A DNA stretch of 64,000 nt, from contig NZ_JADIKE010000036.1 of NCBI RefSeq assembly GCF_016904955.1, positions 76,021-140,020 on the forward strand, written 5' to 3'. Of the stretch, positions 1-64,000 are shown in pieces. Source of the stretch: Dyella flava (lineage in GTDB: Bacteria; Pseudomonadota; Gammaproteobacteria; Xanthomonadales; Rhodanobacteraceae). The position numbers and the translations under genes are program-made. The notes under the pieces were generated by a model, which ran no database searches, was not told the origin of the DNA, and saw only the letters and a program-made list of their open reading frames with translations. Numbering within the stretch: position 1 is the stretch's first letter; every line of letters begins with the position of its first letter.

Positions 1-353
1 TGCTCCTGCTGAAGCTGGTGTTCCGACGCGTTGAAACCGCTCCGGTCCCGTTTTTCGTACGGCCGGTCGCGAAAGGCATTGCCGGCAAAGTTCAGCAGAG
101 CTTCGTGGATCCGCAAATCGCCTTGCATCTTGCCTATCTGGAAGGCGAGCTGGCCAAAACGGAGTGGTTCGGCGGCGCAGATTTCAGCGTTGCGGACATC
201 GGCATGAGTTTCCCCCTGGAGGCGGCTGCGGCACGCAGCGGACTCGATGACCGCTATCCGCGCCTGCAGGCCTTCCTGCAACGCATCCACGCGCGCCCGG
301 CCTATCAGCGGGCGCTGCAACGCGGCGGTGAATACAGCCTGTTGAGCAGCTGA
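1..353 (+). CDS. Glutathione S-transferase family protein, C-terminal part (5' truncated by window edge)
   Basis: The frame is open from the first bases of the window and continues to TGA at 351-353, so only about the last 117 residues are present. The visible part is the all-helical C-terminal GST domain, with a segment reading AYLEGELAKTEWFGGADFSV followed by ADIGMSFPLEAAAA. The FSVADI stretch is the conserved N-capping box/hydrophobic staple of GST helix 6. A GTG at 18 is in frame but is internal, because the preceding codons encode LLLKL, which fits a GST helix. The substrate cannot be deduced, since the thioredoxin-like glutathione-binding half lies outside the window. Family assignment is firm. 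Confidence 0.85.
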   Translation, partial: LLLKLVFRRVETAPVPFFVRPVAKGIAGKVQQSFVDPQIALHLAYLEGELAKTEWFGGADFSVADIGMSFPLEAAAARSGLDDRYPRLQAFLQRIHARPAYQRALQRGGEYSLLSS

Positions 354-429
354 ATGCGAGTATCATTGATTAACGTCACGCTCACGTCAGCGCTGGCAAT
401 TTGCAGTATCCGGACAGTTGGAGAATCCC

Positions 430-747
430 ATGAGCAGGCAAGCCGATATCGAACGTCGCCTCGACGACCTCAGCACCCGCGTGCGGCATTACACCGATGG
501 CGTCTCCGAAACGGCCGATGGCATGGCGACACGTGGACGTCGCGCCGTGGGTCGCTTCAACCGCGTCGATACGGGCAAGCGCATCGTCCGCGCGGCGGAG
601 GATTTCGCGGACGAAGCCAATTACCAGTACCGTCGCCTGCGTCGCCAGGTCAATCGTCATCCGGTGGCGACCGCCGCTATCGTGGCTGGCACCATCGGTG
701 CGTTCCTGTTGTTGCGCCGCGTTTTCCGCAGTGACGACGAGGATTGA
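430..747 (+). CDS. DUF883/ElaB-YqjD-like small membrane-anchored protein
   Basis: 105-residue protein starting at ATG 430, preceded by GGAGAA at 420-425. The N-terminal two thirds are charged and helical (for example DIERRLDDLSTRVRHY). A single C-terminal hydrophobic segment (about residues 79-94, HPVATAAIVAGTIGAFLLL) is followed by a basic anchor and an acidic tail. This build is that of the DUF883 family, whose E. coli members ElaB and YqjD are tail-anchored inner-membrane proteins that bind ribosomes in stationary phase. The resemblance is by architecture rather than strong motif identity. It is followed by a hairpin terminator shared with the convergent aceE. Confidence 0.65.
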   Translation: MSRQADIERRLDDLSTRVRHYTDGVSETADGMATRGRRAVGRFNRVDTGKRIVRAAEDFADEANYQYRRLRRQVNRHPVATAAIVAGTIGAFLLLRRVFRSDDED

Positions 748-779
748 TCGAGCAGGCCTCAGAGCAAGCAGCCCATCCG

Positions 780-815
780 CAAAAAGAAACCCGCCTTTCG
801 GCGGGTTCTTTTTTA
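780..815. terminator. Bidirectional rho-independent terminator between the DUF883-like gene and aceE
   Basis: Perfect 8-bp stem 788-795/800-807 (AACCCGCC/GGCGGGTT) with a TTTC loop, flanked by an A-run at 781-789 and a T-run at 809-814. It lies between two convergent genes, so it can stop both. Confidence 0.9.
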
Positions 816-820
816 CTACA

Positions 821-3514
821 TCAGACGTTCTGCGGATTCGGCTTGTCCGGATCAAGCTTGTACTCGCGGATGGCGCGCGCGACATCCTTGGCGTTGACCT
901 TGCCGTCCTTCGCCAGCGCGGCCAGCGCGGCATGCGCAATCCAGTAACGATCCACTTCGAAGAAGTTGCGCAGGTGTTCGCGTGTATCCGAACGGCCGAA
1001 GCCATCGGTGCCGAGCACGGTGTAACGCATGCCATCCGGCATGAAGGCGCGGATCTGGTCGGCGTATTCACGCACGTAGTCAGTCGCTGCAATCGCCGGA
1101 CCTTGATGGCCCTGCAACAAACCGGTGACATACGGTACGCGCTGTTCGGCTTCCGGATGCAGGCGGTTCCAACGCTCGGCATCGAAACCCTCGCGACGCA
1201 GCTCGCTGAAGCTGGGCACGGACCAGATGTCGGCGCTGATACCGAAATCCTTTTCCAGCAGCTCGGCCGCAGCGATCACTTCCCGCAGGATCGTGCCTGA
1301 ACCCAGCAGTTGCACGCGAGGTTCGCTCTTCTTCGCCTTGCCAGCATCCTTGAACAGGTACATGCCCTTGACGATGCCCTCCTCGACGCCTTGCGGCAGA
1401 TCGGGATGGGCATAGTTCTCATTCATGACCGTGAGGTAGTAATAGGCGTCTTCCTGATCCTCGATCATGCGGCGCGTGCCATCCTGCAGGATCACCGCGA
1501 CTTCGTAGGAGAAGGTCGGATCGTACGCACGCGCATTCGGAATCGCACCGGCAAGCAGATGCGAATGACCGTCTTCGTGCTGCAGACCTTCACCGTTCAG
1601 CGTGGTGCGGCCGGCCGTACCACCGATCAGGAAGCCGCGCGAACGCATGTCGCCAGCGGCCCAGGCAAGATCGCCGATGCGCTGGAAACCGAACATCGAG
1701 TAGTAAATGAAGAACGGCAGCATCGGCTGGTTGCTGATGCTGTAGCTGGTCGCCGCGGCCATCCAGGCGGCCATGCCGCCGGCTTCGGAAATACCTTCCT
1801 GCAGCACCTGGCCCTTCTGGTCTTCGCGGTAATACAGCAGTTGGTCGGCATCCTGTGGACGGTACTTCTGGCCGAACGGTGCATAGATACCGATCTGGCG
1901 GAACATGCCTTCCATACCGAAGGTGCGTGCTTCGTCAGCGACGATCGGCACCACGCGCGGACCGATGGCCTTGTCGCGCAGCAACAGATTCATGCCGCGC
2001 ACCAGTGCCATGGTGGTGGAGATTTCGCGATCGCCGGTGCCCTTGGTGATCTGCTCGAACGCAGCCAGATCCGGCGCCTTGAGCTTCACATCGGTGTGGC
2101 GGCGGCGCTGCGGCAGGAAGCCGCCGAGTTCCTTGCGGCGTTCCAGCATGTACTGCACTTCCGGGGAATCCTTGCCGGGGTGGTAGTACGGCACGTCCTT
2201 GAGCTTGTCGTCCGGCACCGGAATGTTGAAGCGGTCACGGAAGTGGCGCACGGCTTCGTCGTCCAGCTTCTTCTGCTGGTGTGTCGGGTTCTGCGATTCG
2301 CCGGCGGCGCCCATGCCGTAGCCCTTCACCGTCTTGGCAAGGATCACCGTGGGCATGCCCTTGGTGTTCACCGCCGCGTGATAAGCCGCGTATACCTTGT
2401 GCGGATCGTGGCCGCCGCGGTTCAAACGCCAGATGTCGTCGTCACTGAGGTTGGCGACCATCTCGCGCGTCTCCGGGTATTTGCCGAAGAAATGCTCGCG
2501 CGTGTACGCGCCGCCGAAGGCCTTGCACGCCTGGTATTCGCCGTCGATGGTTTCCATCATCAGCTTGCGCAGCACACCGTTCTTGTCGCGTGCGAGAAGC
2601 GGATCCCAGTAGCTGCCCCATACCACCTTCAGCGCATTCCAGCCGGCGCCACGGAAGACACCTTCCAGTTCCTGGATGATCTTGCCGTTGCCACGCACCG
2701 GACCATCGAGGCGCTGCAGGTTGCAGTTGATCACGAAGATCAGGTTGTCCAGGCCTTCGCGACCGGCCAGGGCGATGGCGCCCAGCGATTCGGGCTCATC
2801 GGTTTCGCCGTCGCCCAGGAAGCACCAGATCTTGCGGTCGGACTTGGGAATCAGGCCACGATGTTCAAGATACTTCCAGAACTGTGCCTGGTAGATCGCC
2901 TGGATCGGACCCAGGCCCATCGACACCGTCGGCACCTGCCAGTAATCGGGCATCAGCCAGGGATGCGGATAGGAAGAAAGGCCGCGGCCATGGCCGGCGA
3001 CTTCCATGCGGAACAGATCAAGCTGATCTTCGCCGATACGACCTTCGAGGAAGGAACGTGCATAGACGCCGGGGCTGGAGTGGCCCTGGTGGAACACCAG
3101 ATCGCCCGGATGATCGGCGCTCGGCGCACGCCAGAAATGGTTGAAGCCCACGTCGTACAACGTGGCCGACGAAGCAAAACTGGCGATATGGCCACCGAGC
3201 TCACCGGGCTTGCGGTTGGCACGGACCACCATCGCCATGGCATTCCAGCGGATCAGCGTACGGATGCGCCATTCCATGGCACCGTCGCCAGGCATCTTGG
3301 CTTCCAGATGCGGCGGGATGGTATTGACGTATTCGGTGGTGGGGTCGAACGGCATATAACCGCCCGAACGGCGCGCGGAATCGACCAGCTTTTCCAGCAG
3401 GAAGTGCGCACGCCCGGTACCTTCGCGATCGATGACGGCACTGAGCGACTCAACCCATTCCTGGGTTTCGGTGGGGTCGAGGTCCTGGTGGAGGATATCG
3501 TCGAGCTGATCCAT
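821..3514 (-). CDS. aceE: Pyruvate dehydrogenase E1 component, homodimeric type
   Basis: 897 residues, the usual length of the homodimeric E1 of proteobacteria. E1 is the thiamin-diphosphate enzyme that decarboxylates pyruvate and acetylates the lipoyl groups of E2, feeding acetyl-CoA into the TCA cycle. The ThDP/Mg motif is seen at residues 234-267, beginning GDGETDEPES and ending NCNLQ. The early DPTETQEWVESL and the GHSSPGVYARSFLEGR stretch are typical of AceE. The start is ATG 3514 with GGAG about 8 nt upstream. The neighbour downstream is convergent and the gene upstream is maeB, so no aceF or lpd accompanies it here; the E2/E3 genes must lie elsewhere. Identification is certain. Confidence 0.97.
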   Translation of the reverse strand: MDQLDDILHQDLDPTETQEWVESLSAVIDREGTGRAHFLLEKLVDSARRSGGYMPFDPTTEYVNTIPPHLEAKMPGDGAMEWRIRTLIRWNAMAMVVRANRKPGELGGHIASFASSATLYDVGFNHFWRAPSADHPGDLVFHQGHSSPGVYARSFLEGRIGEDQLDLFRMEVAGHGRGLSSYPHPWLMPDYWQVPTVSMGLGPIQAIYQAQFWKYLEHRGLIPKSDRKIWCFLGDGETDEPESLGAIALAGREGLDNLIFVINCNLQRLDGPVRGNGKIIQELEGVFRGAGWNALKVVWGSYWDPLLARDKNGVLRKLMMETIDGEYQACKAFGGAYTREHFFGKYPETREMVANLSDDDIWRLNRGGHDPHKVYAAYHAAVNTKGMPTVILAKTVKGYGMGAAGESQNPTHQQKKLDDEAVRHFRDRFNIPVPDDKLKDVPYYHPGKDSPEVQYMLERRKELGGFLPQRRRHTDVKLKAPDLAAFEQITKGTGDREISTTMALVRGMNLLLRDKAIGPRVVPIVADEARTFGMEGMFRQIGIYAPFGQKYRPQDADQLLYYREDQKGQVLQEGISEAGGMAAWMAAATSYSISNQPMLPFFIYYSMFGFQRIGDLAWAAGDMRSRGFLIGGTAGRTTLNGEGLQHEDGHSHLLAGAIPNARAYDPTFSYEVAVILQDGTRRMIEDQEDAYYYLTVMNENYAHPDLPQGVEEGIVKGMYLFKDAGKAKKSEPRVQLLGSGTILREVIAAAELLEKDFGISADIWSVPSFSELRREGFDAERWNRLHPEAEQRVPYVTGLLQGHQGPAIAATDYVREYADQIRAFMPDGMRYTVLGTDGFGRSDTREHLRNFFEVDRYWIAHAALAALAKDGKVNAKDVARAIREYKLDPDKPNPQNV

Positions 3515-3854
3515 GGAATGTCTCCGCGGCGCCGTGCGCCGCCATGCGGTGGATGCGCGTCGCTGGGGAGGCGACGAAACCGGAGCATCGATCCGGCGAC
3601 TTGAGGCGGCACGGAATAAGGACCGCGTGGCGTGTTCGCCGCAGGACGAGCTAAGTCTTCCGATTCTAGCCCTCAGCTGGTGATCCCGCCAATTGCCAAG
3701 ACGCTACATACGTATGCGCACGGGCATAGGCCTGATGCTTTATGGCAAGCACACAAAATGCCATACGGTGTTTTCGACGCGGCGCAAATAAAAAAGCGGC
3801 CTAAACGGCCGCTTTTTTTGATTGCCATATGCACGATCCAGACTTGGGTCAGCG
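3515..3854. other. Intergenic region between maeB and aceE
   Basis: About 340 bases with no credible gene. It holds the maeB terminator near its right end and must contain the aceE promoter and leader on the minus strand. I see no clear operator. Confidence 0.6.
3787..3820. terminator. Rho-independent terminator after maeB
   Basis: Stem 3792-3801/3807-3816 (AAAAGCGGCC/GGCCGCTTTT) with a 5-nt loop and A/T-runs on both sides. It sits about 40 bases past the maeB stop on the minus strand. Confidence 0.9.
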
Positions 3855-6146
3855 TCAGCCCCGCTCACCTTGCGCTGCAGCACGAATCTGCGCATCGACC
3901 ACAGCGATGGCTGTCATATTCACCACGCGCCTTACGGTGGAGGACGGAGTGAGAATGTGCGCCGGCTTGTTCACGCCCATCAGGATCGGCCCGATCGCTA
4001 CGCCGTCGGTCATCACGCGGATCATGTTGTAGGCGATGTTGGCGGCATCGAGATTGGGCATCACATACAGGTTGGCACGCCCACTCAACGTGGTGTTGGG
4101 GAAAATGCGCTGGCGCAGCGCTTCGTCCCAGGCCGTGTCGGCCTGCATTTCGCCATCCACTTCCAGCTTCGGCACGCGCGCCTTGAGGATCTTGTACACC
4201 TCGCGCATCTTGGCCGCACTGGCGTTCTCGTGGCTGCCGTAGTTGGAGTGCGAGAGCAACGCGACCTTGGGCTCGACACCGAACAGCTTCAGGCGATAGG
4301 TCGCTTGCAGTGTGGCCTCGGCAATCTGCTCGGCCGAGGGGTCGCACTGCACGTGCGTGTCGAGAAAGAACCAGGTGCCTTTGTCGTTGATCACACCGCT
4401 CATCGCCGACGTGCACTGCACGCCCGGGTCGAGCCCGAACACGCTGCGGATATAACCCAGCTTCTTGTGATAACGCCCGACCAGGCCGCAGATCATCGCA
4501 TCGGCCTCACCACGCTCGACCATGATCGCTGCGATCAGGGTAGGACGAGAGCGAAGCAGGTTCTTGGCTGCCGCCGGTGACACGCCACGGCGCTCGGTCA
4601 ATGCGTGGTAATGCTGCCAATACTCGTTGAAGCGCGGGTCTTCATTGATGTTGGTCAGCTCGAAATCAACGCCCGGACGCATGCGCAGGCCCATGCGTTC
4701 AATGCGTGCCTCGATCACTTCCGGACGGCCGATCAGGATCGGACAGGCGAGCTTTTCATCAATCAAGGTCTGCACCGCGCGCAGCACCGTTTCTTCCTCA
4801 CCCTCCGCATACACGACACGCTTGCGATCCGTACGCGCGCGCTCGTAGATCGGCTTCATGATGTAGCCGGTGCGATAGATGAACTGCGCCAGCTTCTCCA
4901 GATACGCATCCATGTCGGTAATCGGACGCGTCGCGACACCCGACTCCATCGCAGCTACCGCCACGGCGGGTGCCAGCATCACCAGCAGGCGCGGGTCAAA
5001 GGGGCGCGGAATCAGGTAATCCGGACCGAAGGTCGGAGGATCGCCGGCGTACGCGCTGGCAAGATCACCGGATTCCATTTGCGCCAGCGCAGCGATCGCG
5101 TGCACACAGGCCAGCTTCATCGCTTCGTTGATACCGGTAGCGCCCACATCCAGCGCGCCGCGGAAGATGTAGGGGAAGCACAATGCGTTGTTGACCTGGT
5201 TCGGATAGTCCGAACGGCCGGTGGCGATGATGCAATCCGGGCGTACCTTCTTGGCGTCTTCGGGCAGGATTTCCGGATTGGGATTGGCCAGCGCCAGGAT
5301 GATCGGCTTCTCGGCCATGCTGGCGACCATTTCCGGCTTCAGGATGCCGCCGGCCGAGAGACCGAGGAAGATATCCGCTCCCGCGACGATGTCAGCCAGC
5401 GTGCGCGCCTTGGTATCGCGCGCGTAACGCTGCTTGTCGGGATCCATATGGTCGCGGCCGGTGTACAGCACACCTTCGCGATCATAGGCAAGGATGTTCT
5501 CCGGTTTCAGGCCCAGCGCCACCAGCATGTCCAGGCAGGCGATGCCCGCTGCACCCGCACCGGCCGTGGCCAGCTTCACGTCCTCGATCTTCTTGCCCAC
5601 CACTTGCAGTGCGTTGACCACCGCTGCACCAACGATGATCGCGGTACCGTGCTGATCGTCGTGGAACACCGGAATCTTCATGCGTTCGCGCAGTTTGCGC
5701 TCGACGATGAAGCATTCCGGCGCCTTGATGTCTTCCAGATTGATGCCACCGAAGGTGGGCTCCATCGAGGCGATGATATCGACCAGTTTGTCCGGATCGC
5801 GCTCGGCCAGCTCGATATCGAACACGTCGATGCCGGCGAACTTCTGGAACAACACGCCCTTGCCTTCCATCACCGGCTTGCCGGCCAGCGGGCCGATATC
5901 GCCCAGGCCGAGCACGGCTGTGCCGTTGGTGATCACTGCCACCAGGTTCGAGCGGGCGGTGTACTCGCTGGCCGATTGCGGATCCTCAACGATTGCCTCG
6001 CAGGCATAGGCCACACCCGGTGAATACGCCAGCGACAAATCACGCTGGGTAATCAGCGAGGTAGTTGGCGAGACCTTGATCTTGCCGGGACGCGGAAGGC
6101 GGTGGTACTCGAGTGCGGCTTTGCGGAAGTCGTCGGAATGAGCCAT
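3855..6146 (-). CDS. maeB: NADP-dependent malic enzyme with C-terminal phosphotransacetylase-like domain
   Basis: 763 residues from ATG 6146 ([15 protein letters not shown]). Earlier in-frame codons would add an unlikely hydrophobic extension, whereas MaeB proteins start close to the [12 protein letters not shown] motif seen here. The N-terminal half (about 1-420) is the malic enzyme domain, with [10 protein letters not shown] and the NAD(P)-binding [17 protein letters not shown]. The C-terminal half resembles phosphate acetyltransferase (for example [23 protein letters not shown]), the fusion typical of MaeB, where it is thought to act in acetyl-CoA regulation rather than catalysis. The enzyme makes pyruvate, CO2 and NADPH from malate, and aceE lies immediately downstream on the same strand. 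Confidence 0.95.
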
Positions 6147-6300
6147 CTGATGCAATGCAACGAAAAAGGGAGGGAAGAGAGCTGCCAAGCAGGCAATGGC
6201 GGGCATGGTAGCACCGGGGGTGCTTCGGGTTCGCGCCCGCCTATGTAGGCACCCGCCTTCTTATAACCAGGATTTTGCCCACGAATCCCTCCTTTGGAAG

Positions 6301-7575
6301 TTACACGCCCAACGACAGTGACTCCGCCTCCACCTTCGACATGCGGATGCGATTGATAAACAACGAGAACGCCAGCTTGCCGGCCAGGCCGTGAACATGC
6401 TGCATCCATGGCGGTAGCCAACGCGGGGATGCCAGCACACCGGAAATAAAATGTGGTTCCAGGCTCATCACATCGTGCAGGGTCAGCTTGCCGGCAAACA
6501 GATAACGCAGCAGATCCAGACGACGTTCCTTCAATGCCCAGCGGAAGAAGGTGTGCACGTCCAGCAGGCCGGACAGATAAACATTGTCCTTGGCGAAAGC
6601 CGCCCCCCCGGTCAGCGGTACGCCGCGAAATACGCGCTGCGCGGAATGGAAGCTGTCGGCCACACTTTGACCGCAGCGATTGAAGAAGCGATACACCTCA
6701 ACAAAGTCCGCGCCATTCAACGCCATGTCGATGGCCAGAATGCGCAGGCTGATGCGTTTGAGCCTGGCAATATCGATCGCGCCCGACATCAGTTCGGCAA
6801 ACACCGCCAGCCCTTCCTGGGTTGCCGTGACACGCGGCGAGGTGCGCGCCAGCGATGCCAGCAGCGGTTGTTCGCGGCCATTCAATGCCGTGAGCGAATG
6901 CACAAAGGCTTCGTGATTAAGCAACTGGTGGCGATCGTACTGACTGAAACGCATGCCACCACGCAAGCGGATGCGCGTCGCGCCCGCCGCCGCTTTCGCG
7001 GTGAGATCGTTATCGATTTCCACCGCAATCTTGCCGGCACCGAAAAACTCATCGAGCACCTTGGCCAGATCCGCGCGGAGTTTTTCGGAAGAGATGTTGG
7101 CGGAGATGTCGTCGTCGTGCAGATCCGCGCCGAGCTCGTCGGACAGCTCCACGAAATAATGAGCGGCATCGAGATTGCTGCGGTCACTGCCCGGGATGGC
7201 ATCACCGGGGCGGCCATAGAGCTGGATGGAAGGCGCCGTGACACCCTCGGTACCGACAGCTTCCAGCATCTCGGCAGCGATGCGCCAGGATTCGGCGGTA
7301 CGGCGCAGATAGTCACCGAGTGGATCGTCGTTGCCCGCTTCGCTTTCGATCGCGGCAAGTTCCCTGCGCACCTCGGACAGGTCGGGTTTTTTGTAGGTTA
7401 CTTCCGGCAAGGCGTACTGCCCTCTGCCGTACTCCTCGATCATCCGGTCTTCCAGTGATGCCGGCCAGCTGACCGTCGCCAGGATGTTGATGCCGCGCAC
7501 CGCCGCCAGCAGACGCTTGTCGAGCGCGGCGTAGACTCCCAAGCCGGCGGGTATCGCGTCGACTGGCGTGCTCAT
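6301..7575 (-). CDS. DUF1704 / flavohemoglobin expression-modulating QEGLA motif protein
   Basis: 424 residues from ATG 7575 (MSTPVDAIP), with GGGAG upstream. An earlier in-frame GTG/ATG would overlap rsgA, so the later start is preferred. The family hallmark is visible in ATQEGLAVFAELMSG (the QEGLA motif). A nearby HEAFVHSLTALNG histidine/glutamate cluster looks metallopeptidase-like, matching the general layout of DUF1704. The name derives from an effect on flavohemoglobin expression reported for a family member; biochemical activity is unknown. It follows rsgA on the same strand with only 7 bases between stop and start, suggesting co-transcription. Confidence 0.85.
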   Translation of the reverse strand: MSTPVDAIPAGLGVYAALDKRLLAAVRGINILATVSWPASLEDRMIEEYGRGQYALPEVTYKKPDLSEVRRELAAIESEAGNDDPLGDYLRRTAESWRIAAEMLEAVGTEGVTAPSIQLYGRPGDAIPGSDRSNLDAAHYFVELSDELGADLHDDDISANISSEKLRADLAKVLDEFFGAGKIAVEIDNDLTAKAAAGATRIRLRGGMRFSQYDRHQLLNHEAFVHSLTALNGREQPLLASLARTSPRVTATQEGLAVFAELMSGAIDIARLKRISLRILAIDMALNGADFVEVYRFFNRCGQSVADSFHSAQRVFRGVPLTGGAAFAKDNVYLSGLLDVHTFFRWALKERRLDLLRYLFAGKLTLHDVMSLEPHFISGVLASPRWLPPWMQHVHGLAGKLAFSLFINRIRMSKVEAESLSLGV

Positions 7576-7582
7576 TACTTCA

Positions 7583-8638
7583 TCACTCCCTTTCACGCGA
7601 ACCGCGCGGCCCATGCAGCTTGCCCACCGGACGCCCGCCGCGCTGACGGCGCAGACGTGATTCCAGCATGGTCGCTTGTTCCTCGCGCTCGTCGCGCAGC
7701 TTCAGATAGTTGCGCCAGCGTTCGGCGGAAAGTTCGCCGTCATGCAGCGCTTCTTGTACGGCGCAACCGGGTTCGCTGCCATGGCCACAATCGGCGAAAC
7801 GGCAGTTTTCGGCCAAGGCTTCGATATCGGCGAACAGATCGAGATTTTCCTCGCCCGTGAGCTTCAACTCGCGCATGCCGGGCGTATCGATCAGGCAACC
7901 GCCACTGGGCAGCTGCAGCAAGGCGCGGTAGGTCGTGGTGTGGCGGCCACGGCTGTCATGATCGCGTACCGCACCGGTCGCCATGCGTTCGCTGCCCATC
8001 AAGGTGTTGGTCAGCGTGGACTTGCCGGCGCCGGAAGAACCGACCAGCACGGCACTATCGCCTGGCTTCATGTAAACCGACAAGGCGACAACACTGGCCG
8101 GATCCTTGCCGTTGATGGCATGGATCGGCGTGCCCACCGGCAAGCGGGCACGCAATTCGGCAATCCTGGCCTCAGCATCATCGCGTTGGTCGAGCTTGCT
8201 GAGGATGACCACCGGCTGCGCGCCGGAACCTTCCGTCAGGGAAAGATAGCGTTCGATCCGTGCCGGATTGAAATCACCATCCAGGCCAGTCAGCACCAGC
8301 ACGTAGTCGATATTGGTGGCGATCACCTGGCGCTCGTAGCGCTCGCCCGCCGCTGCCCGCGACAACACGGTGCGGCGCGCTTGCACGGTGAGGATGTGCG
8401 GCGGCTTGCCCGGCTCGATTTCCACGAAATCGCCCACCGCCGGCCGCTCGGCCGGATCCAGTCCGCGCTTGAGGAAGTGACCGGCCGGTTGGGCACCAAA
8501 GGTCTGGCTGCCGTCATGCAACTCGTAACCGGCGCGGTGCTGAGCCACCACACGGGCCAATAGCAGTCCGTCACCGGGCAAGGCCTCGCCCCGCCAACCG
8601 ATACGGCGGAGCTGTTCGATGGTCTGGGCATTGCTCAT
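7583..8638 (-). CDS. rsgA: Ribosome small-subunit-dependent GTPase A
   Basis: 351 residues starting at ATG 8638. RsgA is a circularly permuted GTPase that assists late 30S assembly. The permuted order is visible: NIDYVLVLTGLDGDFN (about 109-124), G4 as SKLD (147-150), G1/Walker A GSSGAGKST (200-208), G3 DTPGMREL (about 247), and then the C-terminal zinc knuckle with cysteines and histidine in CRFADCGHGSEPGC. The N-terminal region is the OB-fold. A basic tail ends the protein. All key residues are present. Confidence 0.96.
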   Translation of the reverse strand: MSNAQTIEQLRRIGWRGEALPGDGLLLARVVAQHRAGYELHDGSQTFGAQPAGHFLKRGLDPAERPAVGDFVEIEPGKPPHILTVQARRTVLSRAAAGERYERQVIATNIDYVLVLTGLDGDFNPARIERYLSLTEGSGAQPVVILSKLDQRDDAEARIAELRARLPVGTPIHAINGKDPASVVALSVYMKPGDSAVLVGSSGAGKSTLTNTLMGSERMATGAVRDHDSRGRHTTTYRALLQLPSGGCLIDTPGMRELKLTGEENLDLFADIEALAENCRFADCGHGSEPGCAVQEALHDGELSAERWRNYLKLRDEREEQATMLESRLRRQRGGRPVGKLHGPRGSRERE

Positions 8639-8865
8639 GAGGTTGGATTATGCCGGGTGGCGCAGGCAACGGGGAACATATCGTTGACGTGAGACAGATA
8701 TTTTCGCTTCAAGTCTTGCGGGTGGGAGGTGGCGCCGAGGGTTGCGATGCTTTTCCCGCTCCCCTGTTTCGCCCCATTTCGGCCCCACAGCGCCCGTCCA
8801 CGCTGTTAGCATCGTCCCGAACCGGCGGCATGCCGGGTTTCCTCGAAAAATAAAGGACGAAGCCG

Positions 8866-10110
8866 TTGGCCCCGATCAAACCCAGCGCGCATCTGAACGA
8901 GGTGCGTTACGAAATCCGCGGTGCGCTGACCCGTCGCGCGCGCGAACTCGAAGCCGCGGGATTGCCCATCATCAAGCTCAATATCGGCAACCCCGCCCGC
9001 TATGGCTTTACTGTGCCGGATCACCTGCGCGAGGCCATCGCCGCGCACCTGCACGAAAGCGAAGCCTATGGCCACGAGCAGGGCCTGGAACAGGCACGCG
9101 AAGCGATCGCCGCGCAACAGCGGGCGCGCGGTGCGCATCATGTGGAAGTCGAGCGCATCTTTATTGGCAACGGTGTCAGCGAATTAATCGATCTAAGCCT
9201 GCGCGCACTGCTGCAACCGGGCGATGAAGTGTTGCTGCCAAGTCCGGACTATCCGCTGTGGAGCGCGGCCACCATCCTCAATGGGGGCGTGCCTCGCTAT
9301 TACCGCTGCCTGGCCGAGAACCGGCACATGCCCGATCCGGAAGAGATCGAGGCGCTGATCACGCCGAGGACCCGTGCGCTGGTGCTGATCAACCCGAACA
9401 ACCCCACCGGCGCAGTGTATCCGCGCGCCTTGCTGGAGCAGATCGTCGCCATCGCCGCGCGCCACCACCTGCTGCTGCTTTGTGACGAGATCTACGACGA
9501 GATCCTCTACGACGACACCACCTTCCAGCCGCTGGCGGAAGTCGCCGGCAACACGCCGTGCATCAGTTTCGGCGGCTTGAGCAAGGTGCATCGCGCTTGT
9601 GGTTATCGCGTGGGCTGGTTGAGTCTTTCGGGCGATCCGGCGCGCACCCACGATTACCGCGACGCACTGCAGCTGCTGGCGGCCTTGCGCCTGTGCGCAA
9701 ACGTCACCGCACAATGGGCGGTGATTCCTGCGCTGCAAGATACGCCGACCATCAACGCCCTCACCTCGGCGGGCGGACGCTTGCACGACGCACGCAAGAC
9801 CGTGCTGGAAGGTGTTGCAGCCAGCCGCTATCTGGATCTGGTAACACCGGGCGGTGCGCTCTATGCGTTCCCGCGCGTGCGAAGCGATCGCATTGCCAAT
9901 TTCAGTGACGACGCGTTTGCGCTGCGCCTGCTGGAAGAAGAATCAGTGCTGGTCGTACCCGGCTCCAGTTTCAACGTGCCCACCAGCCGCCATCTGCGTC
10001 TGACGCTGCTGCCGCCACCGGCACAACTGCACGAAGTGTTCGTGCGCATGGAGCGGGTATTGGAACGGATGGCGGCCGAACAAACACCGCGCGCAGCGGC
10101 GATCGCCTGA
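8866..10110 (+). CDS. alaA: PLP-dependent alanine-synthesizing aminotransferase, AlaA type
   Basis: 414 residues, read from a TTG start at 8866 that has AAAGGA 8 nt upstream; no better ATG precedes the conserved N-terminus. The sequence follows E. coli AlaA closely, with LNIGNPARYGF, the IGNGVSELI pocket, LINPNNPTGAVYP, CDEIYDEILYDD and SFGGLSKVHRACGYR, in which K240 is the Schiff-base lysine. AlaA transfers the amino group from glutamate to pyruvate to make alanine, so the gene fits the pyruvate-centred neighbourhood. The enzyme is cytosolic and expected to be dimeric. A GDSL hydrolase gene follows 3 bases after the stop, indicating an operon. Confidence 0.9.
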   Translation: MAPIKPSAHLNEVRYEIRGALTRRARELEAAGLPIIKLNIGNPARYGFTVPDHLREAIAAHLHESEAYGHEQGLEQAREAIAAQQRARGAHHVEVERIFIGNGVSELIDLSLRALLQPGDEVLLPSPDYPLWSAATILNGGVPRYYRCLAENRHMPDPEEIEALITPRTRALVLINPNNPTGAVYPRALLEQIVAIAARHHLLLLCDEIYDEILYDDTTFQPLAEVAGNTPCISFGGLSKVHRACGYRVGWLSLSGDPARTHDYRDALQLLAALRLCANVTAQWAVIPALQDTPTINALTSAGGRLHDARKTVLEGVAASRYLDLVTPGGALYAFPRVRSDRIANFSDDAFALRLLEEESVLVVPGSSFNVPTSRHLRLTLLPPPAQLHEVFVRMERVLERMAAEQTPRAAAIA

Positions 10111-10113
10111 TCC

Positions 10114-10713
10114 ATGGCTTTGCGTTATCTGGCTCTGGGTGACTCCTACACCATCGGCGAGGACGTGCTGGCTAATCAGCGCTGGCCGATGCAGCTCACT
10201 GAAAAGCTGCGCGGGCAGGGTCTGGTTATCGACGACCCGCAGATTGTCGCGGTCACCGGCTGGACCACGGACGAATTGTCCGACGGCATCGACAAGGCCG
10301 AGCTCGCTGCAAGCTATGACCTGGTCACCCTGCTGATCGGCGTCAACAATCAATATCGGGGCCGGCCGGCCGAGGAATACCGTGCTCAGTTCCGCGCCTT
10401 GCTGCTGCGCGCGATGAGCCTGGCTGGCAAGCGCCCGCAACGTTTGGTGGTGGTTTCCATTCCCGATTGGGGCGTTACGCCATTCGGCCACCAGAGTGGC
10501 CGCAATCTGCGGCAGATCGCGGCGGAACTGGATGCATTCAATGGGATCGCCCATGCGGAAACCCTTGAGGCCGGCGCCCGGTTCGTGAATATCACCGGCA
10601 TTTCCCGCGACCACGCCAATCTGGTCGCTTCAGACGGCCTGCACCCTTCGGGTGCCCAGTACAGCCTGTGGACCCAGGCGATCGAACCCGTCGTGCGGGC
10701 CGCTTTAAGCTAA
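10114..10713 (+). CDS. SGNH/GDSL-family hydrolase
   Basis: 199 residues with no signal peptide, so probably cytosolic. Block I is LALGDSYTIGED with the nucleophilic serine, block III is IGVNNQYRG, and block V is SDGLHPSGAQY with the Asp-x-x-His pair, completing the SGNH set. Family members are esterases, lipases or thioesterases; the substrate cannot be told from sequence. It starts 3 bases after alaA and is probably translated from the same transcript. Family confident, reaction unknown. Confidence 0.85.
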   Translation: MALRYLALGDSYTIGEDVLANQRWPMQLTEKLRGQGLVIDDPQIVAVTGWTTDELSDGIDKAELAASYDLVTLLIGVNNQYRGRPAEEYRAQFRALLLRAMSLAGKRPQRLVVVSIPDWGVTPFGHQSGRNLRQIAAELDAFNGIAHAETLEAGARFVNITGISRDHANLVASDGLHPSGAQYSLWTQAIEPVVRAALS

Positions 10714-10822
10714 GAAAGCTCGGGGAAAGGCCGGCAGCAACCTCTTTGCAACCTTTTCGCCATCACTTGGTGACGTTGCAGTATGAGACTGAGCACCCGG
10801 CAACCAACCGGGGACCGACGCC

Positions 10823-11680
10823 ATGGCCATCCTTCGCTGCCGAAGCGCATTCATTTCCGACGTTCATCTGGGCACACCTGACTGCAAGGCGGCTTACCTG
10901 CTGGATTTCCTGCGGCAGCTGCAGTGTCAGAAGCTGTATCTGGTGGGCGACATCATCGACCTGGAAGCCCTGAGCCGCCGCCGCTGGTGGCATCCAGACC
11001 ACGGAACCGTGATCGCCGAAGTGCTGGATATGGCACGTCGCGGGGTCGAAGTCACCTACATTCCCGGCAACCACGATGCCGCACTGCGCGGCATGGTCGG
11101 GCAATCGATCTGCGGCGTACGCATCGAACTGGATGCCGTGCACGTGGGCGCCGACGGACGCCGTTATCGCGTCAGCCACGGCGACGAATACGATCCCGAG
11201 CAGATCGGACGCAGCTGGATGTTGCATATCGGCGAAGCCATGCATCGCTTCATCTGCTGGGGCAACCGCCGCGTGAACGCCTGGCGCCGCCGTATGGCGC
11301 TCCCCTATCTGCCGTTGTCGATCATTGTGAAATCGCACATCGGCAAGGCCCTGGCCTATATCCGCGCGTATGAAGAACGCGTGGCCACCGACGCGCGCGA
11401 ACGAGGCATGGACGGTCATATCTGTGGCCACATCCATTACGGCCAGGTACGCACCATCGATGGCGTGGTCTACCTCAACGATGGCGACTGGGTGGAACAC
11501 TGCACCGCACTGATCGAGGACGAGGTCGGGGCGATGGAACTGATCCACTGGAGCGAGCAGCCCACGGCACTGGGCCGCGCCAGCCGCGAACTGGTCATGC
11601 CCTCGCCCACCGCCGCACTGGCCCTGGCGCCGCTGGCCCGTCGCAAGACTGAACTGGAAGACCTGCGCCCGGCAGCCTGA
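10823..11680 (+). CDS. LpxH-like metallophosphoesterase (UDP-2,3-diacylglucosamine diphosphatase family)
   Basis: 285 residues from ATG 10823 with GGGGA upstream. Calcineurin-like phosphoesterase motifs appear in order: SDVHLGTPD, VGDIIDLEAL, GNHDAALRG, SHGDEYDP and GHIHYG, so the di-metal site is complete. The family (COG2908) includes LpxH, which cleaves UDP-2,3-diacylglucosamine to lipid X. The basic segment around AWRRRMALPYLPLS and the closing sequence place this nearer the longer LpxH2-like members than canonical E. coli LpxH (about 240 residues). Whether it is the essential lipid A enzyme or a paralogue cannot be decided here. Confidence 0.8.
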   Translation: MAILRCRSAFISDVHLGTPDCKAAYLLDFLRQLQCQKLYLVGDIIDLEALSRRRWWHPDHGTVIAEVLDMARRGVEVTYIPGNHDAALRGMVGQSICGVRIELDAVHVGADGRRYRVSHGDEYDPEQIGRSWMLHIGEAMHRFICWGNRRVNAWRRRMALPYLPLSIIVKSHIGKALAYIRAYEERVATDARERGMDGHICGHIHYGQVRTIDGVVYLNDGDWVEHCTALIEDEVGAMELIHWSEQPTALGRASRELVMPSPTAALALAPLARRKTELEDLRPAA

Positions 11681-11702
11681 CGTCCGCTCCAGGGCCGAAA
11701 AA

Positions 11703-11728
11703 GGGGCGAGCTGGCCACCTCGCCCCTC
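11703..11728 (+). terminator. Hairpin after the phosphoesterase gene (weak terminator candidate)
   Basis: Stem GGGGCGAG / CTCGCCCC with an 8-nt loop about 25 bases past the stop codon. There is no T-run, so intrinsic termination is doubtful. Confidence 0.35.
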
Positions 11729-11809
11729 GCCCTCTCCCCGCCTTGAACGCGCCCAATCCGCCAGCATATGCAAGGGGATACAATGGCCTTTCCCCACCGG
11801 AGCCCCTAC

Positions 11810-12733
11810 ATGTCCCTCGACAGCACCACCCGCGAACGTATCGAAAGCCTGCTCAAAGACCACCGCGTGGTGTTGTTCATGAAGGGCACCCGCCAGCAGC
11901 CGATGTGCGGCTTCTCCGCCGCCGCCACCAACACCCTCAACGAACTGCTGCCGGAATACCACACTGTCAACGTGCTGGAAGATCCGGAAATCCGCGAAGG
12001 CATCAAGGCATTCGGTAACTGGCCGACCATTCCGCAGCTTTATGTGGATGGCGAACTGGTCGGCGGCGCCGACATCATTCGCCAGATGTATGGCAGCGGT
12101 GAACTGCACCAGCTGTTCGGTGCCGCAGCCCCGGACCGCACGCCGCCTGAAATCACCATCACCGACAAGGCCGCCGAGGCGATCCGCCAAGGCACGGCCA
12201 ACGCCCAGGGTCTTGCGTTGCATCTGGAAATCGGCCCGGACCATAGCGCCGGCTTCCAGCTCGCACCGAGCAGTGATCACGACATCGTGGTGGTCGCCAA
12301 CGGCATCGAAGTGCATTTCGATCCCGCCAGCGCACAGCGCGCCAAGGACATCGTGATCGACTGGGTCTCCACCATGCAGGGTGAGGGTCTGAGCCTGAAG
12401 TTTCCGGGCGCCACCGAGCTGAAATCGATGAGCGTGCATGAGTTGAAACAGCGCCTGACCAAGGGTGATATCACACTGATCGACGTACGTCCGGCCCAGG
12501 GCCGCATGATGGCGGCGCCGCTGCCGCAGGCGCGTGTACTGGAAGAAGAAGGCTACGCCGCACTCGCTGCGCTGCCCAAGGACACCGCACTGGCCTTTAT
12601 CTGCCATCACGGCATCTCCAGCCGCAGTGCTGCCGAACGCTTCATCGCGCACGGCTTCACCAACATCTATAGCGTCGATGGTGGCATGGATGCATGGGCG
12701 GCTGAGATTGATTCGAGCGTACCGCGCTACTGA
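11810..12733 (+). CDS. Three-domain monothiol glutaredoxin (Grx4 - degenerate IscA-like - rhodanese)
   Basis: 307 residues from ATG 11810, with CGGAG 8 nt upstream. Residues about 1-108 are a monothiol glutaredoxin with the CGFS active site (MKGTRQQPMCGFSAAA) and NWPTIPQLYVDGELVGGADI, the Grx4/GrxD class that binds Fe-S clusters with glutathione. Residues about 115-205 resemble the A-type scaffold fold (EITITDKAAEAI, then GLSLKFPGATE) but lack all three cluster-binding cysteines. Residues about 208-307 are a rhodanese domain with cysteine in FICHHGISSRSAAERF. A function in Fe-S trafficking or sulfur/redox handling is inferred. The gene stands alone and is closed by a strong terminator. Confidence 0.9.
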   Translation: MSLDSTTRERIESLLKDHRVVLFMKGTRQQPMCGFSAAATNTLNELLPEYHTVNVLEDPEIREGIKAFGNWPTIPQLYVDGELVGGADIIRQMYGSGELHQLFGAAAPDRTPPEITITDKAAEAIRQGTANAQGLALHLEIGPDHSAGFQLAPSSDHDIVVVANGIEVHFDPASAQRAKDIVIDWVSTMQGEGLSLKFPGATELKSMSVHELKQRLTKGDITLIDVRPAQGRMMAAPLPQARVLEEEGYAALAALPKDTALAFICHHGISSRSAAERFIAHGFTNIYSVDGGMDAWAAEIDSSVPRY

Positions 12734-12761
12734 ACCCCATCCCGAGCGCATCCCCGCAATG

Positions 12762-12797
12762 AAAAAGCACGAGGTTCAAAACCTCGTGCTTTTTTTG
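12762..12797 (+). terminator. Rho-independent terminator after the glutaredoxin fusion gene
   Basis: Perfect 11-bp stem 12766-12776/12780-12790 (AGCACGAGGTT/AACCTCGTGCT), loop CAA, followed by a run of seven T. Confidence 0.95.
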
Positions 12798-13397
12798 TGC
12801 CTTGAATGACCCGACTCCCCGACCTGGCGTGTAGTTGCACGGACAAGAACTATCGAGCAGGGAATTCGGCAACATCGACTTCCCAGTGGATCTTTTTGCG
12901 ACACCCTTCGAGGTCATCGGTTCAGATAGACAGCTATCTAACCCACTCCCCTTCGCGTACTTTCACGACCCACATGCATGTAAGCCTAATGCCATAACTT
13001 CAGCAAGAAGTATGCAAAGCACACAAGCATAAACGGACAGAAAGCAAGGTTCTCGCCTACATCGGAAAACTATCTGGTGTGAATAAACAGTTGTATCGCA
13101 TGCCTTTTGATGTAACGACATCAAGGTGATGTCAGGCACGACATGCGCAACGATTCCCGCATGTGCAATTGCCGCCACCAAGCGCCGTAGCCATTTTTCG
13201 GTCAAGTAACCGTTGCACAGCAACTCCTCCAAGCCATAGCGTGTGTCCAGCCAGCGCATCGCTTGTTCGGCGAACCCGCACTCGTGACGGGCACATTCGG
13301 CGCCTCGGCAAACAAACCCATCGAGAGCAGCGCTCGGACGCTGCAACTTTCGAGGCGTTACCGCTTCGCGGTAGCGGCTTGCCAACTGGAGGGATCC
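12798..13397. other. 600-bp leader/intergenic region upstream of the first TonB-dependent receptor
   Basis: No confident gene. The left part (12830-13130) is relatively AT-rich and probably holds the receptor promoter. Near the right end a 6-bp hairpin (13359-13373, TACCGC/GCGGTA) lies 15 bases before the receptor's Shine-Dalgarno and could influence translation. On the minus strand a stretch at about 13050-13300 encodes a protein-like peptide with no convincing start (see findings). Confidence 0.45.
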
Positions 13398-16300
13398 ATG
13401 CAGATTCGTCAAAACAACCAAGCACGCCATCGCAAAATCGCGATGAGCATCGCCCTCGTGCTCGGCATGGGCGGCGGCGCCGTGCTGGCGCAAAGTACGT
13501 CGGGCTCGATCCACGGAACAGCTGCCGCGGGCGCCGAAGTCACCGCTGTCAATGAAGGCAACGGTTCCTCTCGCACCATTACCGTGGGACCGAGCGGAAC
13601 CTTTCAGTTCAATGCACTGCTTCCGGGCAAGTATCAAGTCAAGCTGATCGATAGCGGCAAAACGAGCACGCAGGAAGTGACCGTACTGGCCGGTCAAGGC
13701 GCCAGCGTGAATCTGGCTGCCGATGTCGCCGCCAGTGCCAGCTCGGCAGATGCCAAGAACCTCGACACCATCAGCGTGTCGGCCAAGTCGATGGCCAATA
13801 TCGACGTGTCCTCGGTGCAAACCAATACCGTGATCACCGCCGAGCAAATGAAGTCGTTACCGATTCCGCGCAATGTGACTGCCATTGCCTTGCTGACGCC
13901 CGGCGCCGTTCAAGGCGACTCAGCCTTTGGCAATCTTGCATCCTTCGGCGGCGCATCCGTTGCCGAAAACAGCTACTACGTCAACGGCTTCAACGTCACA
14001 AACCAATTTGACTCACTGAGCTTTTCGCAGGTTCCGTTCGAAGCGATTGACCAGGAATCAATTCAGGACGGCGGCTATGGCGCCGAATACGGCAACTCGA
14101 CCGGGGGTGTCATCTCGGTCACCACCAAGCGCGGCACGAACGAATGGAAAGGTGGTGTGGATGTCACCTGGAATCCCACATCATTGATGGCGCGCGACCC
14201 GAACGTCTACAAAAAGAACGGCAATCCGCAGTACATCACCAGCGGCAACAGGAACTACCGTTTTGGCAACGCTGACGGCGCACCGGTTGACTTCAATTCG
14301 CGCTGGAACGCCTGGATTGGCGGCCCGTTGATCAAAGACAAATTGTTCGTGTTTGGTCTGGTAAGCCAGACCCAGACCAACTCTGCCGGATATGGCAGTT
14401 ATGTTCCGGGCGGCGCCCCCGCTTCCGGTGGCTACACCGCGCAAACCGAGAAAGATCCGTATTGGTTGCTGAAGGTCGACTGGAACATCAACGACAACAA
14501 CATCCTCGAATACACCGGCTTCAACGACACGCGTCACTACAGTACGGATGTCTACTACGCCGGCTTTGCAACCGATGGCTCCAACCGTCCTTATCATTAC
14601 GATTACCAGGGCGTGGTGAAGAGCAAGGCCGGTGGCCAGAACAATATCCTGAAGTACACCAGCTACATCACCGACGACTTTACGCTGACCACGCAATATG
14701 GCCAGAACAAAAACAGCCGTTATAACGTCGCCTATGCGGCCAATGGCGCGGTGGAATCGTATCCGGGCATTATCACGCAGCAGGCTTCCGGTTGCCCGCG
14801 AATCTCCGATCGCCGCAGCCCGGTGGTAGATGGAAGCATTCCGGCTTATAACCACTGCTCCTTCGTGCCTGGAAGCTTCCTCACCGCCCCTCAGAGCAAC
14901 GACACTCGCAAGTCCTTCCGCATCGACCTGGAGTACAAGCTTGGTGATCATGACATCACCGGCGGCTGGTCACGCGATCGCACGACGTCGTTCTTCGGCC
15001 AGGGCTACGAAGGCGGATCGATGTGGTACTACAGCGGCGATCCCGGCGACTATTCGGCGCAGCAAATCATCTTCAATACCGGCGCCAAAGTAGGTATGAC
15101 GCAGCGCGCCGCGTATCTGCAGGATAACTGGCATATCACCGATAACTTTCTGCTGCGTTATGGCCTGCGCAACGACCAGTTCAACAACCAGAATGGCCTC
15201 GGCCAGACTTACGTCAAGCAGGACCACAACCTGCAGCCACGCCTTGGCTTCTCCTGGGATGTCCATGGTGATTCGACCCTGAAGATCTATGGAAGCGCGG
15301 GCGACTACTCGCTTCCGGTGGACGCCGGCGTCGCCGTTCGCGGTGCGGCGGCTTCCATCTACAGCTATCAAAACTTCAGCTACACGGAGGTCAATCCGGT
15401 CACTGGCGCGCCGATCGATCCGGTTGCCACAGGCCCCATTGCGTATGCGAATGGTGCAGCTGGCATAACCCCCAACCCAACCAGTTACGCAGCGAGCAAT
15501 CTCAAGCCGTTCAAGCAACGGGAATTCATTCTTGGCGCGCAGCAACAAGTTGCCGACTGGACGCTTGGCATCAAGGGAACCTTCCGCAAGGTGCTCACCG
15601 GTATCGACGATATCTGCGATTTCCGTCCGATTGCCAAGTACGCCAATGCAACGTATGGCATGAACCTCCCAACGGATTCACTCTCGCCTCCGTATGACTT
15701 CATCAACGGCTGCTTTATCGGCAACCCCGGCAATCGCGCAGATTTGACGCTGCCGCTTGACCCGAACAATCCAGGCAAGCTTTACCCGATCCATCTGACC
15801 GGCACTGACGTTGGCGAGCCCAGCTACAAACGCAATTACTACGCGCTTTCACTAACGGCTGAGCGCAATTTCATTAACAAGTTCTACTTGAATGTCTCTT
15901 ACACGTTTGCCAAGTCATACGGCAACTCGGAAGGTTTGGTAAATTCCAATATTGGTCAGTCCGACACAGCTACTTCTGAGTTGTTCGACTACCCGGAAAT
16001 CATGATCGGCAACAATGGACCGCAAACCAATGATCACACCCATACGGTGAAGGCTTACGGTGCATGGAAGATCACCCATGAATGGACCGTCGGCGCGAAT
16101 CTTTTGGCGCAAACCGGACGCCCCAGGAATTGCTACGGCGACGCCCCGATTGATTACGATATCGGCGGTTACGGTTCGTCCGGAGGCTCCTCGCCCTATC
16201 TTTACTGCGTGGCGGACGGCGTCGGTCAGTGGGTATCACGTGGCTCCGCCGGAAGGACGCCTACCCTGTGGCAGCTTGATCTGAATGTGGCCTATCAGCC

Positions 16301-16517
16301 TGAGTGGCTCAAGGGCCTTACGCTTCGCGCAACCGTCTTCAATGTGTTCAATAAGCACACCGTACTCAGCGTCAACGAAAACCAGAACGCCAACTACGCA
16401 CCACCTTCCAATGGGGGACAAGGTACGTGGCAGACGTTCAACAACACGACATACCTGACTCCGACAGGTTACCAAGTACCCCGCTACGTCCAGCTCAACG
16501 CCGAGTACGATTTCTGA
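13398..16517 (+). CDS. TonB-dependent receptor, Oar-like (carboxypeptidase-regulatory-like N-terminal domain)
   Basis: 1039 residues from ATG 13398 with GGAGGG at 13388-13393. A Sec signal peptide ends near AVLAQ (about residue 31). Residues about 33-115 form a carboxypeptidase-regulatory/SpaA-like Ig domain (GSIHGTAAAGAEVTAVNEG, GTFQFNALLPGKYQV). A TonB-box-like stretch (LDTISVSAKS) precedes the plug (ITAEQMKSLPIPRN to about residue 240), and the rest is a beta-barrel ending in ...QLNAEYDF with the terminal Phe recognised by the BAM complex. This domain order is typical of the Oar-like outer-membrane receptors abundant in Xanthomonadales. The ligand is unknown. It is followed by a strong terminator and then a TPR-sulfotransferase gene. 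Confidence 0.93.
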   Translation: MQIRQNNQARHRKIAMSIALVLGMGGGAVLAQSTSGSIHGTAAAGAEVTAVNEGNGSSRTITVGPSGTFQFNALLPGKYQVKLIDSGKTSTQEVTVLAGQGASVNLAADVAASASSADAKNLDTISVSAKSMANIDVSSVQTNTVITAEQMKSLPIPRNVTAIALLTPGAVQGDSAFGNLASFGGASVAENSYYVNGFNVTNQFDSLSFSQVPFEAIDQESIQDGGYGAEYGNSTGGVISVTTKRGTNEWKGGVDVTWNPTSLMARDPNVYKKNGNPQYITSGNRNYRFGNADGAPVDFNSRWNAWIGGPLIKDKLFVFGLVSQTQTNSAGYGSYVPGGAPASGGYTAQTEKDPYWLLKVDWNINDNNILEYTGFNDTRHYSTDVYYAGFATDGSNRPYHYDYQGVVKSKAGGQNNILKYTSYITDDFTLTTQYGQNKNSRYNVAYAANGAVESYPGIITQQASGCPRISDRRSPVVDGSIPAYNHCSFVPGSFLTAPQSNDTRKSFRIDLEYKLGDHDITGGWSRDRTTSFFGQGYEGGSMWYYSGDPGDYSAQQIIFNTGAKVGMTQRAAYLQDNWHITDNFLLRYGLRNDQFNNQNGLGQTYVKQDHNLQPRLGFSWDVHGDSTLKIYGSAGDYSLPVDAGVAVRGAAASIYSYQNFSYTEVNPVTGAPIDPVATGPIAYANGAAGITPNPTSYAASNLKPFKQREFILGAQQQVADWTLGIKGTFRKVLTGIDDICDFRPIAKYANATYGMNLPTDSLSPPYDFINGCFIGNPGNRADLTLPLDPNNPGKLYPIHLTGTDVGEPSYKRNYYALSLTAERNFINKFYLNVSYTFAKSYGNSEGLVNSNIGQSDTATSELFDYPEIMIGNNGPQTNDHTHTVKAYGAWKITHEWTVGANLLAQTGRPRNCYGDAPIDYDIGGYGSSGGSSPYLYCVADGVGQWVSRGSAGRTPTLWQLDLNVAYQPEWLKGLTLRATVFNVFNKHTVLSVNENQNANYAPPSNGGQGTWQTFNNTTYLTPTGYQVPRYVQLNAEYDF

Positions 16518-16554
16518 TCGCGACCTGACAAACACGTAACGAGCTCTTCCACCC

Positions 16555-16588
16555 CTCAAGGCCGCCGGTTTCCGGCGGCCTTTCTTTA
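16555..16588 (+). terminator. Rho-independent terminator after the first receptor
   Basis: Perfect 11-bp stem 16558-16568/16572-16582 (AAGGCCGCCGG/CCGGCGGCCTT) with a TTT loop and a T-rich tail. Confidence 0.93.
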
Positions 16589-16666
16589 TACGTCGCCGTA
16601 GTGCGATGTTGATCGCTGATGTAGTCTCATCCATGGATTCAGATCGCGCTTACGGGGAATCGCAGC

Positions 16667-18271
16667 ATGACGGCAAACCAGGCTCACCCGTCGGTGGACC
16701 GTGCGGCCGGCCTGTCGCCGTCCGCACGCCGCTTCCTTGATGAGGCAGGAATGGCGCTTGGGCGTGGGCAGCCTGACGTTGCTGAGCGCGCACTGGTGAG
16801 CGTGCTGGCGCTGGCGCCGCAATGTGCGGAAGCGCACCGGTTGATGGGTATTGCGTTTCAAATGCGCGGCGATCACGTAAAGGCCGTCGAGTCCTTGCAG
16901 CGCGCACTGGCTGTGTGTCCTGGTGATGGCGTGATACTTACCAGCCTGGGCAGCTCGCAGTTCGAGACCGGTGCGATCGATCTGGCATTGGCCAGCTTGC
17001 GGCAAGCCTGCGAGCGCGAGCCGGGCATGGCCTCTGCCTGGTACAACCTGGGCAAGGCGCTCAAGCTCCAGGTGCATACGGATGAAGCGTGCTCAGCCTT
17101 GCAACGTGCGTTGGCGATTGAGCCTGGCCATGTCACCGCACGCATCACCCTCGCCGATGCGCAGGCCAGCCAGGGAAATGTCGCAGACGCCATCGACAAC
17201 TATCGAGACATCCTGCGGCGCCAACCCGGCAACTACAAAGCCTGGTTTGCCTTGGCCAACTTGAAGACCTTGCGTTTTACGGAAAAGGACACCGCCCAAC
17301 TGCATCAGCTTTTTCGGCAGCCCGGCGTGCAAACCGAGGCTCGCCTGTCCATCGGCTTCGCACTGGCCAAGGCGCAGGAAGACCAGAGCAACTATCCCGC
17401 CGCTTTCGAAACGCTACGCGAAGCCAATACGCTCAAGCGTAAGCAGGTGCCGTGGAACGCGTCCGCCGAACGGACGCAGATAGACGCCATCATGAGGGCT
17501 TTTCAAGGTCCCGCACCCGCACCGCTGGACCCGGCCCTGGGCCAGGAGGTGATCTTTATCGTCAGCCTTCCCCGCTCCGGCTCCACGCTCACCGAACAGA
17601 TCCTCGCCTCGCATCCCGACGTCGAGGGCGCCAACGAGATCACCGACTTTCCGCAGGTGATTGACGACGAATCCAGGCGCCGCGGACAACCTTTCCCGCA
17701 GTGGGTCGCCGCGGCGACTGCCGAAGACTGGGCGCGCCTGGGGCGCGATTATCTGCAACGAACCCAACGCTGGCGGGAAAAGCGGCCGCGCTCCACCGAC
17801 AAAAATCTGGTGACCTGGGAACTGGTCGGCGCCATAGCGCGGATGTTGCCGGGTGCGCGCATCGTCAACTCGCGACGCGATCCGCTCGAAACCTGCTTTG
17901 CCTGCTATCGCCAGCTGTTTAGCAATGGCGCGCATTTCAGCTATGACCTGGACGACATGGTCAGCTATTACGCTGACTACGAGCGCCTGATGCGTTACTG
18001 GCAAGAGGTGCTGCCCGGCAAGATTTTCGATCACGTCTACGAAACCCTGCTTACAGACACCGAGCCACAGATTCGCCAGCTGCTCGATTTCTGCGGACTC
18101 GGCTTTGATCCGGCCTGCCTCGCTTTTCATGAAACATCCCGCACCGTGCTCAGTACCGCCAGTGCGGCGCAGGTCCGCCAACCACTGCGCATGGATACGC
18201 CACGCAACACGCGTTACGGTGACAAGCTGGATCCATTGCGCGAACGGCTCCGCGCAGCGGGCCTGATCTGA
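16667..18271 (+). CDS. Tetratricopeptide-repeat sulfotransferase family protein
   Basis: 534 residues. The N-terminal half (about 20-240) is a series of TPR units, for example AEAHRLMGIAFQMRGDHVKAVESLQRAL and the following repeats about 34 residues apart. The C-terminal half is a sulfotransferase domain: the PAPS 5'-phosphosulfate-binding loop is FIVSLPRSGSTLTEQIL (about residue 297) and the 3'-phosphate-binding segment is IVNSRRDPLETCFACY (about 398). No signal peptide is seen, so it probably acts in the cytoplasm, transferring sulfate from PAPS to an unknown acceptor. It sits between two Oar-like receptors that point at it; such pairing is recurrent in Xanthomonadales and Caulobacterales, but its meaning is not known to me. 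Confidence 0.9.
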   Translation: MTANQAHPSVDRAAGLSPSARRFLDEAGMALGRGQPDVAERALVSVLALAPQCAEAHRLMGIAFQMRGDHVKAVESLQRALAVCPGDGVILTSLGSSQFETGAIDLALASLRQACEREPGMASAWYNLGKALKLQVHTDEACSALQRALAIEPGHVTARITLADAQASQGNVADAIDNYRDILRRQPGNYKAWFALANLKTLRFTEKDTAQLHQLFRQPGVQTEARLSIGFALAKAQEDQSNYPAAFETLREANTLKRKQVPWNASAERTQIDAIMRAFQGPAPAPLDPALGQEVIFIVSLPRSGSTLTEQILASHPDVEGANEITDFPQVIDDESRRRGQPFPQWVAAATAEDWARLGRDYLQRTQRWREKRPRSTDKNLVTWELVGAIARMLPGARIVNSRRDPLETCFACYRQLFSNGAHFSYDLDDMVSYYADYERLMRYWQEVLPGKIFDHVYETLLTDTEPQIRQLLDFCGLGFDPACLAFHETSRTVLSTASAAQVRQPLRMDTPRNTRYGDKLDPLRERLRAAGLI

Positions 18272-18290
18272 TCCAGGATTGAACGCCAAC

Positions 18291-18326
18291 GCAAAAGGCC
18301 GCCGGATACCGGCGGCCTTTTGTTTG
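18291..18326. terminator. Bidirectional terminator between the sulfotransferase and second receptor genes
   Basis: Perfect 13-bp stem 18293-18305/18309-18321 (AAAAGGCCGCCGG/CCGGCGGCCTTTT) with loop ATA, between convergent genes. Its core matches the terminator at 16558-16582. Confidence 0.95.
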
Positions 18327-18391
18327 TCGATGTTTCCTTCGTAACGAGGCACCTGACGAATCAAGTGCCGCGCTTTCACACCACGACCCGA

Positions 18392-21300
18392 TTACCAGTC
18401 GTAGGTAATACCGAACTGCAGATAGCGCGGTGTTTCCACGCCATAGCTGTTCTGGCTGGGCGTACCGTTCTCGATCGCCGACAGGTACAACGGGTTCGGA
18501 CTGGACGTCGATCCCGCCTGCGCGTAGATCTGCGTGATGCGCTGCTGGTTGAACAGGTTGTAGACCTGGAGCTGGAAGCCCAACTTCTTGTTCGCCCACT
18601 CCGGACGATATTCCACCTGCAGGCTCAGAATTTCCGTCCAGGGGTTGCTGCCAGTCGCACCAGGCGCGGATGGGTTGCCAAAACACCAGTGATACGACGA
18701 GCCGTAGCTGATCGGGTCGGTCTGGTTGGGGCCGTAGTAACCCAGGCAATCCTTGGGCGTACCGGAAGCCATCTGCAGAACGCCACTGACGGTCCACTCC
18801 GGCAGGATCTGGTACGTACCGTAGAGACGGAACTGGTGCTTCTGGTTGTTCGCCTGCAGACCGTTGGAGAAGGACATGATCTGCGGATAGTCCCACTGCT
18901 CGGTGGCGGACACCGAGTTGCCGCCCTGGCCGATGTTGGACTGCACCGGACCTTCGGTGTTACCCCAGCTGCGCGAGAACACGTAGTCGAACTTCGCCGT
19001 CCACTTGCCGTCCCACGGATGCTCCAGGAACATGTCCAGCGAGTAGTAGCGGCGAATCAACTGCGGCATGCCCAGCATCGCGTTGGTCACCACCGCTGTG
19101 TTGTAACCGCCGGCATTGTTCTTGGCGACGATCACGTTGTACTGGCCCGGGTTGATCAGGATGCTGCCGTCGATATCGCTGAGCGTCAGCGTGGCCGGAT
19201 TGGCACCCTGCGCGATCATCGCGTTGTAGATCGCCTGGGTATAGCCGGTATCGTCGATCGCACGACCGAGACTGCGATACATCGCCGTCACACCGTAGTC
19301 CCACGACGGGTTGATCTGTTGCTGCATACCGAGGACGAATTCGTCCTGGTACTCCGCCTTGAGGTTACGCGACGCCACCACCTTGGGATCCAGCGAGCTG
19401 CCGTTTTCGTTGTTGACCGGCACGTTGGTGGTTGGATTGGACGCAATCGGCGTCAGACCTTCCGGAATACCCGTAACCGGATTGATGCTCGAGTAGGTGT
19501 AATAGGTTTCCTCGTACAGCGGCGCACCGGCGTCACGCAGGGCGACCGCCGATGGCATGGCCAGATAGTAGCGGCCGGCGTTGCCGAACACCTTCAGGGT
19601 GGAATCGCCGAACACGTCCCAGGTAGCGCCCAGGCGCGGCGCCCATTGCGGACTGGTCAGGCGCAGGTAAGGCACGCCGGAGGGGTTGTAGTTGGTGAAC
19701 TGGTCATTACGCAGACCCAGACTCAACAACAAGTTTGGCAAGACCTGCCAACGATCCTGGATGTACTGCGCGCGCTGCGCCACTTCCACCGTCGCCGCAT
19801 CCGTGAAGATGTACTTGGCAACGTAATATCCCTGTGCGCCGTTCGGATAATTCGCGGGCGCATCCACCCAGCCGTAAGCACCTGCCGTGCTGCCGGCGAT
19901 ATAGGTAGTCGGACTGGCCGCCTGGTTGTACAGCCAGGCATACCCCGGCCCCGTCATCAGCGAACCGGCGTTGATATCACGCGAAGTGTCGTTGTCGATA
20001 CCCGCCTGGATATCGTGATCGCCAATCTTCCACTCCACGTCGAAGCGCAGGTTGAGCACGCTGGTGGTGTTGTTGGGATTGTTGATATTCGAGTTGGTGT
20101 TCGGATTGGAAATCGGCGAGTTGCCGTTGAGTGCCGGATTCTGCAGGAACGGCAGGATGATACTGGGCAGCGACGAGCCATTGAACGGCGGCTGATCGGT
20201 GTACAGCGTACCGCTCATCTTGCCGAACATCGCGTTTACCGTGATGTCGTCGGTGATGTACGACGTGAACTTGCCGTTCCACAGCGAGTAGGAGTTCTTG
20301 AAGGACTGGTCGTAGCTGCTGAACGAGCCCGGCGTCAACGTGTTGTAGTTGTAGTTGTAAATCGAGCTGTCATAGGCGTACGAGTTCTTGACGTAGGTAA
20401 TGCCCAGCGTGTTGCTATCGTTGATGTTCCAGTCGATCTTGCCGTACATCTTCGGATTGGTGTACTGCTGGTAATAGATGTCACCCGTCGTGGCACTCGG
20501 CTGAAGATTCGTATCGTGCGTACGATCCGCTTCGGCAGCGATGAAGAAGAACAAGGTGTCCTTGATCAGCGGACCACCCAGATAGCCGTCATACACCGTG
20601 TTCCACTGGCTGTCCGCATTGCGGTAGTCGAGCAGATCGCCCTTTTCCTGGCCCGGTGTGGTCGACATCGGGTTTTCGTAATACAGATTGGCCGGCGTGC
20701 CGCCTGCAAAGGCCGGTTCCCACAGCACCTGACCGCCGAAGTGCCAGGTGTTGGTACCGCTCTGGCCGATCTGGCTGATCACGCCACCGGCCGAACGACC
20801 GTATTGCGCTTCATAACCACTGGTCAGCGTCTGCTGCTGCGCAATGGCACCGTACGGCAGGGTGAGGCCACCCTGGTTGCCGATCGGGTCGGACGTGTTG
20901 AAGCCGTTGATGTAGTAAGCGTTCTCGGCCACCGACGAACCACCGAACGACACCAGCGGCGCACCTGTCGGTCCTTTGTTCAAGGCCGAAGCGCCCTGCA
21001 CCGTACCCGGTGCCAGCAAGGCAATCGCTTCGGCGCTACGCTGCAGCGGCAAGTGCTTCAGCTGCTCGGCGGTAATGGTGGTGCTCTGGTTGGTAGACGT
21101 AACGTCGATCGGCGGAATCGCATTCGCCGTCACCATCACCGACGACAGATTCTGCGCATTGGCCGTGCTGGCACCCGATGCAGCGACGAAGTCCACCGCA
21201 ACCGCGCTGGCAGCAAGCGCGGTCACGTTGTTCTTGCTCTGCACGGTCTTGCCGTTCTGCAACAACGTGACGGTGTAAGTACCGATAGGTAGGGTGATGC

Positions 21301-21526
21301 TGTAACGGCCGGATTTACTGTCGACCGGCACCGTGCGGTTGAAACCCGAACCACCCGTGATCTGGATGGTTTCGCCCGCTGCAACCGGCGCCTGGCCGGC
21401 AATGGTGCCCGTCGTAGACTGCGCAGAGACAAATCCGGAGAAACCAAATCCCATGGCTACAGCCATAGCCAACGCGGTATGACGCACCGGCATCCCTGAT
21501 GCAGGCGCAAGCCTCTTGATACTCAT
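18392..21526 (-). CDS. TonB-dependent receptor, Oar-like (second copy type)
   Basis: 1044 residues from ATG 21526 with a GGGGGT element about 10 nt upstream. A signal peptide ends near GFVSAQS (about residue 36). A carboxypeptidase-regulatory-like domain follows (about 38-115; GRYSITLPIGTYTVTLLQNG), then a TonB-box-like SSVMVTANA, the plug (ITAEQLKHLPLQRSAEAIALL), and a barrel ending YLQFGITYDW with a terminal aromatic residue. It shares domain plan and many plug motifs with the receptor at 13398-16517 (FGGxSVAENxYYxNGFN), so the two are paralogues, but they are well diverged in the barrel, which implies different ligands. It is transcribed towards the sulfotransferase. Confidence 0.93.
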   Translation of the reverse strand: MSIKRLAPASGMPVRHTALAMAVAMGFGFSGFVSAQSTTGTIAGQAPVAAGETIQITGGSGFNRTVPVDSKSGRYSITLPIGTYTVTLLQNGKTVQSKNNVTALAASAVAVDFVAASGASTANAQNLSSVMVTANAIPPIDVTSTNQSTTITAEQLKHLPLQRSAEAIALLAPGTVQGASALNKGPTGAPLVSFGGSSVAENAYYINGFNTSDPIGNQGGLTLPYGAIAQQQTLTSGYEAQYGRSAGGVISQIGQSGTNTWHFGGQVLWEPAFAGGTPANLYYENPMSTTPGQEKGDLLDYRNADSQWNTVYDGYLGGPLIKDTLFFFIAAEADRTHDTNLQPSATTGDIYYQQYTNPKMYGKIDWNINDSNTLGITYVKNSYAYDSSIYNYNYNTLTPGSFSSYDQSFKNSYSLWNGKFTSYITDDITVNAMFGKMSGTLYTDQPPFNGSSLPSIILPFLQNPALNGNSPISNPNTNSNINNPNNTTSVLNLRFDVEWKIGDHDIQAGIDNDTSRDINAGSLMTGPGYAWLYNQAASPTTYIAGSTAGAYGWVDAPANYPNGAQGYYVAKYIFTDAATVEVAQRAQYIQDRWQVLPNLLLSLGLRNDQFTNYNPSGVPYLRLTSPQWAPRLGATWDVFGDSTLKVFGNAGRYYLAMPSAVALRDAGAPLYEETYYTYSSINPVTGIPEGLTPIASNPTTNVPVNNENGSSLDPKVVASRNLKAEYQDEFVLGMQQQINPSWDYGVTAMYRSLGRAIDDTGYTQAIYNAMIAQGANPATLTLSDIDGSILINPGQYNVIVAKNNAGGYNTAVVTNAMLGMPQLIRRYYSLDMFLEHPWDGKWTAKFDYVFSRSWGNTEGPVQSNIGQGGNSVSATEQWDYPQIMSFSNGLQANNQKHQFRLYGTYQILPEWTVSGVLQMASGTPKDCLGYYGPNQTDPISYGSSYHWCFGNPSAPGATGSNPWTEILSLQVEYRPEWANKKLGFQLQVYNLFNQQRITQIYAQAGSTSSPNPLYLSAIENGTPSQNSYGVETPRYLQFGITYDW

Positions 21527-21972
21527 GCGGTATAACCCCCAGCGGCAAGATTTTTAAAACAGACAAAAAGGCATGCACGGCCTTCCCGAGCCTTGGTGTG
21601 GTCTTTTCGACCGCCACCTGCGCGATGCCTGTCTGTCTTCCCCATCCCCTGCAAACCACCTGCGCAGCAAAGTCCCCTTCTTAACCGCTGCTTAGCAATT
21701 TGCTGTTCCGACCATAATTGTCTGTATCAGCAAAAGTCAATGACAAAAATTTACGATCTATTTGTAAGCATCAAGTATCGCTATAAATACTTCTAATTCA
21801 TACAGTTATGCATGTTTTACTGGACGAGAAAAATTGTCGCACGCCAAAACTTACGTTATGAAATAACGTATTTTTGTCGTGTAGCTTACGAAGTGAGGGC
21901 TGGCGACGCCGCGGAGCGCGAGGCGGAAAACGGGCGCTCCAGGCCCTTTAAATCGACCCGCCAAGGAGTGAA
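21527..21972. other. AT-rich region upstream of the second TonB-dependent receptor
   Basis: About 445 bases without a gene. Roughly 21690-21890 is strikingly AT-rich compared with the genome average and must contain the receptor promoter. A perfect 8-bp inverted repeat lies at 21852-21870 (separate entry). Confidence 0.5.
21852..21870. repeat. Perfect inverted repeat TACGTTAT-GAA-ATAACGTA
   Basis: Arms 21852-21859 and 21863-21870 with a 3-nt centre, followed on the plus strand by ATTTTT. It could be a regulator-binding palindrome for the receptor gene or a weak terminator for amn on the minus strand (where AGTTTT follows). Function unresolved. Confidence 0.5.
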
Positions 21973-22761
21973 TTACTCCACCGGATCCTCTTCGAACCGC
22001 AGATGCTTAACGCTTCGCCCGTTGCGGCGAACCAGCTTGAGGGCTTCGATTCCGATGCGGATGTGCGCTTCCACAAACTGAGCCGTCACACTGCGGTCGC
22101 TCAGTTCAGTCTTGACGCCCTCGGGAATCATCGGCTGGTCGGACACCAGCAGCAGGGCGCCACAGGGAATGTGATTGGCAAAGCCCGCGGCAAAGATGGT
22201 GGCGGTTTCCATATCGACCGCCATGCAGCGGGTGCGCCGCAGATAGTCCTTGAAGGTCTCGTCGTGTTCCCACACGCGGCGATTGGTGGTGTAGACCGTG
22301 CCGGTCCAGTAATCGTGGCCCAGATCGCGGATCATGGTGGAAACACCGCGCTGGAGCTGGAAGGCCGGAAGCGCCGGCACCTCCGGCGGCAAATAGTCGT
22401 TGCTGGTGCCTTCGCCACGAATGGCGGCAATCGGCAGGATCAAGTCGCCGAGCTTGTTCTTCTTTTTCACCCCGCCACACTTGCCCAGAAACAGCACGGC
22501 CCTGGGCTGGATGGCGCCGAGCAGATCCATCATGGTGGCGGCATTGGGACTGCCCATGCCGAAGTTGATCATGGTGATGCCATCGGCCGTGGCGTTGGGC
22601 ATCGGGCGGTCGTGCCCTTGCACCTCTACCCCATGCCATTCGGCGAACAGATCGACGTAGTGACCGAAATTGGTAAGCAGAATATGCGGGCCGAACTGCT
22701 CCAGCGGGACGCCGGTGTAACGCGGCAGCCAGTTGCTAACGATCTCGTGTTTGGTTTTCAT
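21973..22761 (-). CDS. amn: AMP nucleosidase, short form
   Basis: 262 residues from ATG 22761. The protein is a single nucleoside-phosphorylase-fold domain: GPHILLTNFGHYVDLF, FGMGSPNAATMMDLLG, VLFLGKCGGVKKK and the catalytic-region DMETATIFAAGFANHI. AMP nucleosidase hydrolyses AMP to adenine and ribose 5-phosphate. The E. coli enzyme is 484 residues with an N-terminal regulatory domain; that domain is missing here, as in the short forms of several other bacteria. It is transcribed divergently from the DegV-family gene. Confidence 0.88.
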   Translation of the reverse strand: MKTKHEIVSNWLPRYTGVPLEQFGPHILLTNFGHYVDLFAEWHGVEVQGHDRPMPNATADGITMINFGMGSPNAATMMDLLGAIQPRAVLFLGKCGGVKKKNKLGDLILPIAAIRGEGTSNDYLPPEVPALPAFQLQRGVSTMIRDLGHDYWTGTVYTTNRRVWEHDETFKDYLRRTRCMAVDMETATIFAAGFANHIPCGALLLVSDQPMIPEGVKTELSDRSVTAQFVEAHIRIGIEALKLVRRNGRSVKHLRFEEDPVE

Positions 22762-23049
22762 AAGGACTCTATGAGCAACGCGCAGCGAGCCTTCGCAACG
22801 CTAAACCGGCGACGCCACGCCGGCAGAATGCCAGATGAGTATGTGCCCTTATCTTAGTGTGTATTGGCGCGGCTGGCTGCACGAAGTCCGTGTGCACCGT
22901 CTTGGCGAAGGCTATACGTCGCGCTCGCGCTCCGGCGAATACACTCCGTCCCGCGTACCCGTATCGCCAACCTTGGCGCACTGCGACAATCACATGACAA
23001 TAACGCGTGTTATGTTCGACACGCCTTTTGAGGGTGAGAGGGGTGGCAC

Positions 23050-23994
23050 ATGCGAATGGGTTTGGCTATCGATGCGTCCTGCGATCTGCCGCAGGATTTT
23101 CTGCAGCAACACAACATCGCTGTCATGCCCATCGCGGTACGGGTCGACCAATCGACTTTCAAGGACAATCGCGATCCCGCCGAAGTCCAGCGCTTTCTCA
23201 GCCTGAAGCTGGGTAGCCGCAGCCATTCCGCGGAAACCGAACCCTGTTCGGTGGAAGACGTGCAGAAGCTGTTCCTGGAAAAACTGGTGCTGGAAAATGA
23301 CTGCGTGTTCTGCCTCACCATCACCGCGACCCGCAGCCCGATCTACGAGCACGTGGTCAAGGCCAGCTTCGCCGTGCTGAAGCACTACCGCCAGGTGCGC
23401 GAACCGGCGGGCATGACCGGCCCCTTCCTGATGCGCGTGATGGATACGCGCAGCCTGTTCGCCGGCTCCGCCCCGTGCGTGGTCGAAGCCGTGCGCCTGA
23501 TGCAAGCCGATGAAACGCCAGCGGCGATCCGCGAACGCCTGGCCTATATCGCCGAGAATTCCTACGGCTACATGTTGCCGCGCGACCTGTATTACTTGCG
23601 CGCACGCGCCAAGAAGAAAGGCGATCGCAGTGTGGGCCTGTTCAGTGCCGTACTGGGCTCCACGCTGGATATCAAGCCGCTGCTGCGTGGCTACCGTGGC
23701 GATACCAGCCCGGTCGGCAAGGTGCGCGGCTGGGAGCACGGTTGCGAAACCCTGTTCCAGTATGCCGCCGACCGCGTGCGCGCGGGCTTGCTGGTACCGG
23801 TGATGTGTACCGCCTATGGCGGCGATCTCGACGAGCTGCCGAAGCTTCCAGGCTACGACAAGCTGGTCCAGGCCTGCGAAGAGCACGGTGTCACCCTGAT
23901 GCAGGCGCCCATGAGCATTACGGGCATGGTCAACGTGGGCGAAGGCGCGGTCACCATCGGCTTTGCCGCCGAGGAACATCCGATCGACTTCTGA
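23050..23994 (+). CDS. DegV family protein (fatty-acid-binding fold)
   Basis: 314 residues from ATG 23050, with GAGGGG upstream. The N-terminus MGLAIDASCDLPQDFL corresponds to the conserved DegV opening, with the S/T-C/D-D ligand region. VMDTRSLFAGSAPCVVEAVRLM matches the second lipid-headgroup segment, and the end (TGMVNVGEGAVTIGF) fits the typical DegV C-terminus. DegV proteins bind fatty acids and in firmicutes deliver them to fatty-acid kinase; the role in proteobacteria is less clear. No kinase gene is nearby. The terminus EEHPIDF is complete. Confidence 0.85.
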   Translation: MRMGLAIDASCDLPQDFLQQHNIAVMPIAVRVDQSTFKDNRDPAEVQRFLSLKLGSRSHSAETEPCSVEDVQKLFLEKLVLENDCVFCLTITATRSPIYEHVVKASFAVLKHYRQVREPAGMTGPFLMRVMDTRSLFAGSAPCVVEAVRLMQADETPAAIRERLAYIAENSYGYMLPRDLYYLRARAKKKGDRSVGLFSAVLGSTLDIKPLLRGYRGDTSPVGKVRGWEHGCETLFQYAADRVRAGLLVPVMCTAYGGDLDELPKLPGYDKLVQACEEHGVTLMQAPMSITGMVNVGEGAVTIGFAAEEHPIDF

Positions 23995-24075
23995 CCGCGG
24001 GCGCCCCATCCACTTCGCCTGCCCGCTGGGTTACGCTGCGCCCATCTAGCCCATCGGATGTACGCAGGCAGCGAC

Positions 24076-24708
24076 ATGCATCGTCTAGGCGCTCCCGCCC
24101 TGTTGCTCGTCGCCCTGCTCTTCGCGGGTTTGCACTTGCCCTTGCCAGCCCGTGCCGACACCACGACGGTATACAAGTGCAGCTCGCCCCAGGGACAAGT
24201 GATTTATCAAGGCACGCCCTGTACGCGCAATCAACAGCAGCAGACGATGCAGCTGGAAAACGGCGAGCCAGTCTCCTCACCGCTACCGGCCTCGCCGGGC
24301 AGCACCACGAGCATCGCCGCAAAAGCGCCCGCGCCGCCAGCCCTGCCCAGTACGCCACCATCATTGATGTACCGCTGCATCAACGCGGTCAACGGCAACA
24401 GTTACTTCAGCAGTAACGGTAATCCGCAGCCGTATTACGCACCCTTGGCGGTCACCGGCATCATCCCCACTCCGCTCGGCCAGACCTACGCGCCGCCCGG
24501 CCGCGGCGCGCCGACCGCAGCGACTATCGCCAGCCATTACGTGCTGGTGCACGACTCCTGCCAGGCCATGACAGCCGAAGACACCTGTTCGGAGCTACGC
24601 AATGAATACGACGAGAACGAACGCAAACTGTCGCGGGCCTTCAAGAGCGATCAACCGCCCTTGCTCCAGCGCGAAAGCGACTTGATCGCCCAGCTCAACC
24701 ATTGCTGA
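24076..24708 (+). CDS. Exported DUF4124 domain protein
   Basis: 210 residues from ATG 24076; an in-frame ATG 18 bases earlier is possible. A signal peptide (ALLLVALLFAGLHLPLPARA) ends near residue 29. The DUF4124 core follows: TTVYKCSSPQGQVIYQGTPC, where a Tyr-Lys-Cys start and a closing cysteine are characteristic. A proline/alanine-rich linker (about 70-98) leads to a second motif resembling the first (LMYRCINAVNGNSYFSSNG). The C-terminal part is helical with paired cysteines. Such periplasmic proteins are widespread in Xanthomonadales, and no biochemical function is established. Confidence 0.75.
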   Translation: MHRLGAPALLLVALLFAGLHLPLPARADTTTVYKCSSPQGQVIYQGTPCTRNQQQQTMQLENGEPVSSPLPASPGSTTSIAAKAPAPPALPSTPPSLMYRCINAVNGNSYFSSNGNPQPYYAPLAVTGIIPTPLGQTYAPPGRGAPTAATIASHYVLVHDSCQAMTAEDTCSELRNEYDENERKLSRAFKSDQPPLLQRESDLIAQLNHC

Positions 24709-24772
24709 GCAAAGTCTGCGCAATATGTACGCAATGTCATGCAAAGGCTTGTCGTGAAAAGCCTGGTAAGAA

Positions 24773-24819
24773 TTATCCACAGGGTTGCTACCAGGGTTTC
24801 CCCAATTGCTGTGGACAAA
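24773..24819. promoter_or_regulatory. Inverted pair of DnaA-box-like sequences
   Basis: TTATCCACA at 24773-24781 is an exact DnaA box; 28 bases on, TGTGGACAA (24810-24818) is the inverted box with one mismatch. They lie between the convergent DUF4124 and SDR genes. Function is inferred only from the motif. Confidence 0.45.
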
Positions 24820-24836
24820 CCAAGGAACCGGCTTCG

Positions 24837-25619
24837 TCAAAAGCCGTAATTGAGAAACCCTCCATCCACCGCCAACACCTGGCCAGTGATGTAGCTGGCT
24901 GCCGGCAGGCAGAGGAAGGCAATGGCGGCGGCGACCTCTTCCGGCTCGCCGATCCGCCGCAGTGGCGTGCGATCGAGTACTTCGTCGAGATAGTCCGCAT
25001 CCGCCAATGCCGGCTCGGAGCGTTGCGTGCGGATGTACCACGGCGCTACCGCATTGACGCGAATACCATCGATGGCCCATTCGGCAGCAAGGTTACGCGT
25101 GAGCTGATGCAGCGCCGCCTTGGTCATGCCGTACGGTGAGCCCGTACGCACATGCGTCATGCCAGACACGGATCCGATGTTGACGATCGCCGCGTTGGCG
25201 TGTTGCGTCAGATAGGGGTGGGCAAGCCGGCACATTTCGTAAGCGGAAAAAAGATTCTGCTCAAAGATCGAGCGATACTCCGCGGAGTGGTAATCGAGCG
25301 TGGCCTTGGGCATGTTGCCACCGGCATTGTTGATCAGGATCGACAGCGGCGTGTCCAGATCGGCAATCCAGTCGAACACCGCCATGCGATCCTCGGCTTC
25401 GCTGACGTCCGCCGCGAACGACAGCACGTCGATACCGGGGAAATCGTCGGTCAGCTCCACGCAGACCTGTTCCAGATAATCCTCGTCGCGCGCCACCAGC
25501 AGCAGGCTGGCGCCCAGTCCGGCCAATTCGCGAGCCGCGGCATAGCCGATGCCTTTGCTAGCCCCGGTGATCAAGGCGGTGTGTCCCTGTAATTGCCAAG
25601 CATCAATACGACTATTCAT
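24837..25619 (-). CDS. Short-chain dehydrogenase/reductase, tropinone reductase-like
   Basis: 260 residues from ATG 25619. Classical SDR signatures are complete: cofactor loop TGASKGIG near residue 18, NNAGGNMPKA, catalytic Ser in NIGSVSGMTHV, and YGMTKAALHQL with the catalytic Tyr-x3-Lys, followed by AAEWAIDGIRVNAVAPWYI. The late TYITGQ-like motif (ASYITGQVLAVDGGF) is also present. The overall pattern is nearest to tropinone-reductase-like SDRs, which reduce ketones with NAD(P)H; the true substrate is unknown. No strong ribosome-binding site precedes the ATG. The repeat element at 25636-25821 begins 16 bases upstream, so the promoter may lie within it. Confidence 0.85.
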   Translation of the reverse strand: MNSRIDAWQLQGHTALITGASKGIGYAAARELAGLGASLLLVARDEDYLEQVCVELTDDFPGIDVLSFAADVSEAEDRMAVFDWIADLDTPLSILINNAGGNMPKATLDYHSAEYRSIFEQNLFSAYEMCRLAHPYLTQHANAAIVNIGSVSGMTHVRTGSPYGMTKAALHQLTRNLAAEWAIDGIRVNAVAPWYIRTQRSEPALADADYLDEVLDRTPLRRIGEPEEVAAAIAFLCLPAASYITGQVLAVDGGFLNYGF

Positions 25620-25635
25620 GCACAAAGCTTACATT

Positions 25636-25821
25636 AAGGATGCTCTGATCCATTCTACGCAGGCGGCATGATGTCCAGAAGGCCCGCCGACGCGGAGAGG
25701 GCACATGGATGTGCCCGGCTTTGAGGAGCGAGGAGACGGCCAGTCTTGTCGAGCCGACGGCCCTGGGCCTGCGAACAGACAGGCTCGGTGACGCCTACGT
25801 AGAATGAATCAGAGCATCCTT
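25636..25821. repeat. 186-bp element bounded by 30-bp imperfect terminal inverted repeats
   Basis: Left arm 25636-25665 and right arm 25792-25821 are inverted copies with two mismatches (outer parts AAGGATGCTCTGATCCATTC and GAATGAATCAGAGCATCCTT). The interior is non-coding and contains a second hairpin, GGGCACAT-GG-ATGTGCCC at 25698-25715. The design is that of a MITE-like or dispersed non-coding repeat. A related sequence forms the hairpin at 37760-37807. Confidence 0.8.
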
Positions 25822-25890
25822 ACCGGCTTGTCTGAAGCGCCACGCGGCGAGACACTTCGCTCGGTCGCATCGCAGACTGAGGTCATCGCC

Positions 25891-26103
25891 ATGAAAGCCG
25901 CCCCCGCACTGCTTTGCCTGCTGAGCCTCGTCGCCTGCAGCGGCAAACCCCCGACGCCCGAGTCGGATCCCGCCAAGAGCGCCTCGACAGCGGCCCCCTG
26001 GGACGCCATGAAGCAGGACGAGCAGCGCGCCAAGGATGTGCAGAAGCTGGTGAACAAGCAGGCGGCGGATCAGGACAAGCAAATCGAGCAGCAATCGCAA
26101 TAA
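25891..26103 (+). CDS. Small lipoprotein
   Basis: 70 residues from ATG 25891, with GAGG 8 nt upstream; earlier in-frame starts would lie in the repeat element and lack a leader. The start MKAAPALLCLLSLVACSGK is a lipoprotein signal with the lipobox L-V-A-C, so the mature protein would begin at Cys19 with Ser at +2, which favours outer-membrane sorting. The mature part is short, hydrophilic and Lys/Gln/Asp-rich (AKDVQKLVNKQAADQDKQIEQQ), likely a helix. No family is recognised. Confidence 0.65.
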   Translation: MKAAPALLCLLSLVACSGKPPTPESDPAKSASTAAPWDAMKQDEQRAKDVQKLVNKQAADQDKQIEQQSQ

Positions 26104-26244
26104 GCAGGGTTGCGCACCAATACCTGCGGATCAGTTTTTTCGCTCGCACGTCTGCATTAGAACAACCACTCTCGTGCACGTGACGTTTGGACGTCCGTAC
26201 GTCTGAAGCTTGTCAAGGCACCCCGATGAAGGCATGGTTCGGGC

Positions 26245-27072
26245 ATGAGCCCTGATACCACGCATCACCTCGACACCACCGTCCCCTTGCTGGAGATCCA
26301 CGAAGCCAGCGTCATGCGCGGCGAACGGCTGATTCTTGATCGCCTCAGTCTTCGTCTGGCCATCGGCCAGCACACGGCGATCCTAGGCGCGAATGGTTCA
26401 GGTAAATCGACCCTGATCCGGCTTATCTCACGCCAGCTTTATCCACTTGCGCGCCGTGACGGTGCACCGGTGATGCGCGTGTTTGGGCGCGACCGCTGGA
26501 GCGTCAGCGAATTGCGCGGCCTGATCGGCATCGTTTCGCCCGCCGTACAACTGGACTACACCAGCGACTCGCCCCTGGAAGTCTTCGACGTGGTGGTGTC
26601 CGGCTTCTTCGCTGCGCGCGGGCTTGGCCTGGATCATCAGGTCACCGCATCCATGCGCGAGCGCGAGCATCAAGCGCTGGCGCAAATGGAAGCCTCGCAA
26701 CTGATCGGACGCGAAATGGCCAGCCTGTCCACCGGCGAAGCCCGGCGTGTATTGATTGCGCGTGCACTGGTGCATCGTCCGCGTGCGTTGCTGCTGGATG
26801 AACCGTGCGCGGGACTGGATCCGGCCAGCCGCCGGCGTTTTCTGGAAAGCCTGCGCCAACTTGCTCATCACGGCACCACGCTGTTGCTGGTGACGCATCA
26901 CGTGGAAGAAATCCTGCCGGAGATTGATCACGTGCTGTTGCTGCACGACGGCAAGGTGTTGCAGGAAGGCAGCAAGAACCGCGTATTGACCGATGAAGCG
27001 CTTACTGCCGCATTCGGCATGCCGATGCGTTTAGCCAGGCAAGGTGAGTATTACGCTGCCGACGTCGGTTGA
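26245..27072 (+). CDS. ABC transporter ATP-binding protein (orphan ATPase)
   Basis: 275 residues from ATG 26245. Walker A is GANGSGKST (about residue 48), the signature is LSTGEARR (an LSGGQ variant), Walker B is ALLLDEPCAGLD and the H-loop is VTHHVEEIL. The pattern, including STGEARR and HHVEEI, resembles ModF/iron-type single-domain ATPases. No permease or binding-protein gene flanks it: the upstream gene is the small lipoprotein and the downstream gene is the convergent sppA. Substrate and membrane partner are unknown; a non-transport role or a permease elsewhere is possible. Confidence 0.85.
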   Translation: MSPDTTHHLDTTVPLLEIHEASVMRGERLILDRLSLRLAIGQHTAILGANGSGKSTLIRLISRQLYPLARRDGAPVMRVFGRDRWSVSELRGLIGIVSPAVQLDYTSDSPLEVFDVVVSGFFAARGLGLDHQVTASMREREHQALAQMEASQLIGREMASLSTGEARRVLIARALVHRPRALLLDEPCAGLDPASRRRFLESLRQLAHHGTTLLLVTHHVEEILPEIDHVLLLHDGKVLQEGSKNRVLTDEALTAAFGMPMRLARQGEYYAADVG

Positions 27073-27111
27073 CGCATCGCGCGCCATCCCTGCCAACATC
27101 GGTAACCGTGT

Positions 27112-27142
27112 GGATAGCTCTCCCGTAAAGGGAGAGCTATCC
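27112..27142. terminator. Long hairpin between the ABC ATPase and sppA genes
   Basis: Perfect 13-bp stem GGATAGCTCTCCC/GGGAGAGCTATCC (27112-27124/27130-27142) with a GTAAA loop between convergent genes. No T-run follows on either strand, so it may act as a 3'-end stabiliser or a rho-assisted terminator. Confidence 0.55.
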
Positions 27143-27149
27143 CGTGCCA

Positions 27150-29033
27150 TCAATGTGGCGAGCAGAAGCAATACGAATACACGTTTGGCCGCCCCGCCTG
27201 CGCACTGCTCAGCATCTGCAACTCAGGAGCCAGTGCCGGCAGTTGCGCGACCCAGCCCGGCAGCCTGATGCCATAGCTTTGCAACGCCGACACCATCGCC
27301 GTCTGGTTGAGGCTTACCGCAAACCGTTCGAACGCGCTCATCGGCTGTTCCTGGTAGCGCACGGAATAACCCTTGCCCAGGTTGGCCAGATCGGCTGCAT
27401 TCGCAATGGCGGTATCGAGCCCGCCAAGCTGGTCGACCAGGCCACGCTGCAAGGCCTGATCGCCGGTCCACACGCGCCCCTGCGCAATCGCATCGATGGC
27501 GGCGTAATCCTTGCCACGCGCTTGCGCCACGCCACCGACGAAGTCGTGATATCCCTTGTTGATCACGGACTGGATCACGGTCTGTACCTTGGGATCGAGC
27601 GGACGGCTGACATCAAACGCGCCCGCCAGCGGCGAAGTGCCGACACCATCGCTGTTGATCCCCAGCTTGGCCAGCGTGTTGGGGATGGTGTAGTACATGC
27701 CGAAGATGCCGATCGAACCGGTGATGGTGTTGGGATCGGCGTAAATCCTGTCGGCGTTCATCGAGATCCAGTAGCCGCCGCTGGCCGCCACGTCACCCAT
27801 CGACACGACGACCGGGATGCCGGCCTTGCGCGTCTGCTCCACTTCGCGCCGGATCTCCTCGGCGGCATACACTTCGCCACCCGGCGAATTCACGCGCAAC
27901 ACCAGCGCCTTGGTGCGCTTGTCTTCGCGTGCGCTGCGAATCAACGCCGCGGTCGACTCACCACCGATGGAACCGGCCGGCTGCTCGCCACCGGAAATTT
28001 CGCCCTCGGCCACCACCACCGTCACGCCCGGACCAGCAATCTTGTTGCGGCTGGGCAGATTGGCGACGTAGCGATCCAGATCCACGCCACGGAAGCCATG
28101 ACCATCCTTGCCCGCCGGCACGCCTTGCGCACGCAACGACTCAACCAGTTCCTCGCGCGTGGCGAGGCCGTCGATCAGATGCTCATCCAGCGCGAGCTTG
28201 GCCAGATCGCCTTCTGTGCTGGCAATGCGATCGGGCAGTTCGTCGATATCAGCACGCACGACGGTAGGATCGAGCTTGCGCAGTTTCGCGATGGTGGCGA
28301 TGTATTGATCCCACAGACCGCCCATCCAATAGCTGTCCGCTAGCTTGGATTCGGGCGAGGCATGATCAAGCACAAAAGGCTCGGCCGCACTCTTGAACTG
28401 GCCGACGCGAAACAGGTAGACATTCACGCCCAACTTGTCGAGCAGGTCCTTGTAGAACAGGCGATAGTTGGCCAGGCCAGTAATCAGCAGACCGCCCTGT
28501 GGATCGAGCAGGATGCGATCGGCATGCACGGCGAGCAGGTACTGGTACTGATCCAGACTGGATGCCCACACCACTACCGGCTTGCCCGCAGCGCGGAAAC
28601 GATCCAGTGCGGCGCCTACTTCAGTCAGCGCGGCAAAACCACCGCTTTGCAGCTCGCCCGGATCCAGCACGATGCGGGTGATGCGCGAATCCTTTGCCGC
28701 CGCATCGATGGCGCCGGTGAGGTCGCGCAGCTGCACTTCCTTGGGCTCGTTGCCGGAGAGTTTGGACAGTGTCCGCTTCAATGGACTGATGCTGTACTGC
28801 TCCACCAGTCGTCCTTCCGGCTTCAGCACCAGCACGCTGCTGTCCTGGATATCGCTATTGTGCTTGGCCGCTCCGATGCCAAGGATCAGCAACAGGAAAA
28901 GAAACAGGAATCCGAAAAACACCAGATTGATCAGGATCAGCCTGACCATGTTGATACCGCGCCCGAATACGCGCAGAAAAGCCCAGAATCCGTTTGGCTG
29001 CCGCGGTTGGCGCAAGGGCGGGGGTGTCGTCAT
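27150..29033 (-). CDS. sppA: Signal peptide peptidase SppA, 67-kDa type
   Basis: 627 residues from ATG 29033, the length of the two-domain E. coli-type enzyme. One N-terminal membrane segment (about 32-54, ILINLVFFGFLFLFLLLILG) anchors it in the inner membrane with a periplasmic catalytic bowl. The catalytic lysine is K214 in FRVGQFKSAAEPF, and the nucleophile is S418 in MGDVAASGGYWISM, matching the Lys/Ser dyad spacing of E. coli SppA (209/409). SppA degrades cleaved signal peptides. It follows the MATE gene by about 50 bases on the same strand. Identification is firm. Confidence 0.95.
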   Translation of the reverse strand: MTTPPPLRQPRQPNGFWAFLRVFGRGINMVRLILINLVFFGFLFLFLLLILGIGAAKHNSDIQDSSVLVLKPEGRLVEQYSISPLKRTLSKLSGNEPKEVQLRDLTGAIDAAAKDSRITRIVLDPGELQSGGFAALTEVGAALDRFRAAGKPVVVWASSLDQYQYLLAVHADRILLDPQGGLLITGLANYRLFYKDLLDKLGVNVYLFRVGQFKSAAEPFVLDHASPESKLADSYWMGGLWDQYIATIAKLRKLDPTVVRADIDELPDRIASTEGDLAKLALDEHLIDGLATREELVESLRAQGVPAGKDGHGFRGVDLDRYVANLPSRNKIAGPGVTVVVAEGEISGGEQPAGSIGGESTAALIRSAREDKRTKALVLRVNSPGGEVYAAEEIRREVEQTRKAGIPVVVSMGDVAASGGYWISMNADRIYADPNTITGSIGIFGMYYTIPNTLAKLGINSDGVGTSPLAGAFDVSRPLDPKVQTVIQSVINKGYHDFVGGVAQARGKDYAAIDAIAQGRVWTGDQALQRGLVDQLGGLDTAIANAADLANLGKGYSVRYQEQPMSAFERFAVSLNQTAMVSALQSYGIRLPGWVAQLPALAPELQMLSSAQAGRPNVYSYCFCSPH

Positions 29034-29086
29034 AGATCCATCGATTCCGTATGGGATGCTCAGCGTAACCGCTTGCGCGGTTCAGG

Positions 29087-30493
29087 TCATGAGGGAATCG
29101 TGGCATCCGCAGTCGCCGTCGCAACAGGGCCAAACGTACCAGGCTGGTGACGGCGCGACCTGAGCCAGAAACGGGCGAACAGCAAGACGGCTGCCATGGT
29201 CAGTCCGGCGATCAGACCCATCCAGATGCCACGCGCGCCCAGACCAACATGGAAGGCCAGCCACCAGCCCACCGGCATGCCGACCATCCAATAGGCAAAC
29301 AGGGTGATGGCCATCGGCACGCGGGTATCTTTCAGCCCGCGCAGGGCTCCGTTGGACGCCACCTGGATACCGTCGGAAAACTGGAACAGACCGGCCAGCA
29401 CCAGCAATTGCGAAGCCAGCTCGATCACCGTTTTGTCGCGGGTATAAAGCGATGCGATCAGGTGCGGGAAACCCAGCATCAGACCTGCCGATATCAATTG
29501 GGTACCGAGGGTGAGGCCGATGCCGCAGAAACCGGCATAGCGCACCCCCTGCGAATCGCCGCGCCCCACCGCATTGCCCACCCGCACCGTGATGGCCATG
29601 GCCAGGCCCAGCGGAATCATGAAAAACAGCGAAGCCACATTGAGCGCCACCTGATGGCTGGCGACGATGTCTTCGCCCAAGGTGCCGATCAGCAAGGCCG
29701 CCGCCACAAACAGGCCGCCCTCCGCCAGCAGGGTGATCGCCATCGGCACGCCGATATGCATCAAGGCACCGATGCGCTGCAGGTCCGGCCATTCAAAATG
29801 ATCGAACAATCCCAGCCCGCGGTAATGGCGATGACAGGCGACATAGATGGTAAAGGCCACCATCTCCAGCCACAGCACCGTCGCGGTGGCGATGCCGCAG
29901 CCGCGCGCGCCCTGTGGCGGCAAACCCAGCTTGCCGAACATAAACACGTAACCCAGCGGCACCAGCAAGACCAGGCCACCGAAGCTGAAATACATCGACG
30001 GGCGCGTCAGCGAAAGGCCTTCGGACAAGCCGCGCAGGGCGAAATAGCAGGTCAGCGCCGGCGCGCCCCAGCTAATCGCCCGCAGAAACGCGCCCACGTC
30101 CACGTAGAGGCCCGGCGACACGCCAATCAGTTTGATCAGCGGTTCAGCATGGCGCACGGCAAACCACAGCACCACGCCCATGCCCAGCGCCAGCCAGATC
30201 GCCTGACGGAACACCGCGCCAGCCTCATGCCGACGGCCCGCGCCATCGAGCTGCGAAATGGACGGCGGCACCGACATCATCATGCCGATGCCCAGGACGA
30301 TGGCCAGCGACCAGATGCTGGCACCGACGGCGACCGAACCGAGCACGTGCGCGCTCACATGACCGGCCAGTACGGCATCAATCACGTTGCTGCCCACAGC
30401 GGCAAGCTGGGCGAGGATCAGCGGCAAGGCAAGGCGCACCGTGGCGCCGATCTCCCGCGACGCTCTGGCCCGGTCGAGATGGAACGCGGACAT
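29087..30493 (-). CDS. MATE family efflux transporter (NorM-like)
   Basis: 468 residues from ATG 30493, with AGGAGA about 9 nt upstream; a longer in-frame start (30538) lacks such a site. The two MATE bundles of six helices each are visible as repeated hydrophobic spans. They begin at LALPLILAQLAAVGSNVIDA with AGHVSAHVLGSVAVG, and the second repeat starts GVPMAITLLAEGGLFVAAALLIG with SHQVALNVASLFFMIPLGLA and RVGNAVGRGD, the conserved MATE motif. The family exports cationic drugs, usually coupled to Na+ or H+. Likely co-transcribed with sppA. Confidence 0.92.
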   Translation of the reverse strand: MSAFHLDRARASREIGATVRLALPLILAQLAAVGSNVIDAVLAGHVSAHVLGSVAVGASIWSLAIVLGIGMMMSVPPSISQLDGAGRRHEAGAVFRQAIWLALGMGVVLWFAVRHAEPLIKLIGVSPGLYVDVGAFLRAISWGAPALTCYFALRGLSEGLSLTRPSMYFSFGGLVLLVPLGYVFMFGKLGLPPQGARGCGIATATVLWLEMVAFTIYVACHRHYRGLGLFDHFEWPDLQRIGALMHIGVPMAITLLAEGGLFVAAALLIGTLGEDIVASHQVALNVASLFFMIPLGLAMAITVRVGNAVGRGDSQGVRYAGFCGIGLTLGTQLISAGLMLGFPHLIASLYTRDKTVIELASQLLVLAGLFQFSDGIQVASNGALRGLKDTRVPMAITLFAYWMVGMPVGWWLAFHVGLGARGIWMGLIAGLTMAAVLLFARFWLRSRRHQPGTFGPVATATADATIPS

Positions 30494-30615
30494 GGGAATG
30501 GGTTCTCCTAGGCGCTCATTGTACATCCCGGTATCCAATCCCCACGGCTAAGAAGCGAAAGCCATCCGCGCGGCTTCTATGCCAAGATCGCAAACTGCGC
30601 CGCTGGGGACCGGTT

Positions 30616-31827
30616 ATGAAGGAATTGACCTCGTTCGAGGGCATTAAATGCGCCAACTGCACCGAACCGCTGCAAGGGGAGTATTGCCATCACTGCGGTC
30701 AGTCCGTGCACAGCGTGCTGCGCCCGGTGCATGGACTGGTTGAAGAGCTTTTCGAAACGGTCCTGCATATCGACGGCCGCATCCTGCATACCGTACCGAC
30801 GCTGTTTTTCAAACCGGGATTTCTCACCCTGGAATATTTCAGCGGACGTCGCGTGCGCTACATCGCGCCCTTCCGGCTGATGTTCGTACTGTGCCTGCTG
30901 TCGTTCTTCACGTTGCACCTGGCCGCGGATGTCATCGCCGGCCGCGCCGATCAACGCCACCAGCAAACACTGATCAGCGGCGCCTCCAGCAACTTCGAGG
31001 ACGATGACACGGCCGGTGAGGTGCAAAAGGATCTCAGCCGCAAGCTGGCGATTCTGGATGCCACGCGCGCCGAAAGTGCCAAAACCAGCGGCAACCCAGC
31101 CCTCGTCGCCCAGATCGACGCGACAGAACAAAAGTACCGTCAGGATGCCGGACAACGCCTGATCGAACTGGGCCAGCCCAACACGGCAGCGGCAACCACC
31201 GCCGCCGCCATCCCCGCGGCACCCAGCACAGCGCCATCTGCCCCATCTCCGGCCGCCGGGAAACACAGCGACGACTACACCATGTCACCGGTAGATATCC
31301 GCTGGCTGCCTGCCTTCGCCAACCAGCGGCTGACCACACTGGGGCAACACGTGCTGGACAACATGCGCGACCTGCTGCAAGGCAACCCGGCCCAACGGCA
31401 GGAGGCCCGCGAACGGGTGATGACCAATGTGTTCGGCGAATTGCCCGGCACCATGCTGGTGCTGATCCCCACCTTCGCCCTGCTGCTGACGCTGTTCTAC
31501 GCGCTGAGACGCCGGCTCTACATGGAGAACCTGATCGTCGCCCTGCATAGCCACGCCTTTATCTTCCTCAGCCTGTTGCTCATCACTTTGGCCGGCATGC
31601 TCTCGACCTGGCTCAAACCCCACGCCGCCTGGACCGGATGGTTGCTGGGCTTCGTCCAGCTGGCTCTGATGCTCTGGCTACCGGTCCACCTGCTGATCAT
31701 GCAGAAGCGGGTTTATCGCCAGGGCTGGGCGATGACCGTCGTAAAATTCTTATTTATCGGTGGCTGCTATTTCTGGTTGCTCACCTTCACCCTGAGTCTT
31801 GCTGCCGTACTCGGCCTCGCCCACTGA
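30616..31827 (+). CDS. DUF3667 membrane protein with N-terminal zinc ribbon
   Basis: 403 residues. The N-terminus has a four-cysteine zinc-ribbon motif, KCANCTEPLQGEYCHHCGQ (Cys-x2-Cys-x8-Cys-x2-Cys). Next comes the DUF3667 stretch RILHTVPTLFFKPGFLTLEY, FSGRRVRYIAPFRLMFVL, and the first transmembrane helix. A soluble loop rich in Ala/Pro/Thr (about 115-222) separates it from a C-terminal group of about four helices (TMLVLIPTFALLLTLFY and following). Function is unknown. It is divergent from the MATE gene. Confidence 0.8.
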   Translation: MKELTSFEGIKCANCTEPLQGEYCHHCGQSVHSVLRPVHGLVEELFETVLHIDGRILHTVPTLFFKPGFLTLEYFSGRRVRYIAPFRLMFVLCLLSFFTLHLAADVIAGRADQRHQQTLISGASSNFEDDDTAGEVQKDLSRKLAILDATRAESAKTSGNPALVAQIDATEQKYRQDAGQRLIELGQPNTAAATTAAAIPAAPSTAPSAPSPAAGKHSDDYTMSPVDIRWLPAFANQRLTTLGQHVLDNMRDLLQGNPAQRQEARERVMTNVFGELPGTMLVLIPTFALLLTLFYALRRRLYMENLIVALHSHAFIFLSLLLITLAGMLSTWLKPHAAWTGWLLGFVQLALMLWLPVHLLIMQKRVYRQGWAMTVVKFLFIGGCYFWLLTFTLSLAAVLGLAH

Positions 31828-32227
31828 TTGTCATTTTTCAGGGCGCAAAAGAGCGGTTTTACACAGCGTCAAGGTATTGACATACACGCGTGTCAAGTAC
31901 GTGGACGAATCCAACGCACGTTCGAAGCTGCCACGCAAAATATTGATCCATATGATTATTTTTAACTGGTCAAAACTTGAACAGCGTGTCACAAGGGCCG
32001 TTTTGATGCGCATTAAGACCTCCTCTCAACGGCGCATCCACAGACTTATCCACAGCTCTTGTGGATAAGGGAAAAACCGTGTTCCGATGAGCCACTTAGC
32101 TATTGTTCCTCGATGACAGGACAGCAATCGCAGGCAAGCATCCATCGCAACATCCTTCGTGGTTTTTGAATCGAGCTGATCGACGCTCGCCATACACTCA
32201 AACCGGCACCGCGCCCTCTCATCACTC
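31828..32227. other. Intergenic region upstream of priA
   Basis: 400 bases, relatively AT-rich, with no credible gene. It holds an inverted DnaA-box pair (32045-32069) and a palindromic stretch around ACACGCGTGT (31884-31893) nested in TTGACA...TGTCAA (31877-31896), which could be a transcription-factor site. The priA promoter should lie in the right half. Confidence 0.5.
32045..32069. promoter_or_regulatory. Perfect inverted pair of DnaA boxes upstream of priA
   Basis: CTTATCCACA (32045-32054) and TGTGGATAAG (32060-32069) are exact inverse copies separated by five bases. Each contains the consensus DnaA box TTATCCACA. The site ends about 158 bases before the priA start. Confidence 0.6.
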
Positions 32228-34402
<2,175 letters not shown>

Positions 34403-34410
34403 ATGCAGGC

Positions 34411-37400
34411 TTAGGCGACCCGCGGAACACCTGGAACAGAGTCCGCATGAGTAGCCGGTTGTTCGCGGCCATGCACGATGCTGAAGACTACCGGCACGAA
34501 GAGCAGCGTGGCGCAGGTAGCGAACAGCAAACCGCCGATCACGGCGCGGCCCAGCGGCGAGTTCTGCTCCTGCGTGATCGCCATCGGCAGCATGCCGAGG
34601 ATCATCGCCAGCGCGGTCATGCACACCGGGCGAAAACGCGTGAAACCCGCTTCCATCGCTGCCTTCATCGCGTCGCCGTGCTCGGCCAGCCGCTCACGCG
34701 CAAAGCTCACCACCAGGATCGAATTCGCCGTCGCCACACCCATGCACATGATCGCGCCGGTCAAGGCAGGTACGGACAGCGCCGTGTGCGTGACAAACAA
34801 TATCCACACGATTCCCGCCAGTGCAGCGGGCAGCGCCGTGATGATCACGAACGGGTCCAGCCACGACTGGAAGTTCACCACGATTAGCATGTAGATCAGC
34901 ACAATCGCACCTAACAAGCCGAACAGCAGGCCCGAGAACGCGATGTTCATCGCGGTTACCTGCCCCAGCAAGCGGATCACCGAACCTCTTGGACGATCTT
35001 TGGCGGCATTATCCAGAATACGTTGAACACCGTCGGACACCGCACCCAGATCACGCCCCTGCACCGCCGCATAGATATCAAAGGAAGGCGCGATGTCGTA
35101 ATGCGAAACCACGGCCGGCGTCGAGCTGCGCGTGATGCTCGCCAGCGCTCCGAGAATCTGCTTTGCCCCCGTTTCGGACGACGTGATGGGCAGGCTTTGC
35201 AGATTGGCCAAGCTATCTATGCGGTATTGCGGCGTCTGCGCGACAACAGCATAGGAGACACCATTGGCATGATTGAGCCAGAACGTGGGAGCCACCTGCA
35301 GACTGCCGGCCAGTGACGACACCATGCTGTCGGTCACATCACGTTCCGTGATACCGAGTTCATCCGCCCGTACGCGATCGACATCGACATTCAATTGCGG
35401 CATTCCGGTCGATTGCTGCAGCCTTACATCCGCGATGCCCGGTATGGCCCTCATTGCACGAAGAAGGCGAACCGCGTAAGCCTGATTGGCAAGATTGTTT
35501 TCCCCGGAGATTTTCACGTCCAGCGGCGCGGGGGCACCAAAATTGAGAATCTGGCTGACCATGTCCGCCGGCAGGAAGGCGAACGTCGTGCCGGGAAATT
35601 CACGCGGCAGCACCGCGCGCAGCGTCTTGGCGAAACCAGCGCTGGGATCGTGACCCTGCCGCAACAGGATCTGGATGTCGCCATCCTGTGGACCGATGGT
35701 TCCGCTGTTGTTGTAGACCATGTTGATGCCACTCAACGGCAGACCGATGTTGTCGATGATATCGTCGAGCTGATCCGGCGGAATGACCCGCCGAACAGCC
35801 GTTTCAATGTGATCGAACTCGGCCGCGGTATCTTCAATACGCGTGCCGATGGGCGCACGCACATGAATCGCGATGGCGTCCTCGTCGGTCGACGGGAAAA
35901 AGTTTCTGCCGAGGAACGGTACCAGGGCGAATGACACCACCACAAAGCCCAGAAAGGCCCACACAAATCGCCATCGTGCGCCAAGCGCCAACGCCAAGGT
36001 GGCGTGGTAGTTATCGCGAATCCGCATGAAGCGGCGCTCGAAGCCTTTTTGGAAGGACACCAGGGCATGATGCAATTTGCCGGCCTTTGGCGATGCACGT
36101 TGACCTTCCCCATGATGCTTGGCATCTGCCTTTTCCGGATGGCCGCTTTCCCCTGCTCCAGCCGCATGCGGCTTCAGCAGATACATGGCCATCGTCGGCA
36201 CCAGCGTACGCGACAGCACGAACGAAGACACCATGGCAAAGATCACCGCCAATGCCATCGGCCGGAACAGGAAGCCGGCAATACCATTGAGCTGGAACAT
36301 CGGCACGAACACGATGCAGATGCACAGCAGCGATACAAAGGCCGGTGTCACGATCTGCTTGGCGCCGTCCATGATCGCTGTACGTACATCCTTGCCATGC
36401 TCAAGATGCCAATTGATGTTTTCGATGGTGACGGTGGCGTCATCCACCAGGATACCGACGGCCAGCGCAAGACCGCCCAAAGTCATCACATTCAAGGTTT
36501 GCCCGAACGCCGACAACAAGGCGATGGCGGACAATATCGCCAGCGGAATCGATATGGCGATGATGACGGTCGAACGCCAACTGCCCAGGAACACCAAAAT
36601 CATCAGCGAGGTGAGGCAGGCGGCGATGATGCCTTCACGCGCGACCGAAGCGATGGCGCTGCGCACGAAGATCGACTGGTCCCCCAGCAAGGTGATCTTC
36701 AAGTCGCGGGGTAGCGTTTCTTTCGCCAACGGCAGCAGCTTTCTGATGCCGGCCACAATGTCCAGGGTCGACACGTTTCCGCCCTTGAGCATCGGCATCA
36801 GCACGGCCCGATGTCCGTCGACCCGCACCACGTTTTCCTGGGGCGGTGAACCATCACGCACATGCGCCACCTCGCCGATGGTGATGGTGGCGTTGTCGAT
36901 GGTCTTGATCGGAAGCCGGTTGAGCTCATTGATCGCCAGGGGGCTATCGTTCAACTCAACGGTGTATTCAAAATTGCCGATTTTGATCGTACCTACAGGC
37001 ACGATCTGGTTTTGCGCGGCAAGCGCGTTGCTAACGTCCTGTGCAGACAGCCCCTTGGCAGCCAGCGCCTGCGGATCCAGATCCAGCATGACTTGACGCT
37101 GTTTGCCGCCATAAGGCGTGGGGATAGCGACGCCGGGCACTGACACCAGCATCGGGCGCAAGAAGTTCTGCGCGAGATCGCGGGTTTTCTCCTCCGACAA
37201 TTGGGGGCTGGAAAGCGCCATCTGCAAGATGGGTACGGTGGAAGCGTTGTAGTTGAGGATGTCCGGCGGCGTGATGCCCGGCGGCATCTGCTTGAGCACG
37301 GTCTGTGAGATCGACGTGACTTGTGCCGTGGCAGTACGGATATCCACGCCAGGCTGAAAGAAGATCTTGACGACACCGATGCCTGGCAGCGACTGCGACT

Positions 37401-37647
37401 CGATGTGCTCGATGTCGTTGACCGTGGAAGTCAGTTGCCGCTCGTAGTAATAAATCACGCGGCCCGACATCGCCTCCGCAGACAGGCCGTTGTAGGTCCA
37501 TACCACGCTGATCACCGGAATGCCGATGTTCGGAAAAATGTCAGTGGGAGTACGCACGGCCGACAGCGGGCCGATCAGCAGGATGAACAGCGCCAGGACC
37601 ACGAACGTGTAAGGCCGTGCCAGCGCGATGCGGACCAGACCCAACAT
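34411..37647 (-). CDS. RND efflux transporter permease (second paralogue)
   Basis: 1078 residues from ATG 37647 (MLGLVRIALARPYTF); an upstream in-frame start would add a non-conserved stretch. AcrB-fold hallmarks are the first transmembrane helix, RTPTDIFPNIGIPVISVVW, the duplicated periplasmic porter regions and the central helices around LGGLALAVGILVDDATVTIENI, with the proton-relay Asp-Asp pair. It is nearly collinear with the permease at 40590-43826, has the same length, and is largely identical in the membrane segments. It lacks its own adaptor, so it probably shares the adaptor and outer-membrane factor upstream. The hairpin at 37760-37807 implies separate transcription. Confidence 0.9.
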   Translation of the reverse strand: MLGLVRIALARPYTFVVLALFILLIGPLSAVRTPTDIFPNIGIPVISVVWTYNGLSAEAMSGRVIYYYERQLTSTVNDIEHIESQSLPGIGVVKIFFQPGVDIRTATAQVTSISQTVLKQMPPGITPPDILNYNASTVPILQMALSSPQLSEEKTRDLAQNFLRPMLVSVPGVAIPTPYGGKQRQVMLDLDPQALAAKGLSAQDVSNALAAQNQIVPVGTIKIGNFEYTVELNDSPLAINELNRLPIKTIDNATITIGEVAHVRDGSPPQENVVRVDGHRAVLMPMLKGGNVSTLDIVAGIRKLLPLAKETLPRDLKITLLGDQSIFVRSAIASVAREGIIAACLTSLMILVFLGSWRSTVIIAISIPLAILSAIALLSAFGQTLNVMTLGGLALAVGILVDDATVTIENINWHLEHGKDVRTAIMDGAKQIVTPAFVSLLCICIVFVPMFQLNGIAGFLFRPMALAVIFAMVSSFVLSRTLVPTMAMYLLKPHAAGAGESGHPEKADAKHHGEGQRASPKAGKLHHALVSFQKGFERRFMRIRDNYHATLALALGARWRFVWAFLGFVVVSFALVPFLGRNFFPSTDEDAIAIHVRAPIGTRIEDTAAEFDHIETAVRRVIPPDQLDDIIDNIGLPLSGINMVYNNSGTIGPQDGDIQILLRQGHDPSAGFAKTLRAVLPREFPGTTFAFLPADMVSQILNFGAPAPLDVKISGENNLANQAYAVRLLRAMRAIPGIADVRLQQSTGMPQLNVDVDRVRADELGITERDVTDSMVSSLAGSLQVAPTFWLNHANGVSYAVVAQTPQYRIDSLANLQSLPITSSETGAKQILGALASITRSSTPAVVSHYDIAPSFDIYAAVQGRDLGAVSDGVQRILDNAAKDRPRGSVIRLLGQVTAMNIAFSGLLFGLLGAIVLIYMLIVVNFQSWLDPFVIITALPAALAGIVWILFVTHTALSVPALTGAIMCMGVATANSILVVSFARERLAEHGDAMKAAMEAGFTRFRPVCMTALAMILGMLPMAITQEQNSPLGRAVIGGLLFATCATLLFVPVVFSIVHGREQPATHADSVPGVPRVA

Positions 37648-37759
37648 ACGAAGGGTTCCAGTGACCACGATTGGGCGGAGTATCGCGCAATCGCGGACGA
37701 GGCGAAGCACGCCCGCTCAGGCTCGTGCTGATTCGTTCACAAACGCATCGAATAACCAA

Positions 37760-37807
37760 AAGATGCCTTGATCAATACTGCGTAGGCGGTATTGGTCAAG
37801 GCATCTT
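37760..37807 (-). terminator. 19-bp-stem hairpin between outer-membrane factor and second RND permease
   Basis: Arms 37760-37778 and 37789-37807 are inverted repeats with one mismatch around the loop TGCGTAGGCG. On the minus strand it is followed by a T-rich stretch (TTTTGGTTATT), so it can act as a terminator for the efflux operon. The left arm and loop match the end of the 186-bp element at 25636 (17 of 22 positions for 37771-37792 against 25648-25669), so it may be a repeat recruited as terminator. Confidence 0.7.
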
Positions 37808-37914
37808 CAAGCGGCGGTTAACACCACCGCACTCCGGACAAACAACTTGAACCCTAGCCCTCTAGCCTAACGACCTGAGGGCCAGGTCACCGTGTCATGC
37901 CGCGCACAGAGAAA

Positions 37915-39399
37915 TCAGTGCAAACCGGCTTTTGGAGGCTCGCTGGCTTGGGCCGTGGCTGCGGGATCAATGCCCGCCACATTACGGTCCCAGCCACCGC
38001 CCAACGCCCGGATGAGGTCCACACTGGCCTGTAACCGCCTTGTACGGATGGTCTCGGCTTGTTGCTGCGTCGACAGCGCCGCCTCTTGCGCTACGACCAC
38101 GTCAAGGTAATTGACGATGCCTTCGCGGTAACGATTGGTGGCAATATTCAGTGTCTGCTGTGCGGCAGCAAACGCCTGATCTTCCTGTTCCGCTTCGGTA
38201 CCCAGATCCTGCAACAGCACCAGGTCATCCTCCACTTCACGGAATGCATCAAGCACAACTTGCCGATAATAGGCTGAAGCCTGGGCGAATTCGGCATGTG
38301 CCTGGCGCAACTGCGCACGACGCAATCCGGCGTCAAACAGGTTCAAGGTCGCCAGCGGCCCGAGTGCCCAGAAACGGTTGCCGATCGAAAACAGATTATT
38401 AAAGCCGGTGTTCTGAAAGCCGTAGGCTCCCGACAAACTCAGATCCGGAAAGAAAGCGGCGCGGGCTACGCCTATCCCTGCGTTGGCTGCGTAAACACGA
38501 CGCTCCGCGGCGGCAATATCGGGACGGCGTTCCAGTAGCGTCGACGGTACGCCGACTGGTGTCACGGGTACGGCCAGTTGCTCGCGCAGGGGAGCGATCG
38601 AGAAACTCGATGCCGGCACGCCGACCAGGCTCGCAATGGCATGTTCGGTCAACGCACGCTGGGCGATCATGTCCATGACCTGCGCCTGCGCGTCATGCAA
38701 TTGGGTCTGGGCGCGCGATACATCCAGGCCCGAGGCCACACCACCGTTATGACGATCTTCCGTCAGCACGAGCGCGCGCTGATAGGCTTTCAGTGTGTCC
38801 TGCAGAATGCCTACCTGGATGTCGTAACCACGCAAGCGCGCGTAATTTTCTGCCAGTTGCGCTTCCAGACTCAGCTTGGCCGAGGCGAGATCCGCTTTCG
38901 ATGCCTGCGCCAGGGCGTGTCCCTGGCTGACTTCATTGCGAATGCGTCCCCATAGATCCAGGTCGTAATTGGCTTCCACGCCTACCGTATTGGCGTCATA
39001 TTCATTCGGCTCGTTGCTGCCGCGCAATGGACGGTAATTTGACTGGCGTGCGCGTATCGGGCTTCCCGAAAAATCCAGGCTTGGAAACAAGCCCGAACGC
39101 AGTTGGCTTTCATAGGCTCGTGCGGTGTCATACCTGGCCAATGCTGCGGCCAGACTCGGGTTGTCCGCATCCAGCTTCGATTCCAGCTGGGTTAGCGTGC
39201 CGTCGTTGTAAATCGCCCACCAATCGCCGCGCGAAAACTCGTCGGCAGGGGACGCTACCTTCCATGCCGTATCGCCCTCCTTGTAGCTGCTCGGCATCGG
39301 CGGCAGATTTGGCGTGTGATAAGTCGGCGCCAATGAGCAACCGCCAAGCAGACATGCGGCGGCGACGGCGGCTAACCGGAGATTAATGCGCCGATTCAC
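37915..39399 (-). CDS. Efflux outer-membrane factor, NodT/OprM family lipoprotein
   Basis: 494 residues from GTG 39399, chosen because GGAG lies 7 nt upstream; it overlaps the adaptor's stop by 17 bases. A lipoprotein signal with lipobox LLGGC sits near residue 21. TolC-fold helix signatures follow: DNPSLAAALARYDTARA, NYDLDLWGRIRNEVSQ, the duplicated segment PSTLLERRPDIAAAERRVYAANAGIGVARAAFFP and FREVEDDLVLLQDL. The protein forms the trimeric exit duct of a tripartite pump. It is the third gene of the permease-adaptor-channel set and ends in the hairpin at 37760-37807. Confidence 0.93.
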   Translation of the reverse strand: MNRRINLRLAAVAAACLLGGCSLAPTYHTPNLPPMPSSYKEGDTAWKVASPADEFSRGDWWAIYNDGTLTQLESKLDADNPSLAAALARYDTARAYESQLRSGLFPSLDFSGSPIRARQSNYRPLRGSNEPNEYDANTVGVEANYDLDLWGRIRNEVSQGHALAQASKADLASAKLSLEAQLAENYARLRGYDIQVGILQDTLKAYQRALVLTEDRHNGGVASGLDVSRAQTQLHDAQAQVMDMIAQRALTEHAIASLVGVPASSFSIAPLREQLAVPVTPVGVPSTLLERRPDIAAAERRVYAANAGIGVARAAFFPDLSLSGAYGFQNTGFNNLFSIGNRFWALGPLATLNLFDAGLRRAQLRQAHAEFAQASAYYRQVVLDAFREVEDDLVLLQDLGTEAEQEDQAFAAAQQTLNIATNRYREGIVNYLDVVVAQEAALSTQQQAETIRTRRLQASVDLIRALGGGWDRNVAGIDPAATAQASEPPKAGLH

Positions 39400-40600
39400 T
39401 GCTTTTCTCCGTAGCCACGTCTTGCGTCGCCAGATTCTGATTCGTGTCGGTTTCAACACGGACCTTGTCGCCGTCCATCAGCGAATCGGGCGGATTCTCG
39501 ATCACGTGGTCGGTGGGCTTGAGCCCCTGATCGATCTGCAGGCTCGAACCCAGATCCACCGCAATGTGCACATCGTGCAAGTGCGCGCGTCCATCCGGAC
39601 CCAGCACCGCTACTTGTGCCCCCTTCGAACGGAAAATCAACGCACTGGCTGGCACGCTGACCATGTTCGGATCCACCGGCAGATTGAGCTTCACATCGGC
39701 GTAGTCGCCGGGCTTGAGTGCGCCATCGCTATTGTCGGCAACGAACTGCGCCAGCAAGCTGCCAGAGTTCTGATTGATGGCTTCGGATGTGCCGATCAAG
39801 GTGGCCTTGAACGTACGACCTGGCAATTCGGGCACGTTCAGCGTGACCGTCATCCCGGGCTTGATGCCGTCAGCATTGACCTCCGGTACCGGCACATACA
39901 GGCGCATACGTGTGGTGTCAGCGACCGTGAACAATTCCGGTCCACTGTCGGTGTTGGCCGTGATCAGATCACCCACGTCCGTTCGGCGCGCCGTGACAGT
40001 GCCATCGAACGGCGCGACGATCTTCTTGAACGCTTCCAACGCATTCAGGCGATCCACATCGGCCTTGGCGGCCAGCACCGTAGCCTGGGCAGCTTCGGCT
40101 TCACCGCTTTTCTCGTCGGCCTCCTGTTTGGAGACCGAGTCGGAAGAAAGCAAATGCTGCCAGCGCCGCGAGGTGATATTGGCAAGATTGGCATCGGCCT
40201 GCGCCTTGGCCAGTACGGCCTTGGCTTGCTCTAGCTGCTGGTCCAGGTCTGGCGTATCGATCACGGCGAGTACATCGCCGGCCTTGACCTTGTCGCCGAT
40301 ATCCTTGTACCAGACCTTCAGATAGCCGCCGACGCGCGCATAGATCGGCGCGCTGTACCAGGCATCCAGGTGACCCGGCAAGGTGATGGCGTAGTCCTTG
40401 GCGGGATCCATGGCAGGAGCCAGCCGCACGCTCGGAATCAGCTGCGCATCGGTCCACTGCACCAATTGATGATGCTCGTGGAAGCGGATCCCCAGACCAA
40501 GGGCGACGGCAAGCACAGCGACTACCGCACCGCCGATACCGACGGCCTTGAGACGTGGCGGTTTCTGCGCGACTTGCACGGTAGCGGGATTATGCGACAT
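39383..40600 (-). CDS. RND efflux periplasmic adaptor (membrane fusion protein)
   Basis: 405 residues from ATG 40600, with AGGA upstream; the start lies inside the end of the permease gene (stop at 40590), indicating translational coupling. One N-terminal membrane anchor (GIGGAVVAVLAVALGLGI) is followed by the lipoyl half-motif ARVGGYLKVWYKDIGDKVKAGD, an alpha-hairpin rich in Ala/Gln/Lys, then the second lipoyl half around APFDGTVTARRTDVGDLI and a beta-barrel domain (LYVPVPEVNADGIKPG). It bridges the inner-membrane permease to the outer-membrane channel. Confidence 0.93.
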   Translation of the reverse strand: MSHNPATVQVAQKPPRLKAVGIGGAVVAVLAVALGLGIRFHEHHQLVQWTDAQLIPSVRLAPAMDPAKDYAITLPGHLDAWYSAPIYARVGGYLKVWYKDIGDKVKAGDVLAVIDTPDLDQQLEQAKAVLAKAQADANLANITSRRWQHLLSSDSVSKQEADEKSGEAEAAQATVLAAKADVDRLNALEAFKKIVAPFDGTVTARRTDVGDLITANTDSGPELFTVADTTRMRLYVPVPEVNADGIKPGMTVTLNVPELPGRTFKATLIGTSEAINQNSGSLLAQFVADNSDGALKPGDYADVKLNLPVDPNMVSVPASALIFRSKGAQVAVLGPDGRAHLHDVHIAVDLGSSLQIDQGLKPTDHVIENPPDSLMDGDKVRVETDTNQNLATQDVATEKSSESAH

Positions 40601-43600
40601 GGGGAAGTCCTGGGATAGAGTCCGGATTGGGAGCCACTTGTTCGCGGCCGTGAACGATGCTGAAGACCACCGGCACGAAGAGCAGCGTGGCGCAGGTGGC
40701 GAACAGCAAGCCACCGATGACGGCACGGCCCAGCGGCGCGTTCTGCTCATGCGTGATCGCCATCGGCAGCATGCCGATGATCATCGCGAGCGCGGTCATG
40801 CACACCGGGCGGAAGCGCGTAAAACCTGCCTCCAGCGCCGCCTTCAATGCGTCGCCATGCTCAGCCAGCCGTTCACGCGCAAAGCTCACTACCAGAATCG
40901 AGTTCGCCGTCGCCACGCCCATGCACATGATCGCGCCGGTCAAGGCAGGCACCGACAACGTTGTGTGCGTGACGAACAATATCCACACGATCCCGGCCAG
41001 CGCCGCCGGCAACGCCGTGATGATCACGAACGGGTCCTGCCACGACTGGAAGTTCACCACGATCAGCATGTAGATCAGCACGATCGCGCCCAGCAAACCG
41101 AACAGCAGGCCCGAGAATGCCGTATTCATGGCCGTCACCTGGCCGAACAGGCCCACCGTGGACCCTTTCGGACGCTCCTTCGCCGCCTGATCGAGCACGT
41201 GTTGGATATCGCTGGCCACCGAGCCAAGATCGCGTCCCTGCACAGCGGCGAAGATGTCGAACGACGGCTCGATGTTGTAGTGAGTAACCACGGCCGGCGC
41301 GGTCGTGCGCACAACCTTGGCGACGGCACCGAGGATCTGCTGCGCGCCGTTACCTGACGAGGTGATCTGCAAGCTGTTCAGATCAGCCATGGAGTCGACA
41401 CTGTATTGCGGTGTCTGCGCCACGATCGGATACGACACACCGTTTTTCGGATTCAACCAGAACACAGGAGCTACCTGCGAGCTTCCGGCCAGCGTGGAGA
41501 CCATGCTGTCGGTCACGTCGCGCTCGGTAATGCCCAGCTCGTCAGCGCGAACGCGATCCACATCCACATTCAACTGTGGCTCGCTGTCCGACTGCTGCAA
41601 GCGGACGTCGGCAATGCCCGGGATGCCGCGCATCTTGCGCATCAGCTCAAGCGCATAGGCCTGGTTCTCCTCGAAATTGCGGCCGGTCACTTTGACATCC
41701 AAAGGTGCCGGCGCACCGAAGTTGAGGATCTGGCTGGCCATATCCGCCGGCAGGAAGGCGAATTCCGTGCCGGGGAACAGACGCGGCAGCATCGCACGCA
41801 GCTTCTTGACGTATTCGTCGGTCGAAGCATGATCAGGCTTGAGCAACACCTGTATATCGCCATCCTGCGGCCCGACCGTACCGGTGTTGCTGTAGACCAA
41901 GTTGGTGCCGCTAAGCGGCAGACCGATGTTGTCGGCGATGGTGTCGAGCTGGTCCGGCGGAATGATGCGACGAATAGCCGCCTCGACATGGTCGAATTCC
42001 GCCGCTGTATCTTCGATACGCGTGCCGACCGGAGCACGAACGTGGATAGCAATGGAATCAGCCTCGACATTCGGGAAGAAATCGCGCCCCAGGAACGGCA
42101 CCAACAAGAAGGACGCGAGCACCACGCCGAGAAAGCCGATGACGAAACGACGGCGGTTATCCAGCGCGAGCGACAGCGTGCCGTAGTACACCTCGCGGAT
42201 TTTGGAGAAGCGATGTTCGAAACCTTGCTGGAACGACACCAGCATACTGCGCAACTTGCCGCGCTTCAGCGACGGATGCTGGTCACCGACGTGATGATTG
42301 ATAAACGGATCTTCCGGATGATCGCCAGGCGCCTTCTCCAGCACGTGCGGCTTGAGCAAGTACATCGCCAAGGTCGGCACCAGGGTGCGCGACAACACGA
42401 ACGAAGACATCATCGCGAAAATCACCGCCAGCGCCATCGGCCGGAACAGGAACCCGGCAATGCCGCCGAGCATGAACATCGGCACGAACACGATGCAAAT
42501 GCATAGCAGCGACACAAAAGCCGGTGTCACGATCTGCTTGGCGCCATCCATGATCGCCGTATGCACATCCTTGCCTTGTTCCAAATGCCAATTGATGTTC
42601 TCGATCGTCACCGTGGCGTCGTCGACCAGAATACCTACCGCCAGCGCAAGGCCACCCAGTGTCATCACATTCAAGGTCTGCCCGAACGCCGACAGCAGCG
42701 CGATAGCGGACATCACCGCCAGCGGAATCGATACGGCAATGATGACGGTAGAGCGCCAGCTGCCTAGAAACACCAGGATCATGATCGAGGTAAGGCACGC
42801 GGCAATGATGCCTTCGCGCGCCACCGACGTAATCGCCGCGCGCACGAACACCGACTGGTCACCCATCAGGTTCAATTTCAGCGACGACGGCAGCGTTTCT
42901 TTGGCCAGTGGCAACAGTTTCTTGATGCCGGCAACAATGTCCAGCGTCGACACGTCGCCACCTTTGAGGAATGACATCAACACCGCACGATGCCCGTTCA
43001 CACGCACCTCGTTAGTCTGCGGTGGCGAGCCAGCATGCACGTGCGCCACGTCACCGATGGTGATGGTGGCGCCGTTCACGGTTTTGATCGGCAGATTGTT
43101 CAGCTCTGCAATGACTTCGGGGCTATCGTTGAGATTGGCGATGTACTCGTAGTGGCCGATCTTGATCGTACCGACTGGAATGATCTGGTTCTGCGCCGCC
43201 AACGCATTGCTAACGTCTTGCGCGGAAAGACCCTTGGCGGCCAACGCCTGCGGGTCGAGGTCGATCATCACTTCAGGATTTTTACCGCCATAAGGCGAGG
43301 GAATCGCCACGCCATCTACCGACAACAGCATCGGGCGCAGGAAGTTTTGCGCGGTATCGAGAATATTTTCTTCCGACAGCTTGTTGCTGGATAGCGCCAT
43401 CTGCAGGATGGGCACCGTGGAGGCGTTGTAGTTGATGATCTGCGGCGGCGTTGTGCCCGGCGGCATCTGCTTGAGCACGGTCTGCGAGATGGAGGTGACC
43501 TGCGCAGTGGCTGTGCGGATGTCCACACCTGGCTGGAAGAAAATCTTCACCACACCGAGGCCCGGCAGCGACTGCGATTCGATGTGCTCGATGTCGTTGA

Positions 43601-43826
43601 CCGAATTGCCGAGCTGGCGTTCGTAGTAATAGATCACGCGACCCGACATATCCCTCGGCGACAGACCCGTGTAGCTCCACACCACGCTGATCACCGGAAT
43701 GCCGATGTTCGGGAAAATGTCCGTCGGCGTGCGCAGCGCGGCAAGCGGACCGACCAGCAGGATAAACAGCGCGAGGACAATGAAAGTGTAAGGGCGCGCA
43801 AGCGCTATCCGGACTAGAGCCAACAT
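40590..43826 (-). CDS. RND efflux transporter permease (first paralogue)
   Basis: 1078 residues from ATG 43826. AcrB-fold: MLALVRIALARPYTF, RTPTDIFPNIGIPVISVVW, VGILVDDATVTIENI with the Asp-Asp relay, and a central cytoplasmic loop between the two halves (about 500-530). It is followed, with overlap, by adaptor and outer-membrane factor genes, so it is the lead gene of a tripartite pump. The permease is aligned residue-for-residue with its paralogue at 34411-37647; differences cluster in the cytoplasmic loop and porter domain. Substrate is unknown. A response regulator/kinase pair lies immediately upstream on the same strand and may regulate it. Confidence 0.93.
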   Translation of the reverse strand: MLALVRIALARPYTFIVLALFILLVGPLAALRTPTDIFPNIGIPVISVVWSYTGLSPRDMSGRVIYYYERQLGNSVNDIEHIESQSLPGLGVVKIFFQPGVDIRTATAQVTSISQTVLKQMPPGTTPPQIINYNASTVPILQMALSSNKLSEENILDTAQNFLRPMLLSVDGVAIPSPYGGKNPEVMIDLDPQALAAKGLSAQDVSNALAAQNQIIPVGTIKIGHYEYIANLNDSPEVIAELNNLPIKTVNGATITIGDVAHVHAGSPPQTNEVRVNGHRAVLMSFLKGGDVSTLDIVAGIKKLLPLAKETLPSSLKLNLMGDQSVFVRAAITSVAREGIIAACLTSIMILVFLGSWRSTVIIAVSIPLAVMSAIALLSAFGQTLNVMTLGGLALAVGILVDDATVTIENINWHLEQGKDVHTAIMDGAKQIVTPAFVSLLCICIVFVPMFMLGGIAGFLFRPMALAVIFAMMSSFVLSRTLVPTLAMYLLKPHVLEKAPGDHPEDPFINHHVGDQHPSLKRGKLRSMLVSFQQGFEHRFSKIREVYYGTLSLALDNRRRFVIGFLGVVLASFLLVPFLGRDFFPNVEADSIAIHVRAPVGTRIEDTAAEFDHVEAAIRRIIPPDQLDTIADNIGLPLSGTNLVYSNTGTVGPQDGDIQVLLKPDHASTDEYVKKLRAMLPRLFPGTEFAFLPADMASQILNFGAPAPLDVKVTGRNFEENQAYALELMRKMRGIPGIADVRLQQSDSEPQLNVDVDRVRADELGITERDVTDSMVSTLAGSSQVAPVFWLNPKNGVSYPIVAQTPQYSVDSMADLNSLQITSSGNGAQQILGAVAKVVRTTAPAVVTHYNIEPSFDIFAAVQGRDLGSVASDIQHVLDQAAKERPKGSTVGLFGQVTAMNTAFSGLLFGLLGAIVLIYMLIVVNFQSWQDPFVIITALPAALAGIVWILFVTHTTLSVPALTGAIMCMGVATANSILVVSFARERLAEHGDALKAALEAGFTRFRPVCMTALAMIIGMLPMAITHEQNAPLGRAVIGGLLFATCATLLFVPVVFSIVHGREQVAPNPDSIPGLPHVA

Positions 43827-43956
43827 TCGGTCACTTCCAGCATGCGTTAACGATGGAAGTGATTATCCGAATTGCGGCGCCGCAACACCTTTCGCCCGCA
43901 TGAAGATTGTTTAATAAAGGGGCGCCAAACGGCCTCGCCGGATCATTTCCGGCCAG

Positions 43957-45351
43957 TCAGGCCGCTGGTTTCAGTGGGCATTCCATACCCATACGCGTGC
44001 CGGCACCATCCCCACCGATGCTCAGCTCAAAGTCATGCAATTTGGCGATGGCGGCCACAATGCTCAGCCCCAGACCGTGGCCCAAAGCATCCCGGTTGCC
44101 GTCTCCGCGATAGAAGCGCTGCCATACCGCGTGACGTTGCTCTTCCGGAATGCCGGGGCCGCTGTCGGCCACTTCGATATGCGCCAGATCCGGTCCGGTC
44201 CGCCGCACCGACAGACCAACCTGCCCACCTACCGGGGTGAACTTGATAGCGTTGCTGACCAGGTTGCCGATCGCTTCGAACAGCAGGTCCGGATCGGCTT
44301 GCACAATCAACCCGGGCTCAGTGTGAAGTTCGAACTGCAACTGCTGATCTTCGGCCAGCGGGGCATAAAGCTCATGCACCCTTTCCAGGATCTCGCCAAG
44401 ATCGACATCCACAAAACCTTCGCGACGGCGACGGTCTTCCAGCTCGGAAATGCGCAGCAAGGCCCGGAATCGCGCCAGCACCTCGTCGACATCCGAAGCG
44501 CAGCGCTCGATCAGCGACGCATGCGGATCTTCTTCGCTGAGCTCTTGTTGGACGCGGTAGAGCTGCGAGCGCAGGCGCGTCAGCGGGGTACGCAGATCGT
44601 GCGCGATGCTGTCGCAGACGCCTTTCACCTCGCCCATCAGGCGTTCAATCTGATCAAGCATGTCGTTGACGATCGCCGCGAGTCGATCCAGCTCATCGCC
44701 GCGATGGCTGACCGGCAGACGCTGACGCAGATCGCCACGCATGATCGGCTGAGTAGCCGACTCAATCAATCGTATGCGGCGCCGAGGCCCCAGATTAAGA
44801 ATCAAACCACCGATAAGACCCGGTACAAGGGTGAACGAAACACCCCACATCACGGCATGCGAAATGATGTTGCCAACCTGTGCTGCAATACGTGTGGTAT
44901 GCGCCAGCACCAGTATCTGGCCGTTATTGAGGCGTGTAGCGATGACGGAAAGCGTCGACGTTGCAGGTGCAAACGGCCCGCTGATCACCTGCTCGGTGGG
45001 CATGCGCACGGAATCCGAATCGATCTTCAACCCGCCCGGAAATTGCAGCACGTCGCCGTAAAGCCATTTTTTGTTGGCGTCAAATAGCCCCCAAGCGTTG
45101 TAATTGGTGCGCTCCAGAATGATGTAGTCATTCAGCGCCACCAGCATATGGTCCGGGTCAAGACTACGCAGATAGGTGATCTGCTGCTTGAGCTGCATAT
45201 CCGTACGCGTTTCCAGGTAATGCAGGGTTTCCCAATAGGTATAGCCCAACAGCGCCGTGCCCCAGATGACGAAAAACACACCGTAGGCAAGCAGCAGGCG
45301 CGACGTCGTCGCGCGCCAGTGGATCGACAGGTTTCTCGGGGTACTAACCAA
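43957..45351 (-). CDS. Sensor histidine kinase (OmpR-partner type)
   Basis: 464 residues read from a TTG at 45351 that overlaps the response-regulator stop (TTGGTTAG); the exact start is uncertain. Two membrane helices flank a periplasmic sensor of about 140 residues (first helix LLLAYGVFFVIWGTALLGYT, second near WGVSFTLVPGLIGGLIL). A HAMP linker (SATQPIMRGDLRQRLPVSHRGDELDR) precedes the H-box SIAHDLRTPLTRLRSQ and the ATPase domain with NLVSNAIKFTP, DSGPGIPEEQ and GHGLGLSIV. Likely partner of the adjacent regulator and a candidate controller of the RND operon that begins 130 bases downstream. Confidence 0.9.
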   Translation of the reverse strand: MVSTPRNLSIHWRATTSRLLLAYGVFFVIWGTALLGYTYWETLHYLETRTDMQLKQQITYLRSLDPDHMLVALNDYIILERTNYNAWGLFDANKKWLYGDVLQFPGGLKIDSDSVRMPTEQVISGPFAPATSTLSVIATRLNNGQILVLAHTTRIAAQVGNIISHAVMWGVSFTLVPGLIGGLILNLGPRRRIRLIESATQPIMRGDLRQRLPVSHRGDELDRLAAIVNDMLDQIERLMGEVKGVCDSIAHDLRTPLTRLRSQLYRVQQELSEEDPHASLIERCASDVDEVLARFRALLRISELEDRRRREGFVDVDLGEILERVHELYAPLAEDQQLQFELHTEPGLIVQADPDLLFEAIGNLVSNAIKFTPVGGQVGLSVRRTGPDLAHIEVADSGPGIPEEQRHAVWQRFYRGDGNRDALGHGLGLSIVAAIAKLHDFELSIGGDGAGTRMGMECPLKPAA

Positions 45352-46018
45352 GGCGATACCCCGAGCCGCGCATGGTGCGGATCAATGATGGCTCACCGTC
45401 GTTGTCGACCTTTCGGCGCAGGCGTGCGATATGCACATCAATCAAGTTGGTGCCTGGATCGAAGCGCAGGCCCCACACACTTTCGAAAATCATCGCCCGG
45501 GTCAGCACCTGTCCCGGGTAACGCATGAGGAATTCCAGCAGGCGATATTCGGTAGGCAACAAAGTCAACTCGCGACTGCCGCGACGCGCCGTGCGACTGA
45601 TCATGTCCAGCTCCAGATCGGCGACGCGCAACCGGGTCTGCGCCGGATGCTCCTGCCGATGCCGTCGCAACAGCACCTCGACACGCGCTGCCATCTCATC
45701 CGGCGCAAAGGGTTTGGTGAGGTAATCGTCGCCGCCTGCACGCAGACCGCGCACGCGCTCATCGACATCACCCAACGCACTGATCATCAGCACCGGCGTG
45801 CGGATACCGCGCTCGCGCAACTGCGTCACGAGGGTCAGACCATCCATGCCGGGCAGCATCAGATCCAGCGTGATCGCGTCGAAGTGCGGCTCCAGCGCGC
45901 GTTGGAAACCCTGCTCGCCGTCATGCACGCGCTCGGCAGTGATGCCGTGCGAAGCCAGCTCCAGCACGATTTCGCGCGCAGTGATTTCGTCGTCTTCGAT
46001 GACCAGGATATGGGACAT
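45344..46018 (-). CDS. OmpR-family response regulator
   Basis: 224 residues from ATG 46018. The receiver has the acid pair in VIEDDEITAREI, phospho-acceptor Asp in AITLDLMLPGMDGL (about residue 52), Ser in LMISALGDVDER and Lys in YLTKPFAPDE. The winged-helix C-terminus contains LTLLPTEYRLLEFLMRYPGQ and IDVHIARLRRKVDNDG. It is the first gene of a run regulator-kinase-RND permease-adaptor-channel on the minus strand, so it probably activates or represses that pump. Kinase start overlaps its stop. Confidence 0.92.
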   Translation of the reverse strand: MSHILVIEDDEITAREIVLELASHGITAERVHDGEQGFQRALEPHFDAITLDLMLPGMDGLTLVTQLRERGIRTPVLMISALGDVDERVRGLRAGGDDYLTKPFAPDEMAARVEVLLRRHRQEHPAQTRLRVADLELDMISRTARRGSRELTLLPTEYRLLEFLMRYPGQVLTRAMIFESVWGLRFDPGTNLIDVHIARLRRKVDNDGEPSLIRTMRGSGYRLG

Positions 46019-46233
46019 GGGGTTATCGGCCGTTCCATCGATGCCGATAAGGGTAGGTCATGGAGGGGCTGAGGTGAATTGCGTGTGGTTTTGCTTGGGG
46101 GATCACAGGAAGAATCGACCTTGCCGTGAAATTCATCTCCCCTGACGCGTCGTCCGGATGAAGTCCGGGACGACGGCGTAACGCGGCGGCCGGCCCGATA
46201 GGCACCTTTTCCCAAACGGACGCGCAACGAAGG

Positions 46234-46254
46234 CGGCCTCCACGAGGGAGGCCG
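46234..46254 (-). terminator. Hairpin downstream of rpoH (weak terminator candidate)
   Basis: Stem 46234-46241/46247-46254 (CGGCCTCC/GGAGGCCG) about 40 bases past the rpoH stop on the minus strand. The T-tract (CCTTCGTT) is poor. Confidence 0.45.
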
Positions 46255-46290
46255 TCAGCGCTTGCATCGTTTTTATCGAAGGGCCGCGGA

Positions 46291-47148
46291 TCAGGCCGCA
46301 AACAACCCGCGCATCTTCTTCATCGCGTTCGCCTCAACCTGGCGGATACGCTCGGCCGAGACCCCGTACTCATCAGCCAGATCCTGCAGCGTGGCCTTTT
46401 CTTCATTGAGCCAGCGGCGCTGGATGATGTCGCGCGAACGCTCGTCCAGCTTTTGCAGTGCGCTGGACAAGGTTTCCAACTGGTTGTCGGTCTGGTCAGC
46501 GTCGGCCACGTTCTCGTACGGATCGGCGCCTTCGTCGATCAGGAACGCCTCCGGTGCGGGCTTGGCGTCCTCGTCGGCGTCGGCCGGGGCCTCGAAACCG
46601 ATGTCACGGCCGGACAGGCGGGACTCCATCTCGCGCACGGTAGCTTCCGGTACACCCAGGTCCTTGGCGACCATGCGCACTTCCTCGGCGTTCATCCAGC
46701 CCAGGCGCTTCTTGCTCTTGCGCAGGTTGAAGAACAGCTTGCGCTGGGCCTTGGTGGTAGCCACCTTCACGATGCGCCAGTTGCGCAGGATGAACTCGTG
46801 CATTTCCGCACGGATCCAGTGCACGGCAAAACTGACCAGGCGAACGCCCTGGTCGGGATCGAAACGCTTCACCGCCTTCATCAGGCCGATGTTGCCTTCC
46901 TGAATGAGGTCGGACAACTGCAGGCCGTAGCCGCTATAGCCACGCGCCACGTGAACGACAAAGCGCAGGTGCGACATCACCAGCTTGCGGGCGGAGGCAA
47001 GATCCTCCCCCTGCTGATAGCGACGCGACAGGTTCTGCTCTTCTTCCTGGCTGAGCACCGGGATACGGTGAACGGCCGAGATGTAGGCATCCAGACTGCC
47101 AACGACGCTGGGAACCGGCAAAGTAGCCGTCGCCAAGGCTTGGGACAT
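46291..47148 (-). CDS. rpoH: RNA polymerase heat-shock sigma factor (sigma-32)
   Basis: 285 residues from ATG 47148 with a strong AGGAGG ribosome-binding site. Region 2 is [35 protein letters not shown], followed by the RpoH box [16 protein letters not shown] that distinguishes sigma-32 from other group-3 factors, and region 4.2 in [21 protein letters not shown]. The Met/Gly end [10 protein letters not shown] is normal. It directs heat-shock transcription. A perfect CIRCE operator sits 29-55 nt upstream of the start codon, so HrcA repression of rpoH is expected. Confidence 0.97.
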
Positions 47149-47176
47149 GTTGGAACCTCCTGATAATGGGGTCAGC

Positions 47177-47203
47177 TTAGCACTCTGGTACTTAGAGTGC
47201 TAA
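47177..47203. promoter_or_regulatory. CIRCE operator (HrcA-binding site) upstream of rpoH
   Basis: TTAGCACTC (47177-47185), nine-base spacer, GAGTGCTAA (47195-47203): an exact match to the CIRCE consensus. It lies in the rpoH leader, ending 29 bases before the start codon. Confidence 0.93.
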
Positions 47204-47438
47204 AGACACCGGGTAGTTCCGGCGCCATTTATGTACCGAATAGTACATGAATGCCCCGGCCTTGTCCATGTCCATGGATGCCCAGGACCAGGGCTTCAAG
47301 CATGACTTCTGGGAAATGAAGGGGGGCCAACCGGCCCGGTTACCGTGGCCAATCGCCGCAGCCCCTCCTTACTGGGAAAAATGGCGGCGCTTATGCCAGC
47401 TGGGCGGGGCCTCGTTTTCCGCGCCATGACCCGGCGGT

Positions 47439-48149
47439 TCAACCCAGGTTGAGCTGCGCTCGCGGCGGCAGCGACCAATCGATGGGCTGCCGGCCGGCCT
47501 TTTCCAGGTAACGATTGGCGGCAGAGAAATGCCCGCAGCCGATAAACCCGCGATGCGCGGACAGCGGCGATGGATGCACTGACTTCAGCACCGCATGCCG
47601 GCGCGTATCGATCAACTGGCCTTTGCGCTGGGCATAGGAGCCCCACAGCATGAAGACAATGCCTTCGCATTCGCGGTTGAGTGCATCGATGGCCGCGTCG
47701 GTAAAACCCTCCCAGCCTTTGCCCTGATGCGAAGCAGCCAGACTGCGCTCCACCGTGAGCACGGCGTTGAGCAGCAGCACGCCCCGATCTGCCCACGGCG
47801 TGAGGCAGCCGTGATCGGGCGGCGCAATATTCAGGTCGCGCTGGATCTCCTTGAAGATGTTCACCAGCGAAGGCGGCGCCGGCACGCCAGGACGCACGGA
47901 GAAGCACAAGCCATGCGCCTGACCGGGGCCGTGATATGGATCCTGCCCCAGGATCACCACACGCACGGCTTCAAATGGCGTGTGTGCAAAGGCATTGAAG
48001 ATTTCCGGTCCCGGCGGGTAGATCACCTTGCCGTTGTGCTTCTCGGCACGCAGAAACTCCGATAGCGCCCGCATATCCGGCCGTTGCAGGTAATCACCGA
48101 TGCGTTCTTTCCAGGAAGGTTCGAGTTTGATACGTTCTTCGTCGCTCAT
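47439..48149 (-). CDS. ung: Uracil-DNA glycosylase, family 1
   Basis: 236 residues. The water-activating motif is [21 protein letters not shown], with the catalytic Asp near residue 71. The uracil pocket includes [11 protein letters not shown] and LLLNAVLTV, and the DNA-intercalating loop is [11 protein letters not shown]. It removes uracil from DNA to start base-excision repair. It overlaps the preceding double-receiver gene by 4 bases (ATGA), so the two are translationally coupled. Identification is certain. Confidence 0.97.
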
Positions 48150-48997
48150 TCCGGTGACCCAGCTTCTTCACGTGCGCGCAGATGTTGCGCCACACGCAAT
48201 TGAAACAGAAGCTTGGTGACCAGCAAACGTTCTTCGACCGGTTTTTCAACCAGGTCATTGGCGCCGGCACGTATCAGCGCGGCCTGATTGTCCGGATTTT
48301 CATCGCCGGTCATGACCAGTACCGGCAGCTTGCCCTTGCCGTAGCCGAAATCGGTGCGGATGAATTTGAGCAGATCGCCGCCGGTCAATTCGCCCTTCAA
48401 GCTCACGTCGGTGAGCACGACATCGGCACCGACCGAACCTTGTGAGCGCTCGGTCTCCAGCAGTGCCAGCGCATCTTCCACACTTACGACGTGGCGCACG
48501 CTAAGGCCGATTTTTTCCAGCATGCGGCGCGTGGCCAGCGCCACCACGCGACTGTCTTCCACATAAAGCACCACGCCTTCCGCAGCGCTTTCAGGCTTGA
48601 CGTAGCCACGGATGAATTCAGCGAGTGCCTGAAAGCCAAGTGACTTGTCGAAGTAGTCCGTGACGTGCTCACCCAGCGCACGGCGGTGCAGGCGAGCGTC
48701 CACGTCGCCGGATACCACCACGATGGGCACGTAGACTTGTGGCGCGGACTCGCGCACATAACGCGCCAGTTCCAGCCCGTCCATATCGGACAGGCGCAGC
48801 GCAACCGTAATGAAGTCGAATACACCTTCGCCGAGCAACTGTTGCGCTTCAGCGCCAGTACCGCAGCCCACGACCTCCGCCTGCGGCAGCTCCGCCATCA
48901 ACACACGAGTAATCAGCTGGCGAACGACCTTGGAGCCGTCCACCACCAGTACTCGCGGCGCGGTGCTCAGATCGCGGCTGCTGATGCTTGCGCTCAT
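48146..48997 (-). CDS. Double-receiver response regulator with degenerate first domain
   Basis: 283 residues from ATG 48997. Two CheY-like receivers in tandem with no DNA-binding or output domain. Receiver 1 (about 14-135): the acid pair is reduced to VVDGS and the phospho-acceptor position is Ala (A66, in [14 protein letters not shown]), while the Lys in FDKSLG is kept, so it probably cannot be phosphorylated. Receiver 2 (about 145-275) is intact, with VEDSR, acceptor in [10 protein letters not shown], Thr in VMTGDEN and Lys in VEKPVEE. Likely a signalling relay or scaffold. The stop overlaps the ung start. Confidence 0.85.
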
Positions 48998-49131
48998 CAA
49001 AAAAACCCCACCATCCCCCAGGCTTCCATGCTCATGCGTCAGCGGACACCCCCTGCGTCCACCGGGATACCTATGGTGCACCAGGACATCGGCGAATGGT
49101 TGCGAACAAATTCACCACCCGCCGCATCCAT

Positions 49132-50103
49132 TCATGCGGCCCGTCGCAATTGCCAGGCGCTGACCAGCCGTGCGCCGAGCCAGCCCAGGAATGCGGCAGC
49201 TACCGGCACCGCCAGCAGCAACCACGGCGGCAAGCCGCCTACGTGCAATTTCCCTTCGTAAACCTGACTGAGGCGAGCGACCGGCTCGGCCAGGGCAAGC
49301 TCAATCGCCAAGGCCAAGCCCACCGCCAGAAGGCCACTGAACAGGCCATACCAGATGCCCGCATAAAGATAGGGGCGGCGCACAAAGGCTCGACTCGCAC
49401 CAATCAGTTTCAGCACACCGATTTCCTCGGCACGGCTGGTGATATCCACGCGCACGGTATTGCCGACCACCAGCAACACAGCAAGCGCAAACATCGCCGC
49501 CAGAATCAGCACGGCACGATCGCCCACATCCAGCAAAGCATCCAGGCGCTGCCGCCAGGCGCCGCTGTCCTGCACCATATCCACGCCCTGCATGCTGCGC
49601 AGATCGTCGATGAGGTGGCTGACCGTGTCAGCAGAGATGCCATCCTGCGGCTGCACTTCCAGCACATACGGCAGCGGGTTGTCGTCCAGCGCATGCAATG
49701 AATCGGAGAAGCCTTGCATCTTGCTGAGCTCTTCCATGCCCTGCTGCGGGGTTTTCACCGTGACGCTTGCGACACCGTCATGTTGCTCGATCTGCTTGGC
49801 CAGCAACTGCGCATTGCTGGCGACCTGATCGGTTTTCAGAAACACGTTGATGACCTGGTTGCGGCCCAGTGCATCGCCCAGCGACTGCACATTGGACAGC
49901 AGTAGATAGAACGCCAGCGGCAAGGCCAACGCCAAACCCATCACCGCAATGGTCAGCAAGCTGCCGACCGGCTTGGCGCCAAGGCGGCGCAAGCTTGCAC
50001 TGGCGCTCCAGCCATGATGCTCGCGCCAGCTTGCAACAGGGCGGCGGTGGCTGCGTTCGCTACGTGCCGGGGCCTGGACCGCGGCTTCGTTCGACGCCGT
50101 CAT
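49132..50103 (-). CDS. ftsX: Cell division protein FtsX
   Basis: 323 residues from ATG 50103, overlapping the ftsE stop by 4 bases. Four transmembrane helices in the usual order: one at about 48-70 (LLTIAVMGLALALPLAFYLLL), a periplasmic domain of about 110 residues (INVFLKTDQVASNAQLLAKQ), then three helices in the last 150 residues, with the cytosolic loop RVDITSRAEEIGVLKLIGAS that contacts FtsE. With FtsE it forms the divisome ABC complex that activates peptidoglycan hydrolases through EnvC-type factors. Confidence 0.95.
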   Translation of the reverse strand: MTASNEAAVQAPARSERSHRRPVASWREHHGWSASASLRRLGAKPVGSLLTIAVMGLALALPLAFYLLLSNVQSLGDALGRNQVINVFLKTDQVASNAQLLAKQIEQHDGVASVTVKTPQQGMEELSKMQGFSDSLHALDDNPLPYVLEVQPQDGISADTVSHLIDDLRSMQGVDMVQDSGAWRQRLDALLDVGDRAVLILAAMFALAVLLVVGNTVRVDITSRAEEIGVLKLIGASRAFVRRPYLYAGIWYGLFSGLLAVGLALAIELALAEPVARLSQVYEGKLHVGGLPPWLLLAVPVAAAFLGWLGARLVSAWQLRRAA

Positions 50104-50789
50104 AGCACCTCCTCCGCCGCCACATCAGCGACCAGCCGACCATGATCAAGCACGACCACGCGTTTTTTCATGCGCTTGATCAGCGGCAGGTCGTGGCTGG
50201 CGATCAGGACGGTGGTGCCGATCTGTTGGAACTCGGCGAACAAACTCATGATTTCGACGGCGAGCTGGGGATCGAGATTACCGGTCGGCTCATCCGCAAT
50301 CAGCACGCTCGGCTTGGCGACAATAGCGCGGGCAATGCCGACCCGCTGTTGTTCGCCGGTGGAAAGCGAAGCAGGCAGCTGGCGCTCGTAATCGAGCAGA
50401 CCGACTTTCTCCAACGCCGCGCGCACGCGCCGACCACGTTCCTGTGGGGCAATGCCACCGATCACCAGCGGCAACTCGACATTGGCGAACACGGTGCGAT
50501 CCATCAGCAGGCGATGGTCCTGAAACACCATGCCAAGGCTGCGACGCAACTTGGGGATGCCGCCTTGCCCGATCTTTGTCAGGCTTTGACCATCGAGGCT
50601 GATGTGCCCGTGCGAGGGGCGCTCGATCAACGCCAGCAACTTGAGCAAGGTGCTTTTGCCCGCACCGGAATGACCGGTGACGAACGCCATCTCGCCTTTG
50701 GCGACTTCGAACGTAAGCTGGGAAAGGGCTTCATGCCCCCCTTCATAACGCTTGCTGACTTGGTCGAAGCGGATCACCGCGTTCCTCAC
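50100..50789 (-). CDS. ftsE: Cell division ATP-binding protein FtsE
   Basis: 229 residues. Walker A GHSGAGKST, signature LSTGEQQRVGIARAIV, Walker B VLIADEPTGNLD and H-loop IASHDL are all present. The N-terminus MRNAVIRFDQVSKRYEGG fits the family. FtsE is the cytosolic ATPase of the FtsEX complex and is followed by ftsX in the usual order. rhlB precedes it by about 100 bases on the same strand. Confidence 0.97.
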   Translation of the reverse strand: MRNAVIRFDQVSKRYEGGHEALSQLTFEVAKGEMAFVTGHSGAGKSTLLKLLALIERPSHGHISLDGQSLTKIGQGGIPKLRRSLGMVFQDHRLLMDRTVFANVELPLVIGGIAPQERGRRVRAALEKVGLLDYERQLPASLSTGEQQRVGIARAIVAKPSVLIADEPTGNLDPQLAVEIMSLFAEFQQIGTTVLIASHDLPLIKRMKKRVVVLDHGRLVADVAAEEVL

Positions 50790-50892
50790 CCTTGAACCGT
50801 GTCAATGCCGGCAAGGATAAGGGATGGCTTGCTGTTCTGCGCGCCTTTGTTTATCGCTTCGCCACAAATCCGCCAGACGAAGCGATAACGGT

Positions 50893-52560
50893 TCAGCGAC
50901 CAGTGAACAGATTGACCAGGCGACGGAAGAAACCCTGCTTCCTTGGAGCGGGCTGCTCGCCGGAGGGCGATTGCGCCACCACCTGCCGCGATGGACGACT
51001 GTTGTTGCCTGCCGAAGCAGTCAACGGATTGGCCACGGCCTCCGCACCCGGGGCACCGCCCGAACGGCGGCGACCGCGTCCACCGCGCCGGCGGCGACGT
51101 TTACCTTCGCCCGTGACATCACCCTGCGGCTGCTCGGAAGGCGATGGCGTAGGCGCTTTGTCCGTGTTTGCCGGAGCAGCTGCCTCGGCACGCGGTTTGC
51201 GCGGCCGGTCTTCGCGCCGACGCTCCGGCGACGAACCCGCGCGCGCGCCACTCCGCTCGCCAGCACGCCCATCGCGACGACGAGCCCCCCCTGGGGATTT
51301 TTCGCGCGGCGTCACCTTGTCGCCGAACGCTGCGCTGTCGGCAGCCGCCTCGGCGGCGAACTGCGGATCGACCTGCTTGGGCTCCGGCATGATCAGCAGC
51401 TCAGGTGCGATCGTTGCGGTGGGAATCTTCTGCCCGATGTATTCCTCGATGTCCGGCAGCGACATCGCATAAAGATCGCAGGCAAAGCTGATGGCATCGC
51501 CTTCGGCACCCAGGCGCGCGGTGCGGCCGATGCGATGCACGTAGTCTTCGGCGTCCTGCGGCAAGTCGTAGTTGAAGACGTGGCTGACCGCGGGAATGTG
51601 CAGACCGCGCGCAGCCACGTCGGTGCAGACCAGAATGTCGAGCTGGCCATCCTGGAAACGTTGCAGCAGTTTCTGGCGCTTTAACTGCGGCACGTCGCCG
51701 GACAGGGCGCCGACACGATAACCCTGCCGCTTGACGCGATCGGTGATGCGTTCGGCCGCGGCCTTGGTATTGACGAAGATGATGCTGCGCGACGCCGAGG
51801 CCTGCTCCAGCAGGTTCAGCAGCAGCGGCATCTTTTCTTCCTTGGCCGGGAAGTAGACCAGCTGGCGCACGCGGTCGGCGGTGACGTTATCGGTCTCCAC
51901 CACCAGTTTCTCGGCGTTGTGCATGTGCTCGTAGGCCAGCTCCAGCACGCGGTGCGACAGCGTGGCCGAGAACAGCAGCACCTGGCGCTGCTCGCGTACC
52001 GGCAGGCGGCGGAAGATGAAGCGCACGTCCTTGATGAAGCCGAGGTCGAACATGCGGTCGGCTTCGTCGATCACCATCACTTCCACGCCGTTGAAGCCGA
52101 ACACGTTCTGCTTGTGGTAGTCGAGCAGGCGGCCGGGGGTGGCGATGATGATGTCGCAGCCATCCTTCAGCATCTGGCGTTGCTTGTCGTAGTCGACGCC
52201 GCCGTAGATCAGCGCGGTGCGCAGGCCGGTGTAGCGGCCGATGTTCTTGGCATCTTTTTCGATCTGGATGGCCAACTCGCGGGTTGGTGCGATCACCAGC
52301 GCGCGCGGATCGGAATCCTTGCGCTCGGCCACCGCCGGCTGGGTCAGCAGGCGGTTCATCATCGCAACCAGGAAAGCGCAGGTCTTGCCGGTGCCGGTCT
52401 GGGCCTGGCCGGCGACATCGCGGCCTGTCAGGGCAACCGGCAAGGTCAGCGCCTGGATCGGCGTGCAGCGTGCAAAGCCGGCCTCGTCGAGGCCTTGCTG
52501 CAGCAGCGGATGCAAATCGAATTGGGTGAAGAAGGTTTCAGTAAGTACGGTTTGGGACAT
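50893..52560 (-). CDS. rhlB: DEAD-box RNA helicase RhlB-like with basic low-complexity tail
   Basis: 555 residues from ATG 52560 ([18 protein letters not shown]), the usual N-terminus; the longer upstream frame is not family-like. Motifs: Q-motif [53 protein letters not shown], and [18 protein letters not shown]. The RhlB-type tail starts with KQVDPQFA and continues as an Arg/Gly/Pro-rich, probably RNA-binding, disordered stretch (about 430-555) ending NLFTGR. RhlB is the degradosome helicase; the RhlB name is by best family match. It is divergent from trxA. Confidence 0.9.
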
Positions 52561-52918
52561 GAAAGGGGAGTCTGGTACGGGCTGGCGTGGAGCGCCCGGC
52601 CCGGTCCCGCAGTCAGTCTGGCAACTTTGGGACAGGTGGATGAAGGCGGCGCGCTTCACACAGCGGCACCGAAAGGGCGGCACGCCCCGCCGACATAGGT
52701 GAAACGGCTCGAAAACCACTTCACCTATGCCAGCCGGACCCGCCGCTTTGCCCTTGAATCGCTTGAATCGCGTCCCGACTTAGGCTGGAATGGAGCCCTG
52801 CCGCAACGGCACCGCTTCCATTCCCGGATCGACCCGCGCCTCATGGGCATTCCTATAGTGTAGCTGATGATCAGCACGCGGTCGTGAACCCTTACCCCGC
52901 CTACCTCGGAGACCCACG
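52561..52918. other. Divergent intergenic region between rhlB and trxA
   Basis: 358 bases with no gene. A TATAGT (52854-52859) about 60 bases before the trxA start is a candidate -10 element, followed by a 13-base palindrome GCTGATGATCAGC (52863-52875). Promoters for both genes must lie here. Confidence 0.5.
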
Positions 52919-53245
52919 GTGAGCGAACTTATAAGCCATGTGAGCGACGACGCCTTCGATCAGGAAGTGCTGAAGTCGGAAACCCCCGTCCTGCTGGACT
53001 TCTGGGCCGAATGGTGCGGCCCGTGCAAGGCCATCGCACCCACCCTCGAAGATCTGGCCAAGCAGTACGAGGGCAAGCTGCGCGTGGTCAAGCTGAACAT
53101 CGACCATAACCAGAAAACCCCCCGCACCTATGGCGTGCGCGGCATCCCGACCCTGATGGTCTTCAAGAACGGCAAGGTCGAAGCGACCCAGATCGGCGCG
53201 GTCAGCAAGGGCCAGCTGGTTCAGATGATCGACAAGGCGATCTGA
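52919..53245 (+). CDS. trxA: Thioredoxin
   Basis: 108 residues from GTG 52919, with GGAGA 6 nt upstream. The active site is FWAEWCGPCKAIAP (Cys-Gly-Pro-Cys) and the cis-proline lies in GIPTLMVFKNGK. The length is that of canonical TrxA, the general dithiol reductant for ribonucleotide reductase, PAPS reductase and others. It precedes rho, an arrangement (trxA-rho) conserved in proteobacteria. Confidence 0.96.
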   Translation: MSELISHVSDDAFDQEVLKSETPVLLDFWAEWCGPCKAIAPTLEDLAKQYEGKLRVVKLNIDHNQKTPRTYGVRGIPTLMVFKNGKVEATQIGAVSKGQLVQMIDKAI

Positions 53246-53399
53246 GAGCGCCGCGTGCTCATCTCGCTGCGCAGGCCCTTTACGGCGCTGCGCGGCGAGT
53301 GCTAGATTCCTCTCAGTCGGGGCTGTCTTGCCCCCTCGCGCATTCCGCGCAACGCTCGTCCTCCCTCCTGTCATCAACGGCGCCCCGTGAGGTTTGCCC

Positions 53400-55157
53400 G
53401 TGTCCGATATCGAAAGCAAAGATTCTTCCGACGCCATCAGCGCCGAATCCAAACCTGTGAGTGATACGCCTACCCGTACCCGTGCGCCACGACGTTCCGC
53501 CGCCGCCGCGGCCGAAGCCAGTGCACAAAACGCGCGGCCCGCAGACGCCCCCGCTCCCGCTATCGAACGTCCGGCGCCCCCGATGGAGCGCCCCGAACTG
53601 CCCCCCATACCGGCCCCGTCGCAAGAACAACTGCGCTATGGCAATGGCCAGGGCAATGAAGGACAGGAAGCACCTCGCGACAACAACCAGGGCCAGGGCG
53701 GTCAAAACAATGGCGGCCAGAACCCTTACCAGGGTCAGGGCAACAACGACCGCCGTAATGATCGCAACGACCGCAACCGCCGCCGCCGTCACGAGCGCGG
53801 CCAGCGCCCACCGGGCCCGGGTGGCGGCCTGCCGCGCAACCCGCACGGCCTGCCGGTGGATGACGAGAACGCGGATATCGGCAGCAACGATCGCGTGATC
53901 AACCTCACCGAACTCAAGCGCAAGAATCCGGTTCAACTGCTGGAATTCGCCGAATCGCTCGGCATCCAGGAAGGCGTCGCCCGCCAGCGCCGCCAGGATG
54001 TGATCTTCAACATCCTCAAGGCACACGCCCGCTCAGGCGGTGGCATCTGGGCCGAAGGCGTGCTGGAAATCCTGCAGGACGGCTTCGGCTTCCTGCGTTC
54101 GGCCGACGAGTCCTATCTGGCCGGCCCCGACGATATCTACGTCTCGCCCAGCCAGATCCGCCGCTTCAACCTGCGCACCGGCGACTACATCACCGGACGC
54201 GTGCGTCATCCGAAGGAAGGCGAGCGCTATTTCGCCCTGCTGAAGGTCGACGACATCAACGGCGATCCGCCGGAAGCATCGAAGAACAAGATGCTGTTCG
54301 AGAACCTCACGCCGCTGTTCCCGCGCAAGGCGTTCCGCCTGGAGCGCGGCAATGGTTCGACCGAGGACATCACCGGACGCATCCTGGACCTGGTCGCACC
54401 GGTCGGTCGCGGTCAGCGCGGCCTGATCGTGTCGCAGCCGAAGTCCGGTAAGACGATGATGCTGCAGAACGTGGCGCAGGCGATCCAGTACAACCATCCG
54501 GACGTTCATCTGATCATGCTGTTGATCGACGAGCGCCCGGAAGAAGTTACGGAAATCGCCCGCACCGTGCGTGCGGAAGTGATCAGCTCCACCTTCGACG
54601 AGCCGGCCGTGCGTCACGTGCAGGTGGCCGAAATGGTGATCGAGCGCGCCAAGCGCCTGGTCGAGCACAAACGGGACGTGGTGATCCTGCTCGACTCGAT
54701 CACGCGTCTGGCCCGTGCCTACAACACCGTGGTGCCCAGCTCCGGCAAGGTGCTTACCGGTGGTGTGGATGCCAACGCGCTGCAACGTCCAAAGCGTTTC
54801 TTCGGCGCCGCGCGCAATGTGGAAGAAGGCGGCTCGCTCACCATCATTGCCACCGCGCTGATCGATACCGGCAGCAAGATGGACGAAGTGATCTACGAAG
54901 AATTCAAGGGCACCGGCAACATGGAAGTGCACCTGTCTCGCCGCATTTCCGAAAAGCGCGTGTATCCGGCCATCGACATCAACCGCTCCGGCACGCGCCG
55001 CGAAGACCTGCTGATCGAGCCGGACCTGCTTGCCAAGATCTGGATTCTGCGCAAGCTGCTGCATCCGATGGATGAGCTGGCGGCGATGGAATTCATGCTC
55101 GACAAGATGAAGAACACCAAGTCCAACGACGAGTTCTTCAATTCGATGAAGCGCTGA
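53400..55157 (+). CDS. rho: Transcription termination factor Rho with long disordered N-terminal extension
   Basis: 585 residues from GTG 53400, with GAGG 7 nt upstream; a TTG two codons earlier is possible. The canonical Rho begins only at about residue 167 ([18 protein letters not shown]). The extension is rich in Ala/Pro/Glu, then Gln/Asn/Gly, then Arg/Asn, and is probably unstructured. The core has the cold-shock-like RNA-binding fold ([22 protein letters not shown]), P-loop [11 protein letters not shown], Walker [18 protein letters not shown], the Q-loop [10 protein letters not shown] and R-loop region. Rho is the RNA-dependent hexameric helicase that ends transcription. Extensions of this kind are known in several lineages. 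Confidence 0.95.
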
Positions 55158-55176
55158 TGTTTCGCTGGAACGTATA

Positions 55177-55215
55177 GCAAAAGGCCGCCCGTAAAATTCG
55201 GGCGGCCTTTTTGTT
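55177..55215. terminator. Bidirectional rho-independent terminator after rho
   Basis: Perfect 13-bp stem 55179-55191/55199-55211 (AAAAGGCCGCCCG/CGGGCGGCCTTTT), loop TAAAATT, T-run. It separates rho from the convergent M23 peptidase gene. Confidence 0.95.
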
Positions 55216-55222
55216 TGCCGCA

Positions 55223-56020
55223 TCACAATGCAGCGAGATAAGGTCCCGGATCCACCCGCTGACCGCTGCAATGGATTTCAAAGTGCAGATGCGGACCGGT
55301 GGAATGCCCGGTCGATCCAACCTTGGCAATCGGCTGCCCCGCCTTGACCTTCTCACCCACCTTCACCAGCAACTTCGAATTGTGCGCGTATAGCGTCTTG
55401 TAGCCGTTGTGATGGTTGATCACCACGACGTTGCCATACGAACGATCGTTGACCGCCCTGATGATGGTACCCGCCGCAACCGCATAAACCGGCGTGCCCA
55501 CGGGTGCGGCGAGGTCGATACCGCGATGAAACACATGACCTTTGCCGAGCGGATTCGGGCGATCGCCGAATTCCGAGGTAACGCGCGCCATCGCAACTGG
55601 CATATGCGTTTCCATCTGATGGAATTTCGCCACTTCATCCAGTGGCATGGGCTCATTCGCCTGTACCGGCGGCTCGATGTGCGCCAGCGCATGATGATCG
55701 ACTGACGCCCCATAAATGCGGGTCAACGCGCGAAAGTAGGTTCCGGGAGCGGCGAAGGACTCATTAACGTTGTCGGCCGTTGCCGCATGGGCTCGCTTGA
55801 AAACATTCGCATGGAAGAACCGGGCTTTTTCCGTCGGTCGCAAAAGATCATGCCGCTGATCGCGTGTTTGCGCACTGATGTTCTCATCAATCTGCTCGCG
55901 TTCACCTAGTGCCGCCACGGTGTAGGCCGCCAGCAAGGCGGCAAACATGCTGCCGGCAACAATGGGCCAGCGAAGCCGCGAAAGACGTTTCCTGACGGGG
56001 AAGAGAATCATCACAGACAT
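55223..56020 (-). CDS. M23 family zinc metallopeptidase (LytM/lysostaphin-type)
   Basis: 265 residues from ATG 56020, where CGGAA lies upstream and the sequence opens MSVMILFPVRKRLSRLRW directly before a membrane anchor; ATGs at 56059, 56104 and 56158 are alternatives. One transmembrane helix (about 19-40, IVAGSMFAALLAAYTVAA) leads to a periplasmic stretch and the C-terminal M23 domain: HRGIDLAAPVGTPV (His and Asp ligands), NGYKTLYAHNSKLLV, and STGPHLHFEIH (the HxH motif). The zinc site is complete, so an endopeptidase acting on peptidoglycan cross-links is expected. Upstream lies a perfect FNR-type box. Confidence 0.85.
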   Translation of the reverse strand: MSVMILFPVRKRLSRLRWPIVAGSMFAALLAAYTVAALGEREQIDENISAQTRDQRHDLLRPTEKARFFHANVFKRAHAATADNVNESFAAPGTYFRALTRIYGASVDHHALAHIEPPVQANEPMPLDEVAKFHQMETHMPVAMARVTSEFGDRPNPLGKGHVFHRGIDLAAPVGTPVYAVAAGTIIRAVNDRSYGNVVVINHHNGYKTLYAHNSKLLVKVGEKVKAGQPIAKVGSTGHSTGPHLHFEIHCSGQRVDPGPYLAAL

Positions 56021-56410
56021 CGTTTTTCCGGCACGCAGAAACCACATGCCCGTATTCATGGGCCCGCGAGTTTCCGTGGAGGGAATAGCGAGAATTTCCG
56101 TCATCTCGCCGGCTTGCTGAATAGCATCGCCGAGGCAGCGATCAGCGTTGATGGTCATTGAGCCAAAATTCGCCCGCCGCGAATATCGGATGAGTCTCAA
56201 AAAAATCCAAAAAACGCTCCAATGCCATTGATTTGCATCAATAAAGATGCCGGCTTAATTTTTTACTGACATTGACATAACCGAACGCCTACCTCATTCA
56301 GCAAATTCCTGGCAAGCAGAAAATGCCGCGGCAAGCCTAGGGTCCATACCAGTCTGTGTCGCCAGCGCGTCAGCTGTTAGGATCTTGCGACCCTCATTGT
56401 CCTTGGCCGT
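56021..56410. other. Divergent regulatory region between the M23 peptidase and the response regulator
   Basis: About 390 bases; the part at 56195-56280 is AT-rich. It contains an FNR-type palindrome (separate entry) and several weak -10-like sequences. No further gene is visible apart from possible longer N-termini of the peptidase. Confidence 0.5.
56228..56241. promoter_or_regulatory. FNR/Anr-type box TTGAT-N4-ATCAA
   Basis: TTGATTTGCATCAA is an exact match to the FNR consensus, extended to ATTGAT...ATCAAT (56227-56242). A TTTACT at 56262-56267 would place a start about 40 bases from the centre, the class II geometry, facing the response regulator. Confidence 0.65.
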
Positions 56411-57076
56411 ATGCGCATCCTGCTAGTTGAAGACGATCCCCTGGTATCCGACGCCATCGTGCGGGGCCTGGCCACCGCTGGCTATGTGGTAGACGCGGTC
56501 ACCGACGCCGAATCCGTCCAAAGCCGCCTGGACACCACCCACTACGACCTTGCGATCGTGGATCTGGGACTACCTGGCGAAGATGGCTTCACCCTGGTCC
56601 GCCGCCTGCGCCGCGAGGGCAGTCCGCTGCCGCTGCTGATCGTGACCGCGCGCGATGGTCTGGACGACCGCGTCAATGCGCTGGACCTGGGCGCGGACGA
56701 TTACCTGGTCAAACCTTTCGCCCTGCCCGAGCTGGCCGCGCGCTGCCGCGCGCTGATTCGCCGCGCCACGGCCGCCACCGCCAATGAAATGGTGGTGGGC
56801 CGCCTGCGCATTGACCTGGCTGGACGCCGCGCCATCGATGACAGCGGCCGGGTGCTCGAACTGACGCGTCGCGAATGGTCGATCCTGGAATGTCTCGCCC
56901 ACCATAGTGGCCGGGTGGTCAGCAAGGAACGCCTGATCCAGGCCATCGTCAGCTGGGATGAGGAAATTTCCGGCAACGCGATCGAAGTGCATGTATCGCG
57001 TTTGCGTGCAAAACTGGGCGAGGCGGCCACGGTGCGCGGCATCCGTGGCCTCGGCTACCGCCTCGATGACGCCTAG
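56411..57076 (+). CDS. OmpR-family response regulator (QseB/TctD-like)
   Basis: 221 residues from ATG 56411. Receiver: LVEDDPLVSDAI, phospho-acceptor Asp in LAIVDLGLPGEDGFT (about residue 51), Thr in IVTARDGLDD and Lys in YLVKPFALPE. Winged-helix output: LTRREWSILECLAHHSGR and IEVHVSRLRAKLGE. Its partner kinase begins 31 bases downstream. The pair resembles QseBC/TctDE-type systems; the signal is unknown. An FNR box upstream suggests oxygen-linked expression. Confidence 0.93.
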   Translation: MRILLVEDDPLVSDAIVRGLATAGYVVDAVTDAESVQSRLDTTHYDLAIVDLGLPGEDGFTLVRRLRREGSPLPLLIVTARDGLDDRVNALDLGADDYLVKPFALPELAARCRALIRRATAATANEMVVGRLRIDLAGRRAIDDSGRVLELTRREWSILECLAHHSGRVVSKERLIQAIVSWDEEISGNAIEVHVSRLRAKLGEAATVRGIRGLGYRLDDA

Positions 57077-57107
57077 GAAACCCTGACGATCCGACGTAGG
57101 CGGCACG

Positions 57108-58604
57108 ATGTCCCGTTCCCACCCCAGGAGAGCTCCCAGCATTCGTGGCCGTTTGCTCGGCTATCTGCTGCTGCCTCTCGTGCTGTTGCTGATCGCCAGC
57201 ATCTGGGCTGACCATCGCACCTACGTCACCCCGATGTACGACATCTTCGATCGCGCGCTCTCGCATTCCGCGGTGGCGATCGCATCGCATGTGCAAAAGG
57301 CGCCCGATGGGCGCCTTTACGTGGATAGGCAGGATCCGGGACCGCCACTAATTCATCCCCCGGGCGCGGAACCGATGCCGCCACCGCCCGGCGATGAGCC
57401 CTTTGAGCGAGCCAGACCACCTGGGCGCCTCGATCCCGAGTATCGCCCCATGTCTTGGATGCGGTTTTATTCGGGTGCGCGGGAAACCTTCGTCTACCGC
57501 GTCAGCCTGGCAGACGGGAGCACCCTGGCCGGCGAGGAAGGATTACCCATCGCTACCGGCAGGATCGTCGACAACCTCACCTATGGCGACGCGCATTACA
57601 AGCAGCGTTCCCTGCGCATAGCCAGCTATCACACCGAAGTCGGCGGCCAGCCCGTCATCGTGACCGTCGGCGAGACGGTGAATCGGCGCGACGCGGTGGT
57701 GCGGCGGCTGGATACCGTGGTCGGACTCAGCGACGGCATCCAGCTGGCGCTGGTGCTCGGCGTTTGCCTGTTCGGCATCACAGTGGCGTTGCGCCCGATC
57801 AACCGCTTGCGCGACCAGATCATGCGCCGCGAACCGCAGTCGCTACAGCCTCTGGCACTGGAGCCGGTGCCGGGCGAAGTGCGTCCGCTGGTGGAATCGC
57901 TCAATACCTTGCTGGTGACGGTGCGCGACTCCACCCTGGCCCAGCAACATTTTCTGACCAATGCCGCGCATCAATTGCGCACCCCGCTCACCGGTCTGAA
58001 AGCACAGCTGGAAGTACTTGCCAGCGAAATCCAGGACAACGCGCAGCAGGAGCGGATCAGCCGCCTGCAAGGCAGTGTGGATCGCCTTGCGCATACCGCC
58101 AACCAATTACTGGCGTTGGCGCGCGCCGAGCCCTCGGCACACGGTCCAGGCGATTTCGTCGCGATCCAGCTCGACTCGCTGATCGGCGCCGTCGTCAGCT
58201 CCCTGCTGGATCGCGCGCTGGCGCATGACATCGACCTCGGCGCCGAATGCGAACCGGCGCAGGTCCACGGCGTGTACTGGCTGCTGCATGAGTTACTGAT
58301 CAATCTGCTCGACAACGCCATCCGCCACACGCCCAAGGGCGGCAATATCACTCTGCGCTGCGGTCGGCATGCAGGGGCGCCCTATCTGGAAGTGGAAGAT
58401 AGCGGTCCAGGCGTTCCGCCCGCCGAGCGCGAACGCGTGCGCGAGCGTTTCTATCGCGCGGCCGGCAGCGATGGCCAAAGCAGCGGCCTGGGGCTGGCGA
58501 TCGTCGAGGAAATCGCGCGTGCCCATCGCGCACGTTTCGAGATACTTGATGCCCTTGAGGGAACCGGTGCGCGCATGCGTATCGAATTCCCGGCAAATGC
58601 CTAA
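57108..58604 (+). CDS. Sensor histidine kinase, TctE/QseC-like with 2CSK-type sensor
   Basis: 498 residues from ATG 57108. Two membrane helices (about 16-34 LLGYLLLPLVLLLIASIW, and about 200-216 GIQLALVLGVCLFGITVAL) enclose a periplasmic sensor with a proline-rich insertion (GPPLIHPPGAEPMPPPPGDE). The sensor layout (RALSHSAVAIASHV... YRVSLADGSTLAGEEGLP) fits the 2CSK_N domain of tricarboxylate-type kinases. H-box: NAAHQLRTPLTGLKAQ; ATPase motifs NLLDNAIRHTPKGG, DSGPGVPPAE and GLGLAIVEEIA. The region spanning its start resembles one end of the dispersed repeat at 25636. Confidence 0.92.
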   Translation: MSRSHPRRAPSIRGRLLGYLLLPLVLLLIASIWADHRTYVTPMYDIFDRALSHSAVAIASHVQKAPDGRLYVDRQDPGPPLIHPPGAEPMPPPPGDEPFERARPPGRLDPEYRPMSWMRFYSGARETFVYRVSLADGSTLAGEEGLPIATGRIVDNLTYGDAHYKQRSLRIASYHTEVGGQPVIVTVGETVNRRDAVVRRLDTVVGLSDGIQLALVLGVCLFGITVALRPINRLRDQIMRREPQSLQPLALEPVPGEVRPLVESLNTLLVTVRDSTLAQQHFLTNAAHQLRTPLTGLKAQLEVLASEIQDNAQQERISRLQGSVDRLAHTANQLLALARAEPSAHGPGDFVAIQLDSLIGAVVSSLLDRALAHDIDLGAECEPAQVHGVYWLLHELLINLLDNAIRHTPKGGNITLRCGRHAGAPYLEVEDSGPGVPPAERERVRERFYRAAGSDGQSSGLGLAIVEEIARAHRARFEILDALEGTGARMRIEFPANA

Positions 58605-58798
58605 GGTCATCTTCACACCCGTTCGAATCCGTACCAAGGTATAGAACCCATCCAATAGAGGGGTGGGACTCGGCTTGCCGTCAAGCAAGTCCGATCGCTT
58701 TGTAGCTGTACTGTCACGTACAATTTTTTTGATTCACCCCCTTTTCAGCGCGATATCGCGCCTCCATAGTCGGAGGCCATCCCCTTGAGGCATGCCAC

Positions 58799-60166
58799 GT
58801 GTCTATACCCAGTGCCGTCAAGAGCACCCCGATCCACGGTCGCCAGCAGTTGATCGATTACCTGGCCGCGGGCGAGAAGCCGCGTGAGGCGTGGCGGATC
58901 GGTACCGAGCACGAGAAGTTCGGCTTTCGCACGGATGATCTGCGGCCGCCGGCCTTCGAAGGCGATCGTGGCATTCGAGCCCTGCTGGAAGGCATCGCCG
59001 GACGTTACGGCTGGGACATTGCCCGTGAGGGCGAGACACCGGTGGCGCTGACGCGCGACAAGGCCAACATCACGCTGGAACCGGCTGGTCAGCTTGAGCT
59101 TTCCGGTGCACCGCTGGAAACCATCCACCAGACTTGCTGCGAAGTGAATTCGCACCTGGAAGAGGTGCGCTCTGTCGCAGACGGCCTGGGCCTGGGTTTC
59201 CTTGGCATGGGCTTCCAGCCCAAGTGGCGTCGCGACGAGATGCCGTGGATGCCCAAGGGCCGCTACAAGATCATGCGCGAATACATGCCCAAGGTCGGCT
59301 CCCTCGGCCTGGACATGATGACGCGCACCTGCACGGTACAAGTGAACCTGGACTTCGGCAGCGAAAGCGACATGGTGCGCAAGTTCCGCACCAGCCTTGC
59401 GCTGCAACCGATCGCCACCGCGCTATTTGCCGATTCACCATTTAGCGGAGGCAAGCCCAACGGTTATCTCTCGTATCGCTCGCATGTATGGACCGATACC
59501 GATGCGAACCGCACCGGCATGCTCGATTTCGTGTTCGAAGACGGCTTCGGTTACGAGCGCTATGTGGATTACATCCTCGATGTGCCGATGTATTTCAGCT
59601 ATCAGGATGGCCGCTACATCGATCTCGCCGGCCAGGACTTCAAGCGTTTCATGACGGGTACGCTGGATGCCCTGCCCGGCACACACGCCACCATGAAGGA
59701 TTGGGCCGATCACCTCACCACCGCGTTTCCGGAAGTGCGTCTGAAGCAATATCTCGAAATGCGCGGCGCCGATGGCGGCCCATGGAATCGCTTGTGCGCG
59801 TTGCCCGCGCTATGGGTCGGACTGCTCTATGACGACGATGCCCTGTATGCCGCTTGGGACCTGGTGAAGGATTTCACGCGCCAGGAACGTCACGCGCTGC
59901 GCGATGGCGTGCCGAAACACGGCTTGAAACTGCCATTTCGCAACGGCACCGTAGGTGATCTCGCCCGGGAAACTTTGCAGATCGCCGCCCACGGCCTGAA
60001 GCGCCGCCATCGGCTCAACCGCCACGGCGCGGACGAAAGCATCTTCCTCGAACCGCTGATCGAGATCGTCGATGCCAACCAGACACCGGCCGAACGCAAG
60101 CTCGAACTGTTCCATGGCGCGTGGAACGGCAGTGTGGATCCGGTATTCAAGGAATTCGCGTATTGA
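58799..60166 (+). CDS. gshA: Glutamate-cysteine ligase, plant/alphaproteobacterial-type
   Basis: 455 residues from GTG 58799, with TGAGG 8 nt upstream. The ATP/glutamate-binding start is [13 protein letters not shown], followed by [17 protein letters not shown], the [14 protein letters not shown] stretch and [15 protein letters not shown], all characteristic of the GCS2 (plant-like) class rather than E. coli GshA. It makes gamma-glutamylcysteine, the first step of glutathione synthesis. The class is typical of Xanthomonadales and alphaproteobacteria. The ArgO-like gene starts immediately after its stop. Confidence 0.93.
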
Positions 60167-60177
60167 TCGCCACAGGG

Positions 60178-60801
60178 ATGGCACACGCTCCGTTTCTCGC
60201 CGGATTGCTGCTCGGCGCATCGTTGATCGTTGCCATTGGCGCGCAGAATGCTTTTGTTCTGCGTCAAGGACTGTTGCAGGCACATCGGTTCCCGGTAGCC
60301 TTGTTTTGCGCACTCTCCGATGCCGTGCTTATCGCTGCGGGAGTCGGTGGGCTGGGGATCGCGGTAGGACAGCATCCGCGTGTGCTTGCACTGATCGCAT
60401 GCGTCGGCGCGCTGGTGTTGATTTGGTACGGCGTGCAGGCACTGCGGCGTGCCTTTCATCCGCAGGTGCTGACACCCGATACACACGGCAAGACCAGCAG
60501 CATGTGGCGTGTGATCGCCACATGCGCCGGATTCACCTGGCTCAATCCGCACGTGTACCTGGATACGGTGCTGCTGATCGGCAGTCTGGCCTCGGCCTGG
60601 CCTGCACCGTTGCCGCGTACGTTATTCGCCATCGGCGCCGCCACCGCATCCTTTATCTGGTTTTTTTCGCTAGCTTACGGCGCGCGCCTGCTTGCTCCAT
60701 TGTTCCGTAAAGCAACCGCCTGGCGCGTGCTCGACGTGCTGATCGCCGTAGTCATGTGGAGCATCGCCATCAAGCTGTTGCTGTCGTTTCTGACAGACTG
60801 A
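60178..60801 (+). CDS. argO: LysE/ArgO family amino-acid exporter
   Basis: 207 residues from ATG 60178; a TTG at 60163 has a better ribosome-binding site (AAGGA) and would add five residues. Six hydrophobic helices are visible. The N-terminus GLLLGASLIVAIGAQNAFVLRQG and the segment ATCAGFTWLNPHVYLDTVLLIGSL match ArgO (arginine exporter, whose version reads TWLNPHVYLDT). Export of basic amino acids is the likely role; arginine versus lysine cannot be separated. Probably co-transcribed with the glutamate-cysteine ligase gene. Confidence 0.85.
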   Translation: MAHAPFLAGLLLGASLIVAIGAQNAFVLRQGLLQAHRFPVALFCALSDAVLIAAGVGGLGIAVGQHPRVLALIACVGALVLIWYGVQALRRAFHPQVLTPDTHGKTSSMWRVIATCAGFTWLNPHVYLDTVLLIGSLASAWPAPLPRTLFAIGAATASFIWFFSLAYGARLLAPLFRKATAWRVLDVLIAVVMWSIAIKLLLSFLTD

Positions 60802-61263
60802 TCAGTCCCGCGTGCGAATGCCCAGCCAGCGCGCCACCAAGGTATCCAGACTGATCTTGCCGGGACCGGCCATCAGGAACCAGCAGAAGATCAGCGTGTA
60901 GACCACTTCGTCGGCTTCGACGTAATCGTCCAGCCCCATCAGGTTGCTCGACACCACCAGGGTGACGGCCACAATCATGTTGATGATCATCGGAATGGTC
61001 ACCAGGCGAGTGAACAGTCCAAGCATCAACAGCAAGCCGCCCAGCAATTCCGTCCAGGCCGACAGTGCCGCACTGAACGCCGGGAATGGAATGCCCCATC
61101 CCATGAAGCGCTGGGTGAAGCCAGCCAGGTTATGCACTTTGGCGATGCCGGTCTCGAGCCAGAAGTACCCAAATACCACGCGTACCACCAGCGGCCCAAG
61201 CCAACGCCCGGCATGCAGGATGCTGAGCACTTGCGAGCACTTTTCAGCGAGAAATTGACGCAT
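60802..61263 (-). CDS. DoxX family membrane protein, divergent to the bufferin-like genes
   Basis: 153 residues from ATG 61263, with AAGGA upstream. Four hydrophobic helices with the DoxX opening GRWLGPLVVRVVFGYFWLETGIAKVHNLAGF and TELLGGLLLMLGLFTRLVTIPMIINM. DoxX proteins of this kind accompany MNIO-type (DUF692) clusters (as HvfD/BufD-like members), where they are thought to handle redox in the membrane. Here the gene is divergent from the putative precursor-enzyme genes, sharing a 279-bp intergenic region with them. Participation in the same system is inference from location. Confidence 0.85.
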   Translation of the reverse strand: MRQFLAEKCSQVLSILHAGRWLGPLVVRVVFGYFWLETGIAKVHNLAGFTQRFMGWGIPFPAFSAALSAWTELLGGLLLMLGLFTRLVTIPMIINMIVAVTLVVSSNLMGLDDYVEADEVVYTLIFCWFLMAGPGKISLDTLVARWLGIRTRD

Positions 61264-61542
61264 TGCACATATTCCTTGGCATGAAGTAGGTGCATGATGC
61301 GCGAACCCGCTTTAGGCCTGCCATATCCATGCGTCCAGGCTTTCTTGCTCGGAATCCGGGGCTAACAAGCCCGCATGCAAACCGGACGATCGGGCATAAA
61401 AGCGGGATGCGCAGATGCAGTCCTCTAGGCAACGAAGCAACACAATGACCCTGTCGAAGCCGGCAAGCGGATCACCCCGGTTACTGGATAAGACATTCCC
61501 AAAGCCGCATGGCGGCGAACGAAACCTTTAGGAGCCATAGAC
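61264..61542. promoter_or_regulatory. Divergent promoter region, doxX / bufferin-like cluster
   Basis: 279 bases with no gene. It must contain promoters for both directions. I see no confident operator; a metal-responsive or ECF-sigma element is plausible but not shown. Confidence 0.4.
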
Positions 61543-61812
61543 ATGAATATCAAGACAGTCAACGCCAGCGCCATGGCCGTTATCGTGGCCGGCCTGTTCG
61601 CCGCTGCCGCCATGAACACCGCCGTGGCCAGCACCCCGGCCGGCGACCAGGCGGGGGTCAAGTGCCTGAATTCCTCGTCCTGTAAAGGCCAAGGCGCCTG
61701 CAAGCAAGCCACCAATTCGTGCAAGGGCCAGAATGCTTGCAAGGGTCAGGGCTTCACCATGCAGAAGACCCAGGCTGACTGTGCTGCCGCACAAGCCGCT
61801 GCGAAGAAGTAA
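61543..61812 (+). CDS. bufA: Bufferin-like exported cysteine-rich RiPP precursor
   Basis: 89 residues from ATG 61543 with a strong TTTAGGAG. A Sec signal (MAVIVAGLFAAAAMNTAVAS) has an AVA-S cleavage site near residue 29. The mature part has six cysteines (41, 47, 53, 60, 66, 80), four followed by Lys, in CKGQ-type repeats (SSCKGQGACK, NSCKGQNACKGQG). Such CKGQ-rich periplasmic peptides next to DUF692 genes are the bufferin-type metallophores; their cysteines are modified by the MNIO enzyme into thiooxazole-type groups that bind copper. The enzyme genes follow after a strong hairpin. Modification and metal here are inferred. Confidence 0.82.
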   Translation: MNIKTVNASAMAVIVAGLFAAAAMNTAVASTPAGDQAGVKCLNSSSCKGQGACKQATNSCKGQNACKGQGFTMQKTQADCAAAQAAAKK

Positions 61813-61819
61813 TGCTTGT

Positions 61820-61852
61820 AGTGGGGCGCAGTGCAAAGCAGTGCGCCCCACT
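61820..61852 (+). terminator. Attenuator-like hairpin between bufA and bufB
   Basis: Perfect 11-bp GC-rich stem AGTGGGGCGCA/TGCGCCCCACT (61820-61830/61842-61852), 11-nt loop, only 7 bases after the bufA stop. The following tail is only weakly T-rich, so partial termination or mRNA 3'-end stabilisation is more likely than a full stop. Confidence 0.7.
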
Positions 61853-61881
61853 CTTACATTCATTGTCCGGTAGCCCAGACC

Positions 61882-62739
61882 ATGGCCATGAACAAGATGG
61901 AACGCGCCGATCGCCTCCCCTATCTCGGCTACGGGCTGGGTTTGCGCACCGAACATTACGAGGCACTGCTGGCCGATCCGGGCAAGGTGCAATGGCTGGA
62001 AGTGGTTTCGGAAAACTACATGGTGAGCGGCGGCCTGCCGCTGGTATGGCTGGAGCGATTTCGCGAACGCTTTCCATTGGTGATGCATGGCGTATCGATG
62101 TCGATCGGCAGCACCGATCCGCTCGATAACGACTATCTCGCGCGACTGGTTGCACTGGCGCAACGCATCGAACCGGCCTGGATTTCCGATCACCTGTGCT
62201 GGACTGGCGTACAAGGCGTGAATCTTCACGACCTGATGCCGCTGCCTTATACCGAAGAAGCCCTTGATCACGTCGTCGATCGCGTCAGGCGTGTGCAGGA
62301 CACGCTCAAGCGCCGCATCTTGCTGGAGAACGTTTCCAGCTACGTGAGCTTTGCCGATTCTCAACTGACGGAATGGGACTTCCTGGCCTCGGTGGCCGAA
62401 CGTGCCGATTGCCTGATTCTGCTCGACATCAACAATGTGCATGTCAGTGCCATGAATCATGGCTTCTCGCCGCAGGATTATCTGCGAGGCATTCCTGTCT
62501 CGCGCGTGCAACAGTTTCATCTCGCCGGTTATGAGCAAGGTGAGCAGCTGATCATCGATACCCATGACGCACCCGTGTCACATGCCGTGTGGGATCTGTA
62601 TATCGACGCCGTACGCAGGTTCGGGCGAGTCTCGACCATGATTGAACGCGACGACCACTTTCCGCCACTGACCGAACTACTAACCGAACTTGAGCATGCA
62701 CGCGCATTGGCTGAGCCCTTGCTGCGAGATGCTGCATGA
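61882..62739 (+). CDS. bufB: DUF692/MNIO-family iron oxidase (peptide-modifying enzyme)
   Basis: 285 residues from ATG 61882 (MAMNKMERAD). DUF692 TIM-barrel motifs are complete: GYGLGLRTEHYEALL, VSENYMVSGG, HGVSMSIGS, ISDHLCWTG, NLHDLMPLPYTEEAL, ILLENVSSYVSF, LLDINNVHVSAMNHGFSP, VQQFHLAGYEQ and IDTHDAPV. These supply the His/Glu/Asp ligands of the multinuclear iron centre. The family includes MbnB, TglH and HvfB, which oxidatively modify cysteines on precursor peptides. Its presence between the cysteine-rich precursor and DUF2063 defines the cluster. It overlaps the next gene by 4 bases. Confidence 0.9.
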   Translation: MAMNKMERADRLPYLGYGLGLRTEHYEALLADPGKVQWLEVVSENYMVSGGLPLVWLERFRERFPLVMHGVSMSIGSTDPLDNDYLARLVALAQRIEPAWISDHLCWTGVQGVNLHDLMPLPYTEEALDHVVDRVRRVQDTLKRRILLENVSSYVSFADSQLTEWDFLASVAERADCLILLDINNVHVSAMNHGFSPQDYLRGIPVSRVQQFHLAGYEQGEQLIIDTHDAPVSHAVWDLYIDAVRRFGRVSTMIERDDHFPPLTELLTELEHARALAEPLLRDAA

Positions 62740-63515
62740 ATTCGTTGCAAGCCATCCAGCAGCAAATGCTGCAAGCCGTGCTGGCAGAAAGAGCGCACTT
62801 GCCTTTCACCATTCGTGGCGACGCCATTGCCGATGCCGACAGCCGGCTCGCCGTTTATCGGCACGGTTATCGAATTCGTTTGCGCGATGCCCTGAAAAAC
62901 GAATTTGCCGGCCTGCGCAGCATGGCTGAACAGCGATTCCAGCGCATGCTGGACAAATACGTCGCCGCGCATCCTTCCGAGCACTACAACATTCGCTGGT
63001 ACGGTGCAGGGCTGGCGGCTTTCCTCGACTATGCGCGCCCTTGGCGCGAGCAGCCGCAATGGGCCGAAATGGCTCGCCTGGACTGGGCCATCTCGACCGC
63101 CTTCGATGCCGAGGACGAAGCCTGCATCGGCATGGTCGAGCTGTCATCCGTGCCATCTGATACCTGGCCCGGTCTGCTCCTTTCGCTGCAGCAGAACCTG
63201 CACATCCTGGCCGCCCACTACAACATCGAGGCCTTCCGGCGTGCCGCCGATCGTGGCGACAAACGTCCACGCCTGCGCCGTTTTGAGCAGGCCCGCCAGA
63301 TACTGGTGTGGCGTAAAGCGATGTCCGTCCACTACCGCCTGCTGGAAGAGGATGAGTGGCAGGTCCTGAGCGCCGTCATACAAGGCGAGCCCTTCGCTTC
63401 ATTGTGCGAACGCATGGCCAACCTCCACGACGAAACCAGCGCGACGCCGCGCATGGTGATGCTGCTGCAAGGCTGGCTGGAAGCCGGCCTGATCCGTGGC
63501 TGGAGCTTCGGCTAA
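62736..63515 (+). CDS. bufC: DUF2063 / HvfC-BufC-type partner protein
   Basis: 259 residues from ATG 62736, inside the end of the enzyme gene (ATGA overlap). The N-terminal DUF2063 motif RLAVYRHGYRIRLRDALKNEFAGLRSMAEQRFQRML is the conserved 'putative DNA-binding' module. In MNIO systems this partner is thought to recruit the precursor to the oxidase rather than bind DNA. A C-terminal segment (LLEEDEWQVLSAVIQGEPFASLCERM) is likely winged-helix-like. Tight coupling with the oxidase supports a complex. Confidence 0.88.
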   Translation: MNSLQAIQQQMLQAVLAERAHLPFTIRGDAIADADSRLAVYRHGYRIRLRDALKNEFAGLRSMAEQRFQRMLDKYVAAHPSEHYNIRWYGAGLAAFLDYARPWREQPQWAEMARLDWAISTAFDAEDEACIGMVELSSVPSDTWPGLLLSLQQNLHILAAHYNIEAFRRAADRGDKRPRLRRFEQARQILVWRKAMSVHYRLLEEDEWQVLSAVIQGEPFASLCERMANLHDETSATPRMVMLLQGWLEAGLIRGWSFG

Positions 63516-63679
63516 CTCGTGTTTCCGCGCCTGCCGGGACCCCACCTTACCCTGGCTGATCCGCCTTGCTGCCCCTCCGAGGCGGCCTATCGCCTGCGCG
63601 AAAGGTAGACACTCCGTGTAACCCGCACCAGCTTCCGGCGAAGAAAGAGGCATAGCGCCACGTCACGGAAGCCCTGCCC

Positions 63680-64000
63680 ATGTCGATTGAGCACCACCCC
63701 ACCCTGGCCGCCCACACCCATCACCATGCTGTCGCACCTGCCCTCGAGTCCTTGCTCAATCACTCGATGCTGCGAGTCGACATAGTCGCTGAGGAGCAAT
63801 ACTGCGGCTCCTGGTTCATGGACGAACCTCGCTACCATTGCGGCCTTTTCCATCTCGTCGGCACCGGCGAATGCCTGGTCGAAAGCTCCGCTTTCAGCGA
63901 AGCGCTACATCTGGAAGCCGGCGATCTGGTCGTGCTTCCGCATGGCGATCCGCATCGACTTTACGCACGCAACGACCACGAAGAAACCGTCACCAGTCTT
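63680..64000 (+). CDS. AraC-family regulator, N-terminal cupin part (3' truncated by window edge)
   Basis: 107 codons from ATG 63680 to the window end, with CGGAAG upstream. The start has a His-rich stretch (HTHHH), followed by a cupin-type ligand domain: SWFMDEPRYHCGLFHLVGTGECLV, then LEAGDLVVLPHGDPHRLYA, which is the Cupin_6 pattern of AraC-type regulators. The helix-turn-helix domain would lie beyond the window. Other cupin proteins remain possible. No link to the bufferin-like genes can be shown, although the gene is 164 bases downstream. Confidence 0.65.
   Translation, partial: MSIEHHPTLAAHTHHHAVAPALESLLNHSMLRVDIVAEEQYCGSWFMDEPRYHCGLFHLVGTGECLVESSAFSEALHLEAGDLVVLPHGDPHRLYARNDHEETVTSL

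What the first reader, a model, noticed from the sequence alone, without database searches (positions are those of the whole stretch)
60802..63515. Complete bufferin-like RiPP metallophore locus with divergent DoxX
A cysteine-rich exported peptide with CKGQ repeats, a DUF692/MNIO oxidase and a coupled DUF2063 partner are consecutive, with DoxX divergent. Family knowledge (MbnB, TglH, HvfB) says MNIO enzymes modify precursor cysteines; the periplasmic bufferins bind copper. This precursor has six cysteines at spacings of 6, 6, 7, 6 and 14, so the number and type of modifications could differ from characterised bufferins. The DoxX gene is oriented away from the rest, which is a variant layout.
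Basis: partly seen in the sequence, partly recalled or inferred. Interest (0 to 1): 0.9.

Follow-up and report, generated by a model that had tools for sequence, protein, structure and literature searches.

The report
Copper-buffering peptide locus, probable own regulator
This is an ordinary bacterial gene set for making a peptide expected to bind excess copper, and the DNA beside it carries a mirrored pair of conserved sites and a likely regulator gene that suggest how these bacteria may switch it on.

Summary
In detail: doxX, bufA, bufB and bufC lie at 60802-63515 as described. The core is a standard Buf2 bufferin locus: peptide and MNIO enzyme pass NCBIfam's BufA2 and BufB cut-offs. The supposed oddities are normal: cysteine spacing 6-6-7-6 occurs in 66 of 75 precursors compared, and doxX is divergent in the 14 nearest relatives. 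The nearest enzyme relatives are Dyella.

The doxX-bufA gap holds two copies of a 28-bp element, one pointing at each gene; 16 of 16 genus genomes held carry the pair. An AraC-family gene, distantly RclR-like, follows bufC (63680 to past the window end). Among 77 BufA2 loci of the family, 34 of 34 with this gene carry the element and 0 of 43 without it do. The association rests on only two changes on the tree and one orphan copy exists, so the link is a hypothesis. Predicted mechanism: four inner Cys-Lys cysteines become thiooxazoles, the exported peptide binds copper, and doxX and bufABC are switched on together. Modification, copper binding and regulator binding were not testable.

The parts
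60802..61263 (-). doxX, divergent membrane protein (DoxX family)
   Evidence: PF07681 60.2 bits; HvfX NF050144 69.3 bits, below its cut-off of 80
61331..61358 (-). 28-bp element copy pointing at doxX
   Evidence: 0 mismatches to CGGAYNNNNRGNNANAAANNNNGGAYGC (the pattern was drawn from this and related sites)
61383..61410 (+). 28-bp element copy pointing at bufA
   Evidence: 0 mismatches
61543..61812 (+). bufA2 precursor, 89 aa, six Cys; inner four are Cys-Lys; signal peptide probably residues 1-29 (judged by eye)
   Evidence: NF050166 64.4 bits, cut-off 60; cysteine positions
61882..62739 (+). bufB, MNIO enzyme (possible earlier GTG start at 61831)
   Evidence: NF050167 385 bits, cut-off 310; PF05114 370.6 bits; sequence relatives of solved 3BWW, 8HCI/8HI7 and MbnB chains
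62736..63515 (+). bufC, DUF2063 partner protein (PME type 1)
   Evidence: PF09836 64.1 bits, cut-off 27.2; HvfC NF050145 29.1 bits, cut-off 142, not met
63680..64000 (+). AraC-family regulator gene, cupin + helix-turn-helix, 303 aa; runs past the window end to 64591 (read on L093)
   Evidence: PF12852 94.2 bits, PF12833 67.4 bits; RclR NF040475 130.2 bits, cut-off 400, not met; linkage

Best explanation
A Buf2 bufferin locus of a Dyella-like bacterium. Inferred mechanism: BufC (DUF2063) presents the BufA2 precursor to the iron oxidase BufB, which converts the four inner Cys-Lys cysteines (47, 53, 60, 66) to 5-thiooxazoles in the cytoplasm. The Sec signal then sends the peptide to the periplasm, cysteines 41 and 80 probably pair as a disulfide, and the peptide binds excess copper. 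The divergent doxX belongs to the same unit: doxX and bufABC share an intergenic region with two outward-pointing copies of one 28-bp element. The AraC-family protein encoded after bufC most likely binds these and switches both transcripts on under copper or thiol-oxidant stress. Shown here: family membership, gene order, conservation, the paired element and its association with the AraC gene. Inferred: the chemistry, copper binding, disulfide, regulator-element binding and inducer.
For: Family cut-offs met. 6-6-7-6 spacing in 66 of 75 precursors; among those 66, Cys 2, 3, 4, 5 are followed by Lys in 64, 49, 61, 63, and Cys 6 in 7. BufB reads ERD-D where 3BWW reads ERD-F; Asp stands there in 78 of 81 loci. 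I take this as the Phe-to-Asp site that PMC13097082 reports for Cys-Lys-type enzymes; I did not see the FonB sequence, so the mapping is inferred. Paired element in 16 of 16 genus genomes held, while the other matches equal the reversed-pattern control, 100 against 99 (counted). The two copies resemble each other more than column shuffles allow (1 of 100,000 as high; 1 of 20,000 with best offset). 34 of 34 loci with the AraC gene carry at least one element, 0 of 43 without it. The AraC gene is present in 10 of 10 close relatives with the element; the six other flanking genes found at all are in 2 to 5 of the 10 (5-kb flanks).
Against: The association has only two changes on the BufB tree, so a sign test cannot reach significance. 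Seven divergent-doxX loci lack both element and AraC gene, so neither is needed for a bufferin locus. One genome (G019) keeps the AraC gene where doxX, bufABC and the element are missing, so the regulator may have other targets. Three related AraC genes lie elsewhere without the element. The protein is 27% identical to E. coli RclR, and no Cys stands at E. coli Cys21. BufC gave no sequence match to a solved structure at E up to 1.
Confidence: 0.72

Rival explanations
1. An ordinary Buf2 locus whose paired element is a pair of promoters or sites for another factor; the AraC gene is only a stable neighbour in this clade.
For: Loci with gene and element are near-relatives, with only two changes on the tree; the element's two boxes lie 22 bp apart start to start, close to a -35/-10 spacing (sequences); the AraC gene survives without the locus in G019.
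Against: The AraC gene stays in 10 of 10 close relatives where other neighbours mostly do not; 35 of 39 matches over 260 bits sit beside buf genes; gene and element are absent together in 43 of 43 other loci.
Confidence: 0.3
2. The bufferin serves mainly another stress (gold, other metals or reactive chlorine) rather than copper.
For: Some bufferin operons were named for gold induction, and 5-thiooxazole pathways respond to oxidants (PMC12452194, PMC13097082); the best NCBIfam match of the regulator is RclR, reactive-chlorine-specific in E. coli.
Against: Bufferins and captophorins are reported to bind copper; the RclR match is far below its cut-off (130 of 400 bits).
Confidence: 0.15
3. The OmpR-type two-component system at 56411-58604 controls the locus.
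For: It lies in the same window (domains); its response regulator matches heavy-metal regulator models below their cut-offs.
Against: The response regulator is found near the locus in 3 of 10 and the kinase in 4 of 10 close relatives that have the element (the 5-kb flanks may cut some).
Confidence: 0.05

Closest known systems
Buf2 bufferins (BufA2/BufB/BufC; Buf2 of Caulobacter vibrioides)
   Same: Precursor and enzyme families over NCBIfam cut-offs, six cysteines, gene order bufABC, DUF2063 partner, doxX nearby (PMC12452194)
   Different: In this clade: first motif KCxxSSxC, last gap 14 and divergent doxX, plus the paired element and the AraC-family gene; the main text of PMC12452194 holds no 'AraC'
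Captophorins, Cys-Lys group (PMC13097082)
   Same: Cys-Lys motifs in the precursor and Asp at the position after ERD in the enzyme
   Different: The chemistry here is unmeasured; the examples whose structures I saw described are EGKCG or DUF2282 types
Rcl system of E. coli (rclABC with RclR)
   Same: AraC-family regulator; E. coli Cys89 corresponds to Cys109, conserved in 38 of 38; a copper-linked stress system in E. coli
   Different: 27% identity, NCBIfam RclR cut-off not met (130 of 400 bits), no Cys at Cys21; none of the locus genes scanned was named RclA, B or C, though no dedicated search was made

Membership tests
Buf2 bufferin | Precursor matches BufA2 model (NF050166, cut-off 60) | tested here: met
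   64.4 bits; 63.5 bits in the genome search
Buf2 bufferin | Six conserved cysteines (6 or 12) | tested here: met
   Six, at 41, 47, 53, 60, 66, 80; spacing 6-6-7-6 shared by 66 of 75, window included
Buf2 bufferin | MNIO enzyme of bufferin type (NF050167, cut-off 310) | tested here: met
   385 bits
Buf2 bufferin | DUF2063 (PME type 1) partner after the enzyme | tested here: met
   PF09836 64.1 bits, cut-off 27.2
Buf2 bufferin | N-terminal Sec signal peptide | tested here: inconclusive
   Hydrophobic stretch and AVA-ST cleavage-like site seen in the sequence; no signal predictor was run
Buf2 bufferin | Oxidised cysteines (loss of 4 H each) and copper binding | not testable with these tools
   Needs mass spectrometry and metal binding
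HvfA/HvfB oxazolin (EGKCG) type | HvfB NF003818 over 360 bits; HvfC NF050145 over 142; HvfX NF050144 over 80 | tested here: not met
   269.5, 29.1 and 69.3 bits
RclR | NF040475 over 400 bits | tested here: not met
   130.2 bits
RclR | Redox cysteines 21 and 89 (named in PMC7464077) | tested here: not met
   Cys89 counterpart in 38 of 38; no Cys at Cys21 in 38 rows, though a Cys lies three columns on in 37 of 38

The most novel reading that the evidence does not exclude
A bufferin regulon of this Dyella-Rhodanobacter group in which a dedicated cysteine-rich, RclR-like AraC regulator senses copper or thiol oxidants and fires doxX and bufABC together from a mirrored pair of operators, linking copper buffering to an oxidant sensor and making DoxX a functional part of bufferin biology.
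Probability: 0.35. Interest if true: 0.62.

Novelty: new variant of a known kind. Interest (0 to 1): 0.43.

Why it matters
Loci with an MNIO enzyme and a DUF2063 partner occur in about half of Pseudomonadota reference genomes (PMC13097082). The landscape paper reports sigma factor and NrsF genes for Buf1 but not Buf2 loci (PMC12452194), and I found no Buf2 regulator in what I read. A mirrored pair of conserved elements and an adjacent candidate regulator give a direct genetic test of what induces a Buf2 bufferin. They also tie doxX, whose role in these loci is open, to the same switch.

Tried and rejected
Unusual cysteine number or spacing: rejected, it is the common pattern. Divergent doxX as a rare layout: rejected for this clade. 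Oxazolin/HvfA type: rejected, cut-offs not met. A wider regulon for the first-seen 25-bp block: 19 matches against 20 for the control in the own genome. In the window, with up to three mismatches, there were 8 matches against 3.3 expected, a number 3 of 100 shuffles reached; only one of the 8 had fewer than two mismatches. For the 28-bp element: 6 against 9 for the control in the own genome, and no excess in the genus once the pairs are set aside. The one 1-mismatch site elsewhere in the own genome (C38) lies inside an open frame of 770 aa. Sigma-70 promoter and terminator scan of 60700-63700: no excess over shuffles. Solved structures similar in sequence to BufC or the peptide: none at E up to 1. 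Metal ligands of MbnB from PMC8888699: my terms gave no passages, so I make no ligand-by-ligand claim. No structure prediction was run. The paper search on 'bufferin' matched 'buffering' and was useless; on 'bufferins' found 9 papers. One search (AraC with MNIO) held 29 papers and listed 12, none relevant by title; (DUF692, DoxX, AraC) gave one paper, whose 'AraC' hit is a plant name; (DUF2063 with AraC, whole words) gave none.

Full report
OBSERVATION. The cysteines are at residues 41, 47, 53, 60, 66 and 80. The peptide scores 64.4 bits against BufA2 (cut-off 60) and the enzyme 385 bits against BufB (cut-off 310). MNIO, DUF2063 and DoxX Pfam families are all over cut-off; Pfam has no match for the peptide. 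The nearest enzyme relatives are in Dyella choica (86% identity in the best segment) and D. monticola (88%), so the host is Dyella-like.

IS IT UNUSUAL? With the window that makes 81 loci, of which 75 gave a precursor and six did not (L020, L025, L026, L048, L056, L070). The spacing 6-6-7-6 occurs in 66 of the 75; the last gap is 13 in 51, 14 in 18, and 6 or undefined in six (only the last six cysteines of each frame were used). PMC12452194 (abstract, introduction, Results parts 1-3 of 4, discussion and passages read) states that 90% of Buf2 precursors have six conserved cysteines and that precursor, MNIO, DUF2063 and DoxX genes are the core. doxX is divergent and upstream in the 14 nearest loci, L006-L019, and in L081. 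Three others (L045, L065, L068) have doxX elsewhere, and none was found in the remaining 62; the profile was seeded on this DoxX, so that last number is an upper bound.

CHEMISTRY, INFERRED. In the 66 precursors with 6-6-7-6 spacing, cysteines 2, 3, 4 and 5 are followed by lysine in 64, 49, 61 and 63 cases; cysteine 6 in 7. In the window all four inner cysteines are Cys-Lys. PMC13097082 (abstract, section 6 part 1 of 4, sections 11, 13, 14 and passages read) reports 5-thiooxazoles with loss of four hydrogens per Lys-Cys repeat, and Asp in place of Phe next to the proposed catalytic Asp in Cys-Lys-type enzymes. Here the motif is ERD-D against ERD-F in 3BWW, and 78 of 81 loci have Asp; I infer that this is the same site, without having seen the FonB sequence. 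PMC12452194 says the outer cysteines of Buf1 form a disulfide (legend); I extend that to Buf2 by inference. It also says the Buf2 modification itself has not been identified, only that mass loss per cysteine and absorbance match Buf1.

A MIRRORED PAIR OF ELEMENTS. Aligning the doxX-bufA gap of 15 loci showed two conserved blocks in the window and L006-L015, not in L016-L019. Read outward, the blocks are two copies of one 28-bp element with the same internal spacing (CGGAY, then GGAYGC 22 bp on), at 61331-61358 (-) and 61383-61410 (+). I chose the alignment of the two by eye. Against column shuffles of 11 rows each (two rows nearly identical), 1 of 100,000 scored as high, and 1 of 20,000 when each shuffle could take its best offset. 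With up to two mismatches, 16 of 16 genus genomes held have both copies of the pair. The remaining 100 matches equal the 99 found with the reversed pattern (my count from the tables). So the element looks specific to this locus rather than part of a large regulon.

A CANDIDATE REGULATOR. An AraC-family gene (cupin plus helix-turn-helix) follows bufC at 63680 and ends at 64591, beyond the window. It is present in 10 of 10 loci with the element pair (L006-L015) and was not found in the 4 next loci without it (L016-L019). The six other flanking genes found at all are in 2 to 5 of the 10 (5-kb flanks limit this). To test the link I fetched BufA2 loci of the family. One search found BufA2 in 80 of 147 genomes at E <= 0.001, 59 over the cut-off, including all 12 drawn from the genus (12 checked against the genus list). 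Of its 84 places over the cut-off I left out 7 second halves of double precursors and 3 of the own genome, and added two just under it, giving 76; the other 28 rows below the cut-off were left out. With the window's own locus that is 77. Thirty-four have the AraC gene; all have divergent doxX, 32 with two elements of at least 16 bits and two with one (the second at 15.7 and 15.3). Forty-three lack the gene; none has an element (best 10.5 bits): 33 have doxX on the same strand, in 3 no doxX was found, 7 are divergent. The own genome's other BufA2 loci (L090, L091) lack both as well. The 16-bit threshold was set after seeing scores. Four further genus loci (L267-L270) were picked through the element and are not counted; all four fit.

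RESULTS AGAINST THE LINK. On a quick BufB tree the label changes only twice, and independent pairs number one or two, so the perfect table is not independent evidence. Of 46 AraC-type matches in the family search (at most 15 candidates scored per genome), 39 exceed 260 bits and 35 of those are beside buf genes. One (G019) remains where doxX, bufABC and the element are all missing. Three are related genes elsewhere without the element. Of the seven weaker matches I looked at one (G137): no buf genes, no element. The regulator may therefore have other targets. It matches RclR at 130.2 bits against a cut-off of 400 and is 27% identical to E. coli RclR. E. coli Cys89 is matched in 38 of 38, Cys21 in none, although a Cys three columns on is conserved in 37 of 38. 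PMC7464077 and PMC7527725 were seen as passages only.

A LIMIT OF THE COUNTS. The BufA2 model rang in none of the 14 control genomes, among them Caulobacter vibrioides (named as a control hit), for which PMC12452194 mentions a Buf2. The BufA2 counts are therefore lower bounds.

PRINT. The main text of PMC12452194 has no 'AraC' and no 'regulator'. PMC13097082 has no 'AraC' and one mention of co-occurring transcriptional regulators, in a supplementary table I did not see. Searches found no paper that I could see linking AraC with these loci;'s 29 papers I saw 12 titles. PMC12538549 was seen as outline and abstract only. Supplements and subscription papers, including the original bufferin paper, were not seen.

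VERDICT. The biosynthetic core is an ordinary Buf2 bufferin. The paired element and its associated AraC-family gene make a conserved regulatory variant that I did not find described. The membership is firm, the chemistry likely, the regulator plausible.

Noticed in passing
G000 contigs C15, C30, C32, C38 (L090, L091, L093, L092): The same genome holds five MNIO genes, three BufA2 over the cut-off, two DUF2282, four DUF2063 and eight DoxX matches, so the window's locus is one of several bufferin loci.
   Followed up: partly
L092 4970-6103 (C38; L005 1258-2391): A fifth MNIO gene (263 bits, below the BufB cut-off of 310) has no DUF2063 match on its contig; neighbours are an AhpC/TSA peroxiredoxin, a carboxymuconolactone decarboxylase family gene and a DUF417 membrane protein, the family annotated for E. 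coli RclC. I did not search for its precursor.
   Followed up: partly
L091 about 5097-8577 (C30): A composite locus: DUF2282, DoxX, alpha/beta hydrolase, BufA2, BufB, BufC, like the 'Pep4' order listed for Pseudomonas in PMC8719888. Its BufB has Gly, not Asp, after ERD (sequence).
   Followed up: partly
L276 941-1279 (G028): A relative's locus has doxX, bufB, bufC, the AraC gene and the element pair, but its bufA matches in two frames; a sequencing error or a broken precursor cannot be told apart.
   Followed up: no
L272 4275-5201 (G019): The AraC gene stands between frames that look like the window's glutamate-cysteine ligase and peptidase genes (judged from their first residues, not scanned), with doxX, bufABC and the element missing: apparently a natural loss.
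   Followed up: partly
L219-L225 (genus code g5): Seven BufA2 precursors match the model twice in one frame, as expected for 12-cysteine Buf2; doxX is on the same strand in six, and none was found in L222, which ends with its contig.
   Followed up: no
window 34411-37710 and 40590-43826 (-): Two neighbouring AcrB-type RND transporter genes of similar length, with an apparent response regulator and kinase at 43957-46018 judged from frames only.
   Followed up: no
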